DNA of 64,000 bases from Archangium violaceum (lineage in GTDB: Bacteria > Myxococcota > Myxococcia > Myxococcales > Myxococcaceae): positions 3,437,001-3,501,000 of the forward strand of contig NZ_CP069396.1 of assembly GCF_016887565.1 (NCBI RefSeq). The letters are read 5' to 3'. A program made the position numbers and the translations under genes. A model generated the notes under the pieces. It was given only the letters and a program-made list of their open reading frames with translations, made no database searches and was not told the DNA's origin. Each line of letters opens with the position of its first letter. Position 1 is the first letter of the stretch. Below are positions 1 to 64,000 of the stretch, piece by piece.

Positions 1-135
1 GCGGTCCACGGTCGCGCGCATGGACTTCACGTACGCGGCGTTCATCGTGTTGGCGGACTGGCCCGGATCATCCAACGTCAAGACCACGATGCCGTCGGCG
101 TCTCGCTCCCAGCGGATGGTGTTCTGCTCGCTCAT
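1..135 (-). CDS. FadB/FadJ-type 3-hydroxyacyl-CoA dehydrogenase, N-terminal 45 codons (cut by window edge)
   Basis: Only the first 45 codons lie in the window. The translation begins MSEQNTIRWERDADG and continues with a VLTLDDP strand and a SANTMN stretch. This is how the crotonase domain of large bifunctional enoyl-CoA hydratase/3-hydroxyacyl-CoA dehydrogenases starts. Such enzymes hydrate enoyl-CoA and oxidise the 3-hydroxyacyl-CoA to the 3-ketoacyl-CoA, the substrate of the thiolase encoded 42 bp upstream in the same direction. The pairing with that thiolase supports the call. The rest of the protein, including the NAD-binding domain, is outside the window, so the bifunctional nature is inferred. 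Confidence 0.7.
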   Translation of the reverse strand, partial: MSEQNTIRWERDADGIVVLTLDDPGQSANTMNAAYVKSMRATVDR

Positions 136-177
136 GGGTTCGCTCGAATGTTGTCGATAAAAAGAGGAGGAAGAGAT

Positions 178-1389
178 TCAAACGCGCTCGACGAGGGTGG
201 CCACGCCCATCCCGCCGCCGACGCACAGGGTGACGACCGCGCGGCGTGCCTTCCGCCGCTCGAGCTCGTCCACCACGGTCCCGAGAATCATCGCGCCAGT
301 GGCCCCGAGCGGGTGGCCCATGGCGATCGCGCCACCGTTGACGTTGAGCTTCTCGCTCGGGATGGCGAGATCCTTCTGGTACTTGAGGACCACGGAGGAG
401 AAGGCCTCGTTGAGCTCGAAGAGGTCGATGTCCCGGATGGAGAGGCCGGCAATGTCGAGCAGCTTCCGGGTGGCCGGAATCGGGCCGGTGAGCATGAGGG
501 TCGGGTCCGCGCCGGACGTGGCGACGGCGACGATGCGCGCCCGCGGCGTGAGGCCGAGCTCCTTGCCGACCTTCTCCGAGCCCAACAGCACGAGCGCCGC
601 GCCATCGACGATGCCGGACGAGTTCCCCGGCGTGTGCACGTGGTGGATCTTCTCCACGAAGTGGTACTTCTGCAGCGCCACCGCGTCGAAGCCGCCGGCC
701 TCGCCGACCCCGGCGAAGGATGGGTTGAGCTGACCGAGCGAGGCCACGGTGGAGTCCGGACGCATCTGCTCGTCGCGGTCGAGCACGGTGAGGCCGTTCT
801 GGTCCACCACCGGGACGACGGAGTTCTTGAAGTATCCGGCGGCCCAGGCCCTGGCCGCGCGCTCCTGCGACTGCGCGGCATAGCGGTCCACGTCCTCGCG
901 GGTGAAGCCCTCCATCGTCGCGATCAGGTCCGCGGAGATGCCCTGAGGCACGAAGTAGGTGTCATAGTTGGTGGCGGGGTCCTGGGCCCAGGCGCCGCCG
1001 TCCGAGCCCATCGGGACGCGCGACATGCTCTCCACGCCACCCGCGATGACCAGGTGTTCCCATCCCGAGCGCACCTGCTGGGCGGCCATGTTCACCGCGG
1101 TCAGGCCCGAGGCGCAGAAGCGGTTGAGCTGGACTCCGCCGGTCGTCTCCGGGAGGCCGGCCGCGAGCACCAGGGTCCGGGCGATGTCCGCGCCCTGGTC
1201 TCCGACCGGGGAGACCACGCCGAGCACCACGTCGTCGATCCGCTGGGGATCCAGCTTCGGGTGACGCTTCTTGAGCGCATCCACCAGGCCGACGAGCAGC
1301 GATAGGGGCTTGATTCCGTGCAGCGCGCCCTTCTTGCCCTTGCCGCGGGGGGTGCGAACGGCGTCGAAGATGAAAGCTTCCTGGCTCAC
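178..1389 (-). CDS. Acetyl-CoA acyltransferase (thiolase, FadA type)
   Basis: A 403-residue thiolase that cleaves 3-ketoacyl-CoA with CoA in the last step of beta-oxidation. The full family signature is present: nucleophile Cys92 in NRFCASGL, the NEAF motif, His359 in GHPLGATGA and Cys389 in CVGGGMG. Length is normal for the family. The start is a GTG preceded by AAGGAGG at 6-nt spacing. It lies 32 bp after the acyl-CoA dehydrogenase gene and 42 bp before the FadB-type gene, all on the minus strand, so it forms a trifunctional-type pair with the latter. A biosynthetic acetoacetyl-CoA thiolase is less likely, given eight consecutive beta-oxidation genes. Confidence 0.93.
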
Positions 1390-1421
1390 CGGGAGCCTCC
1401 TTGCGAAACGGTTGGAGTGGT

Positions 1422-2570
1422 TCAGAGGGAACGGGCGACGAGCTCTTTCATGATCTCATTCGCGCCGGCGAAAATCCGCAACACGCGGGTATCGGCGAAC
1501 AGGTGGGCAATGGGGTATTCTTTCATGTACCCGTACCCGCCAAAAAGTTGCAGGCAGCGATCCACGACGATGCATGCCTGGTCGGTCACCCAGTATTTGG
1601 CCATGGCCGCCGTGGTCACGTCGAGCTGGCCCTCGATGTGGGATTGGATGCAGTCATCGATGAAGGTGCGGCAGACGCGCTTCAGGGTCGCGCACTCCGC
1701 GAGCTCGAAGCGCGTGTTCTGCAAGGCGATGAGGGGCTTGCCGAAGACGTGACGCTGCTTGGTGTACTCGACCGTCAAATCCACGGCGCGCTCGAGGCTC
1801 GCCATGCCCATGAGCGCCACGATCAGCCGCTCCTGGGGCAGCTGCTGCATCATCTGGACGAAACCATGGCCCTCCTCGCCGCCGAGCAGATTGACGGCGG
1901 GGACCTTCAGGTCATCGAAGAAGAGCTCGGTCGTGTCCTGGCCCTTGCCGCCAAGCTTGTCGAGGATGCGGCCCCGCGTGAAGCCGGGCGTCGTGTCGGA
2001 GACCTCGGCGCACAACAGCGAGATGCCGGCGTGCCCCTTCGCATCCCCCGTCCGCACGGCGATGATGATGAAGTCACAGACGTGGCCGTTGGAGATGAAG
2101 GTCTTCGCGCCGCTCACCCGGTAGAAATCACCGTCCCGCACCGCGCGGGTGGAGATGGCCTGGAGGTCCGAACCCGTCCCCGGCTCGGTCATGGCGATGG
2201 CCCCCACCCACTCGCCGCTCGCGAGCCTGGGCAGCCACTTCTGCTTCTGGGCCTCGGACGCATAGGCGAGGAGGTAATGCGCGACGATGGCGCAATGCAC
2301 GCCGAAGCCCATCGAGGGGTCCCCGGCGCGGATCTGCTCCTCGATGAGGACCGCCTCGTGCGCGAACGTGCCACCGCCTCCGCCGTAGGCCTCCGGAATG
2401 GACATGCACAGGAGCCCAAGCTCGCCTGCTCGCCGATAGAGCGCCTTGTCCGGATAACCCTGGGCCACGTGCTTGGGCACGTTGGGAAGGACCTCTTTCG
2501 TGAAGTAGGCGGCCGCGAGCCCGCGCACCTGCTCGAGCTCGTCCGAGCTCCATGGGGAACGTCTCGTCAT
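1422..2570 (-). CDS. Acyl-CoA dehydrogenase
   Basis: An FAD-dependent acyl-CoA dehydrogenase of 382 residues that introduces the alpha-beta double bond in acyl-CoA and passes electrons to ETF. Visible family features are [12 protein letters not shown] (flavin/substrate loop), [20 protein letters not shown] and the C-terminal [14 protein letters not shown] with [13 protein letters not shown] chose ATG 2570 ([14 protein letters not shown]) over an in-frame start 28 codons upstream. It has a purine-rich GAGAAGAGAGAGG upstream, and the longer form would overlap the preceding gene. It is 28 bp downstream of a second, divergent-sequence acyl-CoA dehydrogenase, which suggests different chain-length or branched substrates. 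Substrate cannot be read from sequence. Confidence 0.92.
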
Positions 2571-2598
2571 GTCTGCCTCTCTCTTCTCAGGTTCCGCT

Positions 2599-3738
2599 CT
2601 AGAGTCCGAACGTCTTGCCGATGATGTCGCGCTGGATTTCGTTCGTGCCGCCATAGACGGTGGAGATCACCGTGGCGCGCAGATGCGACTCCATGTCGTA
2701 CTCGAGGGCGTAGCCGTAGCCCCCCATCATCTGCATGCCTTCGAGCGCCACGCGCTTGGCCGTCTCGGTCGCCTTCAGCTTCGCCATCGACGCCTCGCGG
2801 GGGAGCCTCCGTTCGGGTGCCTCGTCCGCCATCGCGGCCACGCGGTAGATGAGCAGCTCACAGCAATCGAGCTCGGTGGCGAGGTCCGCGATCCGGTGCT
2901 TGAGCGCCTGGAAGGAACCAACCGGCTTGCCGAACTGCTTGCGCTCCTTCACGTATGCGACGGCGTCATCGAAGGCGCGCCGGCCGCGGCCGAGCATGGA
3001 CGCGGCGAGGAGGAGCCGCTCGCTGTTGAGCCCCGCCATCAGCTGGGGCCAGGCCTGGTCCACGGTTCCGACCACGGCGCTCTCGGGCAGGAAGCAGTCG
3101 GTGAAGTAGACGTCATTCACCTCCTTGCCGCCCATCGTGGGGATGCCACGAATCTCCATCCCGGGCGTGCCCGCGGGGACGCAGAACATGGTGAGGCCCT
3201 CGTGCCGCGAGCTCGAGGCGTGGGTGCGAGCCACGAGCAGGATGTGGTCCGCGAAGTGTGCGTTCGAGCACCAGGTCTTCTGCCCGTTGATGATGAATCC
3301 TCCCGGGGTCCGGGTCGCGCGGCAGGTGATCGCGGCGACGTCCGAGCCGGCCCCGGGTTCTGAAATGGAGACCGCCTCCACGCGGCCGCGGGTGATTCCG
3401 CCGAGAATCGTCTCGCGCTGGGCCTCGGTCCCGAACTTCGCGTACGGACCGGCGGCGACCGCCGTGGTGATATAGCCACCCACCGGGGCGAGCCCGTACG
3501 CGGTCCGCTCGGCGAAGAGACAGATGTCGGACATGCCGCCGTCCGAGCCGCCATACTTCGACGGGATGCCCACCCCGAGCCAACCGAGCTCGGCCATCTG
3601 AGCGTAGAGGGCGGGGTTGTGGGCCTCGGTACCGTTCCCGGTCAAGGCGTCGCGTTGCGCGCGCGTCCCCGTCTTGGCGCGGCAGAACGCGTCGATGGCG
3701 GCGGCGAACGAAGCTTGCTCCGGTGTTCTCGCATGCAT
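2599..3738 (-). CDS. Acyl-CoA dehydrogenase (second paralogue)
   Basis: A 379-residue acyl-CoA dehydrogenase. N-terminal helical segment SFAAAIDAFCRAKTG, then SISEPGAGSDVAAIT, GQKTWCSNAHFADH, VYFTDCFLPESAVVG, and the C-terminal MQMMGGYGYALEYDMESHLR with VYGGTNEIQRDIIGK. The ATG at 3738 has AAGGGA five bases upstream. It sits between the acyl-CoA ligase gene (36 bp gap) and the first dehydrogenase (28 bp gap) in the minus-strand operon. The two dehydrogenases are clearly different proteins rather than a recent duplication. Either could act on branched or isoprenoid-derived acyl-CoAs; that is speculation from the nearby rubber-oxygenase homologue. Confidence 0.92.
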   Translation of the reverse strand: MHARTPEQASFAAAIDAFCRAKTGTRAQRDALTGNGTEAHNPALYAQMAELGWLGVGIPSKYGGSDGGMSDICLFAERTAYGLAPVGGYITTAVAAGPYAKFGTEAQRETILGGITRGRVEAVSISEPGAGSDVAAITCRATRTPGGFIINGQKTWCSNAHFADHILLVARTHASSSRHEGLTMFCVPAGTPGMEIRGIPTMGGKEVNDVYFTDCFLPESAVVGTVDQAWPQLMAGLNSERLLLAASMLGRGRRAFDDAVAYVKERKQFGKPVGSFQALKHRIADLATELDCCELLIYRVAAMADEAPERRLPREASMAKLKATETAKRVALEGMQMMGGYGYALEYDMESHLRATVISTVYGGTNEIQRDIIGKTFGL

Positions 3739-3774
3739 GGGAGTCCCTTGGGTGGTGGTTCGGGAGGTGGGGGG

Positions 3775-5613
3775 TCAGGCGTTCGCGTAGAGCGTGGCGA
3801 TGCGCTCGGCGTACTGCTCGAGGATCACGCGGCGCTTGAGCTTGAGGGTGGGCGTGAGCTGGCCCGTCGCGGGAGACCACGCCTCGGGGACCACCTCGAA
3901 GCGCTTGATCTGCTCCGCTCGGGAAAGCCGGGCGTTGGTCGAGGCAACGAGCGACTCGAGCTCGGCGCGAATCGCCGGATCGCGCGCGAGGTCGGCGAGC
4001 GACCGCGGCGCGAGGCCATGAGCCTTGGCCCAGAGCGGCGCGGCGTCCGGGTCGAGCGAGACGAGTGCCGTCACGTAGGGCCGGCCATCGCCAATCGTGA
4101 TCGCCTGACCGACGAGCGGATGCGCGCGCAGCATGCCCTCGAGCCGGGATGGCGCGATGTTCTTCCCGCTCGAGGTGATGAGGAGCTCCTTCTTGCGGTC
4201 GGTGATGGTGAGGAAGCCGTCGGGGTCGAGCGTGCCGATGTCGCCGGTGGCGAGCCAGCCGTCCGCGTCGACCGCGCTGACGATCTGACCGTCCGCGGCG
4301 AGATAGCCGAGGAACACCACGGGGCCGCGAACGAGGATTTCACCGTCCTCTGCCAGCCGGAGCTGCATTCCGGGAATGGGTCGGCCCACGGCACCCACGC
4401 GGAAGTCCGCGGGCGTGCTGACGGTGGCGCAGCCGGTGGTTTCGCTCATGCCCCAGACCTCGAGCACCTTGAGCCCGAAGCCTCCGAGGTACTCGAGAAT
4501 CTCGACGGGGATGGGCGCCGAGCCGCTGCTCGCCCACTCGATCGTGTCCAGTCCGAGCGTCCTGCGCAGGGGCTTGAGAACCCTGGCCTCCACCTCCGCG
4601 ACCTTCCGCAGGAGCTCCGGGGGCACGGCTTTTCCGGCGCCTTCGAGCCGGAAGGCCTCCAGGGCCACCGCATGAGCGGAGAGGATGGCCTCGCGCTGAG
4701 CAGGCTCGAGCGTGCCCAGCTTCGCCCGCAGGCCCCCGGCGAGCTTCTCCCAGACGCGCGGCACCCCGAAGAACGAAGGGGGAGACACCTTGGCCATCAG
4801 CGGCACCACGCCCGCCGGATCCGCGCAGATGTGCACGTGCAGCGCCTTGTAGAGTGCGCGGTAGAAGCCGAGCTCGCGCTCCGCGATATGCGCCAGCGGG
4901 AGATAGGCGATCGACGGGGACTGCATGGGAATGGGGATGGCGAGGTCCACCGAGATCGCCTCATAGAAGGCGTTCCGGTGGCTCAGCACCACGCCTTTGG
5001 GGTCGCCAGTGGTGCCCGAGGTGTACATCATCGCGATCGGGTCCTCGGGCCGGATGGTTCTCCAGCCGTCCTCGAAGACCGTGGGATCCGCCTGGTGCAA
5101 CCTGCGTCCCTCGGTCTCGACCTCCGCGAAGGAGATGAAGCGCGCATCCCCGGCCGGGATGGCCGATGAATCCAGGACGATGATCCGTTTGAGCGCCGGG
5201 AGCGTTTCGAGCACCGGCTGCCACCGTGCGACCTCCTCCGCGCCCTCCAGCACCACCACCGTGGCCCGGCTGTGCCGCGCGACGTAGCCCACCTGCTCTG
5301 TGCTCAGGGTCTGGTACGCGGTACAGGGAATGGCGGCGAGGTGGACCGCGGCGAAGTCGATGCTCCAGTGCTCTGGCCGGCTGGACATCATGAGCATCAT
5401 CCGCTCGCCTCGCGACAGCCCGAGCGCGCCGAGCCCGCGGGCGAGCGCGGCGGTCTGTTCGCGTAGCTGTGCCCAGGTGAGCGTCTTGTCTCCGGCGCTG
5501 ATTGCGGGAGCGCCCGCATATTCTTCGGCATTGCGTTTGAGGAGCAGCGGCAGCGTGAGCTTGTTTGCCTGTGATTGGCACTGCGCTTCCAATGCTGCGA
5601 GCGACGAACCCAT
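3775..5613 (-). CDS. Long-chain acyl-CoA synthetase (AMP-forming)
   Basis: An ANL-superfamily ligase of 612 residues that activates a carboxylic acid to acyl-AMP and then acyl-CoA. Motifs in order: MMYTSGTTGDPKGVVLSH (P-loop), LPLAHIAERELGFYRAL, VWGMSETTGC, GWLATGDIGTLDPDGFLTITDRKKELLITSSGKNIAPSRLE, and the C-terminal TPTLKLKRRVILEQY with the acylation lysine region. Length and motif spacing match FACS/FadD15-like long-chain ligases. Starts at ATG 5613 or GTG 5619 are possible; GGGAGG upstream fits ATG 5613 better. It feeds the two dehydrogenases encoded immediately downstream. Confidence 0.93.
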   Translation of the reverse strand: MGSSLAALEAQCQSQANKLTLPLLLKRNAEEYAGAPAISAGDKTLTWAQLREQTAALARGLGALGLSRGERMMLMMSSRPEHWSIDFAAVHLAAIPCTAYQTLSTEQVGYVARHSRATVVVLEGAEEVARWQPVLETLPALKRIIVLDSSAIPAGDARFISFAEVETEGRRLHQADPTVFEDGWRTIRPEDPIAMMYTSGTTGDPKGVVLSHRNAFYEAISVDLAIPIPMQSPSIAYLPLAHIAERELGFYRALYKALHVHICADPAGVVPLMAKVSPPSFFGVPRVWEKLAGGLRAKLGTLEPAQREAILSAHAVALEAFRLEGAGKAVPPELLRKVAEVEARVLKPLRRTLGLDTIEWASSGSAPIPVEILEYLGGFGLKVLEVWGMSETTGCATVSTPADFRVGAVGRPIPGMQLRLAEDGEILVRGPVVFLGYLAADGQIVSAVDADGWLATGDIGTLDPDGFLTITDRKKELLITSSGKNIAPSRLEGMLRAHPLVGQAITIGDGRPYVTALVSLDPDAAPLWAKAHGLAPRSLADLARDPAIRAELESLVASTNARLSRAEQIKRFEVVPEAWSPATGQLTPTLKLKRRVILEQYAERIATLYANA

Positions 5614-5659
5614 GGGCACCTCCCCGAGTCAATGGCCAGACGTACTGTTTCGTTCCTCT

Positions 5660-6487
5660 TCAGGGGTCGACGTAGAGGTCGAGCAGGACGTCAGGGCCAC
5701 CCCCATAGCTGGTGAAGTCGGTGATGCCTTCGGCGCGGAGGACGTCTTCATCGATGAAGGTCTGCCCCGTGCAATCGCGCGGCGGGCGCTGGAGGATGGC
5801 CACGGCCGCGTCCGCCATGATCTCCGGCGAGCGGGCCCGCTGCATCGATGTGTCGCCCCCGAGCATGTTCTTCACGGCGGCGGTGGCGATGAGCGTTCGG
5901 GGCCAGAGGGCGTTCGCGGCGATGCCGGCCTCGGCCAGCTCCGCGGCCCAGCCGAGCGTGAGCAGGGTCATCCCGTACTTGGCGAGCGTGTACGCAGGGT
6001 GCAGGCCCATCCAGCGCGGCGCGAGGTTGACCGGCGGCGAGAGCGAGAGGATGTGCGGGTGGGGAGATCTCCGCAGGTGCGGAATCGCCGCGCGCGTCAG
6101 AAGGAACGTCCCCCGCAGCTGGATTTGCTGCATCAGGTCGAAGCGCTTGACCGGCAGCTCTTCGGTCTTGAGCGGGGCGAGGGCGCTCGCGTTGTTGACG
6201 CAGAAGTCGATGCCGCCAAAGCGTGCCACGGTCTCATCCACGGCCCGCTGCACGGCCGCTTCGTCGCGCACGTCGCCGACCACCGCGAGCGCCTGGCCGC
6301 CCGCGGCTTCGATCTCCGCGGCCGCCGTGTGCACCGTCCCGGGCAGCCGTGGATCCGGGGTGTCGGTCTTCGCCAGGAGCGTGACGTTGGCCCCCAGGCG
6401 CCCCGCCGCGACGCCGATCGCCAGCCCGATTCCGCGGCTTCCTCCGGACATCAACAGCGTGCGTCCCGCAAGTGGCCTCGAGGTCAT
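5660..6487 (-). CDS. Short-chain dehydrogenase/reductase, HSDL2-like
   Basis: A 275-residue NAD(P)-dependent oxidoreductase. It has LLMSGGSRGIGLAIG (nucleotide-binding glycine motif, unusually SGGSRGIG), VGDVRDEAAVQ, CVNNASALAP, and the catalytic AYTLAKYGMTLL (YxxxK). The LSLSPPVNLAPRWMG and ALWPRTLIATAAVKNMLGGD stretches resemble the SDR domain of hydroxysteroid dehydrogenase-like protein 2 and SCP-x-linked enzymes, which are linked to peroxisomal and bacterial lipid oxidation. The start (MTSRPLAGRTLLM) overlaps the stop of the TetR gene by 4 bp (ATGA), implying translational coupling. Its substrate is unknown. Confidence 0.88.
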   Translation of the reverse strand: MTSRPLAGRTLLMSGGSRGIGLAIGVAAGRLGANVTLLAKTDTPDPRLPGTVHTAAAEIEAAGGQALAVVGDVRDEAAVQRAVDETVARFGGIDFCVNNASALAPLKTEELPVKRFDLMQQIQLRGTFLLTRAAIPHLRRSPHPHILSLSPPVNLAPRWMGLHPAYTLAKYGMTLLTLGWAAELAEAGIAANALWPRTLIATAAVKNMLGGDTSMQRARSPEIMADAAVAILQRPPRDCTGQTFIDEDVLRAEGITDFTSYGGGPDVLLDLYVDP

Positions 6488-7170
6488 CGCTCGTCCTTTC
6501 CTCGCTTGCGCCCTGACCCCGACCCCCGGGAGTCTCCGTGCTCGGGGTGGGCGTCGTGATGGAGCTGGGGGAATACGTCGCGCACGATCGTGATGAGCGC
6601 TTCGCTCAGGAGCAGGTGCGCGTCCTCGCGCGAGAGTGTCCCGCCGCGGATCCACTCGCGGATGGTGGCTTTCACCAGCCCGCCGTAGGAGCGCATCATC
6701 GCCCGGTGCCGCGCGTCACTTCCGACCTCGACCTTGAGACCCAGGAACTCGAGCGTCTTCGCGGCGGCCACGTCGTCCGCCTCCGAGATGATGCGCTCGA
6801 CCTCCGGATCCGCGCCGATGCCCCCCGCGCCGGTAACCGCCACATAGGTCTTTCCGTGGGTCGCCACCGTATCGAGGTACCACTCGACACTGCGCTCCAC
6901 CCGCTGCCGCAAGGTTCCCGTCATGGGCACACTCTCGTCCAGGCCGGGCATGAGCAGCATCCTCTTCACGACCTTCAAATAGAGATCCCGCTTCTGCCCG
7001 AAGTAGTGATTGAGCAATCCCCGGGCGACGCCCGCCTCCCGGGCGATGTCCGTGGTGGAGACTTCCGCGTACGGGCGCTCGCCGAACAGCCGCGTGGCGC
7101 ACTCCAGAATCTGTTCCCTGCGCGTATCCGGCTCGAGCCGTTTCCAGCGAGGAGCAACGGCTGGGCTCAT
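6484..7170 (-). CDS. TetR-family transcriptional regulator
   Basis: A 228-residue regulator. The N-terminal helix-turn-helix is evident: RREQILECATRLFGERPYAEVSTTDIAREAGVARGLLNHYFGQKRDLYLKVVK, residues about 17-67, followed by a helical ligand-binding domain. The C-terminus is charged (HHDAHPEHGDSRG...KRGKDER). Its start overlaps the enoyl-CoA hydratase stop by 4 bp, and its own stop overlaps the SDR start by 4 bp, so it is embedded in the operon it probably controls. TetR proteins in beta-oxidation operons usually sense acyl-CoA. The 19-bp palindromes at 8044-8062 and 14084-14102 are candidate operators. An open frame extends further upstream, but MSPAVAPRW at 7170 is the natural start. Confidence 0.92.
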   Translation of the reverse strand: MSPAVAPRWKRLEPDTRREQILECATRLFGERPYAEVSTTDIAREAGVARGLLNHYFGQKRDLYLKVVKRMLLMPGLDESVPMTGTLRQRVERSVEWYLDTVATHGKTYVAVTGAGGIGADPEVERIISEADDVAAAKTLEFLGLKVEVGSDARHRAMMRSYGGLVKATIREWIRGGTLSREDAHLLLSEALITIVRDVFPQLHHDAHPEHGDSRGSGSGRKRGKDER

Positions 7171-8009
7171 GACTTTTGCTCCCGCCAGGGCAGGAACGCC
7201 GGCAGGTCCCGCTCCAACGTTCGGGGGAACTTCGCGGGCCGCTTCTGCAGGAACGACATCACGCCCTCCTCGGCGTCCGCGTTCTGGGCACAGCTCGCGA
7301 TGAGCTGGCTGTCGAGTGCGAAGGCGGGCTCGGGCGAAGGGAGCGCGCTCATCCGGTAGAGGGCCTGCCGGATGACGGCCACGGACACCGGCGCGGTGGT
7401 CTCGACCAGCTCGCGGGCGAGCGCATGGGCGGCATCGAGCAGCGCGCCCGGCTCGTGGAGGGACTGGACCAGGCCCGCGCCGAGCGCCTCTTCCGCCTGG
7501 ATCAGACGGCCACTCACCATCCAATCCAGCGCGCGCCCCATTCCGACGAGGCGCGGCAGGAACCAGCACGAGCCCGCTTCCGGATAGATGCCACGCCGGC
7601 TGAAGACGAAGCCAAAGCGGCTGTCTTTCGCGGCGAGGCGGAAGTCCGCGGGGAGGATCATCGTCGAGCCCACGCCCACCGCGGCGCCGCGGACGGCGGC
7701 GATGACCGGCTTGCGCAGCGCAAACATCTTGCGAGTCACCCGGGTCGCCGGCTCGACCCAGCCGCGCTCCAGATGGTTGATATTCGACACCTCGAACGAG
7801 CGGCCGCTCAGGTCCGCGCCCACGCAGAAGTCCTTGCCAGCGCCGGTGAGGATGACCACGCGCACGTCTTCGTTTGCGTCGGCGTCACCGAGCGCGTCGG
7901 CGAGCTCGTCCGCCATGGTCACGGTGAATCCGTTCCTCGCTTCGGGACGGTTCAACTCCAGGGTAGCGACCCGATCCGCAACCGAAGACCGGATGTGTTG
8001 GTAGCTCAT
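7167..8009 (-). CDS. Enoyl-CoA hydratase/isomerase family protein (crotonase)
   Basis: A 280-residue crotonase-fold protein: MSYQHIRSSVADRVATLELNRPEARNGFT, then GKDFCVGADLSGR (first oxyanion-hole strand), KPVIAAVRGAAVGVGSTMILPADFRLA, and SRFGFVFSRRGIYPEAGSCWFLPRLVG with a Glu at the usual second catalytic position. Family members hydrate enoyl-CoA or isomerise double bonds. This one is the promoter-proximal gene of the minus-strand operon, with a 19-bp palindrome 35 bp upstream of its ATG. The C-terminus FLQKRPAKFPRTLERDLPAFLPW is typical of hydratases and not of dehydratase or CoA hydrolase relatives. An upstream in-frame extension has no homology and was not used. Confidence 0.9.
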   Translation of the reverse strand: MSYQHIRSSVADRVATLELNRPEARNGFTVTMADELADALGDADANEDVRVVILTGAGKDFCVGADLSGRSFEVSNINHLERGWVEPATRVTRKMFALRKPVIAAVRGAAVGVGSTMILPADFRLAAKDSRFGFVFSRRGIYPEAGSCWFLPRLVGMGRALDWMVSGRLIQAEEALGAGLVQSLHEPGALLDAAHALARELVETTAPVSVAVIRQALYRMSALPSPEPAFALDSQLIASCAQNADAEEGVMSFLQKRPAKFPRTLERDLPAFLPWREQKS

Positions 8010-8043
8010 GAGTGGGGCCTCTATTCGCGTGATGATGGGGGCT

Positions 8044-8062
8044 TGTTGGCACCGTGTCAACA
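8044..8062. promoter_or_regulatory. 19-bp palindromic operator between divergent lipid operons
   Basis: TGTTGGCACCGTGTCAACA is an inverted repeat centred on 8053, with 8 of 9 arm positions symmetric. It lies 35 bp upstream of the enoyl-CoA hydratase start (minus) and 156 bp upstream of the histidine phosphatase start (plus). A near-identical palindrome lies at 14084-14102. Size and symmetry suit a TetR-family dimer; the regulator at 6484-7170 is the obvious candidate. The assignment of regulator to site is inference. Confidence 0.65.
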
Positions 8063-8217
8063 GCAACAGTCTTTGAAGTGCTGCCTGCGAGGCCATGCCT
8101 GGTGTCCGACGTGTTGCGTCATCGGGGGCTGGACGCGCGCGGCCAAGGGACTTCATCCGAGCCACTGCGTGATATGCAAGTCCCCCAGGCTCGCGGCAGC
8201 GGAACAACGGCGGCGAT

Positions 8218-8886
8218 ATGGGCGAAATCTATCTGGTGCGGCACGGTCAGGCCTCGTTCGGCACCGATGACTACGACCGGCTCTCGGCAGTCGGCGTCGA
8301 GCAGGCGCAGCGGTTGGGGGACTGGTTCCGCATGCGCGGTCTGACCTTCGACCGCGTCGTCATCGGAGCGCTGCTGCGCCACCGCCAGACGCTGGAGGCG
8401 ACCGGCTACACCGGCCTCGAGCCCGAAATCCTGCCGGGCCTCAACGAGTATCACTTTCACGCTCTGGTCGACTGCCACCTGGAGCAGTGCCCGGTCGAAC
8501 CGCCGCTAGACCTCAAGGACGCGCGTGTCTTCTACCGCCAGTTGCGCCTGACCCTCGGCGCCTGGGCCGACGGCACGCTGCGGCATCCGCGGTTGCCGGA
8601 AAGTTGGAACGACTTCGAAAGCCGCATCCGCGCCAGCCTGCGCGCGATGATCGACCGGCCCGACGCGCAGCGCGTGCTCGCGATCAGTTCCGGCGGCGCC
8701 ATCAGCGCGCTGGTGCGCGAAGTGCTCGGCCTCACCGTCGACCAGATGATCACCATGAACCTGCAAATGGTGAATACTGGCATCACCCGCCTGATGTTCA
8801 AGGGCGACAAGGTGCGGCTGCAGTCATGGAATGCGCAGCCGCATCTGGAGCGCCCGGATGCTGAACATCTGCTCTCATACACCTGA
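8218..8886 (+). CDS. Histidine phosphatase family protein (phosphoglycerate mutase-like)
   Basis: A 222-residue protein beginning [15 protein letters not shown], with the RHG catalytic motif (His9). The second catalytic histidine expected before the C-terminal SGG strand is replaced by [19 protein letters not shown], where the usual S-H-G reads S-S-G. That is a notable departure and may mean altered activity. It leads a plus-strand operon with an acyl-CoA dehydrogenase, a phosphotransferase and an SDR. I recall this four-gene combination from proteobacterial fatty-acid clusters. A role in dephosphorylating a phosphorylated acyl intermediate made by the phosphotransferase is conceivable but unproven. 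Confidence 0.85.
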
Positions 8887-8906
8887 TTGTTTTCAAAGGG
8901 GAACCC

Positions 8907-10118
8907 ATGGACTTCCAACATTCGTCCCGCGTCACGGAGCTGCAAAATCGGCTCAATGCCTTCATGAAAGAGCACGTCTATCCGAACGAACACACGTTCA
9001 CCCAGCAGGTGCAGAAAAACCGCTGGGCGTCGCCGCCGATCGTCGAGGAGCTGAAGGCCAGGGCGAAAGCTCAGGGGCTGTGGAACCTGTTCATGCCGGG
9101 CATCGAGCACGGCGGCGCCGGCCTGACCAACCTCGAGTACGCGCCGCTGGCCGAAATCATGGGCCGCGTGTTCTGGGCTGCCGAGGTCTTCAACTGCTCC
9201 GCGCCCGACACCGGCAATATGGAAGTGTTCGCGCGGTACGCGACGCCCGAGCAACAGAAGAAATGGCTGGAACCGCTGCTGGAAGGAAAGATCCGCTCGG
9301 CCTATGTCATGACCGAGCCGAATGTGGCTTCCAGCGACGCGACCAACGTCGAGCTCTCGATCCGCGCTGAAGGCGACGAGTACGTCATCAACGGCACCAA
9401 GTGGTTCGCCACCGGCGCGATGCACGAGAACTGCCAGATCTTCATCGTCATGGGCAAGACCGATCCGGACAACCCGAACCGCCACCTGCAGCAATCCCAG
9501 GTACTGGTCGAACGCGGCACGCCGGGCATGATCATCAAGCGGCCTCTGTCGACGCTGGGTTACTGGGAGGAGCCGCACGGCCACGCCGAAATCGTGTTCG
9601 ACAACGTGCGCGTGCCGAAATCGAATCTTCTGCTCGGCGAGGGCCGCGGTTTCGAGATCGCCCAGGGCCGCCTTGGTCCAGGCCGCATCCATCACTGCAT
9701 GCGCGTGATCGGCGCCGCCCAGCGCGCACTGGAATACGCCTGCAAACGCGTGGAGAATCGCGTGGCTTTCGGCAAGAAGCTGAGCACGCAGGGCTCGGTG
9801 CGCGAGGCCATCGCGGTGATGGCGTCCAAGGTCGAAATGTGCCGCCTGATGACGCTGCGCGCGGCGGACAAGATGGACCGCGTCGGCAATAAGGATGCGA
9901 AAGACCTGATTGCGATGGCGAAAATCATGGTGCCGCAACTCGGCTTCGAGGTCATCGACATGGCGATCCAACTGCACGGAGCCGGCGGTCTGACCGGGGA
10001 TTATTTCCTCGCCGAGGCGTTCAACTACGCACGCTGGTGCCGCATCGCCGATGGTCCCGATCAGGTCCATATGATGGCGCTCGGCAAGCAGGTCATCCAG
10101 GAGCTGTCAGCGCTTTGA
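8907..10118 (+). CDS. Acyl-CoA dehydrogenase (ACAD10/11-like)
   Basis: A 403-residue dehydrogenase with [20 protein letters not shown] (flavin loop), [56 protein letters not shown] and the C-terminal [42 protein letters not shown]. The VASSDATN and ADGPDQVH motifs are those of the ACAD10/11 subgroup, which in animals is fused to the phosphotransferase type encoded by the next gene here. In animals those enzymes act on 4-hydroxy fatty acids. The start has AAAGGGG upstream. The sequence looks less GC-rich than the flanking genes. Confidence 0.93.
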
Positions 10119-10165
10119 GCAACTGTGCAGCCGGTGGGTGCACGAATCTTCGAGGAGGCGTATCC

Positions 10166-11188
10166 ATGTCTGAGGCAGTCGACACGCTGAATGTCGAAAA
10201 TCTGCAGAAGTATCTGGCTGCGCGGATTGCCGATTTCGGCACGATTCAGGAATGCACCAAATTCGCGGGTGGTCAGTCCAACCCGACCTTCATGGTGCGC
10301 ACCGAGAAGAGCAGATACGTACTGCGCCGGAAGCCGCCCGGACTGCTGTTGAAATCGGCGCACGCGGTCGACCGTGAATACCGTGTGATGAAGGCGCTGG
10401 CGGCGACCCAGGTGCCGGTGCCAGGGATGTTTACACTGTGCGACGACGACAGCGTCATCGGCTCGATGTTCTATGTGATGGAATTCGTCGAGGGCCGCAT
10501 TTTCTGGAACAGCGCGCTGCCGGAACAAACACCGGCCGAACGCCGCGCGATCTACGATGGGATGGTGCGCGTACTCGCCGCGATGCATACGGTCAACCTG
10601 GAGCAGACCGGTCTCACCGACTACGGCCGCCCCGGCAACTACTTCGAGCGTCAGATCAGACGCTGGACCGAACAATACCGAGCCAGCCAGACCGGCACCA
10701 TGCGGGCAATGGAAAAGCTGATGGAGTGGCTACCCGCCAACGTGCCGGCCGACGACGGTCAGGTCGCGCTGAACCACGGCGACTACCGCATCGACAATGT
10801 CATGTTCCACCCGGCCGAATCGCGCATCGTCGCGGTGCTCGACTGGGAGCTGTCGACGCTCGGTCACCCGTGGGCGGATCTCGCGTATCAATGCATGCAT
10901 TTGCGCCTGCCGCCGGATGCGGCGATCCCTGGCCTCGGCGGTCTCGACCGCGAGGCACTCGGCATTCCCTCGGAAGAAGAGTATGTCGCGCGCTATTGCG
11001 AGCTGACCGGCATCAAGGCAATCCCGAACTGGGATTTCTACATCATCTTCAGTTTCTTCCGCATCGCCGCGATTCTGCAGGGCGTCTACAAGCGCGCTCT
11101 CGACGGCAATGCGTCGAGCAGGAAGGCAATGGACTACGGCGCGCTGGCCGGACCGATCGCGGAGATGGCCGTGGCGATGATCCCATGA
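10166..11188 (+). CDS. Phosphotransferase (APH family, ACAD10/11 kinase-like)
   Basis: A 340-residue aminoglycoside-phosphotransferase-fold protein: FAGGQSNPTFMV (nucleotide loop), YVLRRKPPG (Lys), HAVDREYRVMKAL, then the catalytic loop NHGDYRIDNVMFHP and metal-binding VAVLDWELSTLGHPWADLAY. This is the family fused N-terminally to acyl-CoA dehydrogenase in animal ACAD10/11, where the kinase domain phosphorylates 4-hydroxyacyl-CoA. The adjacent separate dehydrogenase gene supports that role. It starts at ATG 10166 after GAGGAGG; an earlier in-frame ATG lies inside the dehydrogenase gene and is not used. Antibiotic resistance is unlikely. Confidence 0.9.
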   Translation: MSEAVDTLNVENLQKYLAARIADFGTIQECTKFAGGQSNPTFMVRTEKSRYVLRRKPPGLLLKSAHAVDREYRVMKALAATQVPVPGMFTLCDDDSVIGSMFYVMEFVEGRIFWNSALPEQTPAERRAIYDGMVRVLAAMHTVNLEQTGLTDYGRPGNYFERQIRRWTEQYRASQTGTMRAMEKLMEWLPANVPADDGQVALNHGDYRIDNVMFHPAESRIVAVLDWELSTLGHPWADLAYQCMHLRLPPDAAIPGLGGLDREALGIPSEEEYVARYCELTGIKAIPNWDFYIIFSFFRIAAILQGVYKRALDGNASSRKAMDYGALAGPIAEMAVAMIP

Positions 11189-11214
11189 CACCGGCAGGAA
11201 CGCGGGAGAACACC

Positions 11215-11988
11215 ATGAACAAGAATCGTTTTGATCTGACCGGCCGCGTGGCGCTGATAACCGGTGCGTCGAGCGGTCTCGGCGAGCATTTCGCGCAGGT
11301 ACTGGCCGAAGCCGGCGCCAAGGTGGTGGTCGCCGCGCGCCGTGTCGATCGCCTGCGGCATCTGGCCGAGCGCATCAAGAGTGCCGGCGGTGATGCCGCG
11401 ACCGTGGCGATGGATGTCACCGATCTCGACAGCGTGAAAGCCGCGTTCGAGGAGGCGGGCGGGTTCTTTGGCACCATCGACGTGCTGATCAACAATGCCG
11501 GCGTCGCCCGATCGATGCTCTTCGCGAAGACGCAGGAAGAAGACTGGGATTACGTCGTCGATACCAACCTGAAAGCGGCATGGCGCGTCGCCCGTGCGTT
11601 CGTCGATCAACCGGGCATGGCCGGCAGGCCCGGCAGCATCGTCAACATCTCCTCGATCCTCGGCATCGGTGTCGGCTATGGTGAATCGCTGTATGCCACG
11701 TCCAAGGCGGGCCTGATCCAGCTCACCCGTCACATGGCGCTGGAGTTGATGCGCAACAACATCCGCGTCAACGCGCTCTGTCCCGGCTACATCGAAACCG
11801 AAATCAATTCAGGCTACTTCAAGTCGGAGCGCGGTCAGGCCTACCTCAAGAACAATATCCCGTCGAAGAAGCTGGGTACGGTGGAAGACCTTTCGGGCGC
11901 GCTGCTGCTGTTGGCCAGCGACGCCGGCGCTTTCATCACCGGTGTCGCACTGCCCGTCGATGGCGGTCACCTGCTGCACTCGCTGTAA
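11215..11988 (+). CDS. Short-chain dehydrogenase/reductase
   Basis: A 257-residue classical SDR: ALITGASSGLGEHFAQ (cofactor site), AMDVTDLDSV, LINNAGVARSM, IVNISSILGIGVGYGESLYATSKAGLIQLTRH (Ser and YxxxK), VNALCPGYIETEIN, and the terminal ITGVALPVDGGHLLHSL. Arg residues after the second strand (VAARRVDRL) suggest NADPH. It is the last gene of the plus-strand lipid operon, 26 bp after the phosphotransferase, and is followed by a strong hairpin. A 3-hydroxyacyl-CoA or related alcohol oxidoreductase role is inferred from context. Confidence 0.92.
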   Translation: MNKNRFDLTGRVALITGASSGLGEHFAQVLAEAGAKVVVAARRVDRLRHLAERIKSAGGDAATVAMDVTDLDSVKAAFEEAGGFFGTIDVLINNAGVARSMLFAKTQEEDWDYVVDTNLKAAWRVARAFVDQPGMAGRPGSIVNISSILGIGVGYGESLYATSKAGLIQLTRHMALELMRNNIRVNALCPGYIETEINSGYFKSERGQAYLKNNIPSKKLGTVEDLSGALLLLASDAGAFITGVALPVDGGHLLHSL

Positions 11989-11991
11989 TCA

Positions 11992-12028
11992 CCGCGGCCT
12001 CTGGCCGGATTCAAGCCGGAGGCCGCGG
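11992..12028. terminator. Hairpin between convergent genes
   Basis: Arms CCGCGGCCT (11992-12000) and AGGCCGCGG (12020-12028) are perfectly complementary, with an inner CCGG/CCGG pairing. It lies 4 bp after the SDR stop and 15 bp before the stop of the opposing RoxA-like gene. A short pyrimidine run (CTCTTCCC) follows on the plus side. Probably a bidirectional terminator. Confidence 0.7.
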
Positions 12029-12042
12029 CTCTTCCCGGAGAT

Positions 12043-14064
12043 CTAGAGCGTCTTCATGTATTCGATGATGGCCCAACGCTCGTCGTCCGTGAGCGATTGC
12101 GTGAAGTCATGCCCGCCATTTCCAAGCCCATAGAGATGCGAATTGAAGATCATCCGCGAGCGAATCTGCTTCTGGGTGATGGGCGGCGGTGACTGGTAGG
12201 CGAGCGAGTTGTAGTTCGCGGCGAGGTTGGCGATGTTCGCGAAGAGGATGTCGGGCGTCGCCATTTCCTGGCTGCAGGGGATGAACGGGTCGTTGCTCGG
12301 AACATCTCCGCAGGCAAGTGCCGTCACCTTCCATCCGAGCTTCGCGAAGTCATACGAGGCATGGCTCGCGTCGTAACCCGCGTTGGTTCCCAGCGCGTTG
12401 GCGGAGGTCTGCTGGCGCTTCCATACCGCCCGGCGGTCCGACGGCTTCAGCACCTCCCAGATGGAGGGCACGCTTCCGTTGTGGAAATAAGGCGCGGAGG
12501 CCCACGCGCCGTAGAGTGGCGTCGCGATGTAGCCGAACGGCTCGATCCACGTGTTCGGCCCTTCGGGTGAGTAGACGGGCCCGAGGCCGTTGTCGTACGC
12601 GCTGCGCGGCACGCGGCGCAGTGCGCTGGTGATGGGGTCGTCGTAGAAGGGACCGTGGTTGGGGGCCTGGTCGTTGTAGGCGAGGAAGGACGTGTTCCAG
12701 GCTCTGCGCTTACGCACGTCGGCCATCAGTTGCTCGCGCGCCGGATCCGTCCGGATGGTTTCGATGGGCGTGATGACGCCGGCAATGCCCTTGAGGCGGG
12801 GATCGGGCAGGTACGCGGGGTTGGCGGCGTAGCGTGGCGAGTAGACGCCATGGCAGCTCGCGCAGGAGCCATTGCCTGGAGTCTTCGGGATGTTGGCATT
12901 GGCGCCGTTCGCCCAGAGGTCACGCTCGTGAAAGAGCACGGCTCCTTGCTCGGCGAGTGCGGTGTTGATCGCCTTGGGGTAGACGGGGGGCGAGAGCGAG
13001 ATGAAGAAGTTGTCGTTGTCCTCGAACTCGGCGGTCAGCGCGCGGCGCTGCGCGGGCGTGCGACCCAGGTTCGCGATTCCAAACGCCATCTCCGAACGGA
13101 CGTTGTCCGAGGTGAGCGCTCCATCCCAGAACTGGCGAGTCTTGAACGCGCGGTACCACCAGTTGGGCGCGCGGGACATGCCCCCCGCATGGGATGGGAA
13201 GAACTCGAGCAGGCTCGGTACCAGTGCGAGCGAGTCCATGTCGAAGAGGGCGGGCAGGAGGTCGACGATGCCAATGGCGTCACTCGTGCCACGGCCCACG
13301 CTCCAGGGCACGGGCGCGAGTTGGAGCACCGTCCCCACGCCCGTGGACCGGAAGAGGTCGGATTGGATCAAGCCGGCATCTATCGCGTCGTTCGAGCGGC
13401 CCCACACGAAGCCGGCCTCCTGTTCGCTCCCGAGCCGCGAATCGTGGCAGCCCGAGCAGCCGGAGCTGATTCTTCCCGTGTAGCGCCCGTTCTCGTCCTT
13501 CTCCTGCATGAGCCCTAGCGGAAGCTGCCCGCTGCCGCCATTGGTGAGGTTGGGGTTCTCCCACGGCAGCGGGTAGGGGTTGCGGAATGGCGCCTTCGCG
13601 AGTCCATAGCGTTTGATGACCTGCTCGTCGAAGTCGGCGGGGCGGATGAGGTAGCCCCAGAGCGTATAGAGGTTGTAGTAGGCGAGCGCGTTGGTGAAGG
13701 GCTGGAAGTAGGCGCGGGTCTCGATGTTCGCCCGGCCCCGAGCGACGCTCGCGCGAAATTCGCCGCAGTTCTTCGGATTCGGAGGCAGCGTCGAGACGAA
13801 CGGCGCCGGCGGCGTGTGCAGGTCCACCCAGTAGGCATTGAACTGCACCGCGGCCCCAGGCTTGTTGACGCCGGGCACCACCAGGGTGCGCGGATCCACC
13901 GGCAACGGAGTGGAATCCGGTTGCCCAGCACATGCCGCCGAGAACGGCGACCGGGTGGCCGTCGAATCCAACAACGGCAACGGGTCCGCGTCTGCCCGAG
14001 AAGCGCTCAGGGCGAGAATCAGAAAGCTCGAAAACGCCAACTCACAGTTCCACCGCAGTCTCAT
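12043..14064 (-). CDS. RoxA/RoxB-type rubber oxygenase homologue (secreted diheme c-type cytochrome)
   Basis: A 673-residue exported protein. An N-terminal signal peptide (hydrophobic core LAFSSFLILALSA, likely cleavage after SRADA) is followed by two haem-binding motifs, CSGCH at 203-207 and CASCH at 401-405. Length, the position of both motifs and the KTRQFWDGALTSDN...EMAFGIANLGRT region agree with RoxA of Xanthomonas and its myxobacterial homologues, which cleave poly(cis-1,4-isoprene) to C15 or larger oxo-aldehydes outside the cell. Trp313 and Phe328 are 15 residues apart, the spacing I recall for the active-site Trp302/Phe317 of RoxA. ATG 14064 has GGAGG at good spacing. A di-haem peroxidase (MauG/CcpA) is the main alternative but is usually much shorter. 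Confidence 0.82.
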   Translation of the reverse strand: MRLRWNCELAFSSFLILALSASRADADPLPLLDSTATRSPFSAACAGQPDSTPLPVDPRTLVVPGVNKPGAAVQFNAYWVDLHTPPAPFVSTLPPNPKNCGEFRASVARGRANIETRAYFQPFTNALAYYNLYTLWGYLIRPADFDEQVIKRYGLAKAPFRNPYPLPWENPNLTNGGSGQLPLGLMQEKDENGRYTGRISSGCSGCHDSRLGSEQEAGFVWGRSNDAIDAGLIQSDLFRSTGVGTVLQLAPVPWSVGRGTSDAIGIVDLLPALFDMDSLALVPSLLEFFPSHAGGMSRAPNWWYRAFKTRQFWDGALTSDNVRSEMAFGIANLGRTPAQRRALTAEFEDNDNFFISLSPPVYPKAINTALAEQGAVLFHERDLWANGANANIPKTPGNGSCASCHGVYSPRYAANPAYLPDPRLKGIAGVITPIETIRTDPAREQLMADVRKRRAWNTSFLAYNDQAPNHGPFYDDPITSALRRVPRSAYDNGLGPVYSPEGPNTWIEPFGYIATPLYGAWASAPYFHNGSVPSIWEVLKPSDRRAVWKRQQTSANALGTNAGYDASHASYDFAKLGWKVTALACGDVPSNDPFIPCSQEMATPDILFANIANLAANYNSLAYQSPPPITQKQIRSRMIFNSHLYGLGNGGHDFTQSLTDDERWAIIEYMKTL

Positions 14065-14083
14065 GGCGCAGCCCTCCATTACG

Positions 14084-14102
14084 TATTGGCACAGTGCCAA
14101 CA
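14084..14102. promoter_or_regulatory. 19-bp palindrome upstream of RoxA-like gene, second copy of lipid-operon operator
   Basis: TATTGGCACAGTGCCAACA, centred on 14093, has only the outermost-but-one pair mismatched. It matches the site at 8044-8062 in 16 of 19 positions. It ends 20 bp upstream of the RoxA-like ATG, where a bound dimer would block transcription or its initiation. Two copies 6 kb apart, each in front of a related metabolic unit, argue for a shared regulator. Confidence 0.65.
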
Positions 14103-14595
14103 AGGCGTTCTTTAGGCCGCTGGGGTGGGCGTCCACAATGCGCAGCGCGTCAACGAGCGTCATCACTGGCCGCATCATCCGGTGGACAACAGAGAGAAGC
14201 AGACTCAAGCAGTGGGCCGAAGAGAAGGCACTGCAGAGGTGGGCCCTGCGTGTCGCCACGACAGACGTCTTGGATTCACGCGGCACGGCTCATTGAGAGG
14301 GTGCTGCGGTTGCGCGCCTGGAGCGAAGACGCCGTGGAACCTCGTGAGGTTTGTCCGAGGCGCAGGCACCAGAGCCGTTGCAGCCTGGGCGCAGGGTCTT
14401 CTCAGGATTTAGGAATAACCGGGAAGCTCAGAGCAACCTGGAGATGTTCTATAATCAATGTGTTCTCTGCGCCCAAAGCGAGCACACCCCGAGCGAAGGA
14501 CGCAGGCCGGTTTCAAGCGCTCCAGAGTAGTGCTGTGGCTGAGAAGCAATCCAGTGCATCTGAGTACACCGGCTCCTCCTGAGAGGTTCAACACC
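14103..14595. other. Intergenic region between RoxA-like and kelch genes
   Basis: About 490 bases without a recognisable gene. An open frame continues upstream of the RoxA-like start but has no signal peptide or homology. The only signal I can point to is TATAAT at 14450-14455, a possible -10 element for the kelch gene with no good -35 partner. Confidence 0.5.
14450..14455 (+). promoter_or_regulatory. Possible -10 element for kelch-repeat gene
   Basis: A perfect TATAAT in otherwise GC-rich DNA, 141 bp upstream of the kelch-repeat ATG at 14596. No TTGACA-like element is found 16-18 bp upstream, so recognition by an alternative sigma or an activator would be needed. Confidence 0.3.
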
Positions 14596-16236
14596 ATGAT
14601 GCTGCCCAAGCGCTTCCTTCCCACACATCTTCACATCCCTCCCCGATGGCCCTCCCTCGCGCGCTGCGTCACGCTCATGGGCGCCCTCGCCGGCTACAGC
14701 CAGGAGGCCGTCGCATCCACCAGCGGCTCCGCGTGCACCTCACCCGATGTGGAACCGCCCGTCCTGACCTGTCCCTCCGCGATCACGGTCCAGTGCGTCT
14801 ACAGCGGGTTGGACGTCCTGTTCGACCATGCCGATCCCCAGTTCAGTGATAACTGCGGTCTCCAGTCCGTGGACTACCCGATTGAGTACATCGGCATTCC
14901 GGATACCTTCACCTCATGGATCTCCGCCACCGACTTGTCCGGCAACTCGACGTCCTGCTCGACGGTCTGGACGGTGGTCGATACCCATGCCCCCAACCTG
15001 CGGGTGGATGGCCCTCTGCAGATGAGCCTTCCCGTTGGCGCGATCTTCGAGGAGCCGGGGTACATGCTCGTGGATGATTCGTGTGACGGGTCCTACCGGT
15101 GGGAGACTCGGGCTCAGAGCTCCGGCAGCGTCAACACCGGAGTGCCAGGCATCTATACCCTTACCTATCGGGGCTCCGATCGCGCCGGCAACGAGAGCAC
15201 CGCCACCCGGCAGGTGAAGGTCTACCCCTTCCAGCCGACCCTGTCGTCCGTCAGCAATACGCCCCAGCCCCGGCTGCTGCACACCGCGACCCTGCTGCAG
15301 AATGGCCGGGTGCTGGTGACCGGTGGCTTCAACACCGCCGCGGAGGAGTACGACCCCCAGCAGGCGGCCTGGTCCACCGTGGGCAACAGCATCACCACCC
15401 ATCGTGGCCACACGGCCACCGTGCTGCACAACGGCAAGGTGCTCATCGCGGGCGGTACCGCGTCGGCGAGCGAAGAGCTGTATGACCCCGCGCTGAAGCG
15501 CTGGTCGCTGGCGAGCCCCATGAGCACCCCGCGCTACAACCACGCCGCCGTCACGCTGCCGGAGGGGCGGGTGCTGGTGGCGGGGGGAGGCTCCAGCGAG
15601 AGCTCGGGCCCCGTGCTGGCCTCGGCCGAGCTGTATGACCCCACCACGAACCAGTGGTCCCCGGCCGGCCCGCTCCAGACGGCCCGCCGTGGCCACACCA
15701 TGACCCTGATGAAGAATGGCCGGGTCCTGGTCACGGGCGGAACCGATGAGAACGGCAACACCCTGTCCTCCGTGGAGCTCTACGACCCCGCCACGCGCAT
15801 GTGGAGCGCGATGCCGAGCATGAGCACGGGCCGCACCCTGCACTCGGCCACGCTGCTGGAGAATGGCAAGCTGCTGGTGGTGGGCGGCTCGACCCAGGCC
15901 TGGACGCAGGGGATCTCGACGGAGCTGTTCGACTTCGCCACCTACACCTGGACCGTCCAGGGCTCTCTGAACGCCCCGCGCCAGGCGCACACAGCCACGC
16001 GCGTGATTGGAGACCTGGTCGTGGTGACCGGGGGCTTCAACAGCCAGACGGGAATCCTCTCCTCGTCCGAGGTCTACTCCCCGCGCACGGGCACCTGGAA
16101 GTCCACGACGTCCCTGGGCGTGGGCCGCTACAATCACACGGCCACGTCGCTTGATGCCTACACGGTCCTCCTGGTGGGCGGAGCCAATAACACCAACCAG
16201 TCCGCGGTGGAGCTCTTCAAGGTGAACGCGCAGTAA
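14596..16236 (+). CDS. Exported kelch-repeat protein with HYR/Ig-like N-terminal domains
   Basis: A 546-residue protein. The N-terminus MMLPKRFLPTHLHIPPRWPSLARCVTLMGALAGYSQEAVAS acts as a long signal peptide. Residues about 50-130 resemble an HYR domain (LTCPSAITVQC, SDNCG, ISATDLSGNSTSC). Residues about 130-210 resemble a second Ig-like domain of the DUF5011 type (GPLQMSLPVGAIFEEPGYMLVDD...GIYTLTYRGSDRAGNES). The remainder is about seven kelch blades, each with HTATLLxNGRVLVxGG and ELYDPxTxxWS. This implies a secreted beta-propeller, often seen as multiple paralogues in myxobacteria, probably for glycan or surface binding. ATG 14596 is adjacent to a second ATG at 14599; either may be used. 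Confidence 0.88.
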   Translation: MMLPKRFLPTHLHIPPRWPSLARCVTLMGALAGYSQEAVASTSGSACTSPDVEPPVLTCPSAITVQCVYSGLDVLFDHADPQFSDNCGLQSVDYPIEYIGIPDTFTSWISATDLSGNSTSCSTVWTVVDTHAPNLRVDGPLQMSLPVGAIFEEPGYMLVDDSCDGSYRWETRAQSSGSVNTGVPGIYTLTYRGSDRAGNESTATRQVKVYPFQPTLSSVSNTPQPRLLHTATLLQNGRVLVTGGFNTAAEEYDPQQAAWSTVGNSITTHRGHTATVLHNGKVLIAGGTASASEELYDPALKRWSLASPMSTPRYNHAAVTLPEGRVLVAGGGSSESSGPVLASAELYDPTTNQWSPAGPLQTARRGHTMTLMKNGRVLVTGGTDENGNTLSSVELYDPATRMWSAMPSMSTGRTLHSATLLENGKLLVVGGSTQAWTQGISTELFDFATYTWTVQGSLNAPRQAHTATRVIGDLVVVTGGFNSQTGILSSSEVYSPRTGTWKSTTSLGVGRYNHTATSLDAYTVLLVGGANNTNQSAVELFKVNAQ

Positions 16237-16248
16237 CATGAAGTCCCG

Positions 16249-16968
16249 CTACCGGAGCGCGCGCTCCAGGCCCTCCGCGGCCCCCAGCTCTGCCTGGAAG
16301 CGCTGGCTTTCCTCTGGGGACAGGGGGACCTTCTGGAGCTCTGCGCGCAGGGCGCGGGCGCGTGCCTCGTCCCCCAGGGCCACCGCCAGCTCGGCGCGGG
16401 CCGCCAGGGCGCGGGCACGGTCGACAGGAGGGGCGGGCTCGTTTCGGGCGAGCGCCACGTCGAGGACCTTCGCCGCCGCGGCGTCGTCCGTCTTGAAGTC
16501 CCGCAGGCGGGCGGCCGCGGCCACCGCCTTCGCCAGCCGGGAGTCGGACTCCTTCCAGGACGGATACTCCTCGCCGCGGCTGGCTCCGGCCTTCTCGCGC
16601 CGCACGAAGATGACCGAGTTGCCGTTCAGGTCGACCAGGGTGAACCGGCCCTGGCCCGGCTTCATCCGCGTGAGGCGGGGAATGCCGGACACGGGCAGCT
16701 TGCCAAGCGCGCGGCGCAGGGCCTCGGCGAAGGCCGTGTGCAGGGGCTTCACCTCCGGCATCACCACCAGGCACGTGCTGTGGCAGGACGCGGGCTCCAG
16801 CCCCTTGAGGCCGTAGAAGTGCAGCTCGAAGTCCTGGCGGCACACCACGGCGTATGGGTTGGGGGCAGTTTGCCGGTATGTCACCTCGAAGCCCAGGGCC
16901 CGGTAGAAGTCCAACGTCTCGTCGAGCGAGACACAGGGGAGGAGGGGAATCGTCGACGTGCCGCTCAT
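16249..16968 (-). CDS. VOC-family (glyoxalase/bleomycin-resistance fold) protein with helical C-terminal extension
   Basis: A 239-residue protein. Residues 1-125 form a VOC module: IPLLPCVSLDETLDFYRALGFEVTYRQTAPNPYAVVCRQDFELHFYG ... GQGRFTLVDLNGNSVIFVRRE. Residues about 140-239 are Ala/Arg-rich and helical, resembling a single TPR-like repeat (ALAARAELAVALGDEARARALRAEL); this extension is not part of the usual fold. Its start overlaps the MarR-family gene by 4 bp, so the two are co-translated. Such pairs often deal with small electrophiles or antibiotics, but the substrate is unknown. Confidence 0.85.
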   Translation of the reverse strand: MSGTSTIPLLPCVSLDETLDFYRALGFEVTYRQTAPNPYAVVCRQDFELHFYGLKGLEPASCHSTCLVVMPEVKPLHTAFAEALRRALGKLPVSGIPRLTRMKPGQGRFTLVDLNGNSVIFVRREKAGASRGEEYPSWKESDSRLAKAVAAAARLRDFKTDDAAAAKVLDVALARNEPAPPVDRARALAARAELAVALGDEARARALRAELQKVPLSPEESQRFQAELGAAEGLERALR

Positions 16969-17447
16969 CGGGTACCTCCACTTCGGTTATCGGTGGTGGG
17001 CGCCGCGGCCTCTTCGATGCACTGCCGCACCTGGCGCAGGCCTTCCGCCACGGCCCGCAGCGTCTTCGCGTCCAGCTTCGCCGCGAGCTGGTTGGCCCAG
17101 GCGGCCTGGCGAGCCTCCACCTTGCGGAGCGCCTCCCGGCCCCGGGGAGTCATCGTGATGAGCTTCGCGCGGCGGTGGTGCGGGTTCTCCGTGTATTCGA
17201 TGAAGCCATCCCGTTCCAACGCGTCGGCGGTCTGCTGCACGCTCTGACGGGCGAGCCCCATGATGCGCGCCACGTTCGCCACCGGCGCCGGCTCGTGGTC
17301 CACCACTCCGAGCACCTGCCAGCGCGCACTGCTGAGCCCCAGGGGCTCCGTCAGCGCGTCTCCCGCCTCCAGCGCCAGACCGTTGATGCGGAAGACCTCC
17401 AGCACCACTTCCGTGAAGACCTCGCCTGCCACCGTGAGCTTCGACAT
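16965..17447 (-). CDS. MarR-family transcriptional regulator
   Basis: A 160-residue winged-helix regulator: LSSARWQVLGVVDHEPAPVANVARIMGLARQSVQQTADALERDGFIEYTENPHHRRAKLITMTPRGREALRKV, the MarR DNA-binding domain with wing. I took ATG 17447 (MSKLTVAGEVF) rather than an in-frame codon 12 residues upstream, because the palindrome at 17450-17480 lies directly before it. It probably regulates itself and the overlapping VOC gene. Confidence 0.9.
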   Translation of the reverse strand: MSKLTVAGEVFTEVVLEVFRINGLALEAGDALTEPLGLSSARWQVLGVVDHEPAPVANVARIMGLARQSVQQTADALERDGFIEYTENPHHRRAKLITMTPRGREALRKVEARQAAWANQLAAKLDAKTLRAVAEGLRQVRQCIEEAAAPTTDNRSGGTR

Positions 17448-17449
17448 GG

Positions 17450-17480
17450 ACAGTGATCTGCCAAATGGACAGGGCACTGT
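17450..17480. promoter_or_regulatory. Inverted repeat before MarR gene, candidate autoregulatory site
   Basis: ACAGTG at 17450-17455 and CACTGT at 17475-17480 form an inverted repeat directly abutting the MarR start codon. A TTGACA read on the minus strand at 17477-17482 overlaps the outer arm, so a dimer bound here would cover a possible -35. Confidence 0.4.
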
Positions 17481-17523
17481 CAATATAGGCGCGTGCGTGC
17501 CCTCGGATGCGCGTCACCCCGAC

Positions 17524-17755
17524 TCAGGAGAGGAACGTGCGCGCCGCGGCCGCGGTGACCTCCTCCACGGCTTTGGGTGGCCAGCCGCGGGCCAGCATCT
17601 GCCGCCGAGAGTCCTACGCCGAGGCCTCCTCCCAGCGCGCAGGGTGGCCGATCACCTCGCCGATGATGCGCACGTTGCACGGTTGGCCCAGCGCGAGGGC
17701 CACTCCAGGCCGCGTGGTGTTGAGGCCCAAGAGAGCCAAGAGGCCCAGACCCCTG
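17524..17755 (-). pseudogene. Possible decayed coding fragment
   Basis: One minus-strand frame reads NTTRPGVALALGQPC then NVRIIGEVIGHPARWEEAS, meets a TAG, and continues DSRRQMLARGWPPKAVEEV before stopping at TGA. The amino-acid texture is protein-like, but the frame is broken and lacks a start. I do not recognise the family. It may be a remnant stranded beside the tmRNA-like end at 18346. Confidence 0.3.
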
Positions 17756-17780
17756 CCGCGCACCGAGACGGCAGACGACG

Positions 17781-18167
17781 TCACTCCCTCAGAAACTCGA
17801 CAGCGGCCCGGGTGAACGCACGAACCTTCGCTTCGGGGCCCTGAGCGACGAGCACCAGGCGCACGGTGTGGGGGTCTTCAATGTTGCTACACAGGCTGTG
17901 CTTGACGCCGAGCTTGCTTGCAAACTGCTCGAAGGCGAGACGCGCTGGATCAGTCGTCGCGGCGACCACTCGAGGCTCTGAGCTGTTCGGGATCGTGAAC
18001 GACAGCTCGGTGCGCAGCTCACCGCTTGACCCTTCGACGGGCGCCTCGGTGAGCGACGCGTTCGAGAGGGGCTCGAGCGACAACGGCTCCGTCGAACTCT
18101 TCGAGAGCGCCTTCTCCAGGGTGTGATTTGCAATGTTGCGGATGCGGCTGGGGTCGATTGCGCCCAT
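17781..18167 (-). CDS. Hypothetical protein, 128 residues
   Basis: MGAIDPSRIRNIANHTLEKALSK... with Ser/Glu-rich first half and a C-terminal FASKLGVKHSLCSNIEDPHTVRLVLVAQGPEAKVRAFTRAAVEFLRE, which looks like a small alpha/beta domain. No signal peptide or membrane segment. I do not recognise it. Codon use is less GC-biased than in neighbours (SSTEPLSLEPLSNASL), which fits recently acquired DNA next to the tmRNA-like fragment. It could also be a shadow, since it has no clear ribosome site. Confidence 0.45.
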   Translation of the reverse strand: MGAIDPSRIRNIANHTLEKALSKSSTEPLSLEPLSNASLTEAPVEGSSGELRTELSFTIPNSSEPRVVAATTDPARLAFEQFASKLGVKHSLCSNIEDPHTVRLVLVAQGPEAKVRAFTRAAVEFLRE

Positions 18168-18345
18168 GATTTCGATCGTACCTCCTGACGGGTTCTTGCA
18201 TCAGCTTGCCTCGAAATTCGCCACGTGAACATCCTCCGGCGCCAGCTGAGTTGAGCGGCACGTGTTCCACCCCACCGGCCAGCACCGCCCGCGGCACCAA
18301 CCGAGTCATCGGGTGTGCCCACGAAATCGGGGCAGACTCATACAT

Positions 18346-18372
18346 CGGCGGGTTCGATTCCCGCCGCCTCCA
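18346..18372 (+). other. tmRNA (ssrA)-like 3' end fragment, candidate attachment site
   Basis: The bases from CGGCGGG through TTCGATT to CCCGC and CGCCTCCA form a perfect T-arm (5-bp stem, TTCGATT loop) followed by an acceptor-stem 3' strand, ending like bacterial tmRNA genes (compare CGGGTTCAACTCCCGCCAGCTCCA in E. coli). No matching 5' acceptor strand GGAGGCG lies within 90 bases upstream (tRNA) or within about 400 bases (tmRNA), so this is a detached 3' end. A terminator follows 14 bases later. Integrases commonly target ssrA 3' ends and leave such a displaced copy. Confidence 0.55.
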
Positions 18373-18386
18373 CTGGAAGTAGAGTG

Positions 18387-18418
18387 CCCCGGGCGCCATC
18401 AGGCGACCCGGGGTTTTT
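18387..18418 (+). terminator. Rho-independent terminator after tmRNA-like fragment
   Basis: CCCCGGGCGCC (18387-18397), a short loop, GGCGACCCGGGG (18402-18413) with one bulged A, then TTTTT (18414-18418). It terminates plus-strand transcription, yet no plus-strand gene precedes it except the tmRNA-like 3' end. It therefore looks like that gene's original terminator. Confidence 0.8.
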
Positions 18419-18457
18419 CTTCCGCCGAAGTCGGCAGTGGCAGCCGGGCGAACTGGC

Positions 18458-19648
18458 TCAAGTGGTCTTTTCCCACTCCAGGCGATACGAGTACATCTTC
18501 GATTGGCTGGAGGCGCCGAGCCGCAAGAAGAGAGGTAGCAGTCGATCTCGAAACCACTCCGAGAACGCGCCGCTCACGGCCTTGCCGCTCCCGTTCCGGC
18601 GCGCGGCGCGGAAGATGGCATCCACCCGGGGACGACGGGCCTTCTCGAAGGCGGCAAAGGCCTTCGCCGGGGTGTCGATGTCTCGCAGGCACTGGGCCAG
18701 CACCAGTGCATCCTCCATGGCGAGGGACGCGCCCTGACCCGCACTCGGAGACATGGCATGAGCGGCATCCCCCAGCAAACAGACTCGGCCCGCGTGCCAC
18801 CGCGGCATCGCTTGCAGCTCGTAGATGGGCCAGGGTCCCAGAAGCGTCGGCGTGGCGCGAATCACATCGCCGACCCACGGCGGATCCTCCCGATGGAGTT
18901 CCAGGAGCCGTTCACGCTCCCGGGCAGGATCCGAGCGCTTTCGGAGTGCCTCCAGGTCCGAGCTTTCGGGCGCACCGTTGTGGAACCACCAGCTCTCCCC
19001 TGACGGGGTGACGAAGATGCCGAAGAACGCCCGCCGCCCGAAGAGCATGAGGTTGACGCCTGGCGGTACCGGCACCTGGACGCCCCGGGCGAAGCCTCCG
19101 TAATCGAGGAGCCCCGTGAAGCTCGGAGCCGGGGCGTCTGGGAGGAGCAGCGACCGTACCCGGGAGCGCAGCCCATCACAGCCGATGAGGATGTCCGCGG
19201 ACGACTCCGAGCCATCCTCGAAGCGCGCAATGACATGGTTCGGGTGGGACTCGTCCACCGCCACGAGCCGCTGGCCCCACCGGATCTCCACACCCTGCCG
19301 AGCGGCCTCCTCCGCCAGGATCGCGTTCAACTGCCCACGCCGGATCATCGTCAGGGGCCTGCCGAACGCGCTCGCATCCCCGCTGCGATCAATGGACCCG
19401 ATGGACTCCCCCCTTCGATTGATGAACTGGAATGCTTCACACGCGGTTCCCGCGGCGGCCACGGCGGCGGCCACTCCCAACGGCTCCAGGGCATTCATCC
19501 CGTTGGGAGCGACACCCAGGAAGGCGCCTTCCCCCACCGCGGCCGTCGGCCGGGCCTCGGTGATGGAGACCTCCAGCCCCAACCGCTTCAGCCACATTCC
19601 CAGAACCGGTCCCGCGATGCCTCCCCCCACGATCAGCACTCTGCGCAT
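18458..19648 (-). CDS. FAD-dependent aromatic-ring-type monooxygenase
   Basis: A 396-residue group A flavoprotein monooxygenase, related to salicylate/zeaxanthin-type hydroxylases. The N-terminal MRRVLIVGGGIAGPVLGMWLKRLGLEVSITEAR is the Rossmann GxGxxG. DILIGCDGLRSRVRS is the DG motif and GRVCLLGDAAHAMSPSAGQGASLAMEDALVLAQCL is the GD motif. The start at 19648 has GGAGG nine bases upstream. A LysR-type gene is transcribed divergently 84 bp away, the usual arrangement in which the LysR protein controls the enzyme. Substrate unknown; tailoring of an aromatic compound or detoxification are both possible. Confidence 0.92.
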   Translation of the reverse strand: MRRVLIVGGGIAGPVLGMWLKRLGLEVSITEARPTAAVGEGAFLGVAPNGMNALEPLGVAAAVAAAGTACEAFQFINRRGESIGSIDRSGDASAFGRPLTMIRRGQLNAILAEEAARQGVEIRWGQRLVAVDESHPNHVIARFEDGSESSADILIGCDGLRSRVRSLLLPDAPAPSFTGLLDYGGFARGVQVPVPPGVNLMLFGRRAFFGIFVTPSGESWWFHNGAPESSDLEALRKRSDPARERERLLELHREDPPWVGDVIRATPTLLGPWPIYELQAMPRWHAGRVCLLGDAAHAMSPSAGQGASLAMEDALVLAQCLRDIDTPAKAFAAFEKARRPRVDAIFRAARRNGSGKAVSGAFSEWFRDRLLPLFLRLGASSQSKMYSYRLEWEKTT

Positions 19649-19732
19649 GTCTCTCGGCCTCCGTTCATGGCTTTCATACGCGGAGACCCGATTCACTTGC
19701 CGTGATGATTCGTGATCCTATCGTACACCACC

Positions 19733-20665
19733 ATGAACCTGTCCTCCCTCGACCTGAACCTGCTCCTCGTGCTGCACACCGTCCTCGAGGAGAAGAGCGT
19801 GGCGAAGGCCGCGGCGTCGCTGCACGTGACGTCCTCGGCCGTCAGCAATGCGCTCGGACGACTGCGCGGCCTCCTGGGAGATCCCCTGCTGGTCCGCCAT
19901 GGGCGCGGCCTGGTGCCCACACGCCGGGCCACCGAGCTGGCCCCGCGCCTTCGAGCCGCGCTCAGGGAGCTGCAAGGGGCGCTGGAAGGAGCCGCCGCCC
20001 CCTTCGTGCCCGCTCAGACAGACCGGATGTTCACGCTGGCGTGCTCGGACAATGACCAGATGGCACGGGTCCCCAGGATCGCCGCGGCCTTCACGGCGCG
20101 GATGCCTCGCGCGACGCTGAGGATCGTCAGCATCGACCAGCTCGAGGCCAGCGATGGACTCGCCAGCGGACAGGTGGATGCCGTCATTGGTCCGATCGAG
20201 GCCGCCGGGCCGGGACTGCACGCGAAGGCGCTGTATCGCGACGAAGCGGTGATGGTGGTCCGCCGGGATCACCCCAAGGTGGGCAAGCGACTGTCGCGGC
20301 AGATGTTCAATGACCTGCGGCACGTGGACATCTGGCTCTCCATCGAAGGGCCAGGGGTAGGGCACCGCCTCATCGAAGGCTTCTTCCAACGGCACGGCCT
20401 GCGGCGGTCCGTCTCCCTGGTGGCTCCCAGCTTCGCCGCGGCGGCGATGATCGCCGCGACCACCGACCTGATCGCCGGCATGCCGCGCCTCCTGGCGGAG
20501 TCACTCGCCCAACACCTGCCCCTGCGGATCCTCGAGCTGCCCGTGGCCCCACCGCCTTTTCAGATGCACCTCCTCTGGCACGAGCGCACGCATGCCGATG
20601 AGGGTGCGCGCTACTTCCGGGAGCTCGTCTTCGGAGCCATGCGCGCTCCCGGTAAGGCAACGTAG
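19733..20665 (+). CDS. LysR-family transcriptional regulator
   Basis: A 310-residue LTTR. The N-terminal helix-turn-helix MNLSSLDLNLLLVLHTVLEEKSVAKAAASLHVTSSAVSNALGRLRGLLGDPLLVRHGRGLVPTRRA resembles the NodD/LinR-like subgroup. The substrate-binding domain follows from about residue 95. It is divergent from the flavin monooxygenase gene (84-bp intergenic region), which is its likely target. ATG 19733 gives a standard LTTR start; an in-frame codon 7 residues upstream is possible. Confidence 0.93.
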   Translation: MNLSSLDLNLLLVLHTVLEEKSVAKAAASLHVTSSAVSNALGRLRGLLGDPLLVRHGRGLVPTRRATELAPRLRAALRELQGALEGAAAPFVPAQTDRMFTLACSDNDQMARVPRIAAAFTARMPRATLRIVSIDQLEASDGLASGQVDAVIGPIEAAGPGLHAKALYRDEAVMVVRRDHPKVGKRLSRQMFNDLRHVDIWLSIEGPGVGHRLIEGFFQRHGLRRSVSLVAPSFAAAAMIAATTDLIAGMPRLLAESLAQHLPLRILELPVAPPPFQMHLLWHERTHADEGARYFRELVFGAMRAPGKAT

Positions 20666-20806
20666 TCCCGACCCCCAGCGTCGCGCCGAACATCCCGATC
20701 GACATCCAGGCGGGCGCGGTGGGAGGCCCTGTCGCGCCTGTGCACGGCGAAGGCGACCTTCGAATCGAAGGTACGCATAGGACGCATGGGGGCCCTGTGG
20801 AGGGCG

Positions 20807-21163
20807 TCATTCAGCGGGGGGATCGTCCACGGTGGGCACCGGAATCTCCATGCCCCGCAGGCGCCCCCTGAACACCGCGGCGCGCATCAGGAGCAAGGTA
20901 GTGACAGGTCCGGTGAGGGCAATGAACACCGAGATGAGCAGCGCATGGACGTAGAGCTGCCCGTGCTCGAAGGAGACCTGCACCACCGTCGCGAGTGTGA
21001 GGCACCAGGTTCCCAACGTCGTGCCCAAGGTGGGCGCGTGGACTCGCTGGAAGAAGCTCCGCAGGCGCAGGACCCCGAACGAGCCGATAAGTGCCGCCAG
21101 CGCGCCCGTCGCCGCGAGCAGCCCGGTCAGTGCATCCACCCACGGAGGCGTCGACGCGCTCAT
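20807..21163 (-). CDS. mrpG: Mrp-type Na+(K+)/H+ antiporter subunit G
   Basis: A 118-residue membrane protein with three hydrophobic segments (LTGLLAATGALAALIGSFGVLRL, TTLGTWCLTLATVVQVSF, HALLISVFIALTGPVTTLLLMRAAV) in the order typical of MrpG/MnhG, with the signature FGVLRLRSFFQRVHAPT. It is the last gene of the operon, its start overlapping mrpF by 4 bp. Mrp complexes exchange cytoplasmic monovalent cations for external protons and need all subunits. Confidence 0.93.
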   Translation of the reverse strand: MSASTPPWVDALTGLLAATGALAALIGSFGVLRLRSFFQRVHAPTLGTTLGTWCLTLATVVQVSFEHGQLYVHALLISVFIALTGPVTTLLLMRAAVFRGRLRGMEIPVPTVDDPPAE

Positions 21164-21438
21164 TCGATGAGCTCCCCGCGCAGGAGGAACTTGGACATCG
21201 CCGTGGAGCCCACGAACCCGAAGAGGGCGATGAGGAGGGCCGCCTCGAAGTAGGAACTGCTGCGGTAGATGAGCCCGAGCGAAAGGATGACCAGCATCGT
21301 GTTCACGTACAGGCAGTCGAACGCCAACACGCGGTCCTCCGCCCTGGGCCCGATGATCATTCGTGCGAGGGCCAGCATCATCGCGAGGGTGAGACAGCCG
21401 AGGGCGAATGCCAGTAACCAGGAGAGCAGCGGGCTCAT
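21160..21438 (-). CDS. mrpF: Mrp-type antiporter subunit F
   Basis: A 92-residue three-helix protein: LLAFALGCLTLAMMLALARMIIGPRAEDRVLAFDCLYVNTMLVILSLGLIYRSSSYFEAALLIALFGFVGSTAMSKFLLRGE. The GPRAEDRVLAFD motif and the FxGxxAxxKFLxRG end are diagnostic of MrpF. Overlaps mrpE and mrpG by 4 bp each, implying translational coupling and fixed stoichiometry. Confidence 0.94.
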   Translation of the reverse strand: MSPLLSWLLAFALGCLTLAMMLALARMIIGPRAEDRVLAFDCLYVNTMLVILSLGLIYRSSSYFEAALLIALFGFVGSTAMSKFLLRGELIE

Positions 21439-21923
21439 TCGAAGATCTCCATGAGCGGACGTTCATAGCGACGCTTGATGAGGGCCACCAGGTCCTCCTC
21501 GTTTTGAATGGCGAGTACGTGCAACAACAGGACGCGATTATCCGCCGAGAGCTGTGCCCAGGCGGTTCCCGGCGTGAACGTGATGATCATCGCCAGCACG
21601 GCCAATCCGCTCGGATCCCGCAGCTCGAGCGGAATGTGGACGAAGCCGGAGGGGATGTCGCGCGAGCGTCGCGTGAGGATGACCCACGCCACCTCGGCGT
21701 TCGACCGCAGCATCTCGAGCACGACCCGGCCGAACAGGCGTGCCATGACGAAGGGCCTGCGCAACCGCACCGGGGCGGGCCTGAGACGGACCGTCACCGC
21801 GGGCCAGAAGATCGCCAGGACGGCGCCGAGCACCAGCGTCCCCGCGCTCAACGACTGCATCAGCAGTATCCAGAGCAGGAACAGCGCAACCGAGAGCACG
21901 GGCGAAGGAAGGAGCCACCTCAT
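21435..21923 (-). CDS. mrpE: Mrp-type antiporter subunit E
   Basis: A 162-residue protein: two or three N-terminal membrane segments (LSVALFLLWILLMQSL, AGTLVLGAVLAIFWP) and a cytoplasmic C-terminal domain with the MrpE signature MLRSNAEVAWVILTRRSRDIPSGFVHIPLELRDPSGLAVLAMIITFTPGT. Overlaps mrpD and mrpF by 4 bp. Length is normal. Confidence 0.94.
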   Translation of the reverse strand: MRWLLPSPVLSVALFLLWILLMQSLSAGTLVLGAVLAIFWPAVTVRLRPAPVRLRRPFVMARLFGRVVLEMLRSNAEVAWVILTRRSRDIPSGFVHIPLELRDPSGLAVLAMIITFTPGTAWAQLSADNRVLLLHVLAIQNEEDLVALIKRRYERPLMEIFE

Positions 21924-23560
21924 CGCGCAGCCTCCGGCGCCGGGGTCGGCATCCGCACCCTGGCGCCAAGGACCGCATGGGTGTACCCGCGGCGGTCATA
22001 GAGGGACTGCGCCGTCGCACGCGCGAGCTCCATCGTGGGGGCGGCCGCGAGCGTCAACGCTACGCACGCGGCGAGGAGCGCCACCACGGGCAATCCCTCC
22101 GCCGCCCGAACCCGAGGCGGCTCGCGCTGCATCTCCGACCAGAAGGTGCGGATTCCCGTTCGCGTGAGCGCGATGAGGACGAGCAGACCGGACCCCAGCA
22201 GCCCGCCGACGAACAGCCATGCGCGGGTGGGAACGGACCCTGTCTCTTCACGCACCGCGAGCGCCGCCGACAACATGCCGAGCTTGCCGACGAAGGTCGA
22301 CAGGGGAGGCAGGCCTGAGATGAGCAGCGCGCACGCGACGAACGCCAGCGCCATCAAGGCGGTGGACGCGGGGAACGGCAGCGCGACGAGCGGCTCCTCC
22401 TCATCGTCGAGGTTGACCTCCTGCGCTTCGAGCGTCGCGCTCAGGAAGGGCGCCTCATCCACGACGGTCGCGCCCACGCGCCAGCGCTCGACGAGATCAA
22501 CGAGCAGGAAGAACCCGCTGGAGGCGAGCGTGGAGCTCACCAGGTAGAACACCGCGCCGCCGAGGACGGCCTCCTCGCCAAATCCAAGCGCCGCCAGGAG
22601 CGTCCCGGCGGAGACCACCACCCCCCAGGCCGCCTGACTCGCGAGCCGATGCGAGGCGATCATCCCCAGGGCCGCGAGCACCGCGGTGACCAGCCCGAAC
22701 ACGAACAGCCCGTCCGCACCGAATCCCGCCAGCGGACCCCCGGCGAACATCAGCGTCCACAGCCGCACCAGCGCGTAGATGCCGACCTTCGTCAACACGG
22801 CGAACAACGCCGCCACGGGTGGAGTCGCCGACGCGTAGGCGGGAACGAGCCAGAAGTTGAGCGGCCAGGCCGCCGCCTTGGCCAGGAAGGCCACCGCGAG
22901 GATGGCCGCTCCCGCGTCGATGAGGTGCCGGTTGGCCACGGCCCCCTCGGACAGGCGCGCGGAGAGCTCCGCCATGTTGAGTGTCCCCGTGATGCCATAG
23001 ATCATCGATGCTCCGATGAGGAAGAGTGACGAGGCGGCGAGATTGATGGCCACGTAATGCACGCCCGCTCGGACTCGCGATCTTCCGGACCCATGCAACA
23101 ACAGGCCGTAGGAGGCGGCGAGCAGGATCTCGAAGAAGACGAAGAGATTGAAGACGTCCGCCGTGAGGAACGCGCCGGACAGCCCCATGAGCTGTAACTG
23201 CGAGAGCGGGTGGAAATGAACGCCCGCGCGGTGCCAGCGCACGGAGGCGAAGGACAAGGCGCAGGCGCCGAGGACCCAGGTCAACACCAGCATCTCGGCC
23301 GAGAGGCGATCCACCGCGAGCGCAATCCCGAACGGCGCCGGCCAGTTGCCGGGGAGGTAGGCCACGACGCCGTATTCCTGTACCCACGCCAGCAGCGTCA
23401 CCGCGACGGCAAGCCCCAAGAGCGCCGAGCTCATCCCCAGCACCAGCTTGGCGGGGCGCCTGCCCTCGCCCAGCAGGAGCATCATCGCCGCCGTCAGCAT
23501 CGGCAGGAGGATGGGCGCCACGATCAGGTGTGGCATCAAGGATTGAGCGAGCGCCGTCAT
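21920..23560 (-). CDS. mrpD: Mrp-type antiporter subunit D (NuoN/NuoM-like)
   Basis: A 546-residue polytopic protein of the proton-translocating NADH-dehydrogenase subunit family, with FNLFVFFEILLAASYGLLLHGSGRSRVRAGVHYVAINLAASSLFLIGASMIYG, the conserved Glu in FFEIL and the Lys in FLAKAAAWPLNFWLVPAYASATPPVAALFAVLTKVGIYALVR. About 14 membrane segments. A hydrophilic insertion near residues 375-400 (ATLEAQEVNLDDEEEPLVA) is acidic and is longer than I expect for MrpD. It overlaps mrpC and mrpE by 4 bp. Confidence 0.94.
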   Translation of the reverse strand: MTALAQSLMPHLIVAPILLPMLTAAMMLLLGEGRRPAKLVLGMSSALLGLAVAVTLLAWVQEYGVVAYLPGNWPAPFGIALAVDRLSAEMLVLTWVLGACALSFASVRWHRAGVHFHPLSQLQLMGLSGAFLTADVFNLFVFFEILLAASYGLLLHGSGRSRVRAGVHYVAINLAASSLFLIGASMIYGITGTLNMAELSARLSEGAVANRHLIDAGAAILAVAFLAKAAAWPLNFWLVPAYASATPPVAALFAVLTKVGIYALVRLWTLMFAGGPLAGFGADGLFVFGLVTAVLAALGMIASHRLASQAAWGVVVSAGTLLAALGFGEEAVLGGAVFYLVSSTLASSGFFLLVDLVERWRVGATVVDEAPFLSATLEAQEVNLDDEEEPLVALPFPASTALMALAFVACALLISGLPPLSTFVGKLGMLSAALAVREETGSVPTRAWLFVGGLLGSGLLVLIALTRTGIRTFWSEMQREPPRVRAAEGLPVVALLAACVALTLAAAPTMELARATAQSLYDRRGYTHAVLGARVRMPTPAPEAAR

Positions 23561-23898
23561 GCCTCGGTGCCGTCCACGTGATCGGTCCCCGTCATCCCGC
23601 GCGAGGCCAGGATGACGACCAGGAGGAGCGCCGTCATCGCGAAGCTGATGACGATGGCGGTCAGCACGAGCGCCTGGGGTACCGGGTCAGTGTAGTGCAC
23701 GAGATCCCGCGGGACGCCATCGACGAGGATGGGCTCCTTGTCGATGGCCAGGCCTCCGATGCTGAAGATGAAGAGGTTGACGGCGTAGGAGATGAGCGAC
23801 AGGCCGACGACGAGCTGGAACGTGCGGGGCCGCAGAAGGAGCCACACGCCAGAGCCGGTCAACACTCCGATGGCGATCGCGAGTACCACTTCCATCAT
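23557..23898 (-). CDS. mrpC: Mrp-type antiporter subunit C (NuoK-like)
   Basis: A 113-residue NuoK-like three-helix protein: MMEVVLAIAIGVLTGSGVWLLLRPRTFQLVVGLSLISYAVNLFIFSIGG, then DPVPQALVLTAIVISFAMTALLLVVIL. The DPVPQALVLTAIVI motif identifies MrpC. Overlaps both neighbours by 4 bp. Confidence 0.94.
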   Translation of the reverse strand: MMEVVLAIAIGVLTGSGVWLLLRPRTFQLVVGLSLISYAVNLFIFSIGGLAIDKEPILVDGVPRDLVHYTDPVPQALVLTAIVISFAMTALLLVVILASRGMTGTDHVDGTEA

Positions 23899-26786
23899 TC
23901 ACCTCCCGAGGCCCGGTGCGCGCGGATCGACTGGTGAGCGAGCGCCACGAGGATGAGCAACGTGGAGCCCAGCACCAGACAGAACACGCCCAGATCGAAA
24001 AACATCGCGCTCCCGATGTGGAGCTCTCCCAGTACCGGAGCGCTCAGGTGGAGGGTGTGCGAGGTGAGCAGCGGATAGCCGACCACGAATGCCCCCGCGG
24101 CCGTGCCGAGGACCAGCAGGAGCCCGATCCCGATCAGCGCACGCGGCGCGAGGCGCAGGCGCTCCTCGACCCAAGCGGTTCCGGAAACGATGTACTGGAG
24201 CAGGAAGCCCACCGACATCACCAGCCCCGCCACGAAGCCGCCGCCGGGCGCGTTGTGCCCACGCAGGAAGAAGAACGCCGCCACCACACCCGTCACGGGC
24301 AGGAGCAGGCGAACCAGCACCGCCGGCACCATCAGGTACCCCACCGCGGTGTCCCGCGCCATGCGCGGGTTCACCAGATCCGTCTGCAAGTCCGCCGGGA
24401 GTACCTGCTGCTGCGGAGGAAGCGCCATGACCTCGGTCGCCGGCCGGAAGCGCCGCAGGAGCGCGTAGACGGTGAGCGCGACGAGCGACAGCACCACGCC
24501 CTCCCCGAAGGTGTCGAACCCGCGGAAGTCCACCAGCATCACGTTCACCACGTTCCGCCCGCCTCCGCCACTCAGCGAGTTCTCGAGGAAGAACGAGGTG
24601 CGCTCGGGGAAGTCTCGCGTCATCACCGCGTATGCCAGGATCGCCATTCCACTGCCGGCACTCACCGCGATGATGAAGTCGCGGGCTCGCCGGCCCTTGG
24701 CAACCCTCGCGGTGTGCGCATCGTACACGCCGCGGGTCGGCTCTCGCGGCGGAAGCCATCGGAGCCCGAGCAGGATGAGCAGTGTCGTCACCACTTCGAC
24801 GGTGAGCTGGGTGAGCGCGAGGTCCGGCGCGGAGAACCAGATGAACGTGACGCAGCTCACCGCGCCCGCGGTCCCCGACAGCATGAGCGCGGCGAGCCGG
24901 TGGAACTTCGCCTGCCATGCGGCCCCCAACGCCGCCACACCTCCGATACTCCACAACGCGATGAACGTCGGCGAGAGAGGCACCAGTGGACGCTCCCCCT
25001 TGCCAATGCCACCCCACAGCGCCAGGACGCCCACGCTCAGCGTGACCACCACCATCGCCAACAGCTGCCGCTGAAGTCCCGTGGTGAGCAGCCAGCGACG
25101 GGTCCATCTGCTCAAGAGGGTGAGCCGCGTCAGCAGTGACGCGAAGAGCCTCGCACCATCCAACCGCGCCAGGATGCGACCACCGAGGCGCTCTCGCACG
25201 GCCTCCAGCCGCTGGGCCACCCGGTACAACACTCCGCCACCGCCGAGCGCCAGCGCGCTCATCAGCAGCGGAGGAGTGAATCCATGCCATATCTTGAGGC
25301 TGTACGCTGGGGGGGGTCCACCCACGACCTGCCGGGCCGCGGCATCGAGCAGGGGCCCGATCGACACGGCTGGCGCGATGCCCACGACCAGGCACATGAG
25401 GACCAGCACCTCCACGGGGACGCGCATCCACTTGGGCGGCTCCTCCGGGACGCGCGGAGTGTCCCGCGCGCTGGCGGGTCCGAAGAACACCTTCGCCGCG
25501 AACCGGAGCGAGTAGGCGACGCTCCCCATGCCCGCCAGGGTCGCCGCGATCGGCAGGCCCCACTGGACGGCGGGAATGGCGTCGACGAAGACCGTCTCCG
25601 CGAAGAACATCTCCTTCGACAGGAAGCCATTGAGCAGCGGGACTCCCGCCATCGCCGCCGTGGCTACGACCGCGAGCGTCCCGGTGATGGGCATCTGGCG
25701 GAAGAGCCCCGACAGCCGCCGGATGTCCCGCGTCCCCGTCTCATGATCGATGATCCCCACCGCCATGAACAGCGAGGCCTTGAACGCCGCGTGGTTCATG
25801 AGGTGAAACACCGCCGCCACCGCCGCGAGCGGGCTGTTGAGCCCGAGCAGCAGCATCACCAACCCGAGATGCGAGATGGTGGAGTATGCGAGCAGCCCCT
25901 TCAGGTCGCGCTGGAACAGCGCCGCCCACGCGCCGAACAGCAGCGTGACGAGCCCAGCGGACCCGACGAGCCAGAACCAGCTCTCCGTCCCCGACAGCAC
26001 CGGCCACAGGCGCGCCAGCAGGAACACGCCCAGCTTCACCATGGTCGCCGAGTGCAGATACGCCGACACCGGCGTCGGTGCCGCCATCGCGTTCGGGAGC
26101 CAGAAATGGAAGGGAAACTGGGCGCTCTTGGTGAACGCGCCGAGGAGGATGAGGCAGAGGGCCACCAGGTAGAGCGGGTGGGCCTCGAGTCGCTCGGAGC
26201 TCCCGAGGACGACCTCCAATTCGTAGCTGCCTGCCATCTCGCCGAGCACCAGCAGCCCGGCGAGGAGGCACAGCCCCCCCATCCCGGTGACCGTGAGCGC
26301 CATCCGGGCCCCGCGCTGGGCGTCCTTGCGTTGGTTCCAATAGCCGATGAGCAGGAACGAGAAGAGGGAGGTCAGCTCCCAGAAGAACGCCAGCAGCAGC
26401 AGGTTTCCCGCGAGGACCACCCCCAGCATCGCGCCCATGAAGGCCAGGAGGAATGCGAAGAACCTTGGCACGGGATCCGACGGCGAGAGGTAGTACCGCG
26501 CATACAGCATCACCAGCGCGCCGATGCCGAGGACGAGCATGCAGAACGTCCATGAGAGGCCATCGAGCCTCAGCACCAGCTCGAGCCCCAGCGAGGGCAC
26601 CCACGGGAGACGCTCGACCAACAGGCCTCCCCCTTGGACTCTCGGGAAATGGAGCGCCACCCCCACCAGCCCCACCAGGGCGGTGAGGCCCGCGAGCCCG
26701 GCGGCGCGGTTGCGGGCACTCGTGGGCAGCAGCGCCGCGATGGCGCCGGAGACCACGGGGATGATCAAGAGAGCAAGAAGCGGCAT
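23895..26786 (-). CDS. mrpA: Mrp-type antiporter subunit A with fused subunit B
   Basis: A 963-residue protein. Residues 1 to about 500 are the NuoL-like proton channel (FFWELTSLFSFLLIGYW, TKSAQFPFHFWLPNAMAAPTPVSAYLHSATMVKLGVFLLARLW, LAYSTISHLGLVMLLLGL). The next 230 residues are the MrpA-specific extension (WFSAPDLALTQLTVEVVTTLLILLGLRWLPPR). The last ~140 (YLMVPAVLVRLLLPVTGVVAAFFFLRGHNAPGGGFVAGLVMSVGFLLQYIVSGTAWVEE) are MrpB, explaining the absence of a separate mrpB gene. First gene of the six-gene operon. The ribosome site before ATG 26786 is weak. Confidence 0.95.
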   Translation of the reverse strand: MPLLALLIIPVVSGAIAALLPTSARNRAAGLAGLTALVGLVGVALHFPRVQGGGLLVERLPWVPSLGLELVLRLDGLSWTFCMLVLGIGALVMLYARYYLSPSDPVPRFFAFLLAFMGAMLGVVLAGNLLLLAFFWELTSLFSFLLIGYWNQRKDAQRGARMALTVTGMGGLCLLAGLLVLGEMAGSYELEVVLGSSERLEAHPLYLVALCLILLGAFTKSAQFPFHFWLPNAMAAPTPVSAYLHSATMVKLGVFLLARLWPVLSGTESWFWLVGSAGLVTLLFGAWAALFQRDLKGLLAYSTISHLGLVMLLLGLNSPLAAVAAVFHLMNHAAFKASLFMAVGIIDHETGTRDIRRLSGLFRQMPITGTLAVVATAAMAGVPLLNGFLSKEMFFAETVFVDAIPAVQWGLPIAATLAGMGSVAYSLRFAAKVFFGPASARDTPRVPEEPPKWMRVPVEVLVLMCLVVGIAPAVSIGPLLDAAARQVVGGPPPAYSLKIWHGFTPPLLMSALALGGGGVLYRVAQRLEAVRERLGGRILARLDGARLFASLLTRLTLLSRWTRRWLLTTGLQRQLLAMVVVTLSVGVLALWGGIGKGERPLVPLSPTFIALWSIGGVAALGAAWQAKFHRLAALMLSGTAGAVSCVTFIWFSAPDLALTQLTVEVVTTLLILLGLRWLPPREPTRGVYDAHTARVAKGRRARDFIIAVSAGSGMAILAYAVMTRDFPERTSFFLENSLSGGGGRNVVNVMLVDFRGFDTFGEGVVLSLVALTVYALLRRFRPATEVMALPPQQQVLPADLQTDLVNPRMARDTAVGYLMVPAVLVRLLLPVTGVVAAFFFLRGHNAPGGGFVAGLVMSVGFLLQYIVSGTAWVEERLRLAPRALIGIGLLLVLGTAAGAFVVGYPLLTSHTLHLSAPVLGELHIGSAMFFDLGVFCLVLGSTLLILVALAHQSIRAHRASGGE

Positions 26787-27254
26787 CGTTCGAGGTGTGG
26801 GTGGGAGCGAGGGAGGCCAACCCCTTCCCTCTCAGTTCTTGGTGGGGCCCCGGATGTGGGGAGTGGGCCTCTCCGCTCCATGCAAGGCACGATGATCCCG
26901 CGTCATCCTGGGCATCACGCCACCATGAGCAGTTTTACCGCGCGTGACAAGCGGAAGAACGGCGACGGCCGCGCGATGGTTGAGTGCGTGGCAGACCGGA
27001 TTCCACTCAGGGATTGCCGCGGTGCCGTTCGATGACGGCGGCGTCGGTAATCCACTTGCTCGGGTGGTTCTTCGGTCACTCCTCCGGCTTGGGGTGCACG
27101 ATCGGGAGAGCCAGGCCGGTCGAATCTTCCGGCCGGTCGGCGCCACGCCCAGGAAGGTTCCGTGGTGCGTCCCGCGGTACGTCTTGTATGGGTTTCTCCT
27201 GGGACTTGGGGGATGCCTGCCGAGGGCAAGCCCAGGTGCTCCACAAGCGTTCGC
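26787..27254. other. Intergenic region upstream of mrp operon, with a SnoaL-like remnant
   Basis: About 470 bases. It must contain the mrp promoter on the minus strand, but I see no convincing -35/-10 pair. Part of it (27130-27200) carries a short recognisable protein fragment, listed separately. No complete gene is apparent in any frame. Confidence 0.5.
27130..27200 (-). pseudogene. Fragment of a SnoaL-like ester-cyclase family protein
   Basis: The minus-strand frame gives YKTYRGTHHGTFLGVAPTGRKI, which matches the GTHxGxFxGxPPTGR motif of SnoaL-like polyketide-cyclase/ester-cyclase proteins. The frame loses resemblance on both sides, so only about 22 residues survive. It lies just downstream of the MFS exporter of the RiPP-like locus. 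Confidence 0.35.
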
Positions 27255-28433
27255 TCACGGTGTGGCGGTGCGATGGACGTGCCAGGCGAGTGCCATCAAA
27301 CCCAGGACCAGCAGCAGGCCGAGGTTCAGCAAACCGCTCCACCCCAGCGCCGACAGGAGGGCCCCGGACGTCAGTGACGCCGCGCCGCTGGCGGCGAAGA
27401 CGCACAGGTCATTGAGTCCCTGTGCACGAAAGCGCTCGGGACCCGAGCGACTGCGCGCCACCAGGGTCGTCGCGGTCACGAACACGAAACACCAGCCCAC
27501 ACCGACCAGCGCCAGTCCGAGCATGTGCCCTCCCATGCCGGGAACCCAGCTGATCAGGAACCCCACGAGCAGGAAGAGCAGCCCCAATCCCTGCAACCAT
27601 GCGATCGACACTCTTTTCAGAATGGCGCTGATCGACAGCGAGGGCAGGTACATGCTCAGCAGGTGCACCTGTATCACCCAGCTCGCCTCCTGAATCATGT
27701 ATTGCTCGAAGCCACACATCTGCAAGGGCGTGGGTACCATGAGCAGGCTCATCACCAGGAAGGCACCGGCGCCCATGGCCACCATCGGCCAATACAACGC
27801 GCGAGCGCGTGCGTCGGGCGTGGCGGAAACCTCGGTGACGAACGCGCCTTGCGGTCGGTACAGCAGCAACGAGAGCGCGGCCAGGACCTGGAGCAAGGCC
27901 AGGATCAGCAGGACCCGGGGCACATAATCGGACGTCCTTCCCTCCAGCAGGCCGAAGAGCGAGATGCCGGGAAAGATGCCCACGGCGCTGGCGAGTTGGA
28001 TCAGGGTCAGCAGGCGCGGGGCCCTGCTGCTCTGCTGCCCCTCGAGGATCGCGAAACGATACTGCTGCACGAAGGAGCCGTGCAGACCGACACCGAAGAC
28101 GGCTGCGCAGAACAGCCAGAAATCGAACCGGTGCACCGCTCGTGCGGCGAGCGCCAGGCAGCCGGCGGCCAGCAGCGCCGAGGCGATGAAGCAGCGTTTG
28201 CGTCCGAAGTGGCGCATCAGCTGGCTGGCGGGCCAGGTGCCCAGCGCCGAGGACAGCACCATCACGGCCACCGGCAGGGTCGCGAGCCGTATATCCACCG
28301 CGAGCCACTTACCCACCAGGCTGCCGACGAACTGGATCGAAACCGCGCTGGCGAGCCCCACGACCTGACACAGCAGCAGGACCCGCGTGTTGATGGATGT
28401 GGCGGGGGCGGCCCGCGGAGCTCGGAGGATCAC
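27255..28433 (-). CDS. MFS transporter of the GCIS-peptide locus
   Basis: A 392-residue permease with about 12 membrane segments. The MFS signature between segments 2 and 3 appears as TWPASQLMRHFGRKRCFIASALLAAGCL. I chose the GTG at 28433 because it overlaps the stop of the preceding gene by 4 bp (GTGA). A longer open frame upstream is Arg/Pro-rich and antisense-like. It is the last of three tightly coupled genes behind the repeat peptide, so peptide or product export is the natural guess. It does not closely resemble a drug-efflux subfamily I can name. Confidence 0.85.
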   Translation of the reverse strand: MILRAPRAAPATSINTRVLLLCQVVGLASAVSIQFVGSLVGKWLAVDIRLATLPVAVMVLSSALGTWPASQLMRHFGRKRCFIASALLAAGCLALAARAVHRFDFWLFCAAVFGVGLHGSFVQQYRFAILEGQQSSRAPRLLTLIQLASAVGIFPGISLFGLLEGRTSDYVPRVLLILALLQVLAALSLLLYRPQGAFVTEVSATPDARARALYWPMVAMGAGAFLVMSLLMVPTPLQMCGFEQYMIQEASWVIQVHLLSMYLPSLSISAILKRVSIAWLQGLGLLFLLVGFLISWVPGMGGHMLGLALVGVGWCFVFVTATTLVARSRSGPERFRAQGLNDLCVFAASGAASLTSGALLSALGWSGLLNLGLLLVLGLMALAWHVHRTATP

Positions 28434-28975
28434 CGAACGTGCTCCGCAGCGGGTTGTGCGTCCAGGTCTTCCGCTTCGAGCTCCGCGATACCAGCCAGGG
28501 AAAGGCCCAGCTGCTGGTGGAGGAAGCGCACCATCGTCCAGTGGGGGAGTGCGCCCTCGTCGAAGGGACCGAACTCGTCGCGATACAGTGGCAGCCAGCG
28601 CAGGGCCTCCTCGAGCATCTGCTCCCGGCCAGGCTGGCTCCGCTGGTAGTCCTCGTACGGCAGGCTGCGGTGATGGATGAAGAAGCGTCCCGGAAGACGC
28701 TCCTCGCACAGCTGCCGATACTCCCGGGTCTGCAAGATCAGATAGTGCCAGACCTCATCGAGCGCCTGCTCCACGGGCAGGAACAGCCCGGCCAGCCGCT
28801 CCGGATGGCGCGAGATCAGGTACAGGTACTTCAGGCACTCGATGACCTGCCGCTCGACGTACGTGGGCTCCTCGCCGGTGGTCCGCACGAAGTGCCGCAC
28901 GACGCCGGAGAAGAGCGCGTCATCGAGCAATGCCCTGAGCGCGTCGGTCGTCACCTTGGATGGATTGGAATTCAT
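28430..28975 (-). CDS. Uncharacterised protein with DEVWHxxIL motif (GRDP-like?)
   Basis: A 181-residue soluble protein. Residues 69-102 read EQALDEVWHYLILQTREYRQ then LCEERLPGRFFIHH. The pattern D-x-x-W-H-x-x-I-L-x-T-x-x-Y, a Cys (Cys90), and F-x-x-H-H recalls the conserved core of glycine-rich-domain-like proteins (pfam07173) and related small bacterial proteins, from memory. His77, Cys90, His101 and His102 could bind a metal. ATG 28975 overlaps the adenylate-forming enzyme stop by 4 bp, and the stop overlaps the MFS start by 4 bp. Inside a RiPP-like operon it may be a modifying or partner protein, but I cannot assign a reaction. Confidence 0.75.
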   Translation of the reverse strand: MNSNPSKVTTDALRALLDDALFSGVVRHFVRTTGEEPTYVERQVIECLKYLYLISRHPERLAGLFLPVEQALDEVWHYLILQTREYRQLCEERLPGRFFIHHRSLPYEDYQRSQPGREQMLEEALRWLPLYRDEFGPFDEGALPHWTMVRFLHQQLGLSLAGIAELEAEDLDAQPAAEHVR

Positions 28976-30243
28976 GCGCCACCTTGTCCTGTCATCTCGG
29001 ATTCCCGCACCAGCCAGGCGTACTTCCCGGACTTGCCGATCGCGATGTGCTCGCGATGTTCGAGTTCGCATTCGAGACCGGCGACCTCCAGGCTTCTTTG
29101 TCGCAGCTCGCGCGCCACGGTCGGCTCGATGGGCCTGTTGTCGAAGGTGGTGTACAGCAATCGTGCCTGTCGCGGCGTCCTCAGGTGGAGCTGATAGAGG
29201 AAGATGGAGGGTGTGGCGTCGGCGATCCAGTCATCGAGATCCGCCTGGGAGATCACCCCCCCGTGCTCGAGCCGCAACAGCTCCCGCTCCCTCCCGCAGA
29301 ACCGGCGAATCCGAAGCGGGTCGGGGGAGCCATCGACCGTCTCGGCGCAATCGCCGGAGCGATAGCGAATCAGTGGCATGTAGGGGTTGCGCAGGCTCGA
29401 GACGATGATGCTGTAGATCGTGCTGTCCTTTTCGACGGGGATCAGCTCCAGGTGCATCTTGTCGAGGTAGGGCCAGTACCGTCCGTGGCGATCGCTGTAA
29501 TACAGATACCCCAGCTCGGTGCTGCCAAACAGGTCGATGATCGGGCAGTCGAAATGTTGCCGCAAGAACCGCTGCACGTTCTTCGGCGTGTACTCGTAGG
29601 CGTGAATGATGCTGGCCGGTTTTGGAAAGCGCTGCCATGAGCCCCAGTCCCGGGCCTTCCGCACCAGATGCGCGAGGTGGTAGCTGTCGCAGTCGAGGTG
29701 ATACGCGCCCTGCGGATGCGCCTGCTGGACGACGGTCATCTCATCGAGCATGCGCTCCACCTCGTCACGCTCCCAGAGCGCCGGATCGAGCCGCAGATTG
29801 AGGTAGAGCGTGCGCGAGTCGAGTCGACGCTCCTCGAGGCTTGGAAGTGCCTGGGCCTCGGCGCCGCGCTTCCTCGCGTTGAGTCGAGCCACGTGCTCGG
29901 TCGCCAGCACGGTGGTGATCGAGACACGCTGACAGTTCTGCTGCCAGGTGATGGCGATGTCGGGATGCTCGCTCCACAGCTGGTAGTAGGACTTCAACAG
30001 GAAGAAAGGAGGGCGGATGATCTGCATCCGTGCGTGATTGGTTCCGGTCGAGAGCACGAACTCCGCCTCGCCCACCTTCAATGCCTCAGCAAGCCTCGGG
30101 GTCATCCAATTGTCCGGGAAGCCCCTGGCGATCTCAGGCTTCTCCAGAATCGGGAAGAAACCCTGCTCGATCGACTGATGATAGATGGGGATGTCCCTGA
30201 CCTGCTCGATCATCTCAACGAGAGTCTGTCTTCGGGCGTCCAT
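28972..30243 (-). CDS. Adenylate-forming enzyme (phenylacetate-CoA ligase/CoF-synthetase-like) of the GCIS-peptide locus
   Basis: A 423-residue ANL-superfamily protein, short like PaaK relatives. Recognisable core motifs: S65TGTNHARMQI (P-loop, usual SSGTTGxP), F239GSTE (A5), Y294RSGD (A7), C316GRERE (A8 hinge) and K404SGK near the C-terminus (A10 Lys). All catalytic positions look intact, so it should adenylate a carboxylate. It lies 133 bp downstream of the 64-residue repeat peptide and overlaps the next gene by 4 bp. In a RiPP setting it might activate the peptide C-terminus, an acidic side chain, or an acyl group to be attached. No carrier-protein gene is nearby. Confidence 0.85.
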   Translation of the reverse strand: MDARRQTLVEMIEQVRDIPIYHQSIEQGFFPILEKPEIARGFPDNWMTPRLAEALKVGEAEFVLSTGTNHARMQIIRPPFFLLKSYYQLWSEHPDIAITWQQNCQRVSITTVLATEHVARLNARKRGAEAQALPSLEERRLDSRTLYLNLRLDPALWERDEVERMLDEMTVVQQAHPQGAYHLDCDSYHLAHLVRKARDWGSWQRFPKPASIIHAYEYTPKNVQRFLRQHFDCPIIDLFGSTELGYLYYSDRHGRYWPYLDKMHLELIPVEKDSTIYSIIVSSLRNPYMPLIRYRSGDCAETVDGSPDPLRIRRFCGRERELLRLEHGGVISQADLDDWIADATPSIFLYQLHLRTPRQARLLYTTFDNRPIEPTVARELRQRSLEVAGLECELEHREHIAIGKSGKYAWLVRESEMTGQGGA

Positions 30244-30376
30244 CGGTTGTGTGGGGGAGGGGAGTTGAACGGACCAATGAGAAGCGTTGCATCAGCCCTT
30301 CGGAGTGGGCGCGAGCGAGGCGGGAAACCACGGGAACGAGGCGCTTTCCACCTCGCTCGCGACCCGGACTACCCTA

Positions 30377-30571
30377 TCAGCTGATGCAGCCGGTCTTGGA
30401 GATGCAGCCGGCCTTCACGGGGGTAGCCCCCCTCGAGATACAGCCGGCCTTCACGGAGACAGCCGGCCCGGAGATGCAACCGGCATCGACAACCGGCGTA
30501 CCGGCCGAGTTGGCCGCGACCCACTGGTTCCAGAGCTGATCCTGGGCGAGCTGACGAATCAGGTTTTTCAT
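30377..30571 (-). CDS. Candidate RiPP precursor peptide with four GCIS units
   Basis: A 64-residue peptide. The leader-like part (1-29) is MKNLIRQLAQDQLWNQW then VAANSAGTPVVD; it is amphipathic and charged. The C-terminal part is built from repeats: AGCISGPAVSVK (30-41), AGCISRGATPVK (42-53), AGCISK (54-59) and TGCIS (60-64), ending exactly at the last Ser. Cysteines at 32, 44, 56 and 62 have spacing 12, 12, 6. The start at 30571 has a perfect GGAGG five bases upstream. A longer in-frame start (30634) lacks that. The gene is followed in the same direction by an adenylate-forming enzyme, a small protein and an exporter. The repeat core suggests multiple products or a multiply modified peptide. 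No lanthipeptide, radical-SAM or YcaO enzyme is adjacent. Confidence 0.75.
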   Translation of the reverse strand: MKNLIRQLAQDQLWNQWVAANSAGTPVVDAGCISGPAVSVKAGCISRGATPVKAGCISKTGCIS

Positions 30572-30630
30572 TCGAACCTCCGAGACTGAACAGGTGGATG
30601 ATGCATGGAAAAACATACACTTCCACAGCC

Positions 30631-30651
30631 GCACCCGGATGCGCTCGGGTG
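30631..30651. promoter_or_regulatory. Inverted repeat in the leader of the GCIS-peptide gene
   Basis: GCACCCG (30631-30637) and CGGGTGC (30645-30651) form a perfect 7-bp inverted repeat with a 7-base loop, 60 bases upstream of the peptide start. If the promoter at 30683-30711 is real, this would form a hairpin in the transcript leader; it could equally be an operator. Confidence 0.35.
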
Positions 30652-30682
30652 CTCCTCGGCCCGGCTGCGCGACCGTGTGTTT

Positions 30683-30711
30683 GTTTTAAGCTTCAACTAG
30701 TCTGGGGTCAA
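30683..30711 (-). promoter_or_regulatory. Possible sigma-70-like promoter for the GCIS-peptide operon
   Basis: On the minus strand, TTGACC (30711-30706) and TAAAAC (30688-30683) are separated by 17 bases, pointing toward the peptide gene with a leader of about 105 bases. The DNA here is locally AT-richer than its surroundings. Confidence 0.4.
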
Positions 30712-30779
30712 GGGTTCCTGGTTTTTCATGTCTGCTCAGGTTTTGGGAGTTCGTTCGGGATGTCAGAGGGGCATGCTAG

Positions 30780-32459
<1,680 letters not shown>

Positions 32460-32703
32460 AGTGGAGTCGGCGAAGGCCACGGACGAGGGGGCCCTCCTGG
32501 GCCTCGAGCGGTACGTGTCCAGGTCCTATACGCGACCCGTCTGACATGAGGGGGAGTGAACGCTCCCCATACAAGGTGGGCGTGCCCCGGTGACGTGGCT
32601 CTCCCGCCGTGTTGTTAAAGCGGGAATGGCTCCCCCCACCTGAACGGGTCCTGCCCATCAGGAGCGAGGGGAGCCACGGGATGTTCTCGAAAACGCGGGT
32701 GCT

Positions 32704-33930
32704 CTAGCGCAGCTGGAGGAAGGAGAAGGAGAGCCCTTCCGTGGTCACGGTGGGTCTGCCGCTCTCGCCCAGCACGTGCAGGGTCGTCGACGCGCTGCCC
32801 GCCCCGAATTCGGAGTAGAGGGTCTGATTCTGCGACTCGAAGAGGAAGACACTGCCCGTGGTGGACGGGAAATCGGTCCTCCGCGTCGCGCTCAGAGTGT
32901 CGAGCTTCAACTGCCACCACTGCCAACCGGTTCCGCTCGCCACGGTACGGGGGTGGGTGCCCGCTTTCACGGGGGCGATGCTCTCATCGAGCACGCGCAC
33001 GTACGCCGTTCCCTGAGGGCCGGGGATGAGCGCACCCGCGGTGCCTCCACCCACAAGCGAGCCGAGCTCCTCGTAGAAGGAGGGATCGAAGGTGCGCGTC
33101 TGGGGATCGAACTTGAGCAGGCACGGCTCCGGCGTGTTCTCTCCCTCCACCCGGTACACCGCGGCGCCGTACGCCTCCGTCGCGATGTAGACCTTGCCAT
33201 CGGGGCCGACGGCGGCATCGTGCGTGTAGCCGCACCGGTCATCCATCGCGATGGTGGGCTCATCCGTCCGTGTGTCGACGGAGACGACGCCCGCCTTCCT
33301 GGTGATCCCCAATCCCGAGACCGGACGCCAGCCCACGGGCATGATGAGCTGGTTGTCGAGGTGCACGATCGCCCCCGAGAAGGACAGGATCGTGCCCGGG
33401 ATGTTCAGCGCGTCGAGGGGAAGGGTCTTCGTGACCGTCATCTCGGTGGGATTCCAGATGACGAGCTGGGCGGTGGTCCCGTCGAAGTAGTACGCCTTGG
33501 TCGCCGAGATGAACTGGAAGTTGTTCTGGTACTCCCCGAGCGACGAGATGCCCTGGCCCTCGAGGCTCAGGGTTCCCGCCTGCTCCAGGCCTCCGCTGCT
33601 CGTCAGGTTGTAGCGGGTGATCGTCGCGCTCTCGTCACTCACCACATAGAGCGAGCCAGACTTGCGAATGCCCACGCCGAGCGCGCGGCCGGGAACCTTG
33701 ATGGCGTTGTCCAGCGAGAGCGTCGCGGTCTGCTCCGCGCGGTCCGTCACGATGACGTAGCTCTCCATCGGGTCCGAGGAGAACAGCTGCGTGGTGATGG
33801 CGTACAGCGGCCTGGTATCGCCGTTGCCCGGGTCGTCCGGGCCCTGCGTGTCACCACAACCGGAGAGCAGGGCGAAGGCAAGCATCGCGGAAGAGAGTCT
33901 CGAGGGGAGGAAGGAAACAGGATGCTTCAT
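32704..33930 (-). CDS. Exported lipoprotein behind a Fur-like box (MxcI-like)
   Basis: A 408-residue protein with a lipobox signal peptide (AMLAFALLSGCGD, Cys at about 25). The body (YVIVTDRAEQTATLSLDNAIKVPG, LYVVSDESATITRYNLTSSG, VVSVDTRTDEPTIAMDDRCGYTHDAAVGPDGKVYIATEAYGAAVYRV) reads as a beta-propeller of DUF4374/MxcI type. From memory, MxcI is encoded with myxochelin siderophore genes in myxobacteria. A Fur-like palindrome lies 83 bp upstream, supporting iron-dependent expression and a role in siderophore handling. No siderophore biosynthesis gene is in the window. Confidence 0.75.
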   Translation of the reverse strand: MKHPVSFLPSRLSSAMLAFALLSGCGDTQGPDDPGNGDTRPLYAITTQLFSSDPMESYVIVTDRAEQTATLSLDNAIKVPGRALGVGIRKSGSLYVVSDESATITRYNLTSSGGLEQAGTLSLEGQGISSLGEYQNNFQFISATKAYYFDGTTAQLVIWNPTEMTVTKTLPLDALNIPGTILSFSGAIVHLDNQLIMPVGWRPVSGLGITRKAGVVSVDTRTDEPTIAMDDRCGYTHDAAVGPDGKVYIATEAYGAAVYRVEGENTPEPCLLKFDPQTRTFDPSFYEELGSLVGGGTAGALIPGPQGTAYVRVLDESIAPVKAGTHPRTVASGTGWQWWQLKLDTLSATRRTDFPSTTGSVFLFESQNQTLYSEFGAGSASTTLHVLGESGRPTVTTEGLSFSFLQLR

Positions 33931-34012
33931 GGGAACTGCCTTTCTGCCGTGGGGGAAATGGGGGGCGGTGCTCCAGCGGGAGCCTCAGCGCCTCCGGTCA
34001 GGCGCTCGGATA

Positions 34013-34039
34013 TGAAATTGATACGCATTATCATTTTCA
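34013..34039 (-). promoter_or_regulatory. Fur-like iron box upstream of lipoprotein gene
   Basis: A 27-bp near-palindrome. Outer arms TGAAA/TTTCA and inner arms TGATA/TATCA are matched, with GATACGCATTATCATT in the middle resembling the Fur consensus GATAATGATAATCATTATC. It is strikingly AT-rich against the local background and lies 83 bp upstream of the lipoprotein start at 33930. Confidence 0.7.
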
Positions 34040-34115
34040 GTACGTGTTAAATCCATTGCCGCGTCCTGTCAAGAAGTGTGAGGGGCCTCAGGCGCTGGCG
34101 CGCGGCTTGAGCGAG

Positions 34116-34269
34116 GTGCGTCCTGTGGCCCAGGTTGAGCTGCGCCGTCTGCACAGCGACCTTGGCCGCGGCGATGTCCGCGAGGGACACCTTGTGCGCC
34201 GCGGTGACGTTCTCGTACTCCTGTTGGCTGATGGCCCGCGCCGCCAGCAGCTCCGTGTAGCGCTCCGCC
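34116..34269 (-). pseudogene. Fragment of an RND periplasmic adaptor (AcrA/MexA-like hairpin)
   Basis: The minus-strand frame reads AERYTELLAARAISQQEYEN, then VTAAHKVSLADIAAAKVAVQ, then TAQLNLGHRTH. This is the coiled-coil hairpin of AcrA/MexA-type membrane-fusion proteins just before the usual YTxIxAPIxGRI segment, which is missing. No start or domain context remains. It lies directly downstream of the RND pump gene, whose intact adaptor is upstream. It therefore marks a lost second adaptor, or recombination that also removed the outer-membrane channel gene. Confidence 0.65.
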
Positions 34270-34295
34270 GGGAGGCGGTTGGACCGAGTTCCCGT

Positions 34296-37200
34296 TCAAT
34301 TCGTGGCTTCTGGGAAACGCGCCGCTCCGGTTTCCGCGGGCCTCGGGCTGAGCAGCCGCATGATGAAGACGTAGAAGACCGGCACGAAGAGCACCGCGAG
34401 CACCGTGGCGGACAGCATTCCCCCGAGCACTCCCGTGCCAATCGCTCGCTGGCTGGCGGCTCCGGGCCCACTCGCGATGGCGAGTGGGACCACGCCCAGC
34501 GTGAAGGCGAGCGAGGTCATGAGGATGGGACGGAAGCGCAGCTGCGCGGCCTCGAGCGCCGCGTCCAGGAGCGGTTTGCCCTGCTCCCGGAGCTCCTTGG
34601 CGAACTCGATGATCAGAATGGCGTTCTTCGCCGACAAACCGATGATCGTGATGAGTCCGACCTTGAAATAGACATCGTTGCTCATTCCCCGGAGCATGAC
34701 GGCCAGCACCGAGCCGAGCACTCCCAGGGGAACGACGAGCAACACGGCCAGGGGAATGGACCAGCTCTCATAGAGGGCGGCCAGGCACAGGAACACGAAC
34801 AGCATGGACAGTGCGATCAGGAACGGAGCCTGCGAGCCCGACTGGATTTCCTGCAGGGATTGCCCGCTCCAGTCGAAACCAAACCCTCGCGGAAGCTGGC
34901 TCGCCAGGCGCTCCATCTCCTGGAGGGCTTCACCGCTCGAATGGCCGGGAGCCGCGTTTCCGCTGATGCGGACGGCGGGGTAGCCGTTGTAACCGACGAC
35001 CTGGGAGGACCCCACCCGCCAGTCCACCGAGGCGAAGGCGGAGAGGGGCACCAGGGTGCCCTGGCGGTTGCGCACGGTGAGTGCGAGGAGATCCTCCGTC
35101 TGCATGCGCCGGCTTCCCTCCGCCTGGACGATCACCCGCTGCATCCGGCCCGCGTTGGGAAAGTCATTGGAGTAGGCCGACCCCAGGTTGGTGGAGAGGG
35201 TTTCGTTGATTTCGGCGAACGTGAGCCCGAGCGCGCTGGCCTTCTCTCGATCGATGCGGAGCTGGACCTGCGGCGCGTTCGCCAGACCCTCGAACATCAC
35301 GCCGGAGAGGACGGAACTCCGGGCGGCGGCCGCCAGCAGTTGCTCCCTCGCGGCGGCGAGCGCCTCCTGTCCCATTCCCGCCCGGTCTTCCAGCCGGAAG
35401 GAGAAGCCGCCTGTGTTTCCCAGTCCTTCGATGGGTGGAGGAGAGAGCGCGAAGATGAAGGCATCCCGCACCGCCGATAGCGCTCCATTCGCCCGCGCGG
35501 CGATGGCCTCCGCGCTGTTCTCGGCCCCCCGCTCATCCCAGGGCTTCAGCGTCGCGAAGCTCAAGGCCGCATTCTGTCCCTGGCCGGAGAAGCTGAAGCC
35601 CAGGATGGCCACGACCCGGTCAACGCCCGGCTCGGCCATCAGCGTCTTCTCCATCTGGACCACCGCGTCCAGCGTCCGGTTGACCGTGGCCTCCGGCGGC
35701 GCCTGTACTCCGAGGATGATGTAGCCCTGATCCTCGCTCGGGATGAAGGACGAGGGGAGCTGGACGAACAGCCAGCCGAGGGCCGCGAACACCGCGGCGT
35801 AGATGAGCATGAACCGGCCGGCCCGGTGCAGGGTGCGGCCCACGAGTCCACGATAGGCGTGGGACGTGCGCTCGAAGCCGCGGTTGAACCAGCCGAAGAA
35901 CCCGGTGCTCGCGTGCGTATGCCCTCGGGTGACGGGCTTCAGGAATGTCGCGCAGAGCGCTGGCGTCAGGGACAGGGCGAGCAGCGCCGAGAACAGGATG
36001 GACACCACCATCGTCAGGGAGAACTGCTTGTAGATGACGCCGACGGAGCCGGGAAAGAAGGCCATGGGGACGAACACGGCGCTGAGCACGAGCGTGATGC
36101 CGATGACGGCTCCGGTAATCTGTTTCATGGCCTTCTGCGTGGCTTCACGCGGAGACAGGCCCTCCTCGCTCATGATGCGCTCCACGTTCTCGATCACCAC
36201 GATGGCGTCGTCCACGAGGATGCCGATCGCGAGCACCATGGCGAACATGGTCAGCACGTTGATGGAGAAGCCCATCGCGAACATCACCGCGCAGGTGCCG
36301 AGCAGGGCGATGGGGACGATGATGGTGGGGATGAGCGTGTAGCGGATGTTCTGGAGGAACAGGAACATCACCAGGAAGACCAGGAGCACCGCCTCGGCGA
36401 GCGTGTGGAGGACCTTCTCGATGGACACCCCCACGAACGGGGCCGTGTCATAGGGAATGTCGTACGCGACGCCCGCAGGGAAGAACCGGGCCAGCTCTTC
36501 CATCTTCGCTCGGACCGCCGTCGAGGTCGCGAGGGCATTGCCCGTGGGGGACAACTGGACACCGATCGCCGCGCTCGGCTGCCCATTGAGGCGTGAGGAC
36601 ATGGAATAGCTCTGCCCGCCCAGCTCCACGCGGGCCACGTCCCGCAGGCGCACGGAGGAACCATCCGCGTTCGCGCGAAGCACGATGGCGCCGAACTCCT
36701 CCGGCGAGGTCAACTGGCCCTTCACCAGCACGGTCGCCGCGACCTTCTGTGTCGCCGGTCCGGGTTGCGCGCCGAGTGAGCCCGCCGCGACCTGGGCGTT
36801 CTGCGCGCGAATGGCGTTCGTCACGTCCTGGGAGGTGAGGCCCAGTCCCATCAGCTTGTTCGGATCCACCCAGATGCGCATGGCGCGCTCGAAGGAGAAG
36901 AGCTGCGCCCGGCCCACGCCCGGGATGCGCCGCAACTCATTGAGCACGTTGCGCGAGAGGTAATCCCCCAGGCCGATCTCGTCGAAGGAGTCGTCGGTGG
37001 AGCTCAACGTCACCATCAAGAGGAAGCCACTGGCCGCTTCCTCGATCTGAAGGCCCTGCTGCGACACGGCGAGCGGCAACCGCGGCTCGACCCGTTTGAC
37101 CCGGTTCTGGAGATCCACGGCGGCCAGGGCGGGGTCCGTCCCCGGCGCGAACGTCGCGGTGATGGAGACCGCTCCCGTCGCCTCGCTGGTCGACTCGAAG

Positions 37201-37430
37201 TAGAGCAACGACTTCGTGCCGTTGAGCTCCTCCTCGATGATGCGCGTGACGCTCTGGTAGAGGTCCTCGGGCGACGCGCCCGGATAGAAGGTCGAGATGG
37301 TGATCTGCGGCGGCGCCACGTTGGGGTACTGCGCCACCGGCAGGTTGGGGATGGCGAGCACGCCCCCCATGATGATGAACAGCGCGATGACCCAGGCGAA
37401 GATGGGCCTGTCGATGAAGAAACGAGGCAT
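34296..37430 (-). CDS. RND multidrug efflux pump (HAE1 family, AcrB/MexB-like)
   Basis: A 1,044-residue inner-membrane pump. N-terminal MPRFFIDRPIFAWVIALFIIMGGVLAIPNLPVAQYPNVAPPQI is the classic HAE1 start. The proton-relay aspartates lie in GILVDDAIVVIENVERIMSEEGLSPREATQKAM, and the C-terminal half has LRGMSNDVYFKVGLITIIGLSAKNAILIIEFAKELREQGK. Full length with two large periplasmic loops. It forms a tripartite drug-efflux system with the adaptor encoded 11 bp upstream. No TolC/OprM gene follows; a channel must come from elsewhere. Confidence 0.96.
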   Translation of the reverse strand: MPRFFIDRPIFAWVIALFIIMGGVLAIPNLPVAQYPNVAPPQITISTFYPGASPEDLYQSVTRIIEEELNGTKSLLYFESTSEATGAVSITATFAPGTDPALAAVDLQNRVKRVEPRLPLAVSQQGLQIEEAASGFLLMVTLSSTDDSFDEIGLGDYLSRNVLNELRRIPGVGRAQLFSFERAMRIWVDPNKLMGLGLTSQDVTNAIRAQNAQVAAGSLGAQPGPATQKVAATVLVKGQLTSPEEFGAIVLRANADGSSVRLRDVARVELGGQSYSMSSRLNGQPSAAIGVQLSPTGNALATSTAVRAKMEELARFFPAGVAYDIPYDTAPFVGVSIEKVLHTLAEAVLLVFLVMFLFLQNIRYTLIPTIIVPIALLGTCAVMFAMGFSINVLTMFAMVLAIGILVDDAIVVIENVERIMSEEGLSPREATQKAMKQITGAVIGITLVLSAVFVPMAFFPGSVGVIYKQFSLTMVVSILFSALLALSLTPALCATFLKPVTRGHTHASTGFFGWFNRGFERTSHAYRGLVGRTLHRAGRFMLIYAAVFAALGWLFVQLPSSFIPSEDQGYIILGVQAPPEATVNRTLDAVVQMEKTLMAEPGVDRVVAILGFSFSGQGQNAALSFATLKPWDERGAENSAEAIAARANGALSAVRDAFIFALSPPPIEGLGNTGGFSFRLEDRAGMGQEALAAAREQLLAAAARSSVLSGVMFEGLANAPQVQLRIDREKASALGLTFAEINETLSTNLGSAYSNDFPNAGRMQRVIVQAEGSRRMQTEDLLALTVRNRQGTLVPLSAFASVDWRVGSSQVVGYNGYPAVRISGNAAPGHSSGEALQEMERLASQLPRGFGFDWSGQSLQEIQSGSQAPFLIALSMLFVFLCLAALYESWSIPLAVLLVVPLGVLGSVLAVMLRGMSNDVYFKVGLITIIGLSAKNAILIIEFAKELREQGKPLLDAALEAAQLRFRPILMTSLAFTLGVVPLAIASGPGAASQRAIGTGVLGGMLSATVLAVLFVPVFYVFIMRLLSPRPAETGAARFPEATN

Positions 37431-37441
37431 GGCGGTGGGCC

Positions 37442-38623
37442 CTATCGAGGCTGGGAGGGGTTGATGCCGGCTCCAGGCGCGGTCCAGGTCACCGGCTTGA
37501 CCGGTGCGCCCGCGGCGATCTTCTGGAAGCCCTCGACGATGACCTGATCGCCTGCCTTCAGGCCTTCCTGGATCACCGCCTGCTCCTGGTAGACGCGGGA
37601 GATCCGCACCGGGCGCACCTCGGCGGTGCCGTTGCCCGCGACAACGAAGACCTGGGACTTGCCCGCGTTATCCCGCTGGATGGCCTGCTGGGGCACGGCG
37701 AGCGCCTCGCTCAGGGTGCCCTGTTCGATCCGTCCTCGCACATACATGCCAGGAAGAAGCTCGGCGTCTGGATTGGGGAACTCACCGCGCACCGTCACCT
37801 GGCCGCTGCCGGGATCCACCGTCACGTCCGAGAAGAGCAGCCGCCCCGGCTTCGAATAGCGGGAGCCATCGTCGAGCACCAGCTGGACGTTCGCCTGCTC
37901 GGGGGTGCTGTTCTGGATCCGCCCGTCCTTGAACGCCTGGCGCAGACGGTGCAGTTCCATCGCGGGCTGGGTGAAGTCCACGTAGACCGGATCGAGCTGC
38001 TGGATGAGCGCGAGCGCCGTGGGATCTCCCTCGCGCACGAGCGCGCCTTCCGTCACCAGGGCCCGGCCGATCCTTCCTCCGATGGGCGCCCGGATCGTCG
38101 TGTACTCCAGGTTGAGCTCCGCGCGGCGCACTGCCGCCCGGGCCGCCGTCACATCGGCCTCCGCACGTCGGAGCGCCGCCTGGAGCGTCTCGTACTGCTC
38201 CTGCGTGATGACGCCGCTGGCCAGGAGCTTTTCGCCTCGTTCCGCCTGCTGGCGGGCCTCCGTGGCCGTCACCTCGGCTTTCGCCAACACGGCCCTCGCG
38301 CTGGCACGTTCGACCTCGTACATCGACGCGTCGAGCTTGAAGAGCACGTCCCCCGCCTTCACGCTGCCACCCTGCCGGAAGACGCGCTCGACGATGATGC
38401 CGGACACGCGCGGACGCACCTCGGCGCTTCGTGTCGGAGTGATGCGCCCCGGCAATTCATCGAGCACCGGAATGCTCGAGAGTTGCACCGTGATCGTTCC
38501 CACCTCCACGGCTGGAGGAGCGGCCGGAGGAGGCGCTTCGGGTGGCTTGCAGGCCGCGCTCCCCAGAACGGAAACGAGGGCGAGGGTGGAGAAGAAGGGC
38601 GTCCGGTTTCGAGCGGAGTGCAT
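37442..38623 (-). CDS. RND efflux periplasmic adaptor (membrane fusion lipoprotein, AcrA/MexA-like)
   Basis: A 393-residue lipoprotein: MHSARNRTPFFSTLALVSVLGSAAC (lipidation Cys25), beta-barrel/lipoyl segments (DELPGRITPTRSAEVRPRVSGIIVERVFRQGGSVKAGDVLFKLD), hairpin (ATEARQQAERGEKLLASGVITQEQYETLQAALRRAEADV), and YTTIRAPIGGRIGRALVTEGALV. It links the pump at 34296-37430 to an outer-membrane channel. I start at 38623, since this gives a clean lipoprotein signal; an upstream in-frame start adds 23 residues without function. Confidence 0.93.
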   Translation of the reverse strand: MHSARNRTPFFSTLALVSVLGSAACKPPEAPPPAAPPAVEVGTITVQLSSIPVLDELPGRITPTRSAEVRPRVSGIIVERVFRQGGSVKAGDVLFKLDASMYEVERASARAVLAKAEVTATEARQQAERGEKLLASGVITQEQYETLQAALRRAEADVTAARAAVRRAELNLEYTTIRAPIGGRIGRALVTEGALVREGDPTALALIQQLDPVYVDFTQPAMELHRLRQAFKDGRIQNSTPEQANVQLVLDDGSRYSKPGRLLFSDVTVDPGSGQVTVRGEFPNPDAELLPGMYVRGRIEQGTLSEALAVPQQAIQRDNAGKSQVFVVAGNGTAEVRPVRISRVYQEQAVIQEGLKAGDQVIVEGFQKIAAGAPVKPVTWTAPGAGINPSQPR

Positions 38624-39230
38624 GGAGCGTTTCTGGACGGTCCAGGACCTGGACTGTGACGGGTGAGGGTGAAACGGAGCCAGGGCGCACACCGGCCACG
38701 TGGGGGCTCGCGATCAGGTGGGGAGGCTCGGTATTTCGAAAAGGCCCCCTACCTAGCGGCGGGATATTTGAGGGTCAATCGAATCGTGGCTCGAAGAAGT
38801 GCTCCGCGGGTGTGCCACATGGCTCGCTCAAGTGCTTTCCCTCACGGCCTTTCTCATCCTCTCAGCGGGTTGGATGTTGACCCCTGACTGCACCCGCGAC
38901 TCCCGCGGGGGCCAGCCCGAGCTCCGACGAAGGGACATGGCGTTGCCTGACGCGGGCACCCGCTGAACCCAAAGGAGTGGTCGAGCCGGTGAACTTCACC
39001 AATCCCGTCACCATCGAGGCCTCCAGCAGGGGCGCTTCGACCTCGTGGTCTCCGGGGCGGTAGCTGCCTCGCCACGAGCCAGCCGGGAGAGCGCTCCACG
39101 TCCACCGTGGCGCTCCCGGTGAGGGACGCCGGACAGGGGAGCACGCGCTACCCGCGGCGCTCCAGCAGGGTCACCCTATGTGCATGCCGAAGGTCCTCTC
39201 CTCCGTCCGCCATCCGGCCCTCGCGCTGTG
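38624..39230. other. Intergenic region upstream of efflux operon
   Basis: About 600 bases with no intact gene. On the minus strand around 38970-39150 there are protein-like stretches in two frames (LTGSATVDVERSPGWLVARQ and EVEAPLLEASMVTGLVKFTG), which may be one decayed gene with a frameshift. I do not recognise it. No regulator gene accompanies the efflux operon here. Confidence 0.4.
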
Positions 39231-39380
39231 GCAGGTGTCATCATCTTCGCGCGACTGCCCGCCTCCTCGCTGTGGGCGCTGGGCATCGTGGTGGGCGCGG
39301 AGATCCTCTCCAGGGGCATCTCCATCATGGCCGGTGCGCTCGCGGTGCGCGGGGTGCCGCGCCGGCGGGTCCACACCTGA
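39231..39380 (+). pseudogene. C-terminal remnant of an HdeD-family membrane protein
   Basis: The frame AGVIIFARLPASSLWALGIV followed by VGAEILSRGISIMAGALAVR matches the last two membrane segments of HdeD/DUF308 acid-resistance proteins, which end WxLGxxVGxxLxxxGxxxxxxALAxR. Only about 50 residues remain, ending at TGA 39380. The upstream four segments are absent. Confidence 0.55.
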
Positions 39381-39395
39381 GGGGATGGGCAAGCG

Positions 39396-42300
39396 TCAAG
39401 CGTGCCCGACAACCTGCTGGACATCGAGTGTGGAAATGGGGGGACCGGAGCGCGGGAGCAGGACGGTGAAGCAGGTGCCCACGCCTGGAGTGCTGTCGAC
39501 ATGGATGGCGCCACCCAGGGCCGAGACGATCTCGTGAGCGATGTAGAGACCGAGGCCAAGCCCGCCGTACTCGCGCACGGAGACCGCGCGCACGAAGCGC
39601 TCGAAGACATGGGGAAGTCTGTCCGGCGCGATGCCGATGCCCTGGTCCCGTACGGTGAGGTGCGCGATGCCATTGTCGGAGGTGACGGAGAGCTCGACGG
39701 GCTTGTGGTTGCCGAACTTGATAGCGTTGGCCAGAAGGTTGGCGATGACCTGCTCGAGGCGCCCCCTGTCCCAGCGGCCTACGACGGGCGGAGTGGCCTG
39801 GATGAGGAGGGGTGAGCGGGAGCGGGTGGACTCTTCACGGAAGTGCTCGGCGACATCGCGGGTGATGGCGGCGAGATCGACTTCCTCGAGTTGGAGATGG
39901 ACCTGGCCCGCCTGGAGACGGGAGACGGAGAGGAGCTCGTCGATGAGGCGGGTGAGGCGGCGTATCTGGAGCCGGGCATTCTGGAAGGCGCGGGAGATGA
40001 CCTCGGGGCGAGCCGAGGAGCTGGCGCGCTCCAGGCCCTGCATGGACAGCTTGAGCGAGGTGATGGGGGTGTACAGCTCGTGGGAGGCGATGGAGAGGAA
40101 CTCGTCGCGCAGGCGGATGGCCTCCTGGGCTTCGCGATACAGCCGGGCGTTGTCGATGGAGAGGGCGGCGCGGCGGGCCAGCTCCTGGGCGAGGGCGAGA
40201 TCGGCGGGCCCGTAGCGGCACTCGGGGGTCACGCGGAAGAGGCTGATGGAGCCGATGCTCTTGTCCTGGGCGATGAGCGGCACGGCCATGACGGACCGGA
40301 TGTCGAAGGAACGCATCACCTCGAGGTGCTGCTCATCCTCGCTGAAGGCCCGAAGCAGCTCGTCGGAAACCTCGGGGAGGACCTGCGGCTCACCCGTGCG
40401 CACGGCCACCACCCCCGGCAGCCCCGAGTCCCATCGGGGAGGATGTCTCCGCTGAGACTCGTGCAGGAGCGCCTCCTTGGCTGGGCTGGCACAGGCGACG
40501 GCGACGCAATGGAGCGTCTGGGGTCTCTCCAGCACGAGCACCAGGCAGCAGTCGGCGAGGAAGGGAACGGCGAGGCGGGCGACGCGGCGCAGGGTCGTCT
40601 CGTAGTGGAGGGACTCGGCCAGGACCACGGAGGACTCGGCGAGGAAGCGCACGGCGCGCTCGGCCCGGCGGCGCTCCTCTATCTCCACGTGGAGCCTTCC
40701 GAACAGGAGGCTGTTCTCCAGGGAGATGGCCATCTGCGAGGAGAGGAGCTGGAGGACCCGGACCCGGTCGGGAGCGAAGGCGCGGGTGGCGAGGTTGTTC
40801 TCCAGATAGAGCACGCCCGCGGAGGAGGCCTGACGGCGGATGGGAACGGCGAGGGCGGACTTGAGGGCGTGGGAGGCGACGTAGGGGTCGGAGGAGAAGG
40901 GGCTCCTGCGGGCATCGGCGAGGATGACGGCGTCTCCGGACTCGTAGGCCTGGGCCACCATGGAGGAGGGAACGTGCGGGGAGGAACGGAGGGGAGTGCG
41001 CTCGAGGGTGACGGGCTCGGAGGTGGAGCCGTGGGCTCGAACGAAGAGGGAGTCATCCTCATGAAGGAGGAGGGCGCCGCACTGAGCGCCGGCGACCTCG
41101 AGACACACCGTCATGAGCTTCTCCAGGAGTCGGTCGAGGACCACTTCTCCGGAGAGGGTCTCCGCGGCCTTGAGGATGCTGAGCAGGTCGAGCCTGGCGC
41201 CGCGCGCTTCCTCATCGTCACGCGTGGTGGGGGTCTTCCAGGGCAGGGCCTCGCCCAGGGCGAGCTCCGGGAACTCCTCTTCGAGCGCGGACGCCTTGGC
41301 CTTGGCGCCCCAACGAGCGAACCCCTTCACGGCGGCGCGGAGGTAGAGGGCGGCGATGCGGCGATGGCCGAGGGAGTGGTAGTACCGGCCCGCCAGATCG
41401 TGAGCGAGGGCCTCGTCCTGGGGGAACTCGTTCTGGTGAGCGGAGTCGATGGCCGCGTCGTACAGACGCATGGCCTCGCTCTGGCGGCCCTCGATGCGCG
41501 CGAGCTCGGCGGCGACCAGCTGATGCTTGTGGCGGAAGTTCTCCGGGCAGCCCCGGGCCCAGGAGTCCAGAAGGCGCAGGTGCTCCCCGAGCTGGGCCCG
41601 GAGGGAGTCTTTCTCGGAGGAGGGCTCGGGGTAGCACGCCGCGAGCGTCAGCGCCGTGTAGAAGGTGTAGTCGATCGAGGGGAGCAGGGGCTTCACGAGG
41701 TGGAGGGCCGCGCCCGCGGCGCGAGACATCTCCAGGGCATCGGCGATGTCACCCAGCAGGTAGGACGTCTGGACGCGCAGAATCTGGTACTCGCAGAGAA
41801 CCAGGGGGCTCTCGCGGATGGAGTCGAGGTATTCGTTCTCGGAGAACGTGTCATCCTCGTAGCGCGCTCTCTGCTGGGTTCGCTCCTGGAGGCACCGGAT
41901 GGCCTGGCGGTAGGCGAGGAGGATGCCTCTCATGTCCCGGTGACCCAGCTTCTGGATGAACACCAGGCTGGCCTCGCATTCAGCGTGTGTGCGAGAGAGC
42001 TCGGCGCCCATGGCGAACAGGACCTCCACCACCTGTGTGGCGGCAAAGCCGGCGAACATGAACTCATTGCCCTCCAGCCCGGCGGCGGTGGCCCTTCGCA
42101 GCAGCGGGAGGTTGGTCCGGTACGGCACCCGCCAGTACGTCACGCTCCCGGCGAACGTGGTCAGGCACCGGGACTCCTGTCTCGGATCCGCGTAGCGCCG
42201 GCTCAGCTCCACCCCGAGCTCGCCGAGCATCATCCCGGTGTCGTAGTCGCCCGTGGACACCCCGAGGGTCATCGCGTAGGCCACGTAGGCGTGCGCGGAG

Positions 42301-45152
42301 TAGGGGCTGTGGCCGTGCTCCAATGAGAGGTGGAGCATCCGTGCCTGGAAGAAGGAGAACAACCGGAGCTGGTCGGAGAACCATGCGGCCATGACGACGC
42401 TCGACATGAACCGCATGAGGGTGAGGAGCCGCGGATCCTGTATGGAAGGGGCCGCCAGGAGCTCCTCCCGGGTGCGGTCCCGCAGCAATCCGTTCACCGC
42501 GGCGAACTCCTCCGCGATCGCCCGTTCGAGCTCCCGCTCCGGTAGCTCCTGCCCCATCAATCGCAGCCCCTCCTTCCCCCACCGCAGCGCCTCCTGGAAG
42601 TTCCGGGAGATGGTGTAGGCGATGACGTGGGTCTCGTAGAGGTCCACCTTCTCGCGGTCCGAGGAGACGTGGGGCAGTGCGTCCCGGATGAACGCCTCGG
42701 CGAGAGCATGAGCCCCGGTGAGGTGTGCACACTCCGCCGCTTGCCGATGGAGCAGGAGTGCCAGCTCATGGCGTGACCGCCATGCCTCCCCCGGGAGGAG
42801 CTCCAGGCCATGCCGCAGGTAGACGAGCGCGGAGTTGAACGCCGAGGTCGCCACGGCCTTGCCGCCGGCCCGGCAGTACAACTCGGCGAGCCGGAGGCGC
42901 TCGGCTGGCCCCAGTCCTTCGAGCGACTCCAGACCCATGTCGAAGTGATCGACCACCTCGAAGATCCGCTCGTCGAGCTCCTGCTCGGAGACGCCTTCCA
43001 ACAGCCGGCTCCCCACCTCGCGGTGGATGTGGCGTTTCTCCTCCTCGGGGAGCAACGAGTACACCTCCTGCCGGATGCGGTCGTGCACGAAGCGGTAGGT
43101 GGCGGTTCGTGCCGCGGGGCTCTCCGAAGCCTGACGCTCCCCTCTCGCGAAGCGGGGACCCTGGCTGGCGGGCACGAGGAGCCCTTCCTGGATGGCGCTC
43201 CAGAGTGCTCCGGCCGCGTCCTCGACGGACCTCCCCGCCACGGCGGACAGCAACCAGAGGTCCACGCGGCCCCGGAAGCAGGAGGCCATCTCGAGCAGCC
43301 GCTGGGTGAGCTCGGGGAGCCGGCGGATGGCCGGCAGCATCAGTTCGATGACGTTCTCGGTGACTTCCACCCGCGCGATGCGTTCCAGGTCCCAGCTCCA
43401 CCTCCCCTGATCGGCATCGAAGGTCAGGAGCCCGGACTGGTGGAGGAACCGCAGGAGCCTCTTGACGAAGAAGGGATTGCCCGCCGTCTTGCGTAACAGC
43501 AGCTCCGCCAGGGGTTCGACTTGATGGGAAGCCTCGTGCAGGGTGTCGCGACAGAGCCGGGTGAGCGCGTGGCAGTCCAGTGGGGGGACCTCCAGAGTGC
43601 GGAGGGCCGCGCCCGCGACGTGCATCGCTCCGACGGTCTGGAGCAGGCGATGGTCCGGCCCCACTTCCTTGGAACGATAGGCACCGAGGAGCAGCACATG
43701 GTGGAGGTCCGGTGCCGTGGCCAGGCTCTGGATCAGCTGGAGCGAGCCCATGTCCGCCCATTGCAGGTCATCCAAGAAGAGGACGAGGGGACTTTCTCGG
43801 GTGGCGAAGACCTGGAGGAAGGCCTGAAACGCGAGCTGGAAACGACTCTCCGTCACGGTGCCGCCCAGGGACGCCGGGCGAGGTGGTTCCCCGAGGAGGC
43901 GCGCCAGCTCCGGAATGAAGCGGGTCATGATGCCGGCATGGGAACCGAGCGTCTCCCGCAGGCGCCCGCGCCAGGAGAGGACGGCGTCGGGTGGCTCCTG
44001 GAGCAGGCCCCGGACGAGTCCGCCCAGCGCCTCCACCAGGGAGGCATGAGGCACGTGACCATGGAGTGGGTCGAACTTGCCGAAGAGGAACCGCACTCTG
44101 CCCTCGAGCCGCCTGCGCAGCTCGTGGACGAGCGAGGACTTGCCGGAGCCGGCATCGCCCGTGATGAGCACGACCTCACTGGGACCCGAGCGGACGCGTG
44201 TCACGGCACGGCGCAGCGCGGCCAACTCGTGCTGGCGCCCGTAGAGCTTGTCGGAGATGACGAGCTCGCGCGCCCGGTCGTGCCAGGCGAGCGCGAAGGG
44301 CGCGATGGCACCCGTGTCCTTCCAACTGCGCCAGGCTCCGCGCAGGTCCACCTCGAGGGACTCGGCGCTCTGGTAGCGCTCCTCTGGCATCTTCGCCAGC
44401 AGCTTGAGGACGATGTCGGAGAGGACCTTGGGGATGGAGGGGTGCAGTTGCTCCGGGGGAACAGGTGATCTGGCCAGGTGGGCGTGGATGAGCTCGACAG
44501 GGTCCGCCGAGACGAACGGGGGGACGCCGGTGAGCATCTCGTAGAGGGTGGCCCCCAGGGCGTACAGGTCGGCCCGGTGGTCCACCAGCCGGTTCATCCT
44601 CCCCGTCTGCTCGGGCGCGATGTACGCCAGGGTCCCCTCGGACGCACCAACGAGTCCCGTGGCCTTCGTCGCGGTGCCGAAGTCGATCATCGTGAGCTGC
44701 CGGGTGTCGGGCCGCACCACGAGGTTGGACGGGTTGATGTCCCGGTGGATGATGTTGCGCTGGTGAAGCTCCAGGATGATGTCCGTGACCTGGATGGCCA
44801 GCTCCAGGAAGAGCCCGGTCTCCAGCGGCTTCTGCCCCAGGTGCTGTTCCAGATCCACCGGGCCGGCGTCCTCCAGGACGAGCGCCAGGACTCCGGCCAC
44901 CTCCTCCAGCGAGATGGGCCTCACCACCCCTGGAACGTCCAGCCCACTCAACATCTCGTGCTCGTGGCGGAGCGTGGCGGTGGCGTGAGCGGCGTGCGGC
45001 CCGGGCTGGACCGCCTTGATGATCCGCGACCTGCCCGTGCGTGCCTCTCGGACGCGCAATACGGTGTACTGGCGCCCCTGATGGATTCGCAGAAAGTCGT
45101 TGTAGCCAGGAATCTGGAGCGACACGACCTCCCCCTGGGCGAAGCAGCTCAC
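39396..45152 (-). CDS. Trifunctional Ser/Thr kinase - AAA-type ATPase - sensor histidine kinase
   Basis: A 1,918-residue cytoplasmic signalling protein. Residues about 16-275 are a Hanks-type kinase with HRDINPSN (136-143) and DFGTATKA (157-164). From about 305 an ATPase module (Walker A GDAGSGKSS near 330-338, then LFLDDLQWADMGSLQLI) is of the PknK/MalT type. A long helical TPR-like region (650-1300) follows, then two GAF-like domains (about 1310-1470 and 1500-1660). A histidine kinase ends the protein: H-box SHELYTPITSLKLSMQ near 1690, NLLANAIKFGNHKP, VRDQGIGIAPD and GLGLGLYIAHEIV. All catalytic motifs look intact. No response regulator is adjacent, so the phospho-acceptor is unknown. The start is a GTG without clear ribosome site, so the N-terminus may be shorter. 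Confidence 0.92.
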   Translation of the reverse strand: MSCFAQGEVVSLQIPGYNDFLRIHQGRQYTVLRVREARTGRSRIIKAVQPGPHAAHATATLRHEHEMLSGLDVPGVVRPISLEEVAGVLALVLEDAGPVDLEQHLGQKPLETGLFLELAIQVTDIILELHQRNIIHRDINPSNLVVRPDTRQLTMIDFGTATKATGLVGASEGTLAYIAPEQTGRMNRLVDHRADLYALGATLYEMLTGVPPFVSADPVELIHAHLARSPVPPEQLHPSIPKVLSDIVLKLLAKMPEERYQSAESLEVDLRGAWRSWKDTGAIAPFALAWHDRARELVISDKLYGRQHELAALRRAVTRVRSGPSEVVLITGDAGSGKSSLVHELRRRLEGRVRFLFGKFDPLHGHVPHASLVEALGGLVRGLLQEPPDAVLSWRGRLRETLGSHAGIMTRFIPELARLLGEPPRPASLGGTVTESRFQLAFQAFLQVFATRESPLVLFLDDLQWADMGSLQLIQSLATAPDLHHVLLLGAYRSKEVGPDHRLLQTVGAMHVAGAALRTLEVPPLDCHALTRLCRDTLHEASHQVEPLAELLLRKTAGNPFFVKRLLRFLHQSGLLTFDADQGRWSWDLERIARVEVTENVIELMLPAIRRLPELTQRLLEMASCFRGRVDLWLLSAVAGRSVEDAAGALWSAIQEGLLVPASQGPRFARGERQASESPAARTATYRFVHDRIRQEVYSLLPEEEKRHIHREVGSRLLEGVSEQELDERIFEVVDHFDMGLESLEGLGPAERLRLAELYCRAGGKAVATSAFNSALVYLRHGLELLPGEAWRSRHELALLLHRQAAECAHLTGAHALAEAFIRDALPHVSSDREKVDLYETHVIAYTISRNFQEALRWGKEGLRLMGQELPERELERAIAEEFAAVNGLLRDRTREELLAAPSIQDPRLLTLMRFMSSVVMAAWFSDQLRLFSFFQARMLHLSLEHGHSPYSAHAYVAYAMTLGVSTGDYDTGMMLGELGVELSRRYADPRQESRCLTTFAGSVTYWRVPYRTNLPLLRRATAAGLEGNEFMFAGFAATQVVEVLFAMGAELSRTHAECEASLVFIQKLGHRDMRGILLAYRQAIRCLQERTQQRARYEDDTFSENEYLDSIRESPLVLCEYQILRVQTSYLLGDIADALEMSRAAGAALHLVKPLLPSIDYTFYTALTLAACYPEPSSEKDSLRAQLGEHLRLLDSWARGCPENFRHKHQLVAAELARIEGRQSEAMRLYDAAIDSAHQNEFPQDEALAHDLAGRYYHSLGHRRIAALYLRAAVKGFARWGAKAKASALEEEFPELALGEALPWKTPTTRDDEEARGARLDLLSILKAAETLSGEVVLDRLLEKLMTVCLEVAGAQCGALLLHEDDSLFVRAHGSTSEPVTLERTPLRSSPHVPSSMVAQAYESGDAVILADARRSPFSSDPYVASHALKSALAVPIRRQASSAGVLYLENNLATRAFAPDRVRVLQLLSSQMAISLENSLLFGRLHVEIEERRRAERAVRFLAESSVVLAESLHYETTLRRVARLAVPFLADCCLVLVLERPQTLHCVAVACASPAKEALLHESQRRHPPRWDSGLPGVVAVRTGEPQVLPEVSDELLRAFSEDEQHLEVMRSFDIRSVMAVPLIAQDKSIGSISLFRVTPECRYGPADLALAQELARRAALSIDNARLYREAQEAIRLRDEFLSIASHELYTPITSLKLSMQGLERASSSARPEVISRAFQNARLQIRRLTRLIDELLSVSRLQAGQVHLQLEEVDLAAITRDVAEHFREESTRSRSPLLIQATPPVVGRWDRGRLEQVIANLLANAIKFGNHKPVELSVTSDNGIAHLTVRDQGIGIAPDRLPHVFERFVRAVSVREYGGLGLGLYIAHEIVSALGGAIHVDSTPGVGTCFTVLLPRSGPPISTLDVQQVVGHA

Positions 45153-45376
45153 GATGACATTCAGCTCACGGTGGGGATGGGAGGCGTTCCTTCAGGAGCC
45201 TCGGGAAAGGGAGCCATCGATTGCTTGAGAGCATGGCCTGCAGGCTACTCCCCTTGTGAACGGATACGGCGCGCACGAAGCGCTGCTACAGCAGTCCCGC
45301 GCTGGAGAGCTCTCAACACAGCTCGGCGTGGGGCAGGGGGCGGCATGACCGGCTGGAAGTCCTACGAAAACCGCTC

Positions 45377-46246
45377 TCAACCGCGTTGGAGCGCGCTCGC
45401 AGACGGCGCTCGGGCGCTGACCATCCAGCAGGCAGCGGTATAGCGAACCTCAGCGCCATGCACATAGGGCTCAAAGGCGGCGCGGACGGTTTCGATGACT
45501 TGCGTGCGCGTCCGCTCGTTCGCCTCTTGCAGGATCAGACCCACGGGACCGAGCCGGGTGAGGTAGCCGACCAACTCGTTCTCGGGCAGGAGGCAGTCAA
45601 CATCGAGCGGCCGGACGTCGATGTCGGCCCAGCCGCTCTCTTCCAGGATGGAAGCGACCCGATGCCGGTCCGCGAAGGCGAACTGTCCCGGCGCGTCTGG
45701 CTTGCGGGCGGGCATGCCCGGCAGCAGCGGTGCCGCGGCGCGCTCGGCCGTCGTCATGAACGGATTTTCCGCGGCACTTCGCCAGGCGATGCACCGGAGT
45801 GCGGCGTCGTCCCTCGCGGCGCGCCGCAGGTTCGCGAAAGCCTGGACCGGGTTGTCGAAGAACATGACGCCGAAGCGCGAAATGATCGTGTCGAAGCTCG
45901 CGGGCGCGAAGGCGTGGCTCTGCGCGTCGGCCCGGAGGAAGCTTGCGGTCGTGTCTTCCCGTTCGGCGCGTGCCCGTGCGGCGGCGATCATCGGCTCCGA
46001 AATGTCGACACCGATGCAATGGCCCTTCGCGCCGAGCCGCCGCGCAACGGCGAGCGTGGTGCTGCCCGTACCGCAGCCCACGTCGAGCACGCGGTGCCCA
46101 GGTCCGGCACAGACTGCTTCGACAAGCAGGTCTTCGAACGGCTTGAACATCTGGTCGAGCACCTCCTGTGCATCGACCCAGGCGTGTCCAGAACGGCCGT
46201 TCCAAAGCGTCGCCTGCCCGTTATCGGTCTGGTGCGTGACTTCCAT
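45377..46246 (-). CDS. SAM-dependent methyltransferase (class I)
   Basis: A 289-residue methyltransferase. Motif I is HRVLDVGCGTGSTTLAVARR, with GVDISEPMIAAARARAER following, then SFDTIISRFGVMFFDNPVQAFANLRRAARDDAALRCIAWRSAAENPFM, typical of UbiE/COQ5-like small-molecule methyltransferases. The start at 46246 follows AAAGGAAG. Its divergent partner is a MerR-type gene 74 bp away with a SoxR-like palindrome between. The gene is somewhat less GC-biased than the neighbouring kinase and resembles alphaproteobacterial versions by eye; transfer as a pair is possible. Confidence 0.9.
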   Translation of the reverse strand: MEVTHQTDNGQATLWNGRSGHAWVDAQEVLDQMFKPFEDLLVEAVCAGPGHRVLDVGCGTGSTTLAVARRLGAKGHCIGVDISEPMIAAARARAEREDTTASFLRADAQSHAFAPASFDTIISRFGVMFFDNPVQAFANLRRAARDDAALRCIAWRSAAENPFMTTAERAAAPLLPGMPARKPDAPGQFAFADRHRVASILEESGWADIDVRPLDVDCLLPENELVGYLTRLGPVGLILQEANERTRTQVIETVRAAFEPYVHGAEVRYTAACWMVSARAPSASALQRG

Positions 46247-46297
46247 GGTCGTCTTCCTTTGCTTGCCCACAAGGAGTAGAAGCCAACTGTGCCAGTT

Positions 46298-46309
46298 CAA
46301 GTCGACTTG
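46298..46309. promoter_or_regulatory. SoxR/MerR-like palindromic operator
   Basis: CAAGTCGACTTG is a perfect 12-bp palindrome inside a longer context (TTCAAG...CTTGAG) resembling SoxR-type boxes (CTCAAGTTAACTTGAG). It lies 11 bp before the MerR-type GTG and 51 bp before the methyltransferase start, suited to control both divergent genes. Confidence 0.6.
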
Positions 46310-46320
46310 AGGTCAAGAGG

Positions 46321-46758
46321 GTGAGAGACCTGGACATCGCCGAAGTGGCGCGGCAATCCGGCGTTCCCGCATCGACGCTGCGGTTTTACGAGGAAAAAGG
46401 GCTGATTGCCTCCACCGGCAGGCGCGGGCTGCGCCGCCTGTTCGAGCCCGGCGTGCTGGAACGGCTGGCGCTGATCGCGCTGGGTCGCGCCGCCGGCTTC
46501 TCGCTCGATGAGATTGCGCTGATGTTCGCGCCGGATGGGCGGCCGAGCATCGACCGGCAGATGCTCACGGCCAAGGCGGAGCAGCTGGACAAGACGATCC
46601 GCGAACTGAGCGCCATGCGCGACGGCCTACGGCACGCCGCTGCCTGCCCCGCACCGAGCCACATGGAATGTCCCACCTTCCGTCGCCTCCTGCGGTCCGC
46701 CGCGTCGGGGGCGACTGGAGGGCGAGGGAAGAAGGTTCCGCGGTCGCCGGGGAAGTAG
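46321..46758 (+). CDS. MerR-family transcriptional regulator
   Basis: A 145-residue regulator with the MerR helix-turn-helix and wing: LDIAEVARQSGVPASTLRFYEEKGLIASTGRRGLRRLFEPGVLERLALIALGRAAGFSLDEIALMF. A dimerisation helix and a C-terminal CPAPSHMECPTFRRLL follow, with two cysteines eight residues apart. SoxR has a four-Cys iron-sulphur motif, so this is not SoxR; a metal or thiol sensor is possible. GTG start after AAGAGG. Divergent from the methyltransferase gene, its likely target. Confidence 0.88.
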   Translation: MRDLDIAEVARQSGVPASTLRFYEEKGLIASTGRRGLRRLFEPGVLERLALIALGRAAGFSLDEIALMFAPDGRPSIDRQMLTAKAEQLDKTIRELSAMRDGLRHAAACPAPSHMECPTFRRLLRSAASGATGGRGKKVPRSPGK

Positions 46759-46971
46759 TTCCAAGAGCATCAATCCGTTCGGGCACGCCGAGCGGATGGC
46801 CGTTGGGGAGCGAGCACGCCGCGGCGTGAGCCACTACCGGGCGGTCCGGAGCGTCGGCCAACGCTCCGCCCTCGCTCGCCACCTGGGCTCGAGCTGGAGG
46901 CGCTGGAAGGGATTGGAAGACGGCTCCCGCACCGGCACGCCTGCCCACTCATAGGGCCCGACATGCGGAAT

Positions 46972-48477
46972 TCAGCGGGAAGGTGTCGGCTCGGGCCGGC
47001 CCGCCGCGGACTCCTGGCGCTGCGCCGCGTGGGCATCCAAGAAGGCCCGGGTGTAACGCGCACCCGTCTCCACCAGGAAGTCGAAGTCGGCATCCATGAG
47101 TTTGAAGTCCGACGTGCCGATGTAGTCGGTGTTGATCGGCACCGTGCGGTCCCGGTCCTCCCTCAACATGTCCTTGCGCTGACTGGTGGCGAGGATGGTG
47201 TCGAGCAGGTTCGACATGAAGTCGCCCACGGAGAGGGTCTTGGTGCGGAAGCCTCCCGTCAAGCGGGTGGTGAGGTCGACGTTGCGCGCGTCCATGAACT
47301 TCTGGAGCTCCCCCATGTCCACGAAGCCATCTCCGCTCTCGTCGAGCTGCTTGAAGATGTCCTGCACGTTGGTCGAGCCAAAGAGGAGGACGGCGTCATC
47401 GGCCGAGAACTTGCCGCTCGTGAAGAGCTCCTGGCTCTCCTTCCGGCTGATCCGCCCGTCTCCGTCGCGCTCGACGTTCCCCAGGGCCTCCATGAGCCTG
47501 CCGAAGGCGCTCTCCAGGGCCGCGACCCTGGCGCCCCGCTTCTGGATGTCGACATCCTTCGCCTTGCGCGCCCGGGAGAGCCTGGTATCCGGGCGAGGCG
47601 GCGGGCTGGCGCGCTCGGAGATCCAGGAGGACGTGATATCCCGGTCATCGGCACTGAACGCGGTGAACCCCAGCGTCGCCGGGTTGGCCGGAGAGAACGC
47701 CTTCGCCGGATCGGCGAGCTGATCAATCTGCGAGAAGGGCTGCAGCCGGCGCAGGAAGGTGTCCTCGGGACGCATCGAGAGCCACCAACCATCGAAGGCG
47801 CGCAAGGGGTAGTTCAGGAGAACACCGCCGTCCGTGTAGAGGTCCTCCTCGTTCCATGAACCACTGCCCGTGCCGAGCGTCCGCAAGACCCGGTACGGCC
47901 GCATGAGCACCGGGAGTGACATGCTGACGGTGACGGCGACCCGCACCGGCATGTTCGGCGTCGTCTTGGGATGGCAGTACTCGACGCTCATCCGGGACAC
48001 GTTGGTGATCGGTACGCACAGCTCCCGGCCGGTCCGCTCGAGGACCTGCGCGAAGGTCACGTCCTTGGAGCCTGTCCGCGAAGTGAGGTGTTCTCCGACG
48101 AACTCGAGCAGGCGCGCGCCAGGGTTCATCCCGAAAGAACGAAAGATATTGAAGATTCCGCCGAGCATCCCCAGGCGAGCGTCCTGCATGAGCCAGGTGA
48201 AGTCGGTCGACCTCAGGATGTCGCTCATCTCCTTCGATGAGAACCCCAGCGCGGTCCAGGTCGCGCACAGGCTTCCGACGCTCGCGCCCGCGACCCGCAC
48301 GATGCGCTTCGGGTAGATGCCTTCCTCCTCGAGGACCCGGAGGGCTCCACAGTATGCGACGCCCTTGACGCCCCCTCCCTCGAAGACGAGGTTCTCCCAG
48401 GGCCACTTCGACGCTCCGCTCAGATCCGGGCGCGTAAAGGGCGCGGTATTCGCTACGGCTTTCAGATCTTGGGCCAT
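46972..48477 (-). CDS. Patatin-like phospholipase with EF-hand pair
   Basis: A 501-residue protein. The patatin domain has the oxyanion loop GGGVKG (34-39), nucleophile Ser66 in GASVG, and the dyad aspartate D216GG. Residues about 330-395 carry two EF-hand loops: ERDGDGRISRKE (336-347) and DESGDGFVDMGE (379-390), with the usual acidic positions, Gly at 6 and Glu at 12. Calcium could thus control a lipid acyl hydrolase. No signal peptide, so it is cytoplasmic or delivered by another route. Patatin plus EF-hands is an uncommon architecture. Isolated, with 230-bp flanks. Confidence 0.88.
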   Translation of the reverse strand: MAQDLKAVANTAPFTRPDLSGASKWPWENLVFEGGGVKGVAYCGALRVLEEEGIYPKRIVRVAGASVGSLCATWTALGFSSKEMSDILRSTDFTWLMQDARLGMLGGIFNIFRSFGMNPGARLLEFVGEHLTSRTGSKDVTFAQVLERTGRELCVPITNVSRMSVEYCHPKTTPNMPVRVAVTVSMSLPVLMRPYRVLRTLGTGSGSWNEEDLYTDGGVLLNYPLRAFDGWWLSMRPEDTFLRRLQPFSQIDQLADPAKAFSPANPATLGFTAFSADDRDITSSWISERASPPPRPDTRLSRARKAKDVDIQKRGARVAALESAFGRLMEALGNVERDGDGRISRKESQELFTSGKFSADDAVLLFGSTNVQDIFKQLDESGDGFVDMGELQKFMDARNVDLTTRLTGGFRTKTLSVGDFMSNLLDTILATSQRKDMLREDRDRTVPINTDYIGTSDFKLMDADFDFLVETGARYTRAFLDAHAAQRQESAAGRPEPTPSR

Positions 48478-48663
48478 GCCAGAGGTTAACTCCCGCGCCC
48501 TGAATCAAGCCAGGGAAACTTGTCCGCCCGATGAGCAGGTCTGTGGTGAGGTTTACGCTGGAGTCATTTCCACAGCCGGTGGAGATCAGGACTCGTGAGG
48601 GTTGTTACGCATAAGACAAATGGGAGGCCTGTTGAGGGAGGGGGTGGGCTGATCTTACACATG

Positions 48664-48696
48664 GGCGAGCACGGCACTGTCGTTGCCGTGCTCGCC
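48664..48696. terminator. Strong hairpin downstream of exported protein gene
   Basis: GGCGAGCACGGCA (48664-48676) and TGCCGTGCTCGCC (48684-48696) are perfectly complementary 13-bp arms around a 7-base loop, 12 bp after the stop of the minus-strand gene at 48709. No U-tract follows on that strand, so it may act by stalling or as a 3'-end stabiliser. Confidence 0.55.
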
Positions 48697-48708
48697 GCGG
48701 GACGACGG

Positions 48709-49653
48709 TCAGGGCCTGGTGCGCAGTTCGAGGTTGTCGAACCAGATGTCACTCACGCCGCCGTCGCTGCCCTTGCCGAAGCGGATGATGACCTGCTTGC
48801 CCAGGGGCCCGCCGGAGGCCGGGGCGGTGTAGGTCACGCCATTGGTCAGCACCCAGTCCGCGCCCACCGCGATGGGGGCCGTCGCCAGCGGCACGAAGGA
48901 GTTGATGTCGTTGTCGATCGCGGCGTAGCCGATCTGGTAGGGCAGCACGCCGGTGTTGTCACCACCGCCCTGGGCATAGCTGCGGAAGGTGTAGCGCTTG
49001 TTGGCCTGGAATCGCACCGTGGCGAGCAGCTGACCCACCGTCTCCTGGGTTCCGGCCGAGTAGTAGCCGAAGCGGGTGCCCAGGCTCGCGTTGCCGTTAC
49101 GCGGGAACTGGGAGTGCCACGCCCAGGCGCCGCTGGGGCCCCAGCCGGTGAGGAGGCCGAACTGCGCGGAGCTCTGCGTCTCCATGCTCCCGTTGTTGAG
49201 CAGGATGATCGTGTCAGTGGGCGGGGTGACGGTGACGGTGGCGGTCTCGGAGATGTCGCCACACGTGGAGATCACCGAGTAGGTGCCCACGGCCGGCGGG
49301 GTGATGACATCCAGGCTGGAGGGGTAGCTCACGTAGCCGTTGGGGCCGAGCACGGTGATGGAGGTGCAACAGGAGGTGAGCTGGCCGGTGCCATTCTGGA
49401 ACGAGCCCACGACGAAGCTCAGCCCCTGGGTGATGGAGATGTTCTGCTCCCAGGGCACCGAGACGTTCTGGTGCACGCGTGACTGGATCGAGTTGTAGGG
49501 GCACGTGGCCAGGGCCTGACGGCTCGCGGTGGCCTGCGCCTGCTCCGAGAGCTCGGGGGAGGGGCCGCAGCCAGCCAGGAGCGATGCGGCGCCCAACACG
49601 GCCAGGCTCATGTCGCGCCACGTCTGGAAGTGATTCTGTCGATCGATGCTCAT
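48709..49653 (-). CDS. Exported lipoprotein with C-terminal carbohydrate-binding-like domain
   Basis: A 314-residue protein with a lipoprotein signal (SLAVLGAASLLAGCGPSPELSE; Cys about 28). Residues 40-140 form an Ig-like segment (SVPWEQNISITQGLSFVVGSFQNGTGQLTSCCTSITVLGPNGYVSYPSSLDVITPPAVGTYSVISTCGDISETATVTV). Residues about 150-314 look like a galactose-binding/CBM-type jelly roll (NGSMETQSSAQFGLLTGWGPSG...NKRYTFRSYAQGG...VSDIWFDNLELR). There are no catalytic motifs. Probably a surface or secreted binding protein; its ligand is unknown. Start chosen at ATG 49653 after GAAAGG. Confidence 0.8.
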   Translation of the reverse strand: MSIDRQNHFQTWRDMSLAVLGAASLLAGCGPSPELSEQAQATASRQALATCPYNSIQSRVHQNVSVPWEQNISITQGLSFVVGSFQNGTGQLTSCCTSITVLGPNGYVSYPSSLDVITPPAVGTYSVISTCGDISETATVTVTPPTDTIILLNNGSMETQSSAQFGLLTGWGPSGAWAWHSQFPRNGNASLGTRFGYYSAGTQETVGQLLATVRFQANKRYTFRSYAQGGGDNTGVLPYQIGYAAIDNDINSFVPLATAPIAVGADWVLTNGVTYTAPASGGPLGKQVIIRFGKGSDGGVSDIWFDNLELRTRP

Positions 49654-49764
49654 GGTTGCCTTTCTCAAGAATTACGAATGGGGAAGAGCGCGTCCTCACG
49701 GGTGTGAGTGCCTCGCGCAGGTGACAGTCGTCGCCGCCGGATGGCGCAAAAAAAATGCAGGGCT

Positions 49765-49801
49765 GCTCGCGCCCCTACCTTCGCGCTCGCGCCCCTACCT
49801 T
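49765..49801 (+). repeat. Two 17-bp direct repeats, 20-bp period, upstream of TPR kinase
   Basis: GCTCGCGCCCCTACCTT occurs at 49765-49781 and again at 49785-49801, exactly two helical turns apart and ending 33 bp before the kinase ATG. This spacing puts both copies on the same DNA face, as for a dimeric activator or tandem sigma/regulator sites. The downstream TTACTTACC is AT-rich. Confidence 0.55.
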
Positions 49802-49834
49802 TACTTACCGGAGGGATTCATCTAGAGAATCTGG

Positions 49835-52756
49835 ATGGACGGTCCCTCGAATGGGGCAACGGGCCGGTGCCTTGGTGAGAACACCCTGGATGGGCTGAGC
49901 CGCGGGCTCCTGTCCCCCGAGGAGCGCGAGGCCGCCGCACGCCACCTCGACACGTGCGATGACTGCCGGCAGCTTCTGGCCGCGCTGGGGCATGACATGA
50001 GCACGCCCGAGGTGGGGACGCCTCGGGAAACCTCCGTCACGGAACCGAAGCAGGCGAAGCCTCGCCTCACGGCGGGTGATCGGGTCGACCGCTACACGGT
50101 GCTGCACCTGGTCGGTGCTGGCGGCATGGGCGTCATCTATGCGGCGTATGATCCCGAGCTCGACCGGCGCGTCGCGCTGAAGCTGGTGCACGATGAGGCC
50201 CTTCCCAGCGACTCGCGGGAAGAGGCGGCCTCACGACTGCTCCGGGAGGCGCAGGCGCTGGCCCGGCTCTCCCATCCTCACGTGATACCGGTGTTCGATG
50301 GCGGCCGCTTCGACGGGCAGGTCTTCCTGGCCATGGAGTTCCTGGAGGGGGGCACGCTCGGGCAGTGGCTGCGCGCGCAGCCGCGCACGGCGGACGCCAT
50401 CCTGGCGATGTTCCTCGACGCGGGCCGTGGGCTCGCGGCCGCCCATCGTGCTGGACTGGTGCACCGCGACTTCAAGCCGGACAACGTGCTGGTGGGCAAG
50501 GACGGCCGGGTGCGGGTGACGGACTTCGGTCTGGCGCGGCTCGTCTACCAGGGGGAACAGCGGCAGGCCGAGGGAGAGGCGTTGCCGCGAGCGCTGCCCG
50601 CCGGGGCCGAGACGAGAACCCAGACGGGGGCGCGGCTTGGTACACCGCCGTACATGGCGCCGGAGCTGTGGCGGGGTGCCCCGGCGGACGCGCGCAGCGA
50701 TCAGTTCGCCTTCTGTGTCGCCCTCTATGAAGCGCTTCAGGGCGAGCGCCCCTTCACCGTGGCCGAGCTCGCGGACGAGCCGGGCCCGCTCGAGGGACGG
50801 CAGCTGCCACGTGGCAATCGCATCCCTCCCTCGTGGCGGCCGATCCTCGCTCGCGGTCTGGCCGTCGCGCCCGAGGAGCGGTTCGCGTCCATGACCGAGC
50901 TGCTCGATTCGCTCGAGAAGGCGGCATCGCAACGCAAGCGGCTCCTCAGGTGGGGTGCGGCCCTCGGAGCGGTGACACTGCTCGTGGCCGGCATGGGGTT
51001 CTTCTCCTGGCGCGAGCGGGCTCGGGACGTGTGCGCGGGGGCCCGGGAGCGGCTCGCCGGCATCTGGGACGAGACCCGGAAGGATCAGGTGCGCACCGCC
51101 TTCCTCGCCACCGGATCGCGCCATGCCCAGGCCGCCTGGTCGGGAACGGAGCTCCTCATGGAGCGCTACGCGAACGCCTGGGTGCGGATACGCACCGACG
51201 CGTGCGAGGCCACCCACGTGCGTGGCGAGCAATCCGGGGAGCTGCTGGATCTGCGCATGGCGTGTCTGGCGCAGCGTGGCGAGGCGTTGCGCGCACTGAC
51301 CCTGGTGCTGAGCGCCGCGGACGCGGACGTCGTGGAGAAGGCCGTGCAAGCGGCGGGGCAGCTCCCCTCGCTCGAGGAGTGCGCCTCGAAGGAGGCCCTC
51401 ACGGCGCCGCTGCGCCTGCCCCAGGACGCGGCCACCCGCGAGCGGATCCAATCCGTCCGCGCGCAGCTCGTCGAGGTGGGGGCGCTGCTCGCGGCGGGCC
51501 GGTACGAGCCGGGCCGGGCGCTCGCGCGAGAGGTCATCGATGCGTCGAAGACCTTGTCCTACAAGCCGCTCGAGGCCGAGGCGTACTTGACCCTCGCCCA
51601 GACCTACATCCACTCGAAGGAGGGCGCTCTGGCGGAGAAGGCGCTTCACCGGGCGCTGACGTTCGCGGAGGCGAGCGGGCACAGGTTGATCGCCGCGCAG
51701 GCGTCCATCCAGCTCGCCCAGGTTCATGGACTGATGCTGCGCCGGCACGAGCAGGGGCACCTCTGGGCGGAGCTCGGCGAAGCGATGCTGGAGCCTCTCG
51801 GACAGGTGCCCGCGCTCTCGGCGGAGCGGTTGTTCGTCCTCGGGTCCATCCTCCGGGATGAGGGCCGCGCGAGCGAGGCCGCCGCGCTCCTCGAGGAGGC
51901 GCTCGCTCTCCAGGAGCGCGTCCTGGGCGCCGAGCACCCCCAGGTGGCGAGGACGCTCAGCCGGCTCGCCTTCGCGCTGGCGACACTGGACCGCTTCGAG
52001 GAGGCCCTCGCGGCCGCGCGGCGCTCGCTCTCCATCAATGAGCGGCTGCTGGGCCCCGAGCACCCGGAGTGCTCCTCCTCGCTTCATTCGATCACGTTCG
52101 TCCTGGCGCTCTCGGACAGGAACGCCGAGGGAATCCCCTACATGCAGCGCGCCCTGGCTATCGAGGAGCGCGCCTTCGGCCCCAATCACCCCGCCCTCGT
52201 GAAATCGCTGATCAACCTCTCGAATGTCCACAGCGAGCCAGGTGACGCCATTCCGATCCTCGAGCGAGCGCTCGCGATCCAGGAACAGGTCCCCGGCGAG
52301 GCTCACCCCGACATGGCCTACATCCTGAAGAACCTGGCCATCAGTCACGGAATGCTCGGCCACTCCAAGGAGCAGCTCGCGTATGCGCAGCGCGCGATGG
52401 CGCTCGAGGAGAAGCTCCTCGGATCCAACCATCCGGACCTGGCGCAGACGTATCACATGGTGGGGCAGGCCCATTACCAGCTCGGAGCACCGGCCCAGGC
52501 GCTCCCCTTCCTGGAGCGGGCGCTGGCCGTCGCCGAGTCGCGCCCCATCTCGGAATCGTACGCCACCGGGCGGAGCGTGCGGGGGATGATCCGGATGACG
52601 CTGGCGAACACCCTCTGGGCCCTGGGACACGAGCGGGCGCGGGCGCGCACCGTGATGGAGGGCGCGCTCGAGCTGGCACGCGGGGGCGGCAGCGCGTTGG
52701 CCAAGGACGTCGCCGAGGTGGAGAAGTGGCTGGCCGAACATCCCCTCGCGCATTGA
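49835..52756 (+). CDS. Membrane Ser/Thr protein kinase with zinc-finger-like N-terminus and TPR domain
   Basis: A 973-residue protein. Residues 37-44 (RHLDTCDDC) are an HxxxCxxC zinc-binding motif like those of anti-sigma factors. The kinase domain (about 88-350) has GAGGMG (94-99), Lys116, HRDFKPDN (about 210) and DFGLARLV. A single membrane segment lies at about 370-390 (WGAALGAVTLLVAGMGFFSW). The C-terminal half is TPR repeats (AYLTLAQTYIHSKEGALAEKALHRAL, ALALQERVLGAEHPQVARTLSRLAFALATLDRFEEALAAAR, and more). The sigma factor gene begins 35 bp downstream, suggesting that the N-terminal finger and kinase control it. Confidence 0.93.
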   Translation: MDGPSNGATGRCLGENTLDGLSRGLLSPEEREAAARHLDTCDDCRQLLAALGHDMSTPEVGTPRETSVTEPKQAKPRLTAGDRVDRYTVLHLVGAGGMGVIYAAYDPELDRRVALKLVHDEALPSDSREEAASRLLREAQALARLSHPHVIPVFDGGRFDGQVFLAMEFLEGGTLGQWLRAQPRTADAILAMFLDAGRGLAAAHRAGLVHRDFKPDNVLVGKDGRVRVTDFGLARLVYQGEQRQAEGEALPRALPAGAETRTQTGARLGTPPYMAPELWRGAPADARSDQFAFCVALYEALQGERPFTVAELADEPGPLEGRQLPRGNRIPPSWRPILARGLAVAPEERFASMTELLDSLEKAASQRKRLLRWGAALGAVTLLVAGMGFFSWRERARDVCAGARERLAGIWDETRKDQVRTAFLATGSRHAQAAWSGTELLMERYANAWVRIRTDACEATHVRGEQSGELLDLRMACLAQRGEALRALTLVLSAADADVVEKAVQAAGQLPSLEECASKEALTAPLRLPQDAATRERIQSVRAQLVEVGALLAAGRYEPGRALAREVIDASKTLSYKPLEAEAYLTLAQTYIHSKEGALAEKALHRALTFAEASGHRLIAAQASIQLAQVHGLMLRRHEQGHLWAELGEAMLEPLGQVPALSAERLFVLGSILRDEGRASEAAALLEEALALQERVLGAEHPQVARTLSRLAFALATLDRFEEALAAARRSLSINERLLGPEHPECSSSLHSITFVLALSDRNAEGIPYMQRALAIEERAFGPNHPALVKSLINLSNVHSEPGDAIPILERALAIQEQVPGEAHPDMAYILKNLAISHGMLGHSKEQLAYAQRAMALEEKLLGSNHPDLAQTYHMVGQAHYQLGAPAQALPFLERALAVAESRPISESYATGRSVRGMIRMTLANTLWALGHERARARTVMEGALELARGGGSALAKDVAEVEKWLAEHPLAH

Positions 52757-52791
52757 GGGTGCTATCTTCCTGCTCGGAGAGAGAGGGCCCG

Positions 52792-53625
52792 ATGCGCGAT
52801 GCGCTGGAGAAGGGGCTGGAGCGGCTCTTCCATGAGGGCCGGGAGGCGTGGCCGTCGTTGCCGCTCGGGGCCTCTTCGTTCGAGCGGCACGTCACGCGGC
52901 ACCTCCCCGCGGGGAGCGACCCGGAGCGCACTCTCCCGGCATTGCATGGAGCGGACCTGTACCTGGCCTGTGCCTGCAAGGAAGGTGTTCCGGGTGCGAT
53001 CGCCGCGTTTCAGGCGACCTATGGGGCCACGGTGGAGGCGGCGCTGCGCGGGCGGAGCGTGCCGCCGGCCGAGCGCGAGGAACTGAAGCAGGCGTTCTGG
53101 GAGAAGCTCTTCGTCAGTCAGCCCGGAGTCGCGCCGAGGATCGCTGATTATTCGGGGCGGGGGCCGCTCGGGGGCTGGGTGCGCGTGGCGGCGATTCGCG
53201 CCGCGCTCAACTTCCTCGAGCAGAGAAAGAAAGATTTGTTGGCGGTGGGGACACAGGTGGACGAGTTCCGCGAGCCCACCACGTCGGATCCCGAGCTCGA
53301 CTTTCTCAAGTCTCATTACCGGGGCGAGGTCCTTCAGGCGCTGAAGGACGCACTCTCGGGACTCGAGGCCGACGAGCGCAATGTGCTGCGGCTCTACTTC
53401 CTGGATGGACTGAGCACCGAGCGGATCGCCACCGTCTACGGCGTCCACCGTGCCACCGTGGCGCGCTGGGTCGCACACGGCCGGGGGGAGCTGCTGCGAG
53501 GAACGCACAAGCTGCTCACTCAGAGGCTCCATATCCAGAAGGGAGAGGTCGAGAGCCTCCTCGGCATCGTCCGGAGCCAGCTCAGCCTCGCTCTGAGCAG
53601 CATCTTCCGGGCCGGGGACCGGTAG
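52792..53625 (+). CDS. Sigma-70-family factor partnered with upstream kinase
   Basis: A 277-residue sigma factor. Region 2-like segment: GAIAAFQATYGATVEAALRG...EELKQAFWEKLFVSQPGVAPRIADYSGRGPLGGWVRVAAIRAALNFLEQRKKDL. Region 4: LEADERNVLRLYFLDGLSTERIATVYGVHRATVARWVAHGRGELLR. An extra N-terminal 60-80 residues precede region 2, which is typical of the myxobacterial ECF-like groups paired with Ser/Thr kinases. ATG 52792 was chosen because it follows GAGAGAGGG; an earlier in-frame start lies within the kinase gene. 35 bp after the kinase stop, so co-transcribed. Confidence 0.88.
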   Translation: MRDALEKGLERLFHEGREAWPSLPLGASSFERHVTRHLPAGSDPERTLPALHGADLYLACACKEGVPGAIAAFQATYGATVEAALRGRSVPPAEREELKQAFWEKLFVSQPGVAPRIADYSGRGPLGGWVRVAAIRAALNFLEQRKKDLLAVGTQVDEFREPTTSDPELDFLKSHYRGEVLQALKDALSGLEADERNVLRLYFLDGLSTERIATVYGVHRATVARWVAHGRGELLRGTHKLLTQRLHIQKGEVESLLGIVRSQLSLALSSIFRAGDR

Positions 53626-54003
53626 CGGTTTCGTTTGTAGACGGCCCGCCGTGTCCTCCAGCTCGCCGGAGGGCAGGAAATGCTCTCAGCTGATCAGTCC
53701 CACCAGCATTCATCCTTCTCCTTGCTTCTCCTGGCACTGGAACCGACATCCAGATCAAGGTGAAGGTCCATATGTCGGACTACCGCCTCGCGCCCGAATA
53801 ACCCTTTCCCATCCCTATCAATGACACGCTCGCCGCCTGCCGGTGGTTGCTCGAGCAATGCAATGATCCAAGATTGATTGTCTTTTCGGGCCCGGGATGG
53901 AAATCGTCCGACGAGGCCGAGCTCGACGATGGTGCATAAGAGAGATGGGGGCTTCCCGCCGCCGACCGATTATGATCGGCAAAAGACTGCTGGGAGCGGG
54001 GCG
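53626..54003. other. Intergenic region with esterase remnant
   Basis: About 380 bases between the sigma factor and the amidohydrolase. It includes a broken alpha/beta-hydrolase fragment (listed separately). Nothing else is recognisable, and there is no clear terminator after the sigma factor gene. Confidence 0.5.
53766..53871 (+). pseudogene. Remnant of an HSL-family esterase (alpha/beta hydrolase)
   Basis: The frame reads VHMSDYRLAPE, then a TAA stop, then PFPIPINDTLAACRWLLEQCNDP. This is the conserved VSxDYRLAPEHPFPAAxxDxxAAxxWL region of hormone-sensitive-lipase-type esterases, with the His codon after Glu changed to a stop and the catalytic GDSAG part absent downstream. Clearly inactive. 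Confidence 0.65.
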
Positions 54004-55317
54004 ATGAGGATCGGGGCGAGACTTCTGACGATGCTGCTACTGGCGGGCTGCGGCCATGCCGGCCTCTCCCGCGAGCCGCTGCCGGTGCCGCCGCGCGAGC
54101 GGATCGTGCCGCTGGTGGACGCGCACGAGCACATGATGAGCCCCGCGGCCATGGGCGTCGTCACGCTGCAGCCGCCGCTGCCAGCCATCGCCCTGCCGGC
54201 CGAGCTCGAGCGGCTGCTGCGGGCGCGCGAGGCGGTGACACGGCCGGTGCCGCTCGAGGCCGTCTTCACCGACGATGCCATCCTGATGGAGGCGGAGGAG
54301 GCGCGCTGGTGGACAGGCACCGACACGCTCGCCCGAGCCATCGGCAACCAGCCCGCCGGCCTGGTCTATGTGCCCAAGTCCTACGCGGTGGACGGAGCTG
54401 TCGGCTACGTGCTGGGCAATGCCCGGCCGGCGGATGTCGACGAGGAGGGCTACAACTTCCTCATCACCCTCCGGAAGAACCGCCAGGGGGAATGGCGCAT
54501 CGCCTCGGAGATGATGACCCCCATCGCCCCGCCGGTCTATGCGCCGCCCATCACGGCGGAGAAGATCGTCGAGGTACTGGACGACGCCGGCATCCGCTAC
54601 GGCGTGGTGCTGTCGCTGGGCTACTGGTTCGGCCAGCCCAAGCGGGAGATCTCGGACCGCTACGCCAAGACGAAGGCGGAGAACGACTGGACCGTCGCCG
54701 AGACGGGCAGGTTCCCAGACCGGCTGATCCCCTTCTGCGGCGTCAACCCGCTGGCCGACTACGCCGTCGCCGAGCTGGAGCGCTGCGCCGCCATGCCCCG
54801 GGTCCGGGGCATGAAGATCCATTTCGGCAACTCCCGGATCGACCTGAAGAAGCCGGAGCATGTCGACGCGCTGAAGCGCTTCTTCCGCGCTGCCAATGCT
54901 CACGGGCTGGCGATCGTCGTCCATTTCCGCGGCGACGTGGAGCCCTTCGTGCGCGAGGTGCTGCCGGAGGCGCCCGACGTCACGGTCCAGATCGCGCACA
55001 TGGCCAGTGGCTGGGAGAACCTGACGCTCTTCGCCGACGCCATCGCCGCCGGCCGGCCGGGCACGGGCAACCTCTGGTTCGACTGGACCCAGGCCCTGCC
55101 GATCGAGGCCGAGAAGCGGACGCCCGAGCTGGTGGCCGAGGCGGTCGGCGTCATGCGCCGCATCGGCATGGGCCGCATCCTCCACGGCACGGACATGCCG
55201 CTGCGCTCCAACCCCACGCCGCGCGCATGGTGGCGCGGGACCCTGCTTACCCTGCCTCTGACGGACGCCGAACTGCGCGACATCGCCGACAACGTTCCGC
55301 CCTACATGCTGCGCTGA
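54004..55317 (+). CDS. Amidohydrolase-2-type lipoprotein with NTF2/SnoaL-like insertion
   Basis: A 437-residue exported lipoprotein (RIGARLLTMLLLAGC, Cys16). The barrel begins PLVDAHEHMM (metal motif DxHxH at 39-43) and resumes at about 185 (PITAEKIVEVLDDAGIRYGVVLSLGYWFG...RFPDRLIPFCGVNPL...VRGMKIHFGNS...HGLAIVVHFRG...VQIAHMASG...RILHGTDMP) with the expected Lys/His/His/Asp metal and catalytic positions. Residues about 66-172 are different: LEAVFTDDAILMEAEEARWWTGTDTLARAI...YVLGNARPADVDEEGYNFLITLRKNRQGEWRIASEMM, which is NTF2/SnoaL-like. I know of no common enzyme with this domain nested there. Codon style differs from neighbours, suggesting transfer. Substrate unknown. Confidence 0.85.
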   Translation: MRIGARLLTMLLLAGCGHAGLSREPLPVPPRERIVPLVDAHEHMMSPAAMGVVTLQPPLPAIALPAELERLLRAREAVTRPVPLEAVFTDDAILMEAEEARWWTGTDTLARAIGNQPAGLVYVPKSYAVDGAVGYVLGNARPADVDEEGYNFLITLRKNRQGEWRIASEMMTPIAPPVYAPPITAEKIVEVLDDAGIRYGVVLSLGYWFGQPKREISDRYAKTKAENDWTVAETGRFPDRLIPFCGVNPLADYAVAELERCAAMPRVRGMKIHFGNSRIDLKKPEHVDALKRFFRAANAHGLAIVVHFRGDVEPFVREVLPEAPDVTVQIAHMASGWENLTLFADAIAAGRPGTGNLWFDWTQALPIEAEKRTPELVAEAVGVMRRIGMGRILHGTDMPLRSNPTPRAWWRGTLLTLPLTDAELRDIADNVPPYMLR

Positions 55318-55336
55318 GGCAGCCCCGGAAGAGGAA

Positions 55337-55370
55337 GCGGGGCCGCGCCCGTCTCCAGACGTGGCCCCGC
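55337..55370. terminator. Hairpin after amidohydrolase gene
   Basis: GCGGGGCC (55337-55344) pairs with GGCCCCGC (55363-55370); an inner GTCT/AGAC pair extends the stem. It begins 19 bp after the stop codon. No U-tract, so the terminator role is tentative. Confidence 0.5.
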
Positions 55371-55642
55371 TGGGCTCCCAGGTCCACTCCAGCGCCCGGA
55401 CCCTGAACTACTTCGCTCCAACTCAGCAGGTGCCTGCCCGGAGGCCTGACTGCCGTCTCCCTGCTGTCAGGGGCGGCCTGGGTAGGCGTGGGCCGGGAGC
55501 GCTCCGTGTCTGGATATTCCCGAGCCGGTGAGGCTGGGCTCGTGAGCGTTGTCTCCGACCTGGAGTCCGAATGGGGCGTGGGCGAGCGCTCCTCAGGGTG
55601 ACTACGATTGCCGGTGAAGGCTCCCATACAAGGAGAGATGCC

Positions 55643-55993
55643 ATGAGCTACATCGATGGATTCGTCGTCCCGGTACCTGTCGCCAACAAGGAGGCCTACC
55701 GGGCGATGGCAGCCAAGGCCCTGCCCCTGTTCAAGGAATACGGTGCGACGCGTGTCGTCGAGTGCTGGGGCGACGATGTGCCCGACGGCAAGGTCACCGA
55801 TTTCAAGGGCGCGGTGAAGGCCGAAGCCGGTGAGACGGTGGTCTTCTCGTGGATCGAGTGGCCGTCCAAGGCCGTCCGCGACGAAGGCAACAAGAAGATG
55901 ATGGAAGACCCGCGCATGAAGGCGATGGAGGGCATGCCTTTCGACGGCAAGCGCATGATCTTCGGCGGGTTCGAAGCGCTGCTCGACGCCTGA
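55643..55993 (+). CDS. DUF1428 family protein
   Basis: A 116-residue soluble protein: [116 protein letters not shown]. This is the DUF1428 dimeric alpha/beta-barrel fold, of unknown biochemical function. AGGAGAG precedes ATG 55643. Single gene with no co-directional partner. Similar proteins are common in Alphaproteobacteria and the codon use fits acquisition, though that is only an impression. Confidence 0.9.
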
Positions 55994-56205
55994 GCCGCTC
56001 TCTTCCAGTGGGCTTGCCCCGGGCCTCACCGTCGCCTGCCGTCCATGAAGCCATGCGCCGGACCGGGGCAACCGGACATGGATTCGATTCCCGCTGAAGC
56101 TTCACGCCCTGCGGGCTATGCAGTCGACGCTCGCTTGCCTGGGTTGGATGCTGACGGTTCGCGGTCGGCTCAGGAGCGTCGCGCGACAGACCGCGCGCAT
56201 TCACC

Positions 56206-56467
56206 TTCATCACAGGAGGCGCCGTCCCAGGAGGGCAACCCGTCGATGTCTACACCCTCACCAGCAGGGGGGGAGAGTCGACTCAGGCGGCCCACGGCCA
56301 TCGGCGCGCGCATCCGCCAGGAGGACGAGCAGCTCCGCAACGGGCAGGACTATGACCACAGCTTCGTGTTCGACAAGGGCGGCAAGGCCGGCGAGCTGAC
56401 GCTGGCCGCGCGCGTCCACGAGGTGAGGGCCTTCGAGGCCCGCACCGCCGCCAAGGTGGCGGGTTGA
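56206..56467 (+). pseudogene. Internally deleted aldose 1-epimerase (galactose mutarotase) remnant
   Basis: At 56230-56265 one frame gives GGQPVDVYTLTS, the N-terminal beta-strand of GalM-type mutarotases. About 15 bases on, in another frame, RRPTAIGARIRQEDEQ (from 56279) and YDHSFVFDKGGKAGELTLAARVHE follow, the C-terminal third of the same family (usual FRKPTAIGARI, GYDHNFVLD, LAARVxEPxSGR). Some 200 intervening residues are missing, and after VHE the frame shifts out to a TGA at 56465-56467. A dead gene. Confidence 0.6.
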
Positions 56468-56532
56468 CAGTGATTCCTCCTTCTCAATACGGTCGACACC
56501 TCAACCCGTAGTCAAAGCTTGGCGAGGCTTCC

Positions 56533-56811
56533 ATGCGCGTGAAGAGTATGTTGGGCGGGCTGTTGGTGGCGGGGCTGTTGTCCGTGGGCTGTGGCGGCAC
56601 GATGCCGGAGGAGCAGCCGGAGCAGAGCCTCGATCAAGCCCAGCAGGAGCTCGTCCCGAGCTGCCCCTCTGGCTACACGTTGGGCTCCTATTGGGACTGC
56701 GCCCAGGTTTGCGGCGCCGGGTGGGGCAACTTCCTGCGCTACTACTGCTCCAACGGATCGGATTACTACGAAGTGGGAACCGGCAGTGTGCGTTGTGGAG
56801 CGTGTTACTGA
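56533..56811 (+). CDS. Small cysteine-rich exported lipoprotein
   Basis: A 92-residue precursor with lipobox LLSVGC (Cys20), a Glu/Gln-rich linker (EEQPEQSLDQAQQEL) and a mature domain with six cysteines (44, 56, 60, 72, 88, 91) plus many aromatic residues (SGYTLGSYWDCAQVCGAGWGNFLRYYCSNGSDYYEV). The even Cys count and their spacing imply a small disulfide-stabilised fold. Myxobacteria encode many such proteins with QAQQEL-type linkers; function unknown. A perfect GC-rich hairpin follows. Confidence 0.8.
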   Translation: MRVKSMLGGLLVAGLLSVGCGGTMPEEQPEQSLDQAQQELVPSCPSGYTLGSYWDCAQVCGAGWGNFLRYYCSNGSDYYEVGTGSVRCGACY

Positions 56812-56821
56812 CGTCCCACGC

Positions 56822-56856
56822 CCCCAGCCCCAGGAGAACCGGACCTGGGGCTGGGG
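56822..56856 (+). terminator. GC-rich hairpin after Cys-rich lipoprotein gene
   Basis: CCCCAGCCCCAGG (56822-56834) and CCTGGGGCTGGGG (56844-56856) are perfect 13-bp arms with a 9-base loop, 10 bp after the stop. Followed by CAGTCTCACCTCTC, a weak pyrimidine tract. Confidence 0.65.
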
Positions 56857-56934
56857 CAGTCTCACCTCTCTCGGCATCGGCTCCAGTCTGCGGCCCGTCA
56901 TCATCTCGATTTGATTCACCGTGTGTGAGTACCC

Positions 56935-58182
56935 ATGACCTCCGCTGCAGACGTGGCGCCTCCTGATTCGAGCGCGCTCCGAGTCCCGGGTTACCGGACG
57001 TTTCTGATCACATTCATGTTGGCGATGATGGCCGACAACATCGAGCACGTGATCAGCTACTGGGTGGCGTTCCAGAAGTTCCACTCGGCGGCGCTGGGTG
57101 GGTTCGCGGTGGTGTCCCACTGGCTGCCCTTCTTGATGTTCTCGGTGCCGGTGGGCGCGCTCAATGACCGGTTCGATTCCAGGCGCCTCATCCAGGCCGG
57201 CATGGTGCTCTTCATCACCGCCTCCGTGGGCTGGGGCTACTTCTTCGTCACGGACTCCCTGCAACTGTGGCACGCCATGGTCCTCCTGACGATTCATGGC
57301 TGCGCGGGCGTGCTGTGGGGCACCTCCAGCCAGATGTTGCTCTACGACATCGTGGGGACTGGCTCCCTGGCCAGCGCGGTCCGCCTGAACGCGACGGCCC
57401 GGTATCTCGGGGTCCTGGTGGGTCCCGGTGTGGGCAGCCTCGTCATGCGGATGCTCGGGCCCACTTGGGGCATCTTCGTCAACACGGTGTTCTATCTGCC
57501 CCTGCTGCTGTGGCTGATGAGCGCGCCCTATGGCCGGCACTTCCGCGGAGTGACGACAAGCCCCAGGCGCGCCGTCCGAGGCCTGGCGGACATCGTCCAG
57601 ACCGTCCGCGACGTGCGTGAGCTGCCGGTGGTCGCGGCCATGGTGCTGCTGGCGGGGGCGGCCTCCTTCTTCATCGGCAACAGCTACCAGGCCCAGATGC
57701 CGGGCTTCGCCCAGGACCTGGGCCATGGAGACCCCGGCCTGGCCTATACGCTCCTGCTGGGAGCGGATGCGGCCGGTGCGCTGCTCGCGGGCATCCTGCT
57801 CGAGACGCGGGGCACATGGCTGCGGACGGCGCCCTCTTCCGCGATGAAGCTCGCATTGCTGTGGGGCTGCGCGCTCTTCACGTTCTCCTTCATGCACGCC
57901 TATCCGGCGGCGATTCTCGTGCTCTTCCTGGCCGGGTTCCTGGAGCTCTCCTTCAGCAGCATGACCCAGGCCCTCGTGCAGCTGAATGCGCCGGACACCA
58001 TGCGCGGCCGCGTGCTGGGGCTCTTCAGCATGTCGGCCTCCGGCTTGCGGGCGTTCAGCGGAGTGACCGTGGGGCTGCTGGGCAGCGTCACCAACATCCA
58101 CCTGTCGCTCGCGCTGTCCGCCCTGGCCTTCATGACGGTGGCCGGCCTGCTGCTTCTCCGTCGACGCCAGCAGGGCGTATAG
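56935..58182 (+). CDS. MFS transporter
   Basis: A 415-residue permease with about 12 membrane segments: YRTFLITFMLAMMADNIEHVISYWVAFQKFHSAALGGFAVVSHWLPFLMFSVPVGALNDRFDSRRLIQAG (segments 1-2 and the G-x-x-x-D-R-x-x-x-R signature), and later MRGRVLGLFSMSASGLRAFSGVTVGLLGSV. This resembles the MFS_3/enterobactin-exporter-like group. No co-directional neighbour; it stands between the Cys-rich lipoprotein and the convergent protease gene. Substrate unknown. Confidence 0.9.
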   Translation: MTSAADVAPPDSSALRVPGYRTFLITFMLAMMADNIEHVISYWVAFQKFHSAALGGFAVVSHWLPFLMFSVPVGALNDRFDSRRLIQAGMVLFITASVGWGYFFVTDSLQLWHAMVLLTIHGCAGVLWGTSSQMLLYDIVGTGSLASAVRLNATARYLGVLVGPGVGSLVMRMLGPTWGIFVNTVFYLPLLLWLMSAPYGRHFRGVTTSPRRAVRGLADIVQTVRDVRELPVVAAMVLLAGAASFFIGNSYQAQMPGFAQDLGHGDPGLAYTLLLGADAAGALLAGILLETRGTWLRTAPSSAMKLALLWGCALFTFSFMHAYPAAILVLFLAGFLELSFSSMTQALVQLNAPDTMRGRVLGLFSMSASGLRAFSGVTVGLLGSVTNIHLSLALSALAFMTVAGLLLLRRRQQGV

Positions 58183-58229
58183 CGGGGACGCGGGCGCCGC
58201 TGCGTGGGGCGCGGCCGGGGAGGGGCGTC

Positions 58230-58997
58230 TCAGCGTTCGGCGATGTCGGCGCTCTGCAAGTACGGGGACGCTTCGACAATCACTTCCGCGGTCCAGCCCC
58301 TGTTGGTTCCGCGGCCGGTTTCGTCGCAATCGCCATCGGTGTGGACGCCCAGCAGGTGGCCTTGACGGTTGAGCACGCCCGCGCCGGAGCTTCCGACCAG
58401 GGTGTCCAGGTCCGCGTAGTAGACGAGCTGATTACATGAGTCCAGGAACCTGCCTTCGGCGATGACCTTGGGCAGGCCCCGGGGATGCTGGATGATCGCC
58501 AACCGCTCGCTGGACCGGGTTGTCAGCAAGACCGGCGTGACGGAGGGAAGCACGTCGAGCGAGATGAGCGCATAGTCGGGGTCGAACGATTGCTCGATGA
58601 CAGTGCCCTCGGTCATCAGCGGGTCGCCGTCGGGCGCGTCCTCGAAGTTGAAGACCAGCAGCGACCGGTCCCCGAGCCCGACACAGTGCCCCGCGGTCAA
58701 CACCACCGGTCCCGCGCTCGCTTCAATCAGCGTTCCGGTGCAGCGTCCGTCGATCATGACGACTGCGTCTTCCCGGTCCTGGATGTCAGCGAACTCGCCC
58801 TGGTAGCTGTTGATGGGGGTGAAATCGAGGGTCGGACCGCACTGCCAGAGACTACTCACCTCCGGTGTCCGCGGATTCTCGCAGACCGGAGGATCCGCGG
58901 GCACCGCATCTCCACAGGCCACAACGCCCAGGAGTACGGTGCCCGCGAGGAGCGGGCCCCACAGAGTCATGGATGGACCAGGGGGCTGTCGCGCCAT
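58230..58997 (-). CDS. Exported trypsin-like serine peptidase (lipoprotein)
   Basis: A 255-residue protein (counting from 58997; ATG 58970 is an alternative). Lipobox LLGVVACGD, then a chymotrypsin-fold catalytic triad: His104 in VLTAGHCVG, Asp141 in FDPDYALISL, Ser204 in GSSGAGVLNRQG. Several cysteines allow disulfides. It lies 3 bp after the zinc-protease gene in the same direction, so the two secreted peptidases are co-expressed. Likely function: extracellular or surface proteolysis during predation. Confidence 0.88.
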   Translation of the reverse strand: MARQPPGPSMTLWGPLLAGTVLLGVVACGDAVPADPPVCENPRTPEVSSLWQCGPTLDFTPINSYQGEFADIQDREDAVVMIDGRCTGTLIEASAGPVVLTAGHCVGLGDRSLLVFNFEDAPDGDPLMTEGTVIEQSFDPDYALISLDVLPSVTPVLLTTRSSERLAIIQHPRGLPKVIAEGRFLDSCNQLVYYADLDTLVGSSGAGVLNRQGHLLGVHTDGDCDETGRGTNRGWTAEVIVEASPYLQSADIAER

Positions 58998-59000
58998 CTC

Positions 59001-59765
59001 TCAGTAGAGGTAGTTCAGCGCGGTGATGTCAGAGCTGGTCCACTCGCCGGTCTCGGTCGACCGGAAGCAGGAGTTCATGATCGACGCGCCCACCGTGGTC
59101 GTGCTGGGCGTCCCGGGGATGAGGATGGCGCCAACCGTGGAGGCGCCCTCGTTGGTGGCGGCGCCGCCGCAGCTGATGGACCGGTTGTAGTAGTCCGAGT
59201 GGCGGAAGCCGACCGCGTGGCCGAGCTCGTGGGTGATGACGTGCTCGTTCACGTCAACGCTGTAGGTGTTCAGCCCGGTGCCGATGTTGATCGTCCCGTA
59301 GGGCTTGCCGCCCGAGGGGAAGCCAGCGGAGCCGCCGGCGCCGGACATGGTCGTCGCGGTGATGTTCGCGGTGCAGCCGGTGGTCGGTCCACGCGCGAAG
59401 GTGATGCGGAGCCCCAGGGAGTTGTAGTTGGCGATCGCCTGATCGAGGCCCTGGCTCAGCCGGGTGTAGCTGTTGAACGTGGAGGTGGGGTTGACGCAGA
59501 TCTTCGTCACGGTGGTGCCGACGAGATTGGTCGTCCTGTACTGCTCCGCGCTCCCCTCACCAGACTGGAGCATCTCCTCGGACGCCTCGAGGGTCACGTG
59601 AGCGTCGAGCCCCACGTACACGGCGTTGTCGACGACCATGATGTCGTCGGCCGGAAACCCGGCCTTGACCAGGTTGGAGACGATCTGCTCGTTCTCGCTC
59701 TGCAGGTCGGTACCGCAGCCGACGAGAGCAACACCCGCCAGCAACGCCATCGAAAGCTTACGCAT
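59001..59765 (-). CDS. Exported zinc metallopeptidase (M57/HEIGH type)
   Basis: A 254-residue lipoprotein (ALLAGVALVGCGTD, Cys17) with the extended zinc motif HELGHAVGFRH (179-189), followed by SIMNSCFR, the Met-turn region of metzincin-like enzymes. The arrangement, including YNSLGLRITFARG and the late TSSDITALNYLY end, fits the dual-action HEIGH (M57) family found in myxobacteria. Precedes the trypsin-like peptidase gene by 3 bp. Confidence 0.9.
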   Translation of the reverse strand: MRKLSMALLAGVALVGCGTDLQSENEQIVSNLVKAGFPADDIMVVDNAVYVGLDAHVTLEASEEMLQSGEGSAEQYRTTNLVGTTVTKICVNPTSTFNSYTRLSQGLDQAIANYNSLGLRITFARGPTTGCTANITATTMSGAGGSAGFPSGGKPYGTINIGTGLNTYSVDVNEHVITHELGHAVGFRHSDYYNRSISCGGAATNEGASTVGAILIPGTPSTTTVGASIMNSCFRSTETGEWTSSDITALNYLY

Positions 59766-60137
59766 GGAGGCTTCCTTTTCGGGGGACTACAGGGGGTTGA
59801 ACGTGGCCGCCTGGGGGTTCCAGCCGCGACCGCGCGCTCCTTCCTCAAGAGCAACCTTCGGGCCAACCCGTGGGCACACCGGAAAACAGGGGGTTGCTTG
59901 GCAAGTCGATTACTCCTGGAGCGGGGATGTGCCAGCCATCCTGGGATTTCTTGTAAAGAGTCCTGACGTTTCCTGGTGAATCGTTCGTGGGCTCAAAGGG
60001 TTGTGGCACGACACCCGGACCGTCCGAGTCTCGGACGGTGTGCTCACCAATCGGACAGTGGATGGGCGGGGACGAGGGCCCGCGCGCGGCCCCGCGAAAG
60101 ATGGGCGTGAATACACTCCGGGTGTATCAAGTCACAC
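59766..60137. promoter_or_regulatory. Divergent regulatory region with several palindromes
   Basis: No gene. Arms ACCGTCCGA (60019-60027) and TCGGACGGT (60031-60039) form a perfect palindrome with a 3-base centre. The half-site TCGGAC-GTG recurs 20 bp on (60051-60060, TCGGACAGTG). Nearer the gene, ATACAC (60111-60116) and GTGTAT (60122-60127) form a second palindrome ending 10 bp before the ATG at 60138. Two separate regulators could act here. Confidence 0.5.
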
Positions 60138-61322
60138 ATGCCGATGCGCCACTCCTCCCTCCCCATCGCCGCGCTGCTGGGCGCGGCCCTGTCCTTCCTC
60201 CCGGGCTGTGAGAGCACGAAGTCGAGCAGCCCCTCTCCTTCAGACACCCAGGCCCAGGAGCCCGCTTCCATGCAGGCCGCTGACGCCTGGAAGCGCGCCC
60301 GTGTGGGTGACCGGGTCACCTACTCCTTCTCCGCGACCCAGGGACCCGAGCCCCGCGGCGGCGGCACCGCGCGCACCCTTGGCGGTCAGCTGACGCTGGA
60401 GGTGGTGGCCGTGCAGCAGCCCTGGGTCTGGGTGCGCCTGGCCTTCACCGACGAGGCCGGCAAGCCCCTGGCACACCCGCGGCTGGCTCAGGAGCTGCTC
60501 TTCCCCGTGAGCGCGGACACGACGCGCCCGCTCGACGTGCCCCGCCAGGGCGAGACCACCGCCGAGAAGCCCACCACCGCCGGCCGCACCTGGGAGGCCC
60601 TGCGCTACGTCAGCGACCAGCGCCCCGTGGACGGCCCCCTGCGCACGCGCGTGTACGCCAACGAGCCGGGCCCGCTCTACCTCACCCATGGCCTGCTCGA
60701 CGCGAGCACCGAGTCGGCCGGCTTCCGCACCCCGGGCGGCTTCAAGCTGACGCTGCGCGAGTTCCGCGAGGGCTCGGCCGGTGCCAACGCCCCCGTACCC
60801 GCGCTGGAGCGGCCCCTGGGCCCGGGCGCGTACTACGACCGGCGCGTGGACGTGGAGCCCTCGCACGGTGTGCAGCGCGTGTGCTTCGCCGCCGAGCGCG
60901 GCTACATCCTGCGCACCGAGGGCCCCATCGACACCAGCACCGCCCCCTGCTCCGACTTCTCCCAGGCCGAGCCGGAGCCCCTCGAGGAGATGCTGATGAG
61001 CCTGCCCTGGGAAGCGCTGTCCTCGGGGGACTGGCCTCCCGCCTCCGCGGCGTCCGGCACCCGTGGCACCTTCACCGCGGAGGGGCGCAACGTGCCCGCC
61101 CTCACCGAGCAGCGCACCGAGAACGTCGAGGGCACCCAGCGCGTCTTCTCGGAGGCCTACGCGGCCGAGCCGTGGGCCCCGGCGCTCGCGGGCCTGCCCT
61201 ATGAGGCGCGCTTCCAGCCGCTCGCCAGCGGCACCGAGCGCGTGGTCGCCGGTGGCAAGCGCGAGCCCGAGGGCGGCACGCGGCTCGTGCGGTGGGGCTC
61301 GTGGCTCGGGGGCCAGAAGTAA
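60138..61322 (+). CDS. Exported lipoprotein of unknown function (possibly DUF6068)
   Basis: A 394-residue protein with signal MPMRHSSLPIAALLGAALSFLPGC (Cys24) and a Ser/Pro linker. The body begins DAWKRARVGDRVTYSFSATQ and contains two long beta-rich halves. The layout recalls a myxobacterial lipoprotein family (DUF6068), an attribution from memory. No catalytic motifs. ATG 60138 lacks a good ribosome site; ATG 60144 is also possible. Palindromes directly upstream imply tight regulation. Confidence 0.75.
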   Translation: MPMRHSSLPIAALLGAALSFLPGCESTKSSSPSPSDTQAQEPASMQAADAWKRARVGDRVTYSFSATQGPEPRGGGTARTLGGQLTLEVVAVQQPWVWVRLAFTDEAGKPLAHPRLAQELLFPVSADTTRPLDVPRQGETTAEKPTTAGRTWEALRYVSDQRPVDGPLRTRVYANEPGPLYLTHGLLDASTESAGFRTPGGFKLTLREFREGSAGANAPVPALERPLGPGAYYDRRVDVEPSHGVQRVCFAAERGYILRTEGPIDTSTAPCSDFSQAEPEPLEEMLMSLPWEALSSGDWPPASAASGTRGTFTAEGRNVPALTEQRTENVEGTQRVFSEAYAAEPWAPALAGLPYEARFQPLASGTERVVAGGKREPEGGTRLVRWGSWLGGQK

Positions 61323-61352
61323 CCAGGGGGGCACGCGGCAGACGCAGACAGG

Positions 61353-62657
61353 CTACAGCACTTCACGCATCCGTCTGGAGAGGGCGCGAGTCTCGACATG
61401 CTCGAGGATGGACGGCCACCAGGGCCTGGCCCGCGCGGAGTGCTCCAGCTCCCCCCACGTGTCGAACCCGTGGGCATGGGCCACCTCCTCCCGTGCGAGG
61501 TGCCAGTCCCGGGGCCGCGCCGCGAGGCCCGACGCACGCGCCCGCGAGGCCGCCTCGTGAATCGCCCGCCAGCGGAAGACCTCCGCGTCGAGCTCATGGG
61601 AGAGGTGAAGTTGCTGCCACAGCCTGTCCGCGAACAGGGCCTCGTGCGCGATGAACAGGTTCCACAGCTCGGCCAGTGCGAGCCGCAGCGCGAGCAGGGA
61701 CCGCACCCCCTCTTGTTCCTTTTTCGAGGCGGCGAGCCGCGCCGTCGCGCCCCGCGCCGTGGGCAGCAGGAGCGGGGCAGAGAGGACCGAGGCCGCCAGC
61801 TCGTTCGTTCGGAGCCGCTCCGGAAGCTCCATCTCCGGACTGGCCGTCGCGATGGCGAGCGCATGACGGGTGTAGCGCCCGCTCATCAGATGCCACCGGG
61901 CGAGGGCTCGTCGGACCTCCGGGAGCTTCAGCCCCTCCAGCGCGTCCGGGCCTCGCTCGCGTGTGCGCTCCGCGAGGAGGGTTGGCGTCGCGCGCTCGCG
62001 CCGGGGGCCGCGCGCGCGGGCGGGTGGAGCCTTCAGACAGCGTGCGATGTAGCGCAGGCCCCGCCTCGCATCGTCCGCCTTGAGGTCCCACCGCGAGAGC
62101 AGCCGCTCCAGCCGCTTCGCGTCCTGGAGACCGGCCCTGGTCAGCAGCGCCCGCCAGGTCCGCTCCGCGTAGAAGGTCTCCTCCGCCACCCTCACGAGCC
62201 GCTCCGCCTCCGGACGCGTGAGGTGTCCCTGGCGCAGCGCGCGGGCCACGGCATGGCGCGCGTTCACCAGTGCGAGTGAGGTGGGGCGCTCGCCCTCCGG
62301 GTCGAACACGACGGCCACCTCGTCGTCGGACGTCAACGAACCCCGGCGGAACAGCCGGTAGATGGCGCCCACCCCGTGCATGCCCGCCGGCCAGCACTCG
62401 GCCGCGCGCAGCGCTCCCATGCTGGAGGCTCCCACGACTCGCGCTCCGTCCCTCACCACGTCGACGACCTCTCGCGGTGAGATGGCGTGCTCCTGCATGA
62501 AGACTCCGTCGACGATCAGGAAGACCGAGCGACCCTCCGCGCGCGCACGGTAGAGGTCTCCCCGCCGGACCGGTGGGCGGAAGTCGCCGCCTGGCAGCAG
62601 CGCCTCCGCCTCGCGGCGTGACAGGCTGGGTCCGAGATAGACGATGGGGGTGGGCAT
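61353..62657 (-). CDS. TfuA-like protein (YcaO partner for peptide thioamidation)
   Basis: A 434-residue protein. Residues 1-125 are the TfuA core: MPTPIVYLGPSLSRREA ... RSVFLIVDGVFMQEHAISPREVVDVVRDGARVVGASSMGALRAAECWPAGMHGVGAIYRLFRRGSLTSDDEVAV. About 300 further residues are helical and Arg/Ala-rich, much longer than stand-alone TfuA. TfuA proteins work with YcaO enzymes to convert backbone amides to thioamides. The start is ATG 62657, 11 bp after the YcaO stop. No precursor peptide is evident within the window. Confidence 0.9.
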   Translation of the reverse strand: MPTPIVYLGPSLSRREAEALLPGGDFRPPVRRGDLYRARAEGRSVFLIVDGVFMQEHAISPREVVDVVRDGARVVGASSMGALRAAECWPAGMHGVGAIYRLFRRGSLTSDDEVAVVFDPEGERPTSLALVNARHAVARALRQGHLTRPEAERLVRVAEETFYAERTWRALLTRAGLQDAKRLERLLSRWDLKADDARRGLRYIARCLKAPPARARGPRRERATPTLLAERTRERGPDALEGLKLPEVRRALARWHLMSGRYTRHALAIATASPEMELPERLRTNELAASVLSAPLLLPTARGATARLAASKKEQEGVRSLLALRLALAELWNLFIAHEALFADRLWQQLHLSHELDAEVFRWRAIHEAASRARASGLAARPRDWHLAREEVAHAHGFDTWGELEHSARARPWWPSILEHVETRALSRRMREVL

Positions 62658-62668
62658 GGCGCGGTTCG

Positions 62669-63892
62669 TCACAGGAGGTGGCGCAGGCACCGCCAGTCCA
62701 CGCGGCGCTGGTTGACGGTGAAGCACGAGAGCCCCGGGACGCGCACGCGCACGACGGGAATCCCGAGGTCCTTACGGGTCAGGTCCGTCACGATGACCCG
62801 CTCGAGCCCCGCCGCCCGGAGCCGTCCCAGGAGGAACTCCAGGTCGTCGCGCAGGTCCAGGGACTCGAAGGAGGGCGTGCGTGGGAAGAGGGCCACTCGG
62901 GCCGGGTCCAGCTCCTGGCGCCGGTGGGCCCTGCTCGTGGCGTGTGCGCCTTCCCACCGGACGTTGAAGGAGTCCCGCGCGCCTTGGATGAACCCGAGCC
63001 GCGCCTGCACGGCCTCGGTGATGGAGCGCAGGAGCGCGGCCGTGGCATGCGGCGCCGTTCCCCAGCCGGTGAACAGCATGGGGACGGGGCCGGCTGGGGT
63101 CGGATAGTCGTAGTCGGCGAGCACCGTCCGGAAGGTGGCGACCCCGAGGTCGCCGGTCGCGTCCTGCACCCGCGCGTCGAGCCCGGTTTCCCGCAGGCGG
63201 TCCAGCCATGCTCGGGCCTCGGTGGGAAGGCTCTCGGGGGCGACCGCGGCCAGCGGCGGCAGCGGCACTCCGGCGTCGCCGAACGCGGTCGTGAAGTCGA
63301 GCTGGCTCTGGACGTCCCGCTCGATGACCTCGCACAGCCCGTGCACGATGGCCTCGAGGAGGGTGTTGCCGGAGGCGAGGCCATTCGTGTCGACGTCGCG
63401 CAGGATGCCTTCCGACGGGGGGGTGAGCGCGAGGTCGGCCGCCATCCACACACGATCCCCGGAGACGAGGTCGTGGCTCTCGACCCAGGTGAATGTCTCG
63501 TCCGGCGCGTAGCGGGTATCCGCGGGCAGGTGGAGCGTCACCGGGTCGATGGGCCGCGCGGACTTCGCGCGGGAGAGCCGGGTGAAGCTGCCGCGCCGTG
63601 TGGCGCCCTTCGCGGCCTGCTCCGCCGATACCCGCTCCACCGCCTCCATGAGGGCGCTCACCCGGGCGCTCACCGCGTCCACGCCCTTGCCCAGGTGCGT
63701 GGTCAGGTCGCGGGCGAGCGGGGTGATGGCCGCGAACACCGGAAGGCGTATGGGGTCGAGCGGCGTCAGGTCCGAGAGCCGGGTGATGGGCACCCGCGCG
63801 CGGATGGCGAGCACCCGCGCCTCCGTCTCCTCGGCGCGCACGACGCGGGACGAGAGAGGTCCGACTTTCGGGCTGGGCGGGAAGGGCCGCAT
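62669..63892 (-). CDS. YcaO cyclodehydratase/thioamide-forming enzyme
   Basis: A 407-residue YcaO. ATP-binding residues are recognisable: S79ALMEAVER (first motif) and TNGLASGNTLLEAIVHGLCEVIERD (about 169-193) with Glu180, Glu188 and Glu191. It ends RCLRHLL, without the PxPxP tail found in azoline-forming YcaOs. With TfuA immediately downstream, it should activate peptide amide oxygens for thioamide formation. The ribosome site is weak, and a partial gene stops 15 bp upstream, consistent with an operon. Confidence 0.93.
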   Translation of the reverse strand: MRPFPPSPKVGPLSSRVVRAEETEARVLAIRARVPITRLSDLTPLDPIRLPVFAAITPLARDLTTHLGKGVDAVSARVSALMEAVERVSAEQAAKGATRRGSFTRLSRAKSARPIDPVTLHLPADTRYAPDETFTWVESHDLVSGDRVWMAADLALTPPSEGILRDVDTNGLASGNTLLEAIVHGLCEVIERDVQSQLDFTTAFGDAGVPLPPLAAVAPESLPTEARAWLDRLRETGLDARVQDATGDLGVATFRTVLADYDYPTPAGPVPMLFTGWGTAPHATAALLRSITEAVQARLGFIQGARDSFNVRWEGAHATSRAHRRQELDPARVALFPRTPSFESLDLRDDLEFLLGRLRAAGLERVIVTDLTRKDLGIPVVRVRVPGLSCFTVNQRRVDWRCLRHLL

Positions 63893-63907
63893 GTGCCGGG
63901 CTTCATA

Positions 63908-64000
63908 TCACCCCGCCTCGGGCCCCTCGTGCCCGGACGTCTCCACCGCGGGTCTGACCAGCCGGAGCGAGGTCCACGCTTCGGGCTGGTGGAGGCCGAG
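63908..64000 (-). CDS. C-terminal end of an upstream operon gene (cut by window edge)
   Basis: The minus strand reads open from the window edge, LGLHQPEAWTSLRLV then RPAVETSGHEGPEAG, to TGA at 63908-63910, 15 bp before the YcaO start. Thirty codons is too little to identify it. It may be a further gene of the YcaO-TfuA operon. Confidence 0.4.
   Translation of the reverse strand, partial: LGLHQPEAWTSLRLVRPAVETSGHEGPEAG

Follow-up and report, generated by a model that had tools for sequence, protein, structure and literature searches.

The thiovarsolins of Streptomyces are RiPPs made from a short precursor (VarA) that combines a conserved leader with short cores repeated a variable number of times, encoded in a small operon (PMC6511847), and in repeat-type graspetides, such as corallotide, a repeated motif in a single precursor is modified in dependence on a partner protein (PMC13097080). 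The cassette described here is likewise small, is also carried by Streptomyces and encodes a short precursor with a conserved leader and repeated units, each of which we propose to be modified. However, thiovarsolin biosynthesis employs YcaO, TfuA, ATP-grasp and heme-oxygenase-like proteins, of which the cassette showed none, and the thiovarsolin repeats carry APR where those of the cassette carry KxGCIS (PMC6511847), while graspetides are defined by an ATP-grasp graspetide synthetase, which the cassette does not have (PMC13097080). Among PaaK-like CoA-independent ligases, ClxA uses ATP to join an acid and a nucleophile into esters and amides (PMC12519233), and the product of NatL2 is an ester (PMC7204872), but the substrates of both are small aromatic molecules and not peptides (PMC12519233, PMC7204872). 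No paper describing the cassette was found among the open-access papers searched.

The window (the whole stretch of 64,000 nucleotides that was analysed) encodes on its reverse strand a precursor-like peptide of 64 residues (30377–30571) with cysteines at positions 32, 44, 56 and 62 and Ser64 as its last residue. A GGAGG (30577–30581) stands 5 nt ahead of its ATG, in an intergenic region (30572–30821) shared with a divergent monooxygenase gene. Residues 1–30 form the leader, which starts MKNLIRQLAQDQLWNQWVAANSA, and the C-terminal half holds four GCIS units, three of them in the form KxGCIS. On the same strand follow the genes for an adenylate-forming enzyme of the PaaK fold (ANL, 423 aa, 28972–30243), a helical protein with a DEVWH motif (181 aa, 28430–28975) and an MFS transporter with a GTG start (392 aa, 27255–28433), neighbours overlapping by 4 bp. 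The 64-residue ORF with its GGAGG, Cys positions and terminal Ser64, and the three genes behind it with their 4-bp overlaps, agreed with the original prediction, made from the letters of this stretch. The prediction had also named two exact 12-residue units; their spacing in the window is exact, but the 12-mers agree at only 8 of 12 positions. As the spacing is not kept across relatives (7 residues in Sorangium), we rejected the idea that the unit of function is an exact repeat of 12 residues. What is conserved across relatives is KxGCIS. A putative promoter and an inverted repeat had been placed ahead of the peptide gene as well. The promoter scan returned no sigma-70-like promoter, and the inverted repeat there is just 71% complementary; a strong hairpin, conserved across phyla, lies instead behind the stop codon of the peptide gene and ahead of the start of the ANL gene (30307–30364, reverse strand), with 20-nt arms that are 85% complementary. 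Folding of this gap gave a z of −3.6 in the window and z < −2 in 36 of 46 corresponding gaps. The hairpin is probably a transcript-processing or attenuation element, which would favour precursor over enzyme mRNA.

Upstream of ANL homologues, where the original prediction had proposed to look for short ORFs with a varying number of GCIS repeats and a conserved frame, the peptide was present in 79 of 79 related loci from named genomes, each time as a conserved leader followed by one to six KxGC[IV]S units. The carriers belong to two phyla and include Streptomyces, Amycolatopsis, Kutzneria and Sorangium, among others, so the pairing of an encoded precursor peptide with adjacent enzyme genes, as in RiPPs, is conserved in both. 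As in RiPPs, too, a conserved leader (W14, W17 and N21) is set apart from a distinct core, here the repeated KxGCIS. Among 92 distinct precursors we counted 285 units, of which 275 carry Lys two residues ahead of Gly, and all but one of the 286 cysteines are confined to units. Both AGY (164) and TCN (120) codons are used for the Ser of the unit, indicating that selection acts on the protein, and a dN/dS of ~0.22 over 30 disjoint pairs shows purifying selection on the peptide frame. The 64-residue ORF is a real gene. A lipobox-like reading of AGC was rejected, as the residue at −3 is Lys and the sequence shows no signal peptide.

The ANL carries the motifs of an adenylate-forming enzyme (A3 STGTNHARM, A5 FGSTELG, A7 YRSGD, A8 GRE and A10 GKSGKYAW), which are conserved among its relatives, and its structure model (pLDDT 90) shows the corresponding fold, as in PaaK-like ANL ligases. 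The closest structures were PaaK1 (Z 24.9), ClxA (Z 23.5) and NatL2 (Z 20–21), and several of the nearest ones accept small aryl acids. ClxA, NatL2 and AjiA1 share the adenylation motifs and, over nearly the whole model, the fold (Z 20–23.5), although sequence identity to them is only ~15%, and the phenylacetate-CoA ligase model TIGR02155 scored 12.1 bits, below its curated cut-off of 646.3. By its motifs and predicted fold, the ANL is thus an intact PaaK-fold adenylating enzyme. In the stretches searched around distant ANL homologues from other myxobacterial families no GCIS or leader-type peptide was found, and ANL relatives on Klebsiella plasmids were rejected as members of the same system, being located in NRPS clusters instead.

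The DEVWH gene follows the ANL gene in every locus with enough sequence, the sole exception being a decayed one (L078). The protein belongs to a DExWH superfamily with the invariant residues D73, E74, W76, H77, I80, L81, T83, Y86, C90 and G96. Comparison of its model with solved folds (Foldseek, VIA-align) gave nothing useful, which does not prove a new fold. Pfam returned no match for the protein of the window, and none of 38 DEVWH members scored above the gathering threshold of the GRDP-like family (PF07173, DUF1399), although distant DExWH relatives fall just below the cut-off (L105, 21.8 versus 22.7 bits); the plant GRDP papers that we found deal with growth and stress and not with modification of peptides. 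Other DExWH genes stand directly behind short Cys-rich peptide genes with no ANL nearby, and in myxobacteria DEMWH genes sit behind CxxC-rich peptides, which suggests that DExWH proteins are general partners of Cys-containing peptides.

A block spanning 27238–32577 showed ~91–92% DNA identity to two genomes of the same genus (G003 and G005), with no contiguous match to either past its two ends. A 5.2 kb block that holds all five genes occupies unrelated sites in two same-genus genomes; the five genes are one small, horizontally mobile cassette. Because of these unrelated sites, the divergent gene for a 545-aa flavin monooxygenase (30822–32459, forward strand) belongs to the unit as its fifth gene, though it is optional in the wider family, standing near only some related loci. 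The RiPP-like, ANL-linked reading of the original prediction withstood both of the conditions named there as refuting it, the peptide accompanying the ANL homologue in all 79 related loci and its frame evolving under purifying selection, but its gene set was incomplete in this respect. The monooxygenase has the fingerprint FxGxxxHxxxWP and two Rossmann motifs of type I Baeyer–Villiger monooxygenases and matches the FMO-like family in Pfam. It shares the fingerprint with the PtlE/PenE type but forms a group of its own, its best NCBIfam match (299 bits) lying far under the PtlE cut-off of 1100. The values for this group are 51–80% among copies from other genera that are linked to a cassette or co-occur with one, against ~37% for full-length paralogues, and unlinked copies in Streptomyces had no GCIS peptide alongside. 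Related loci often include the MFS gene, but it is dispensable, roughly a third of them lacking it.

Pfam and NCBIfam scans, run on the five proteins of the cluster and on several neighbouring ones, bore out the absence of a standard class-defining enzyme: none of those of lanthipeptide, YcaO, graspetide or radical-SAM RiPPs was present, and the cluster proteins matched only ANL, MFS and flavin monooxygenase models. Neither a leader peptidase nor a peptide-recognition (RRE) domain could be recognised among the products of the unit. Known RiPP or defence families were considered for the peptide, ANL, DEVWH and MFS proteins, and nothing matched beyond the superfamily level of ANL and MFS.

We propose, giving it an even chance, that the locus is a RiPP-like cassette in which the ANL acylates each KxGC[IV]S unit with the DEVWH protein as a Cys-handling partner. 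The 64-residue peptide would be the ribosomal substrate, its conserved leader recruiting the enzymes and each unit in its C-terminal half serving as a modification site. The ANL would activate a small carboxylic acid as acyl-AMP; as the cassette has no genes for making an acid, this is probably an aromatic acid or some other metabolite of the host. A nucleophile in each unit would then receive the acyl group with no involvement of CoA, as with ClxA and NatL2. Cys is the most likely acceptor, with Ser or Lys as possible targets directly or by acyl shift; because thioester products would be labile, acylation of Cys may be no more than a transient step. As a dedicated partner, the DEVWH protein may bind Cys-containing peptides and present or process the thiol, possibly via its invariant D, H and C residues. 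In loci that encode them, the monooxygenase would oxidise either the acyl group or the product, and export would fall to the MFS protein. The constant pairing of peptide and ANL, the conservation of the units, the DEVWH gene behind the ANL, the CoA-independent ligases among the nearest structures, the hairpin and the joint mobility of the five genes speak for this reading. Against it stand the missing leader peptidase and RRE domain, the DEVWH model with no solved counterpart and the patchy presence of the monooxygenase and MFS genes.

The same genes could be read otherwise. That the ORF neighbours the ANL gene by chance, being either a repeat with no function or a regulatory leader ORF that has nothing to do with the enzyme, has practically no likelihood: its small size is all that speaks for it, and the comparative data refute it, the presence of the peptide in every ANL locus of two phyla, the conserved leader and units and the dN/dS ruling out a chance or overlapping ORF. 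It is unlikely, but less so, that the peptide is a carrier or scaffold whose GCIS thiols act like the arms of a carrier protein, loaded by the ANL with an acid as thioesters on which the monooxygenase and DEVWH protein would act; a small molecule would then be released and exported in place of the peptide. Identical units in variable number, strict limitation of Cys to them, the CoA-independent relatives of the ANL and the small-molecule-type monooxygenase and MFS gene in the block are all consistent with a carrier; however, the Lys before and the Ile-Ser after the Cys come close to the Cys itself in conservation, which exceeds the needs of a bare thiol carrier, and no release enzyme was identified.

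Activation of the peptide's own carboxylate, at Ser64 or in each unit after proteolysis, would yield thioesters, macrocycles or short GCIS-derived peptides. This possibility, raised for the C-terminus in the original prediction, draws on the 83 of 92 distinct precursors that end exactly at GC[IV]S and on the precedent of thiovarsolins, very short products that are released from a repeat-core precursor (PMC6511847). On the precursor sequences it is nevertheless disfavoured, because the other nine end past the last unit or are decayed (GCISR, GCISKG, GCISRSQNRGS and others); A, V, S or K follows the internal units, no protease was recognised and several of the structures nearest to the ANL use small aryl acids, so that we regard it as decidedly improbable. 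Very improbable, too, is a metal-binding system in which the GCIS repeats are metallothionein- or metallophore-like ligands, the DEVWH protein handles metal and the ANL caps the peptide. The repeated Cys, the D, E, H and C among the DExWH invariants as possible ligands and the CxxC-rich partner peptides elsewhere would suit it, but Cys spacing varies widely, most precursors have only three Cys and the unit has no metal regulator or metal transporter.

Acylation of the KxGCIS units from an acyl-adenylate, by a PaaK-type adenylating enzyme with a DExWH partner, may define a new RiPP class, the DExWH superfamily being a general, so far unrecognised protein that modifies or presents Cys peptides and also serves the CxxC-rich peptides of myxobacteria; we hold this wider proposal at slightly less than an even chance. 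We know of no class-defining RiPP enzyme with acyl-adenylate ligase chemistry. If true, a RiPP class would be added whose key enzyme is such a ligase, and the DExWH motif would give a handle on other Cys-peptide systems missed by current RiPP rules. Culturable carriers are at hand, given that the cassette occurs in 30 of 247 sampled Streptomyces species (~12%); an evenly drawn search of the phylum Actinomycetota found the ANL in the centre genome only, indicating that the family is patchy and discrete. Near about 40 of the Streptomyces loci we also observed genes for a SulP permease and a carbonic anhydrase, which differ in their placement.

The four-gene row of the original prediction was borne out in the window: the precursor-like peptide (30377-30571), the PaaK-fold adenylate-forming enzyme (ANL, 28972-30243), the small helical His/Cys protein DEVWH (28430-28975) and the MFS transporter (27255-28433) were all encoded on the minus strand of this 13.2 Mb single-contig genome, with 4 bp overlaps at the ANL/DEVWH and DEVWH/MFS junctions. 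The predicted cysteines of the peptide (MKNLIRQLAQDQLWNQWVAANSAGTPVVDAGCISGPAVSVKAGCISRGATPVKAGCISKTGCIS; Cys 32, 44, 56 and 62) were also found, as was GGAGG, 5 bases 5' of its ATG. Divergent from the peptide gene, the fifth cassette gene (30822-32459, plus strand) is a type I Baeyer-Villiger-like monooxygenase. A complete-looking Mrp-type Na+/H+ antiporter operon (20807-26786, minus strand; MrpA/MnhB fusion at 23895-26786) adjoins the cassette, and in the cassette-flanking sequence retrieved from the other genomes MrpA had no match.

It had been proposed that such a peptide would accompany homologous ANL genes, vary in repeat number and be under purifying selection. Using the ANL protein as query against one genome per species, we found 79 ANL loci, in Sorangium, about 70 Streptomyces, Kitasatospora, Amycolatopsis, Kutzneria, Actinokineospora, another member of the Pseudonocardiaceae and Sinosporangium, and at all 79 a short upstream ORF encoded GC[IV]S units behind the same leader. 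Later genome searches added further loci, including two divergent ones in Pseudonocardiaceae. The 92 distinct precursors carried 1 to 6 units, mostly 3, amounting to 285 (269 GCIS, 15 GCVS and 1 GCIC), with Lys two residues before the unit Gly in 275 and with 285 of 286 cysteines inside units. Leader residues including L4, W14, W17 and N21 were invariant or nearly so, the pooled dN/dS of 30 disjoint close pairs was 0.22, and the unit Ser codons were divided between AGY (164) and TCN (120), which no single base change connects. At an E limit of 1e-20, ANL was present in 30 of 247 Streptomyces genomes and in 7 of 249 from the family to which the Amycolatopsis genome belongs, and the matches were all-or-none, every one having E below 1e-200. 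The copy in Sinosporangium siamense (L078) was decayed: its ANL was intact, the peptide had a single GCVS unit and the DEVWH gene was not found at the locus.

Seventeen loci had a monooxygenase homologue beside the cluster, and its placement took at least four forms: divergent upstream (the window and two genomes of the same genus, G003 and G005), co-directional upstream (loci L116-L119 and L076), co-directional downstream (Sorangium L002-L004; Streptomyces L059, L069 and L080) and convergent downstream (Amycolatopsis L046 and L047; Actinokineospora L054). Outside the genus these copies were 51-81% identical to the window gene, and other full-length paralogues, from nine genomes, about 37-38%. 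Among the 247 Streptomyces genomes, copies of at least about 53% identity, mostly unlinked, occurred in 9 of 30 with ANL versus 8 of 217 others (Fisher p about 2e-5, uncorrected for shared ancestry). Of 59 myxobacterial relatives, the four with strong ANL matches were exactly the four with this monooxygenase. The MFS protein gave a weak MFS_1 match, and a fair share of the actinobacterial loci had no gene for it.

The cassette matched G003 and G005 as one block (window 27238-32461 and 27270-32552) of 91-92% DNA identity, beyond whose ends nothing contiguous matched except a 66-bp piece in G003; therefore, all five genes appear to travel as one unit. The cluster was missing from three other genomes of the genus. 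In the ANL tree, which had a midpoint root only, myxobacterial rows were nested among Pseudonocardiaceae rows, a nesting that suggests a transfer out of Actinomycetota.

No Pfam family matched ANL above cut-off, and NCBIfam gave a weak link to a CoA-ligase family. Its model (pLDDT 90) aligned with PaaK1 (Z 24.9, rmsd 3.5, 357 aligned), BT_0428 (24.6), ClxA (23.5) and NatL2/AjiA1 (20-21). The motifs STGTNHARM, FGSTELG, YRSGD and GRE were kept in 39 members, together with K407, the C-terminal SGK lysine that serves as adenylation lysine in the ANL superfamily. DEVWH (181 aa; helical model, pLDDT 85) had no match in Pfam, NCBIfam, PDB sequences or PDB folds. ClxA converts acid, ATP and nucleophile directly into amides and phenyl esters (PMC12519233), and the NatL2 product is an ester (PMC7204872).

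The cassette combines a conserved substrate-like peptide, adenylation motifs, a predicted ANL fold, a near-obligate DEVWH partner and mobility. We propose that its enzymes would recognize the leader, that ANL would convert a small acid to acyl-AMP, and that the acyl group would be moved onto each KxGCIS unit at its Cys (or at Ser or Lys), with DEVWH as putative thiol-handling partner, the monooxygenase as a likely tailoring step and MFS as the presumed export step. C-terminal activation, also considered in the original prediction, is less likely than this acylation of the units, because 9 of the 92 distinct precursors lack a unit at the very end, some running past the last one (GCISR in Kutzneria, GCISRSQNRGS in Amycolatopsis). 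Neither the peptide nor DEVWH is covered by a Pfam, NCBIfam or PADLOC model, and no paper on such a system was found among the open-access papers searched; the system is probably a new class of RiPPs, themselves an established kind of natural product.

A hairpin 3' of a precursor gene is a known means of making substrate in excess over enzyme. The peptide-ANL gap contained a 20-nt inverted repeat (30307-30364, 85% complementary), and across both phyla 46 gaps of this kind had a mean folding z of -3.3 (below -2 in 36), differing in sequence although folding was kept. By analogy, the hairpin may raise substrate over enzyme here.

In the wider DExWH superfamily, D73, E74, W76, H77, I80, L81, T83, Y86, C90 and G96 were kept. 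In the myxobacterial genomes G019, G033, G125 and G126 a DEMWH gene came after one for a peptide of 46-50 aa (e.g. MKKSRSKKAHQLITALVKETTQGPIDICRICSFCMFCNICRIGSTK), and in G123 and G124 after one for MNTHSTASRKDTLLEQLLAKNVNDMCIPPCVVCSVCRVG or a variant of it. ANL was recognized at none of these six genomes' DEMWH loci, and G133 had no such peptide. Such pairs (L185:6730-7580; L186, about 7380-8239; L188:6553-7416; L132; L111:8592-9417; L112:8814-9628), with peptides of 39-50 aa ending in a CxxC-rich tail and without ANL, are a second candidate RiPP-like myxobacterial system. Actinobacterial DIGWH-type proteins carried their own fused C-terminal Cys-rich tail, e.g. ...CSQCHAGCTDSPVGGK (L180:6915-7421; L181; L182:6962-7471; L183:6935-7501; L184). 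DExWH proteins thus accompany Cys-rich peptide segments in three settings: the GCIS cassette, the DEMWH pairs and the DIGWH tails. The fused tails resemble leader-plus-core, and one such region gave a sub-threshold match to a Nif11 leader model (E 0.12), a hint only. In L183 a methyltransferase gene comes next.

A 364-bp stretch of the window (56462-56825) was 87% identical to one just past the cassette end in G005 (L115:12647-13010), possibly an element shared with that genome; a tRNA-Pro gene (58172-58257) lies nearby. SulP permease and beta-carbonic anhydrase genes occurred within 5 kb of the cluster at about 40 Streptomyces loci (e.g. L014, L016, L030, L012 and L036), upstream, downstream or on the opposite strand, and in Sorangium So ce26 a carbonic anhydrase gene (L002:9844-10500) follows the monooxygenase.
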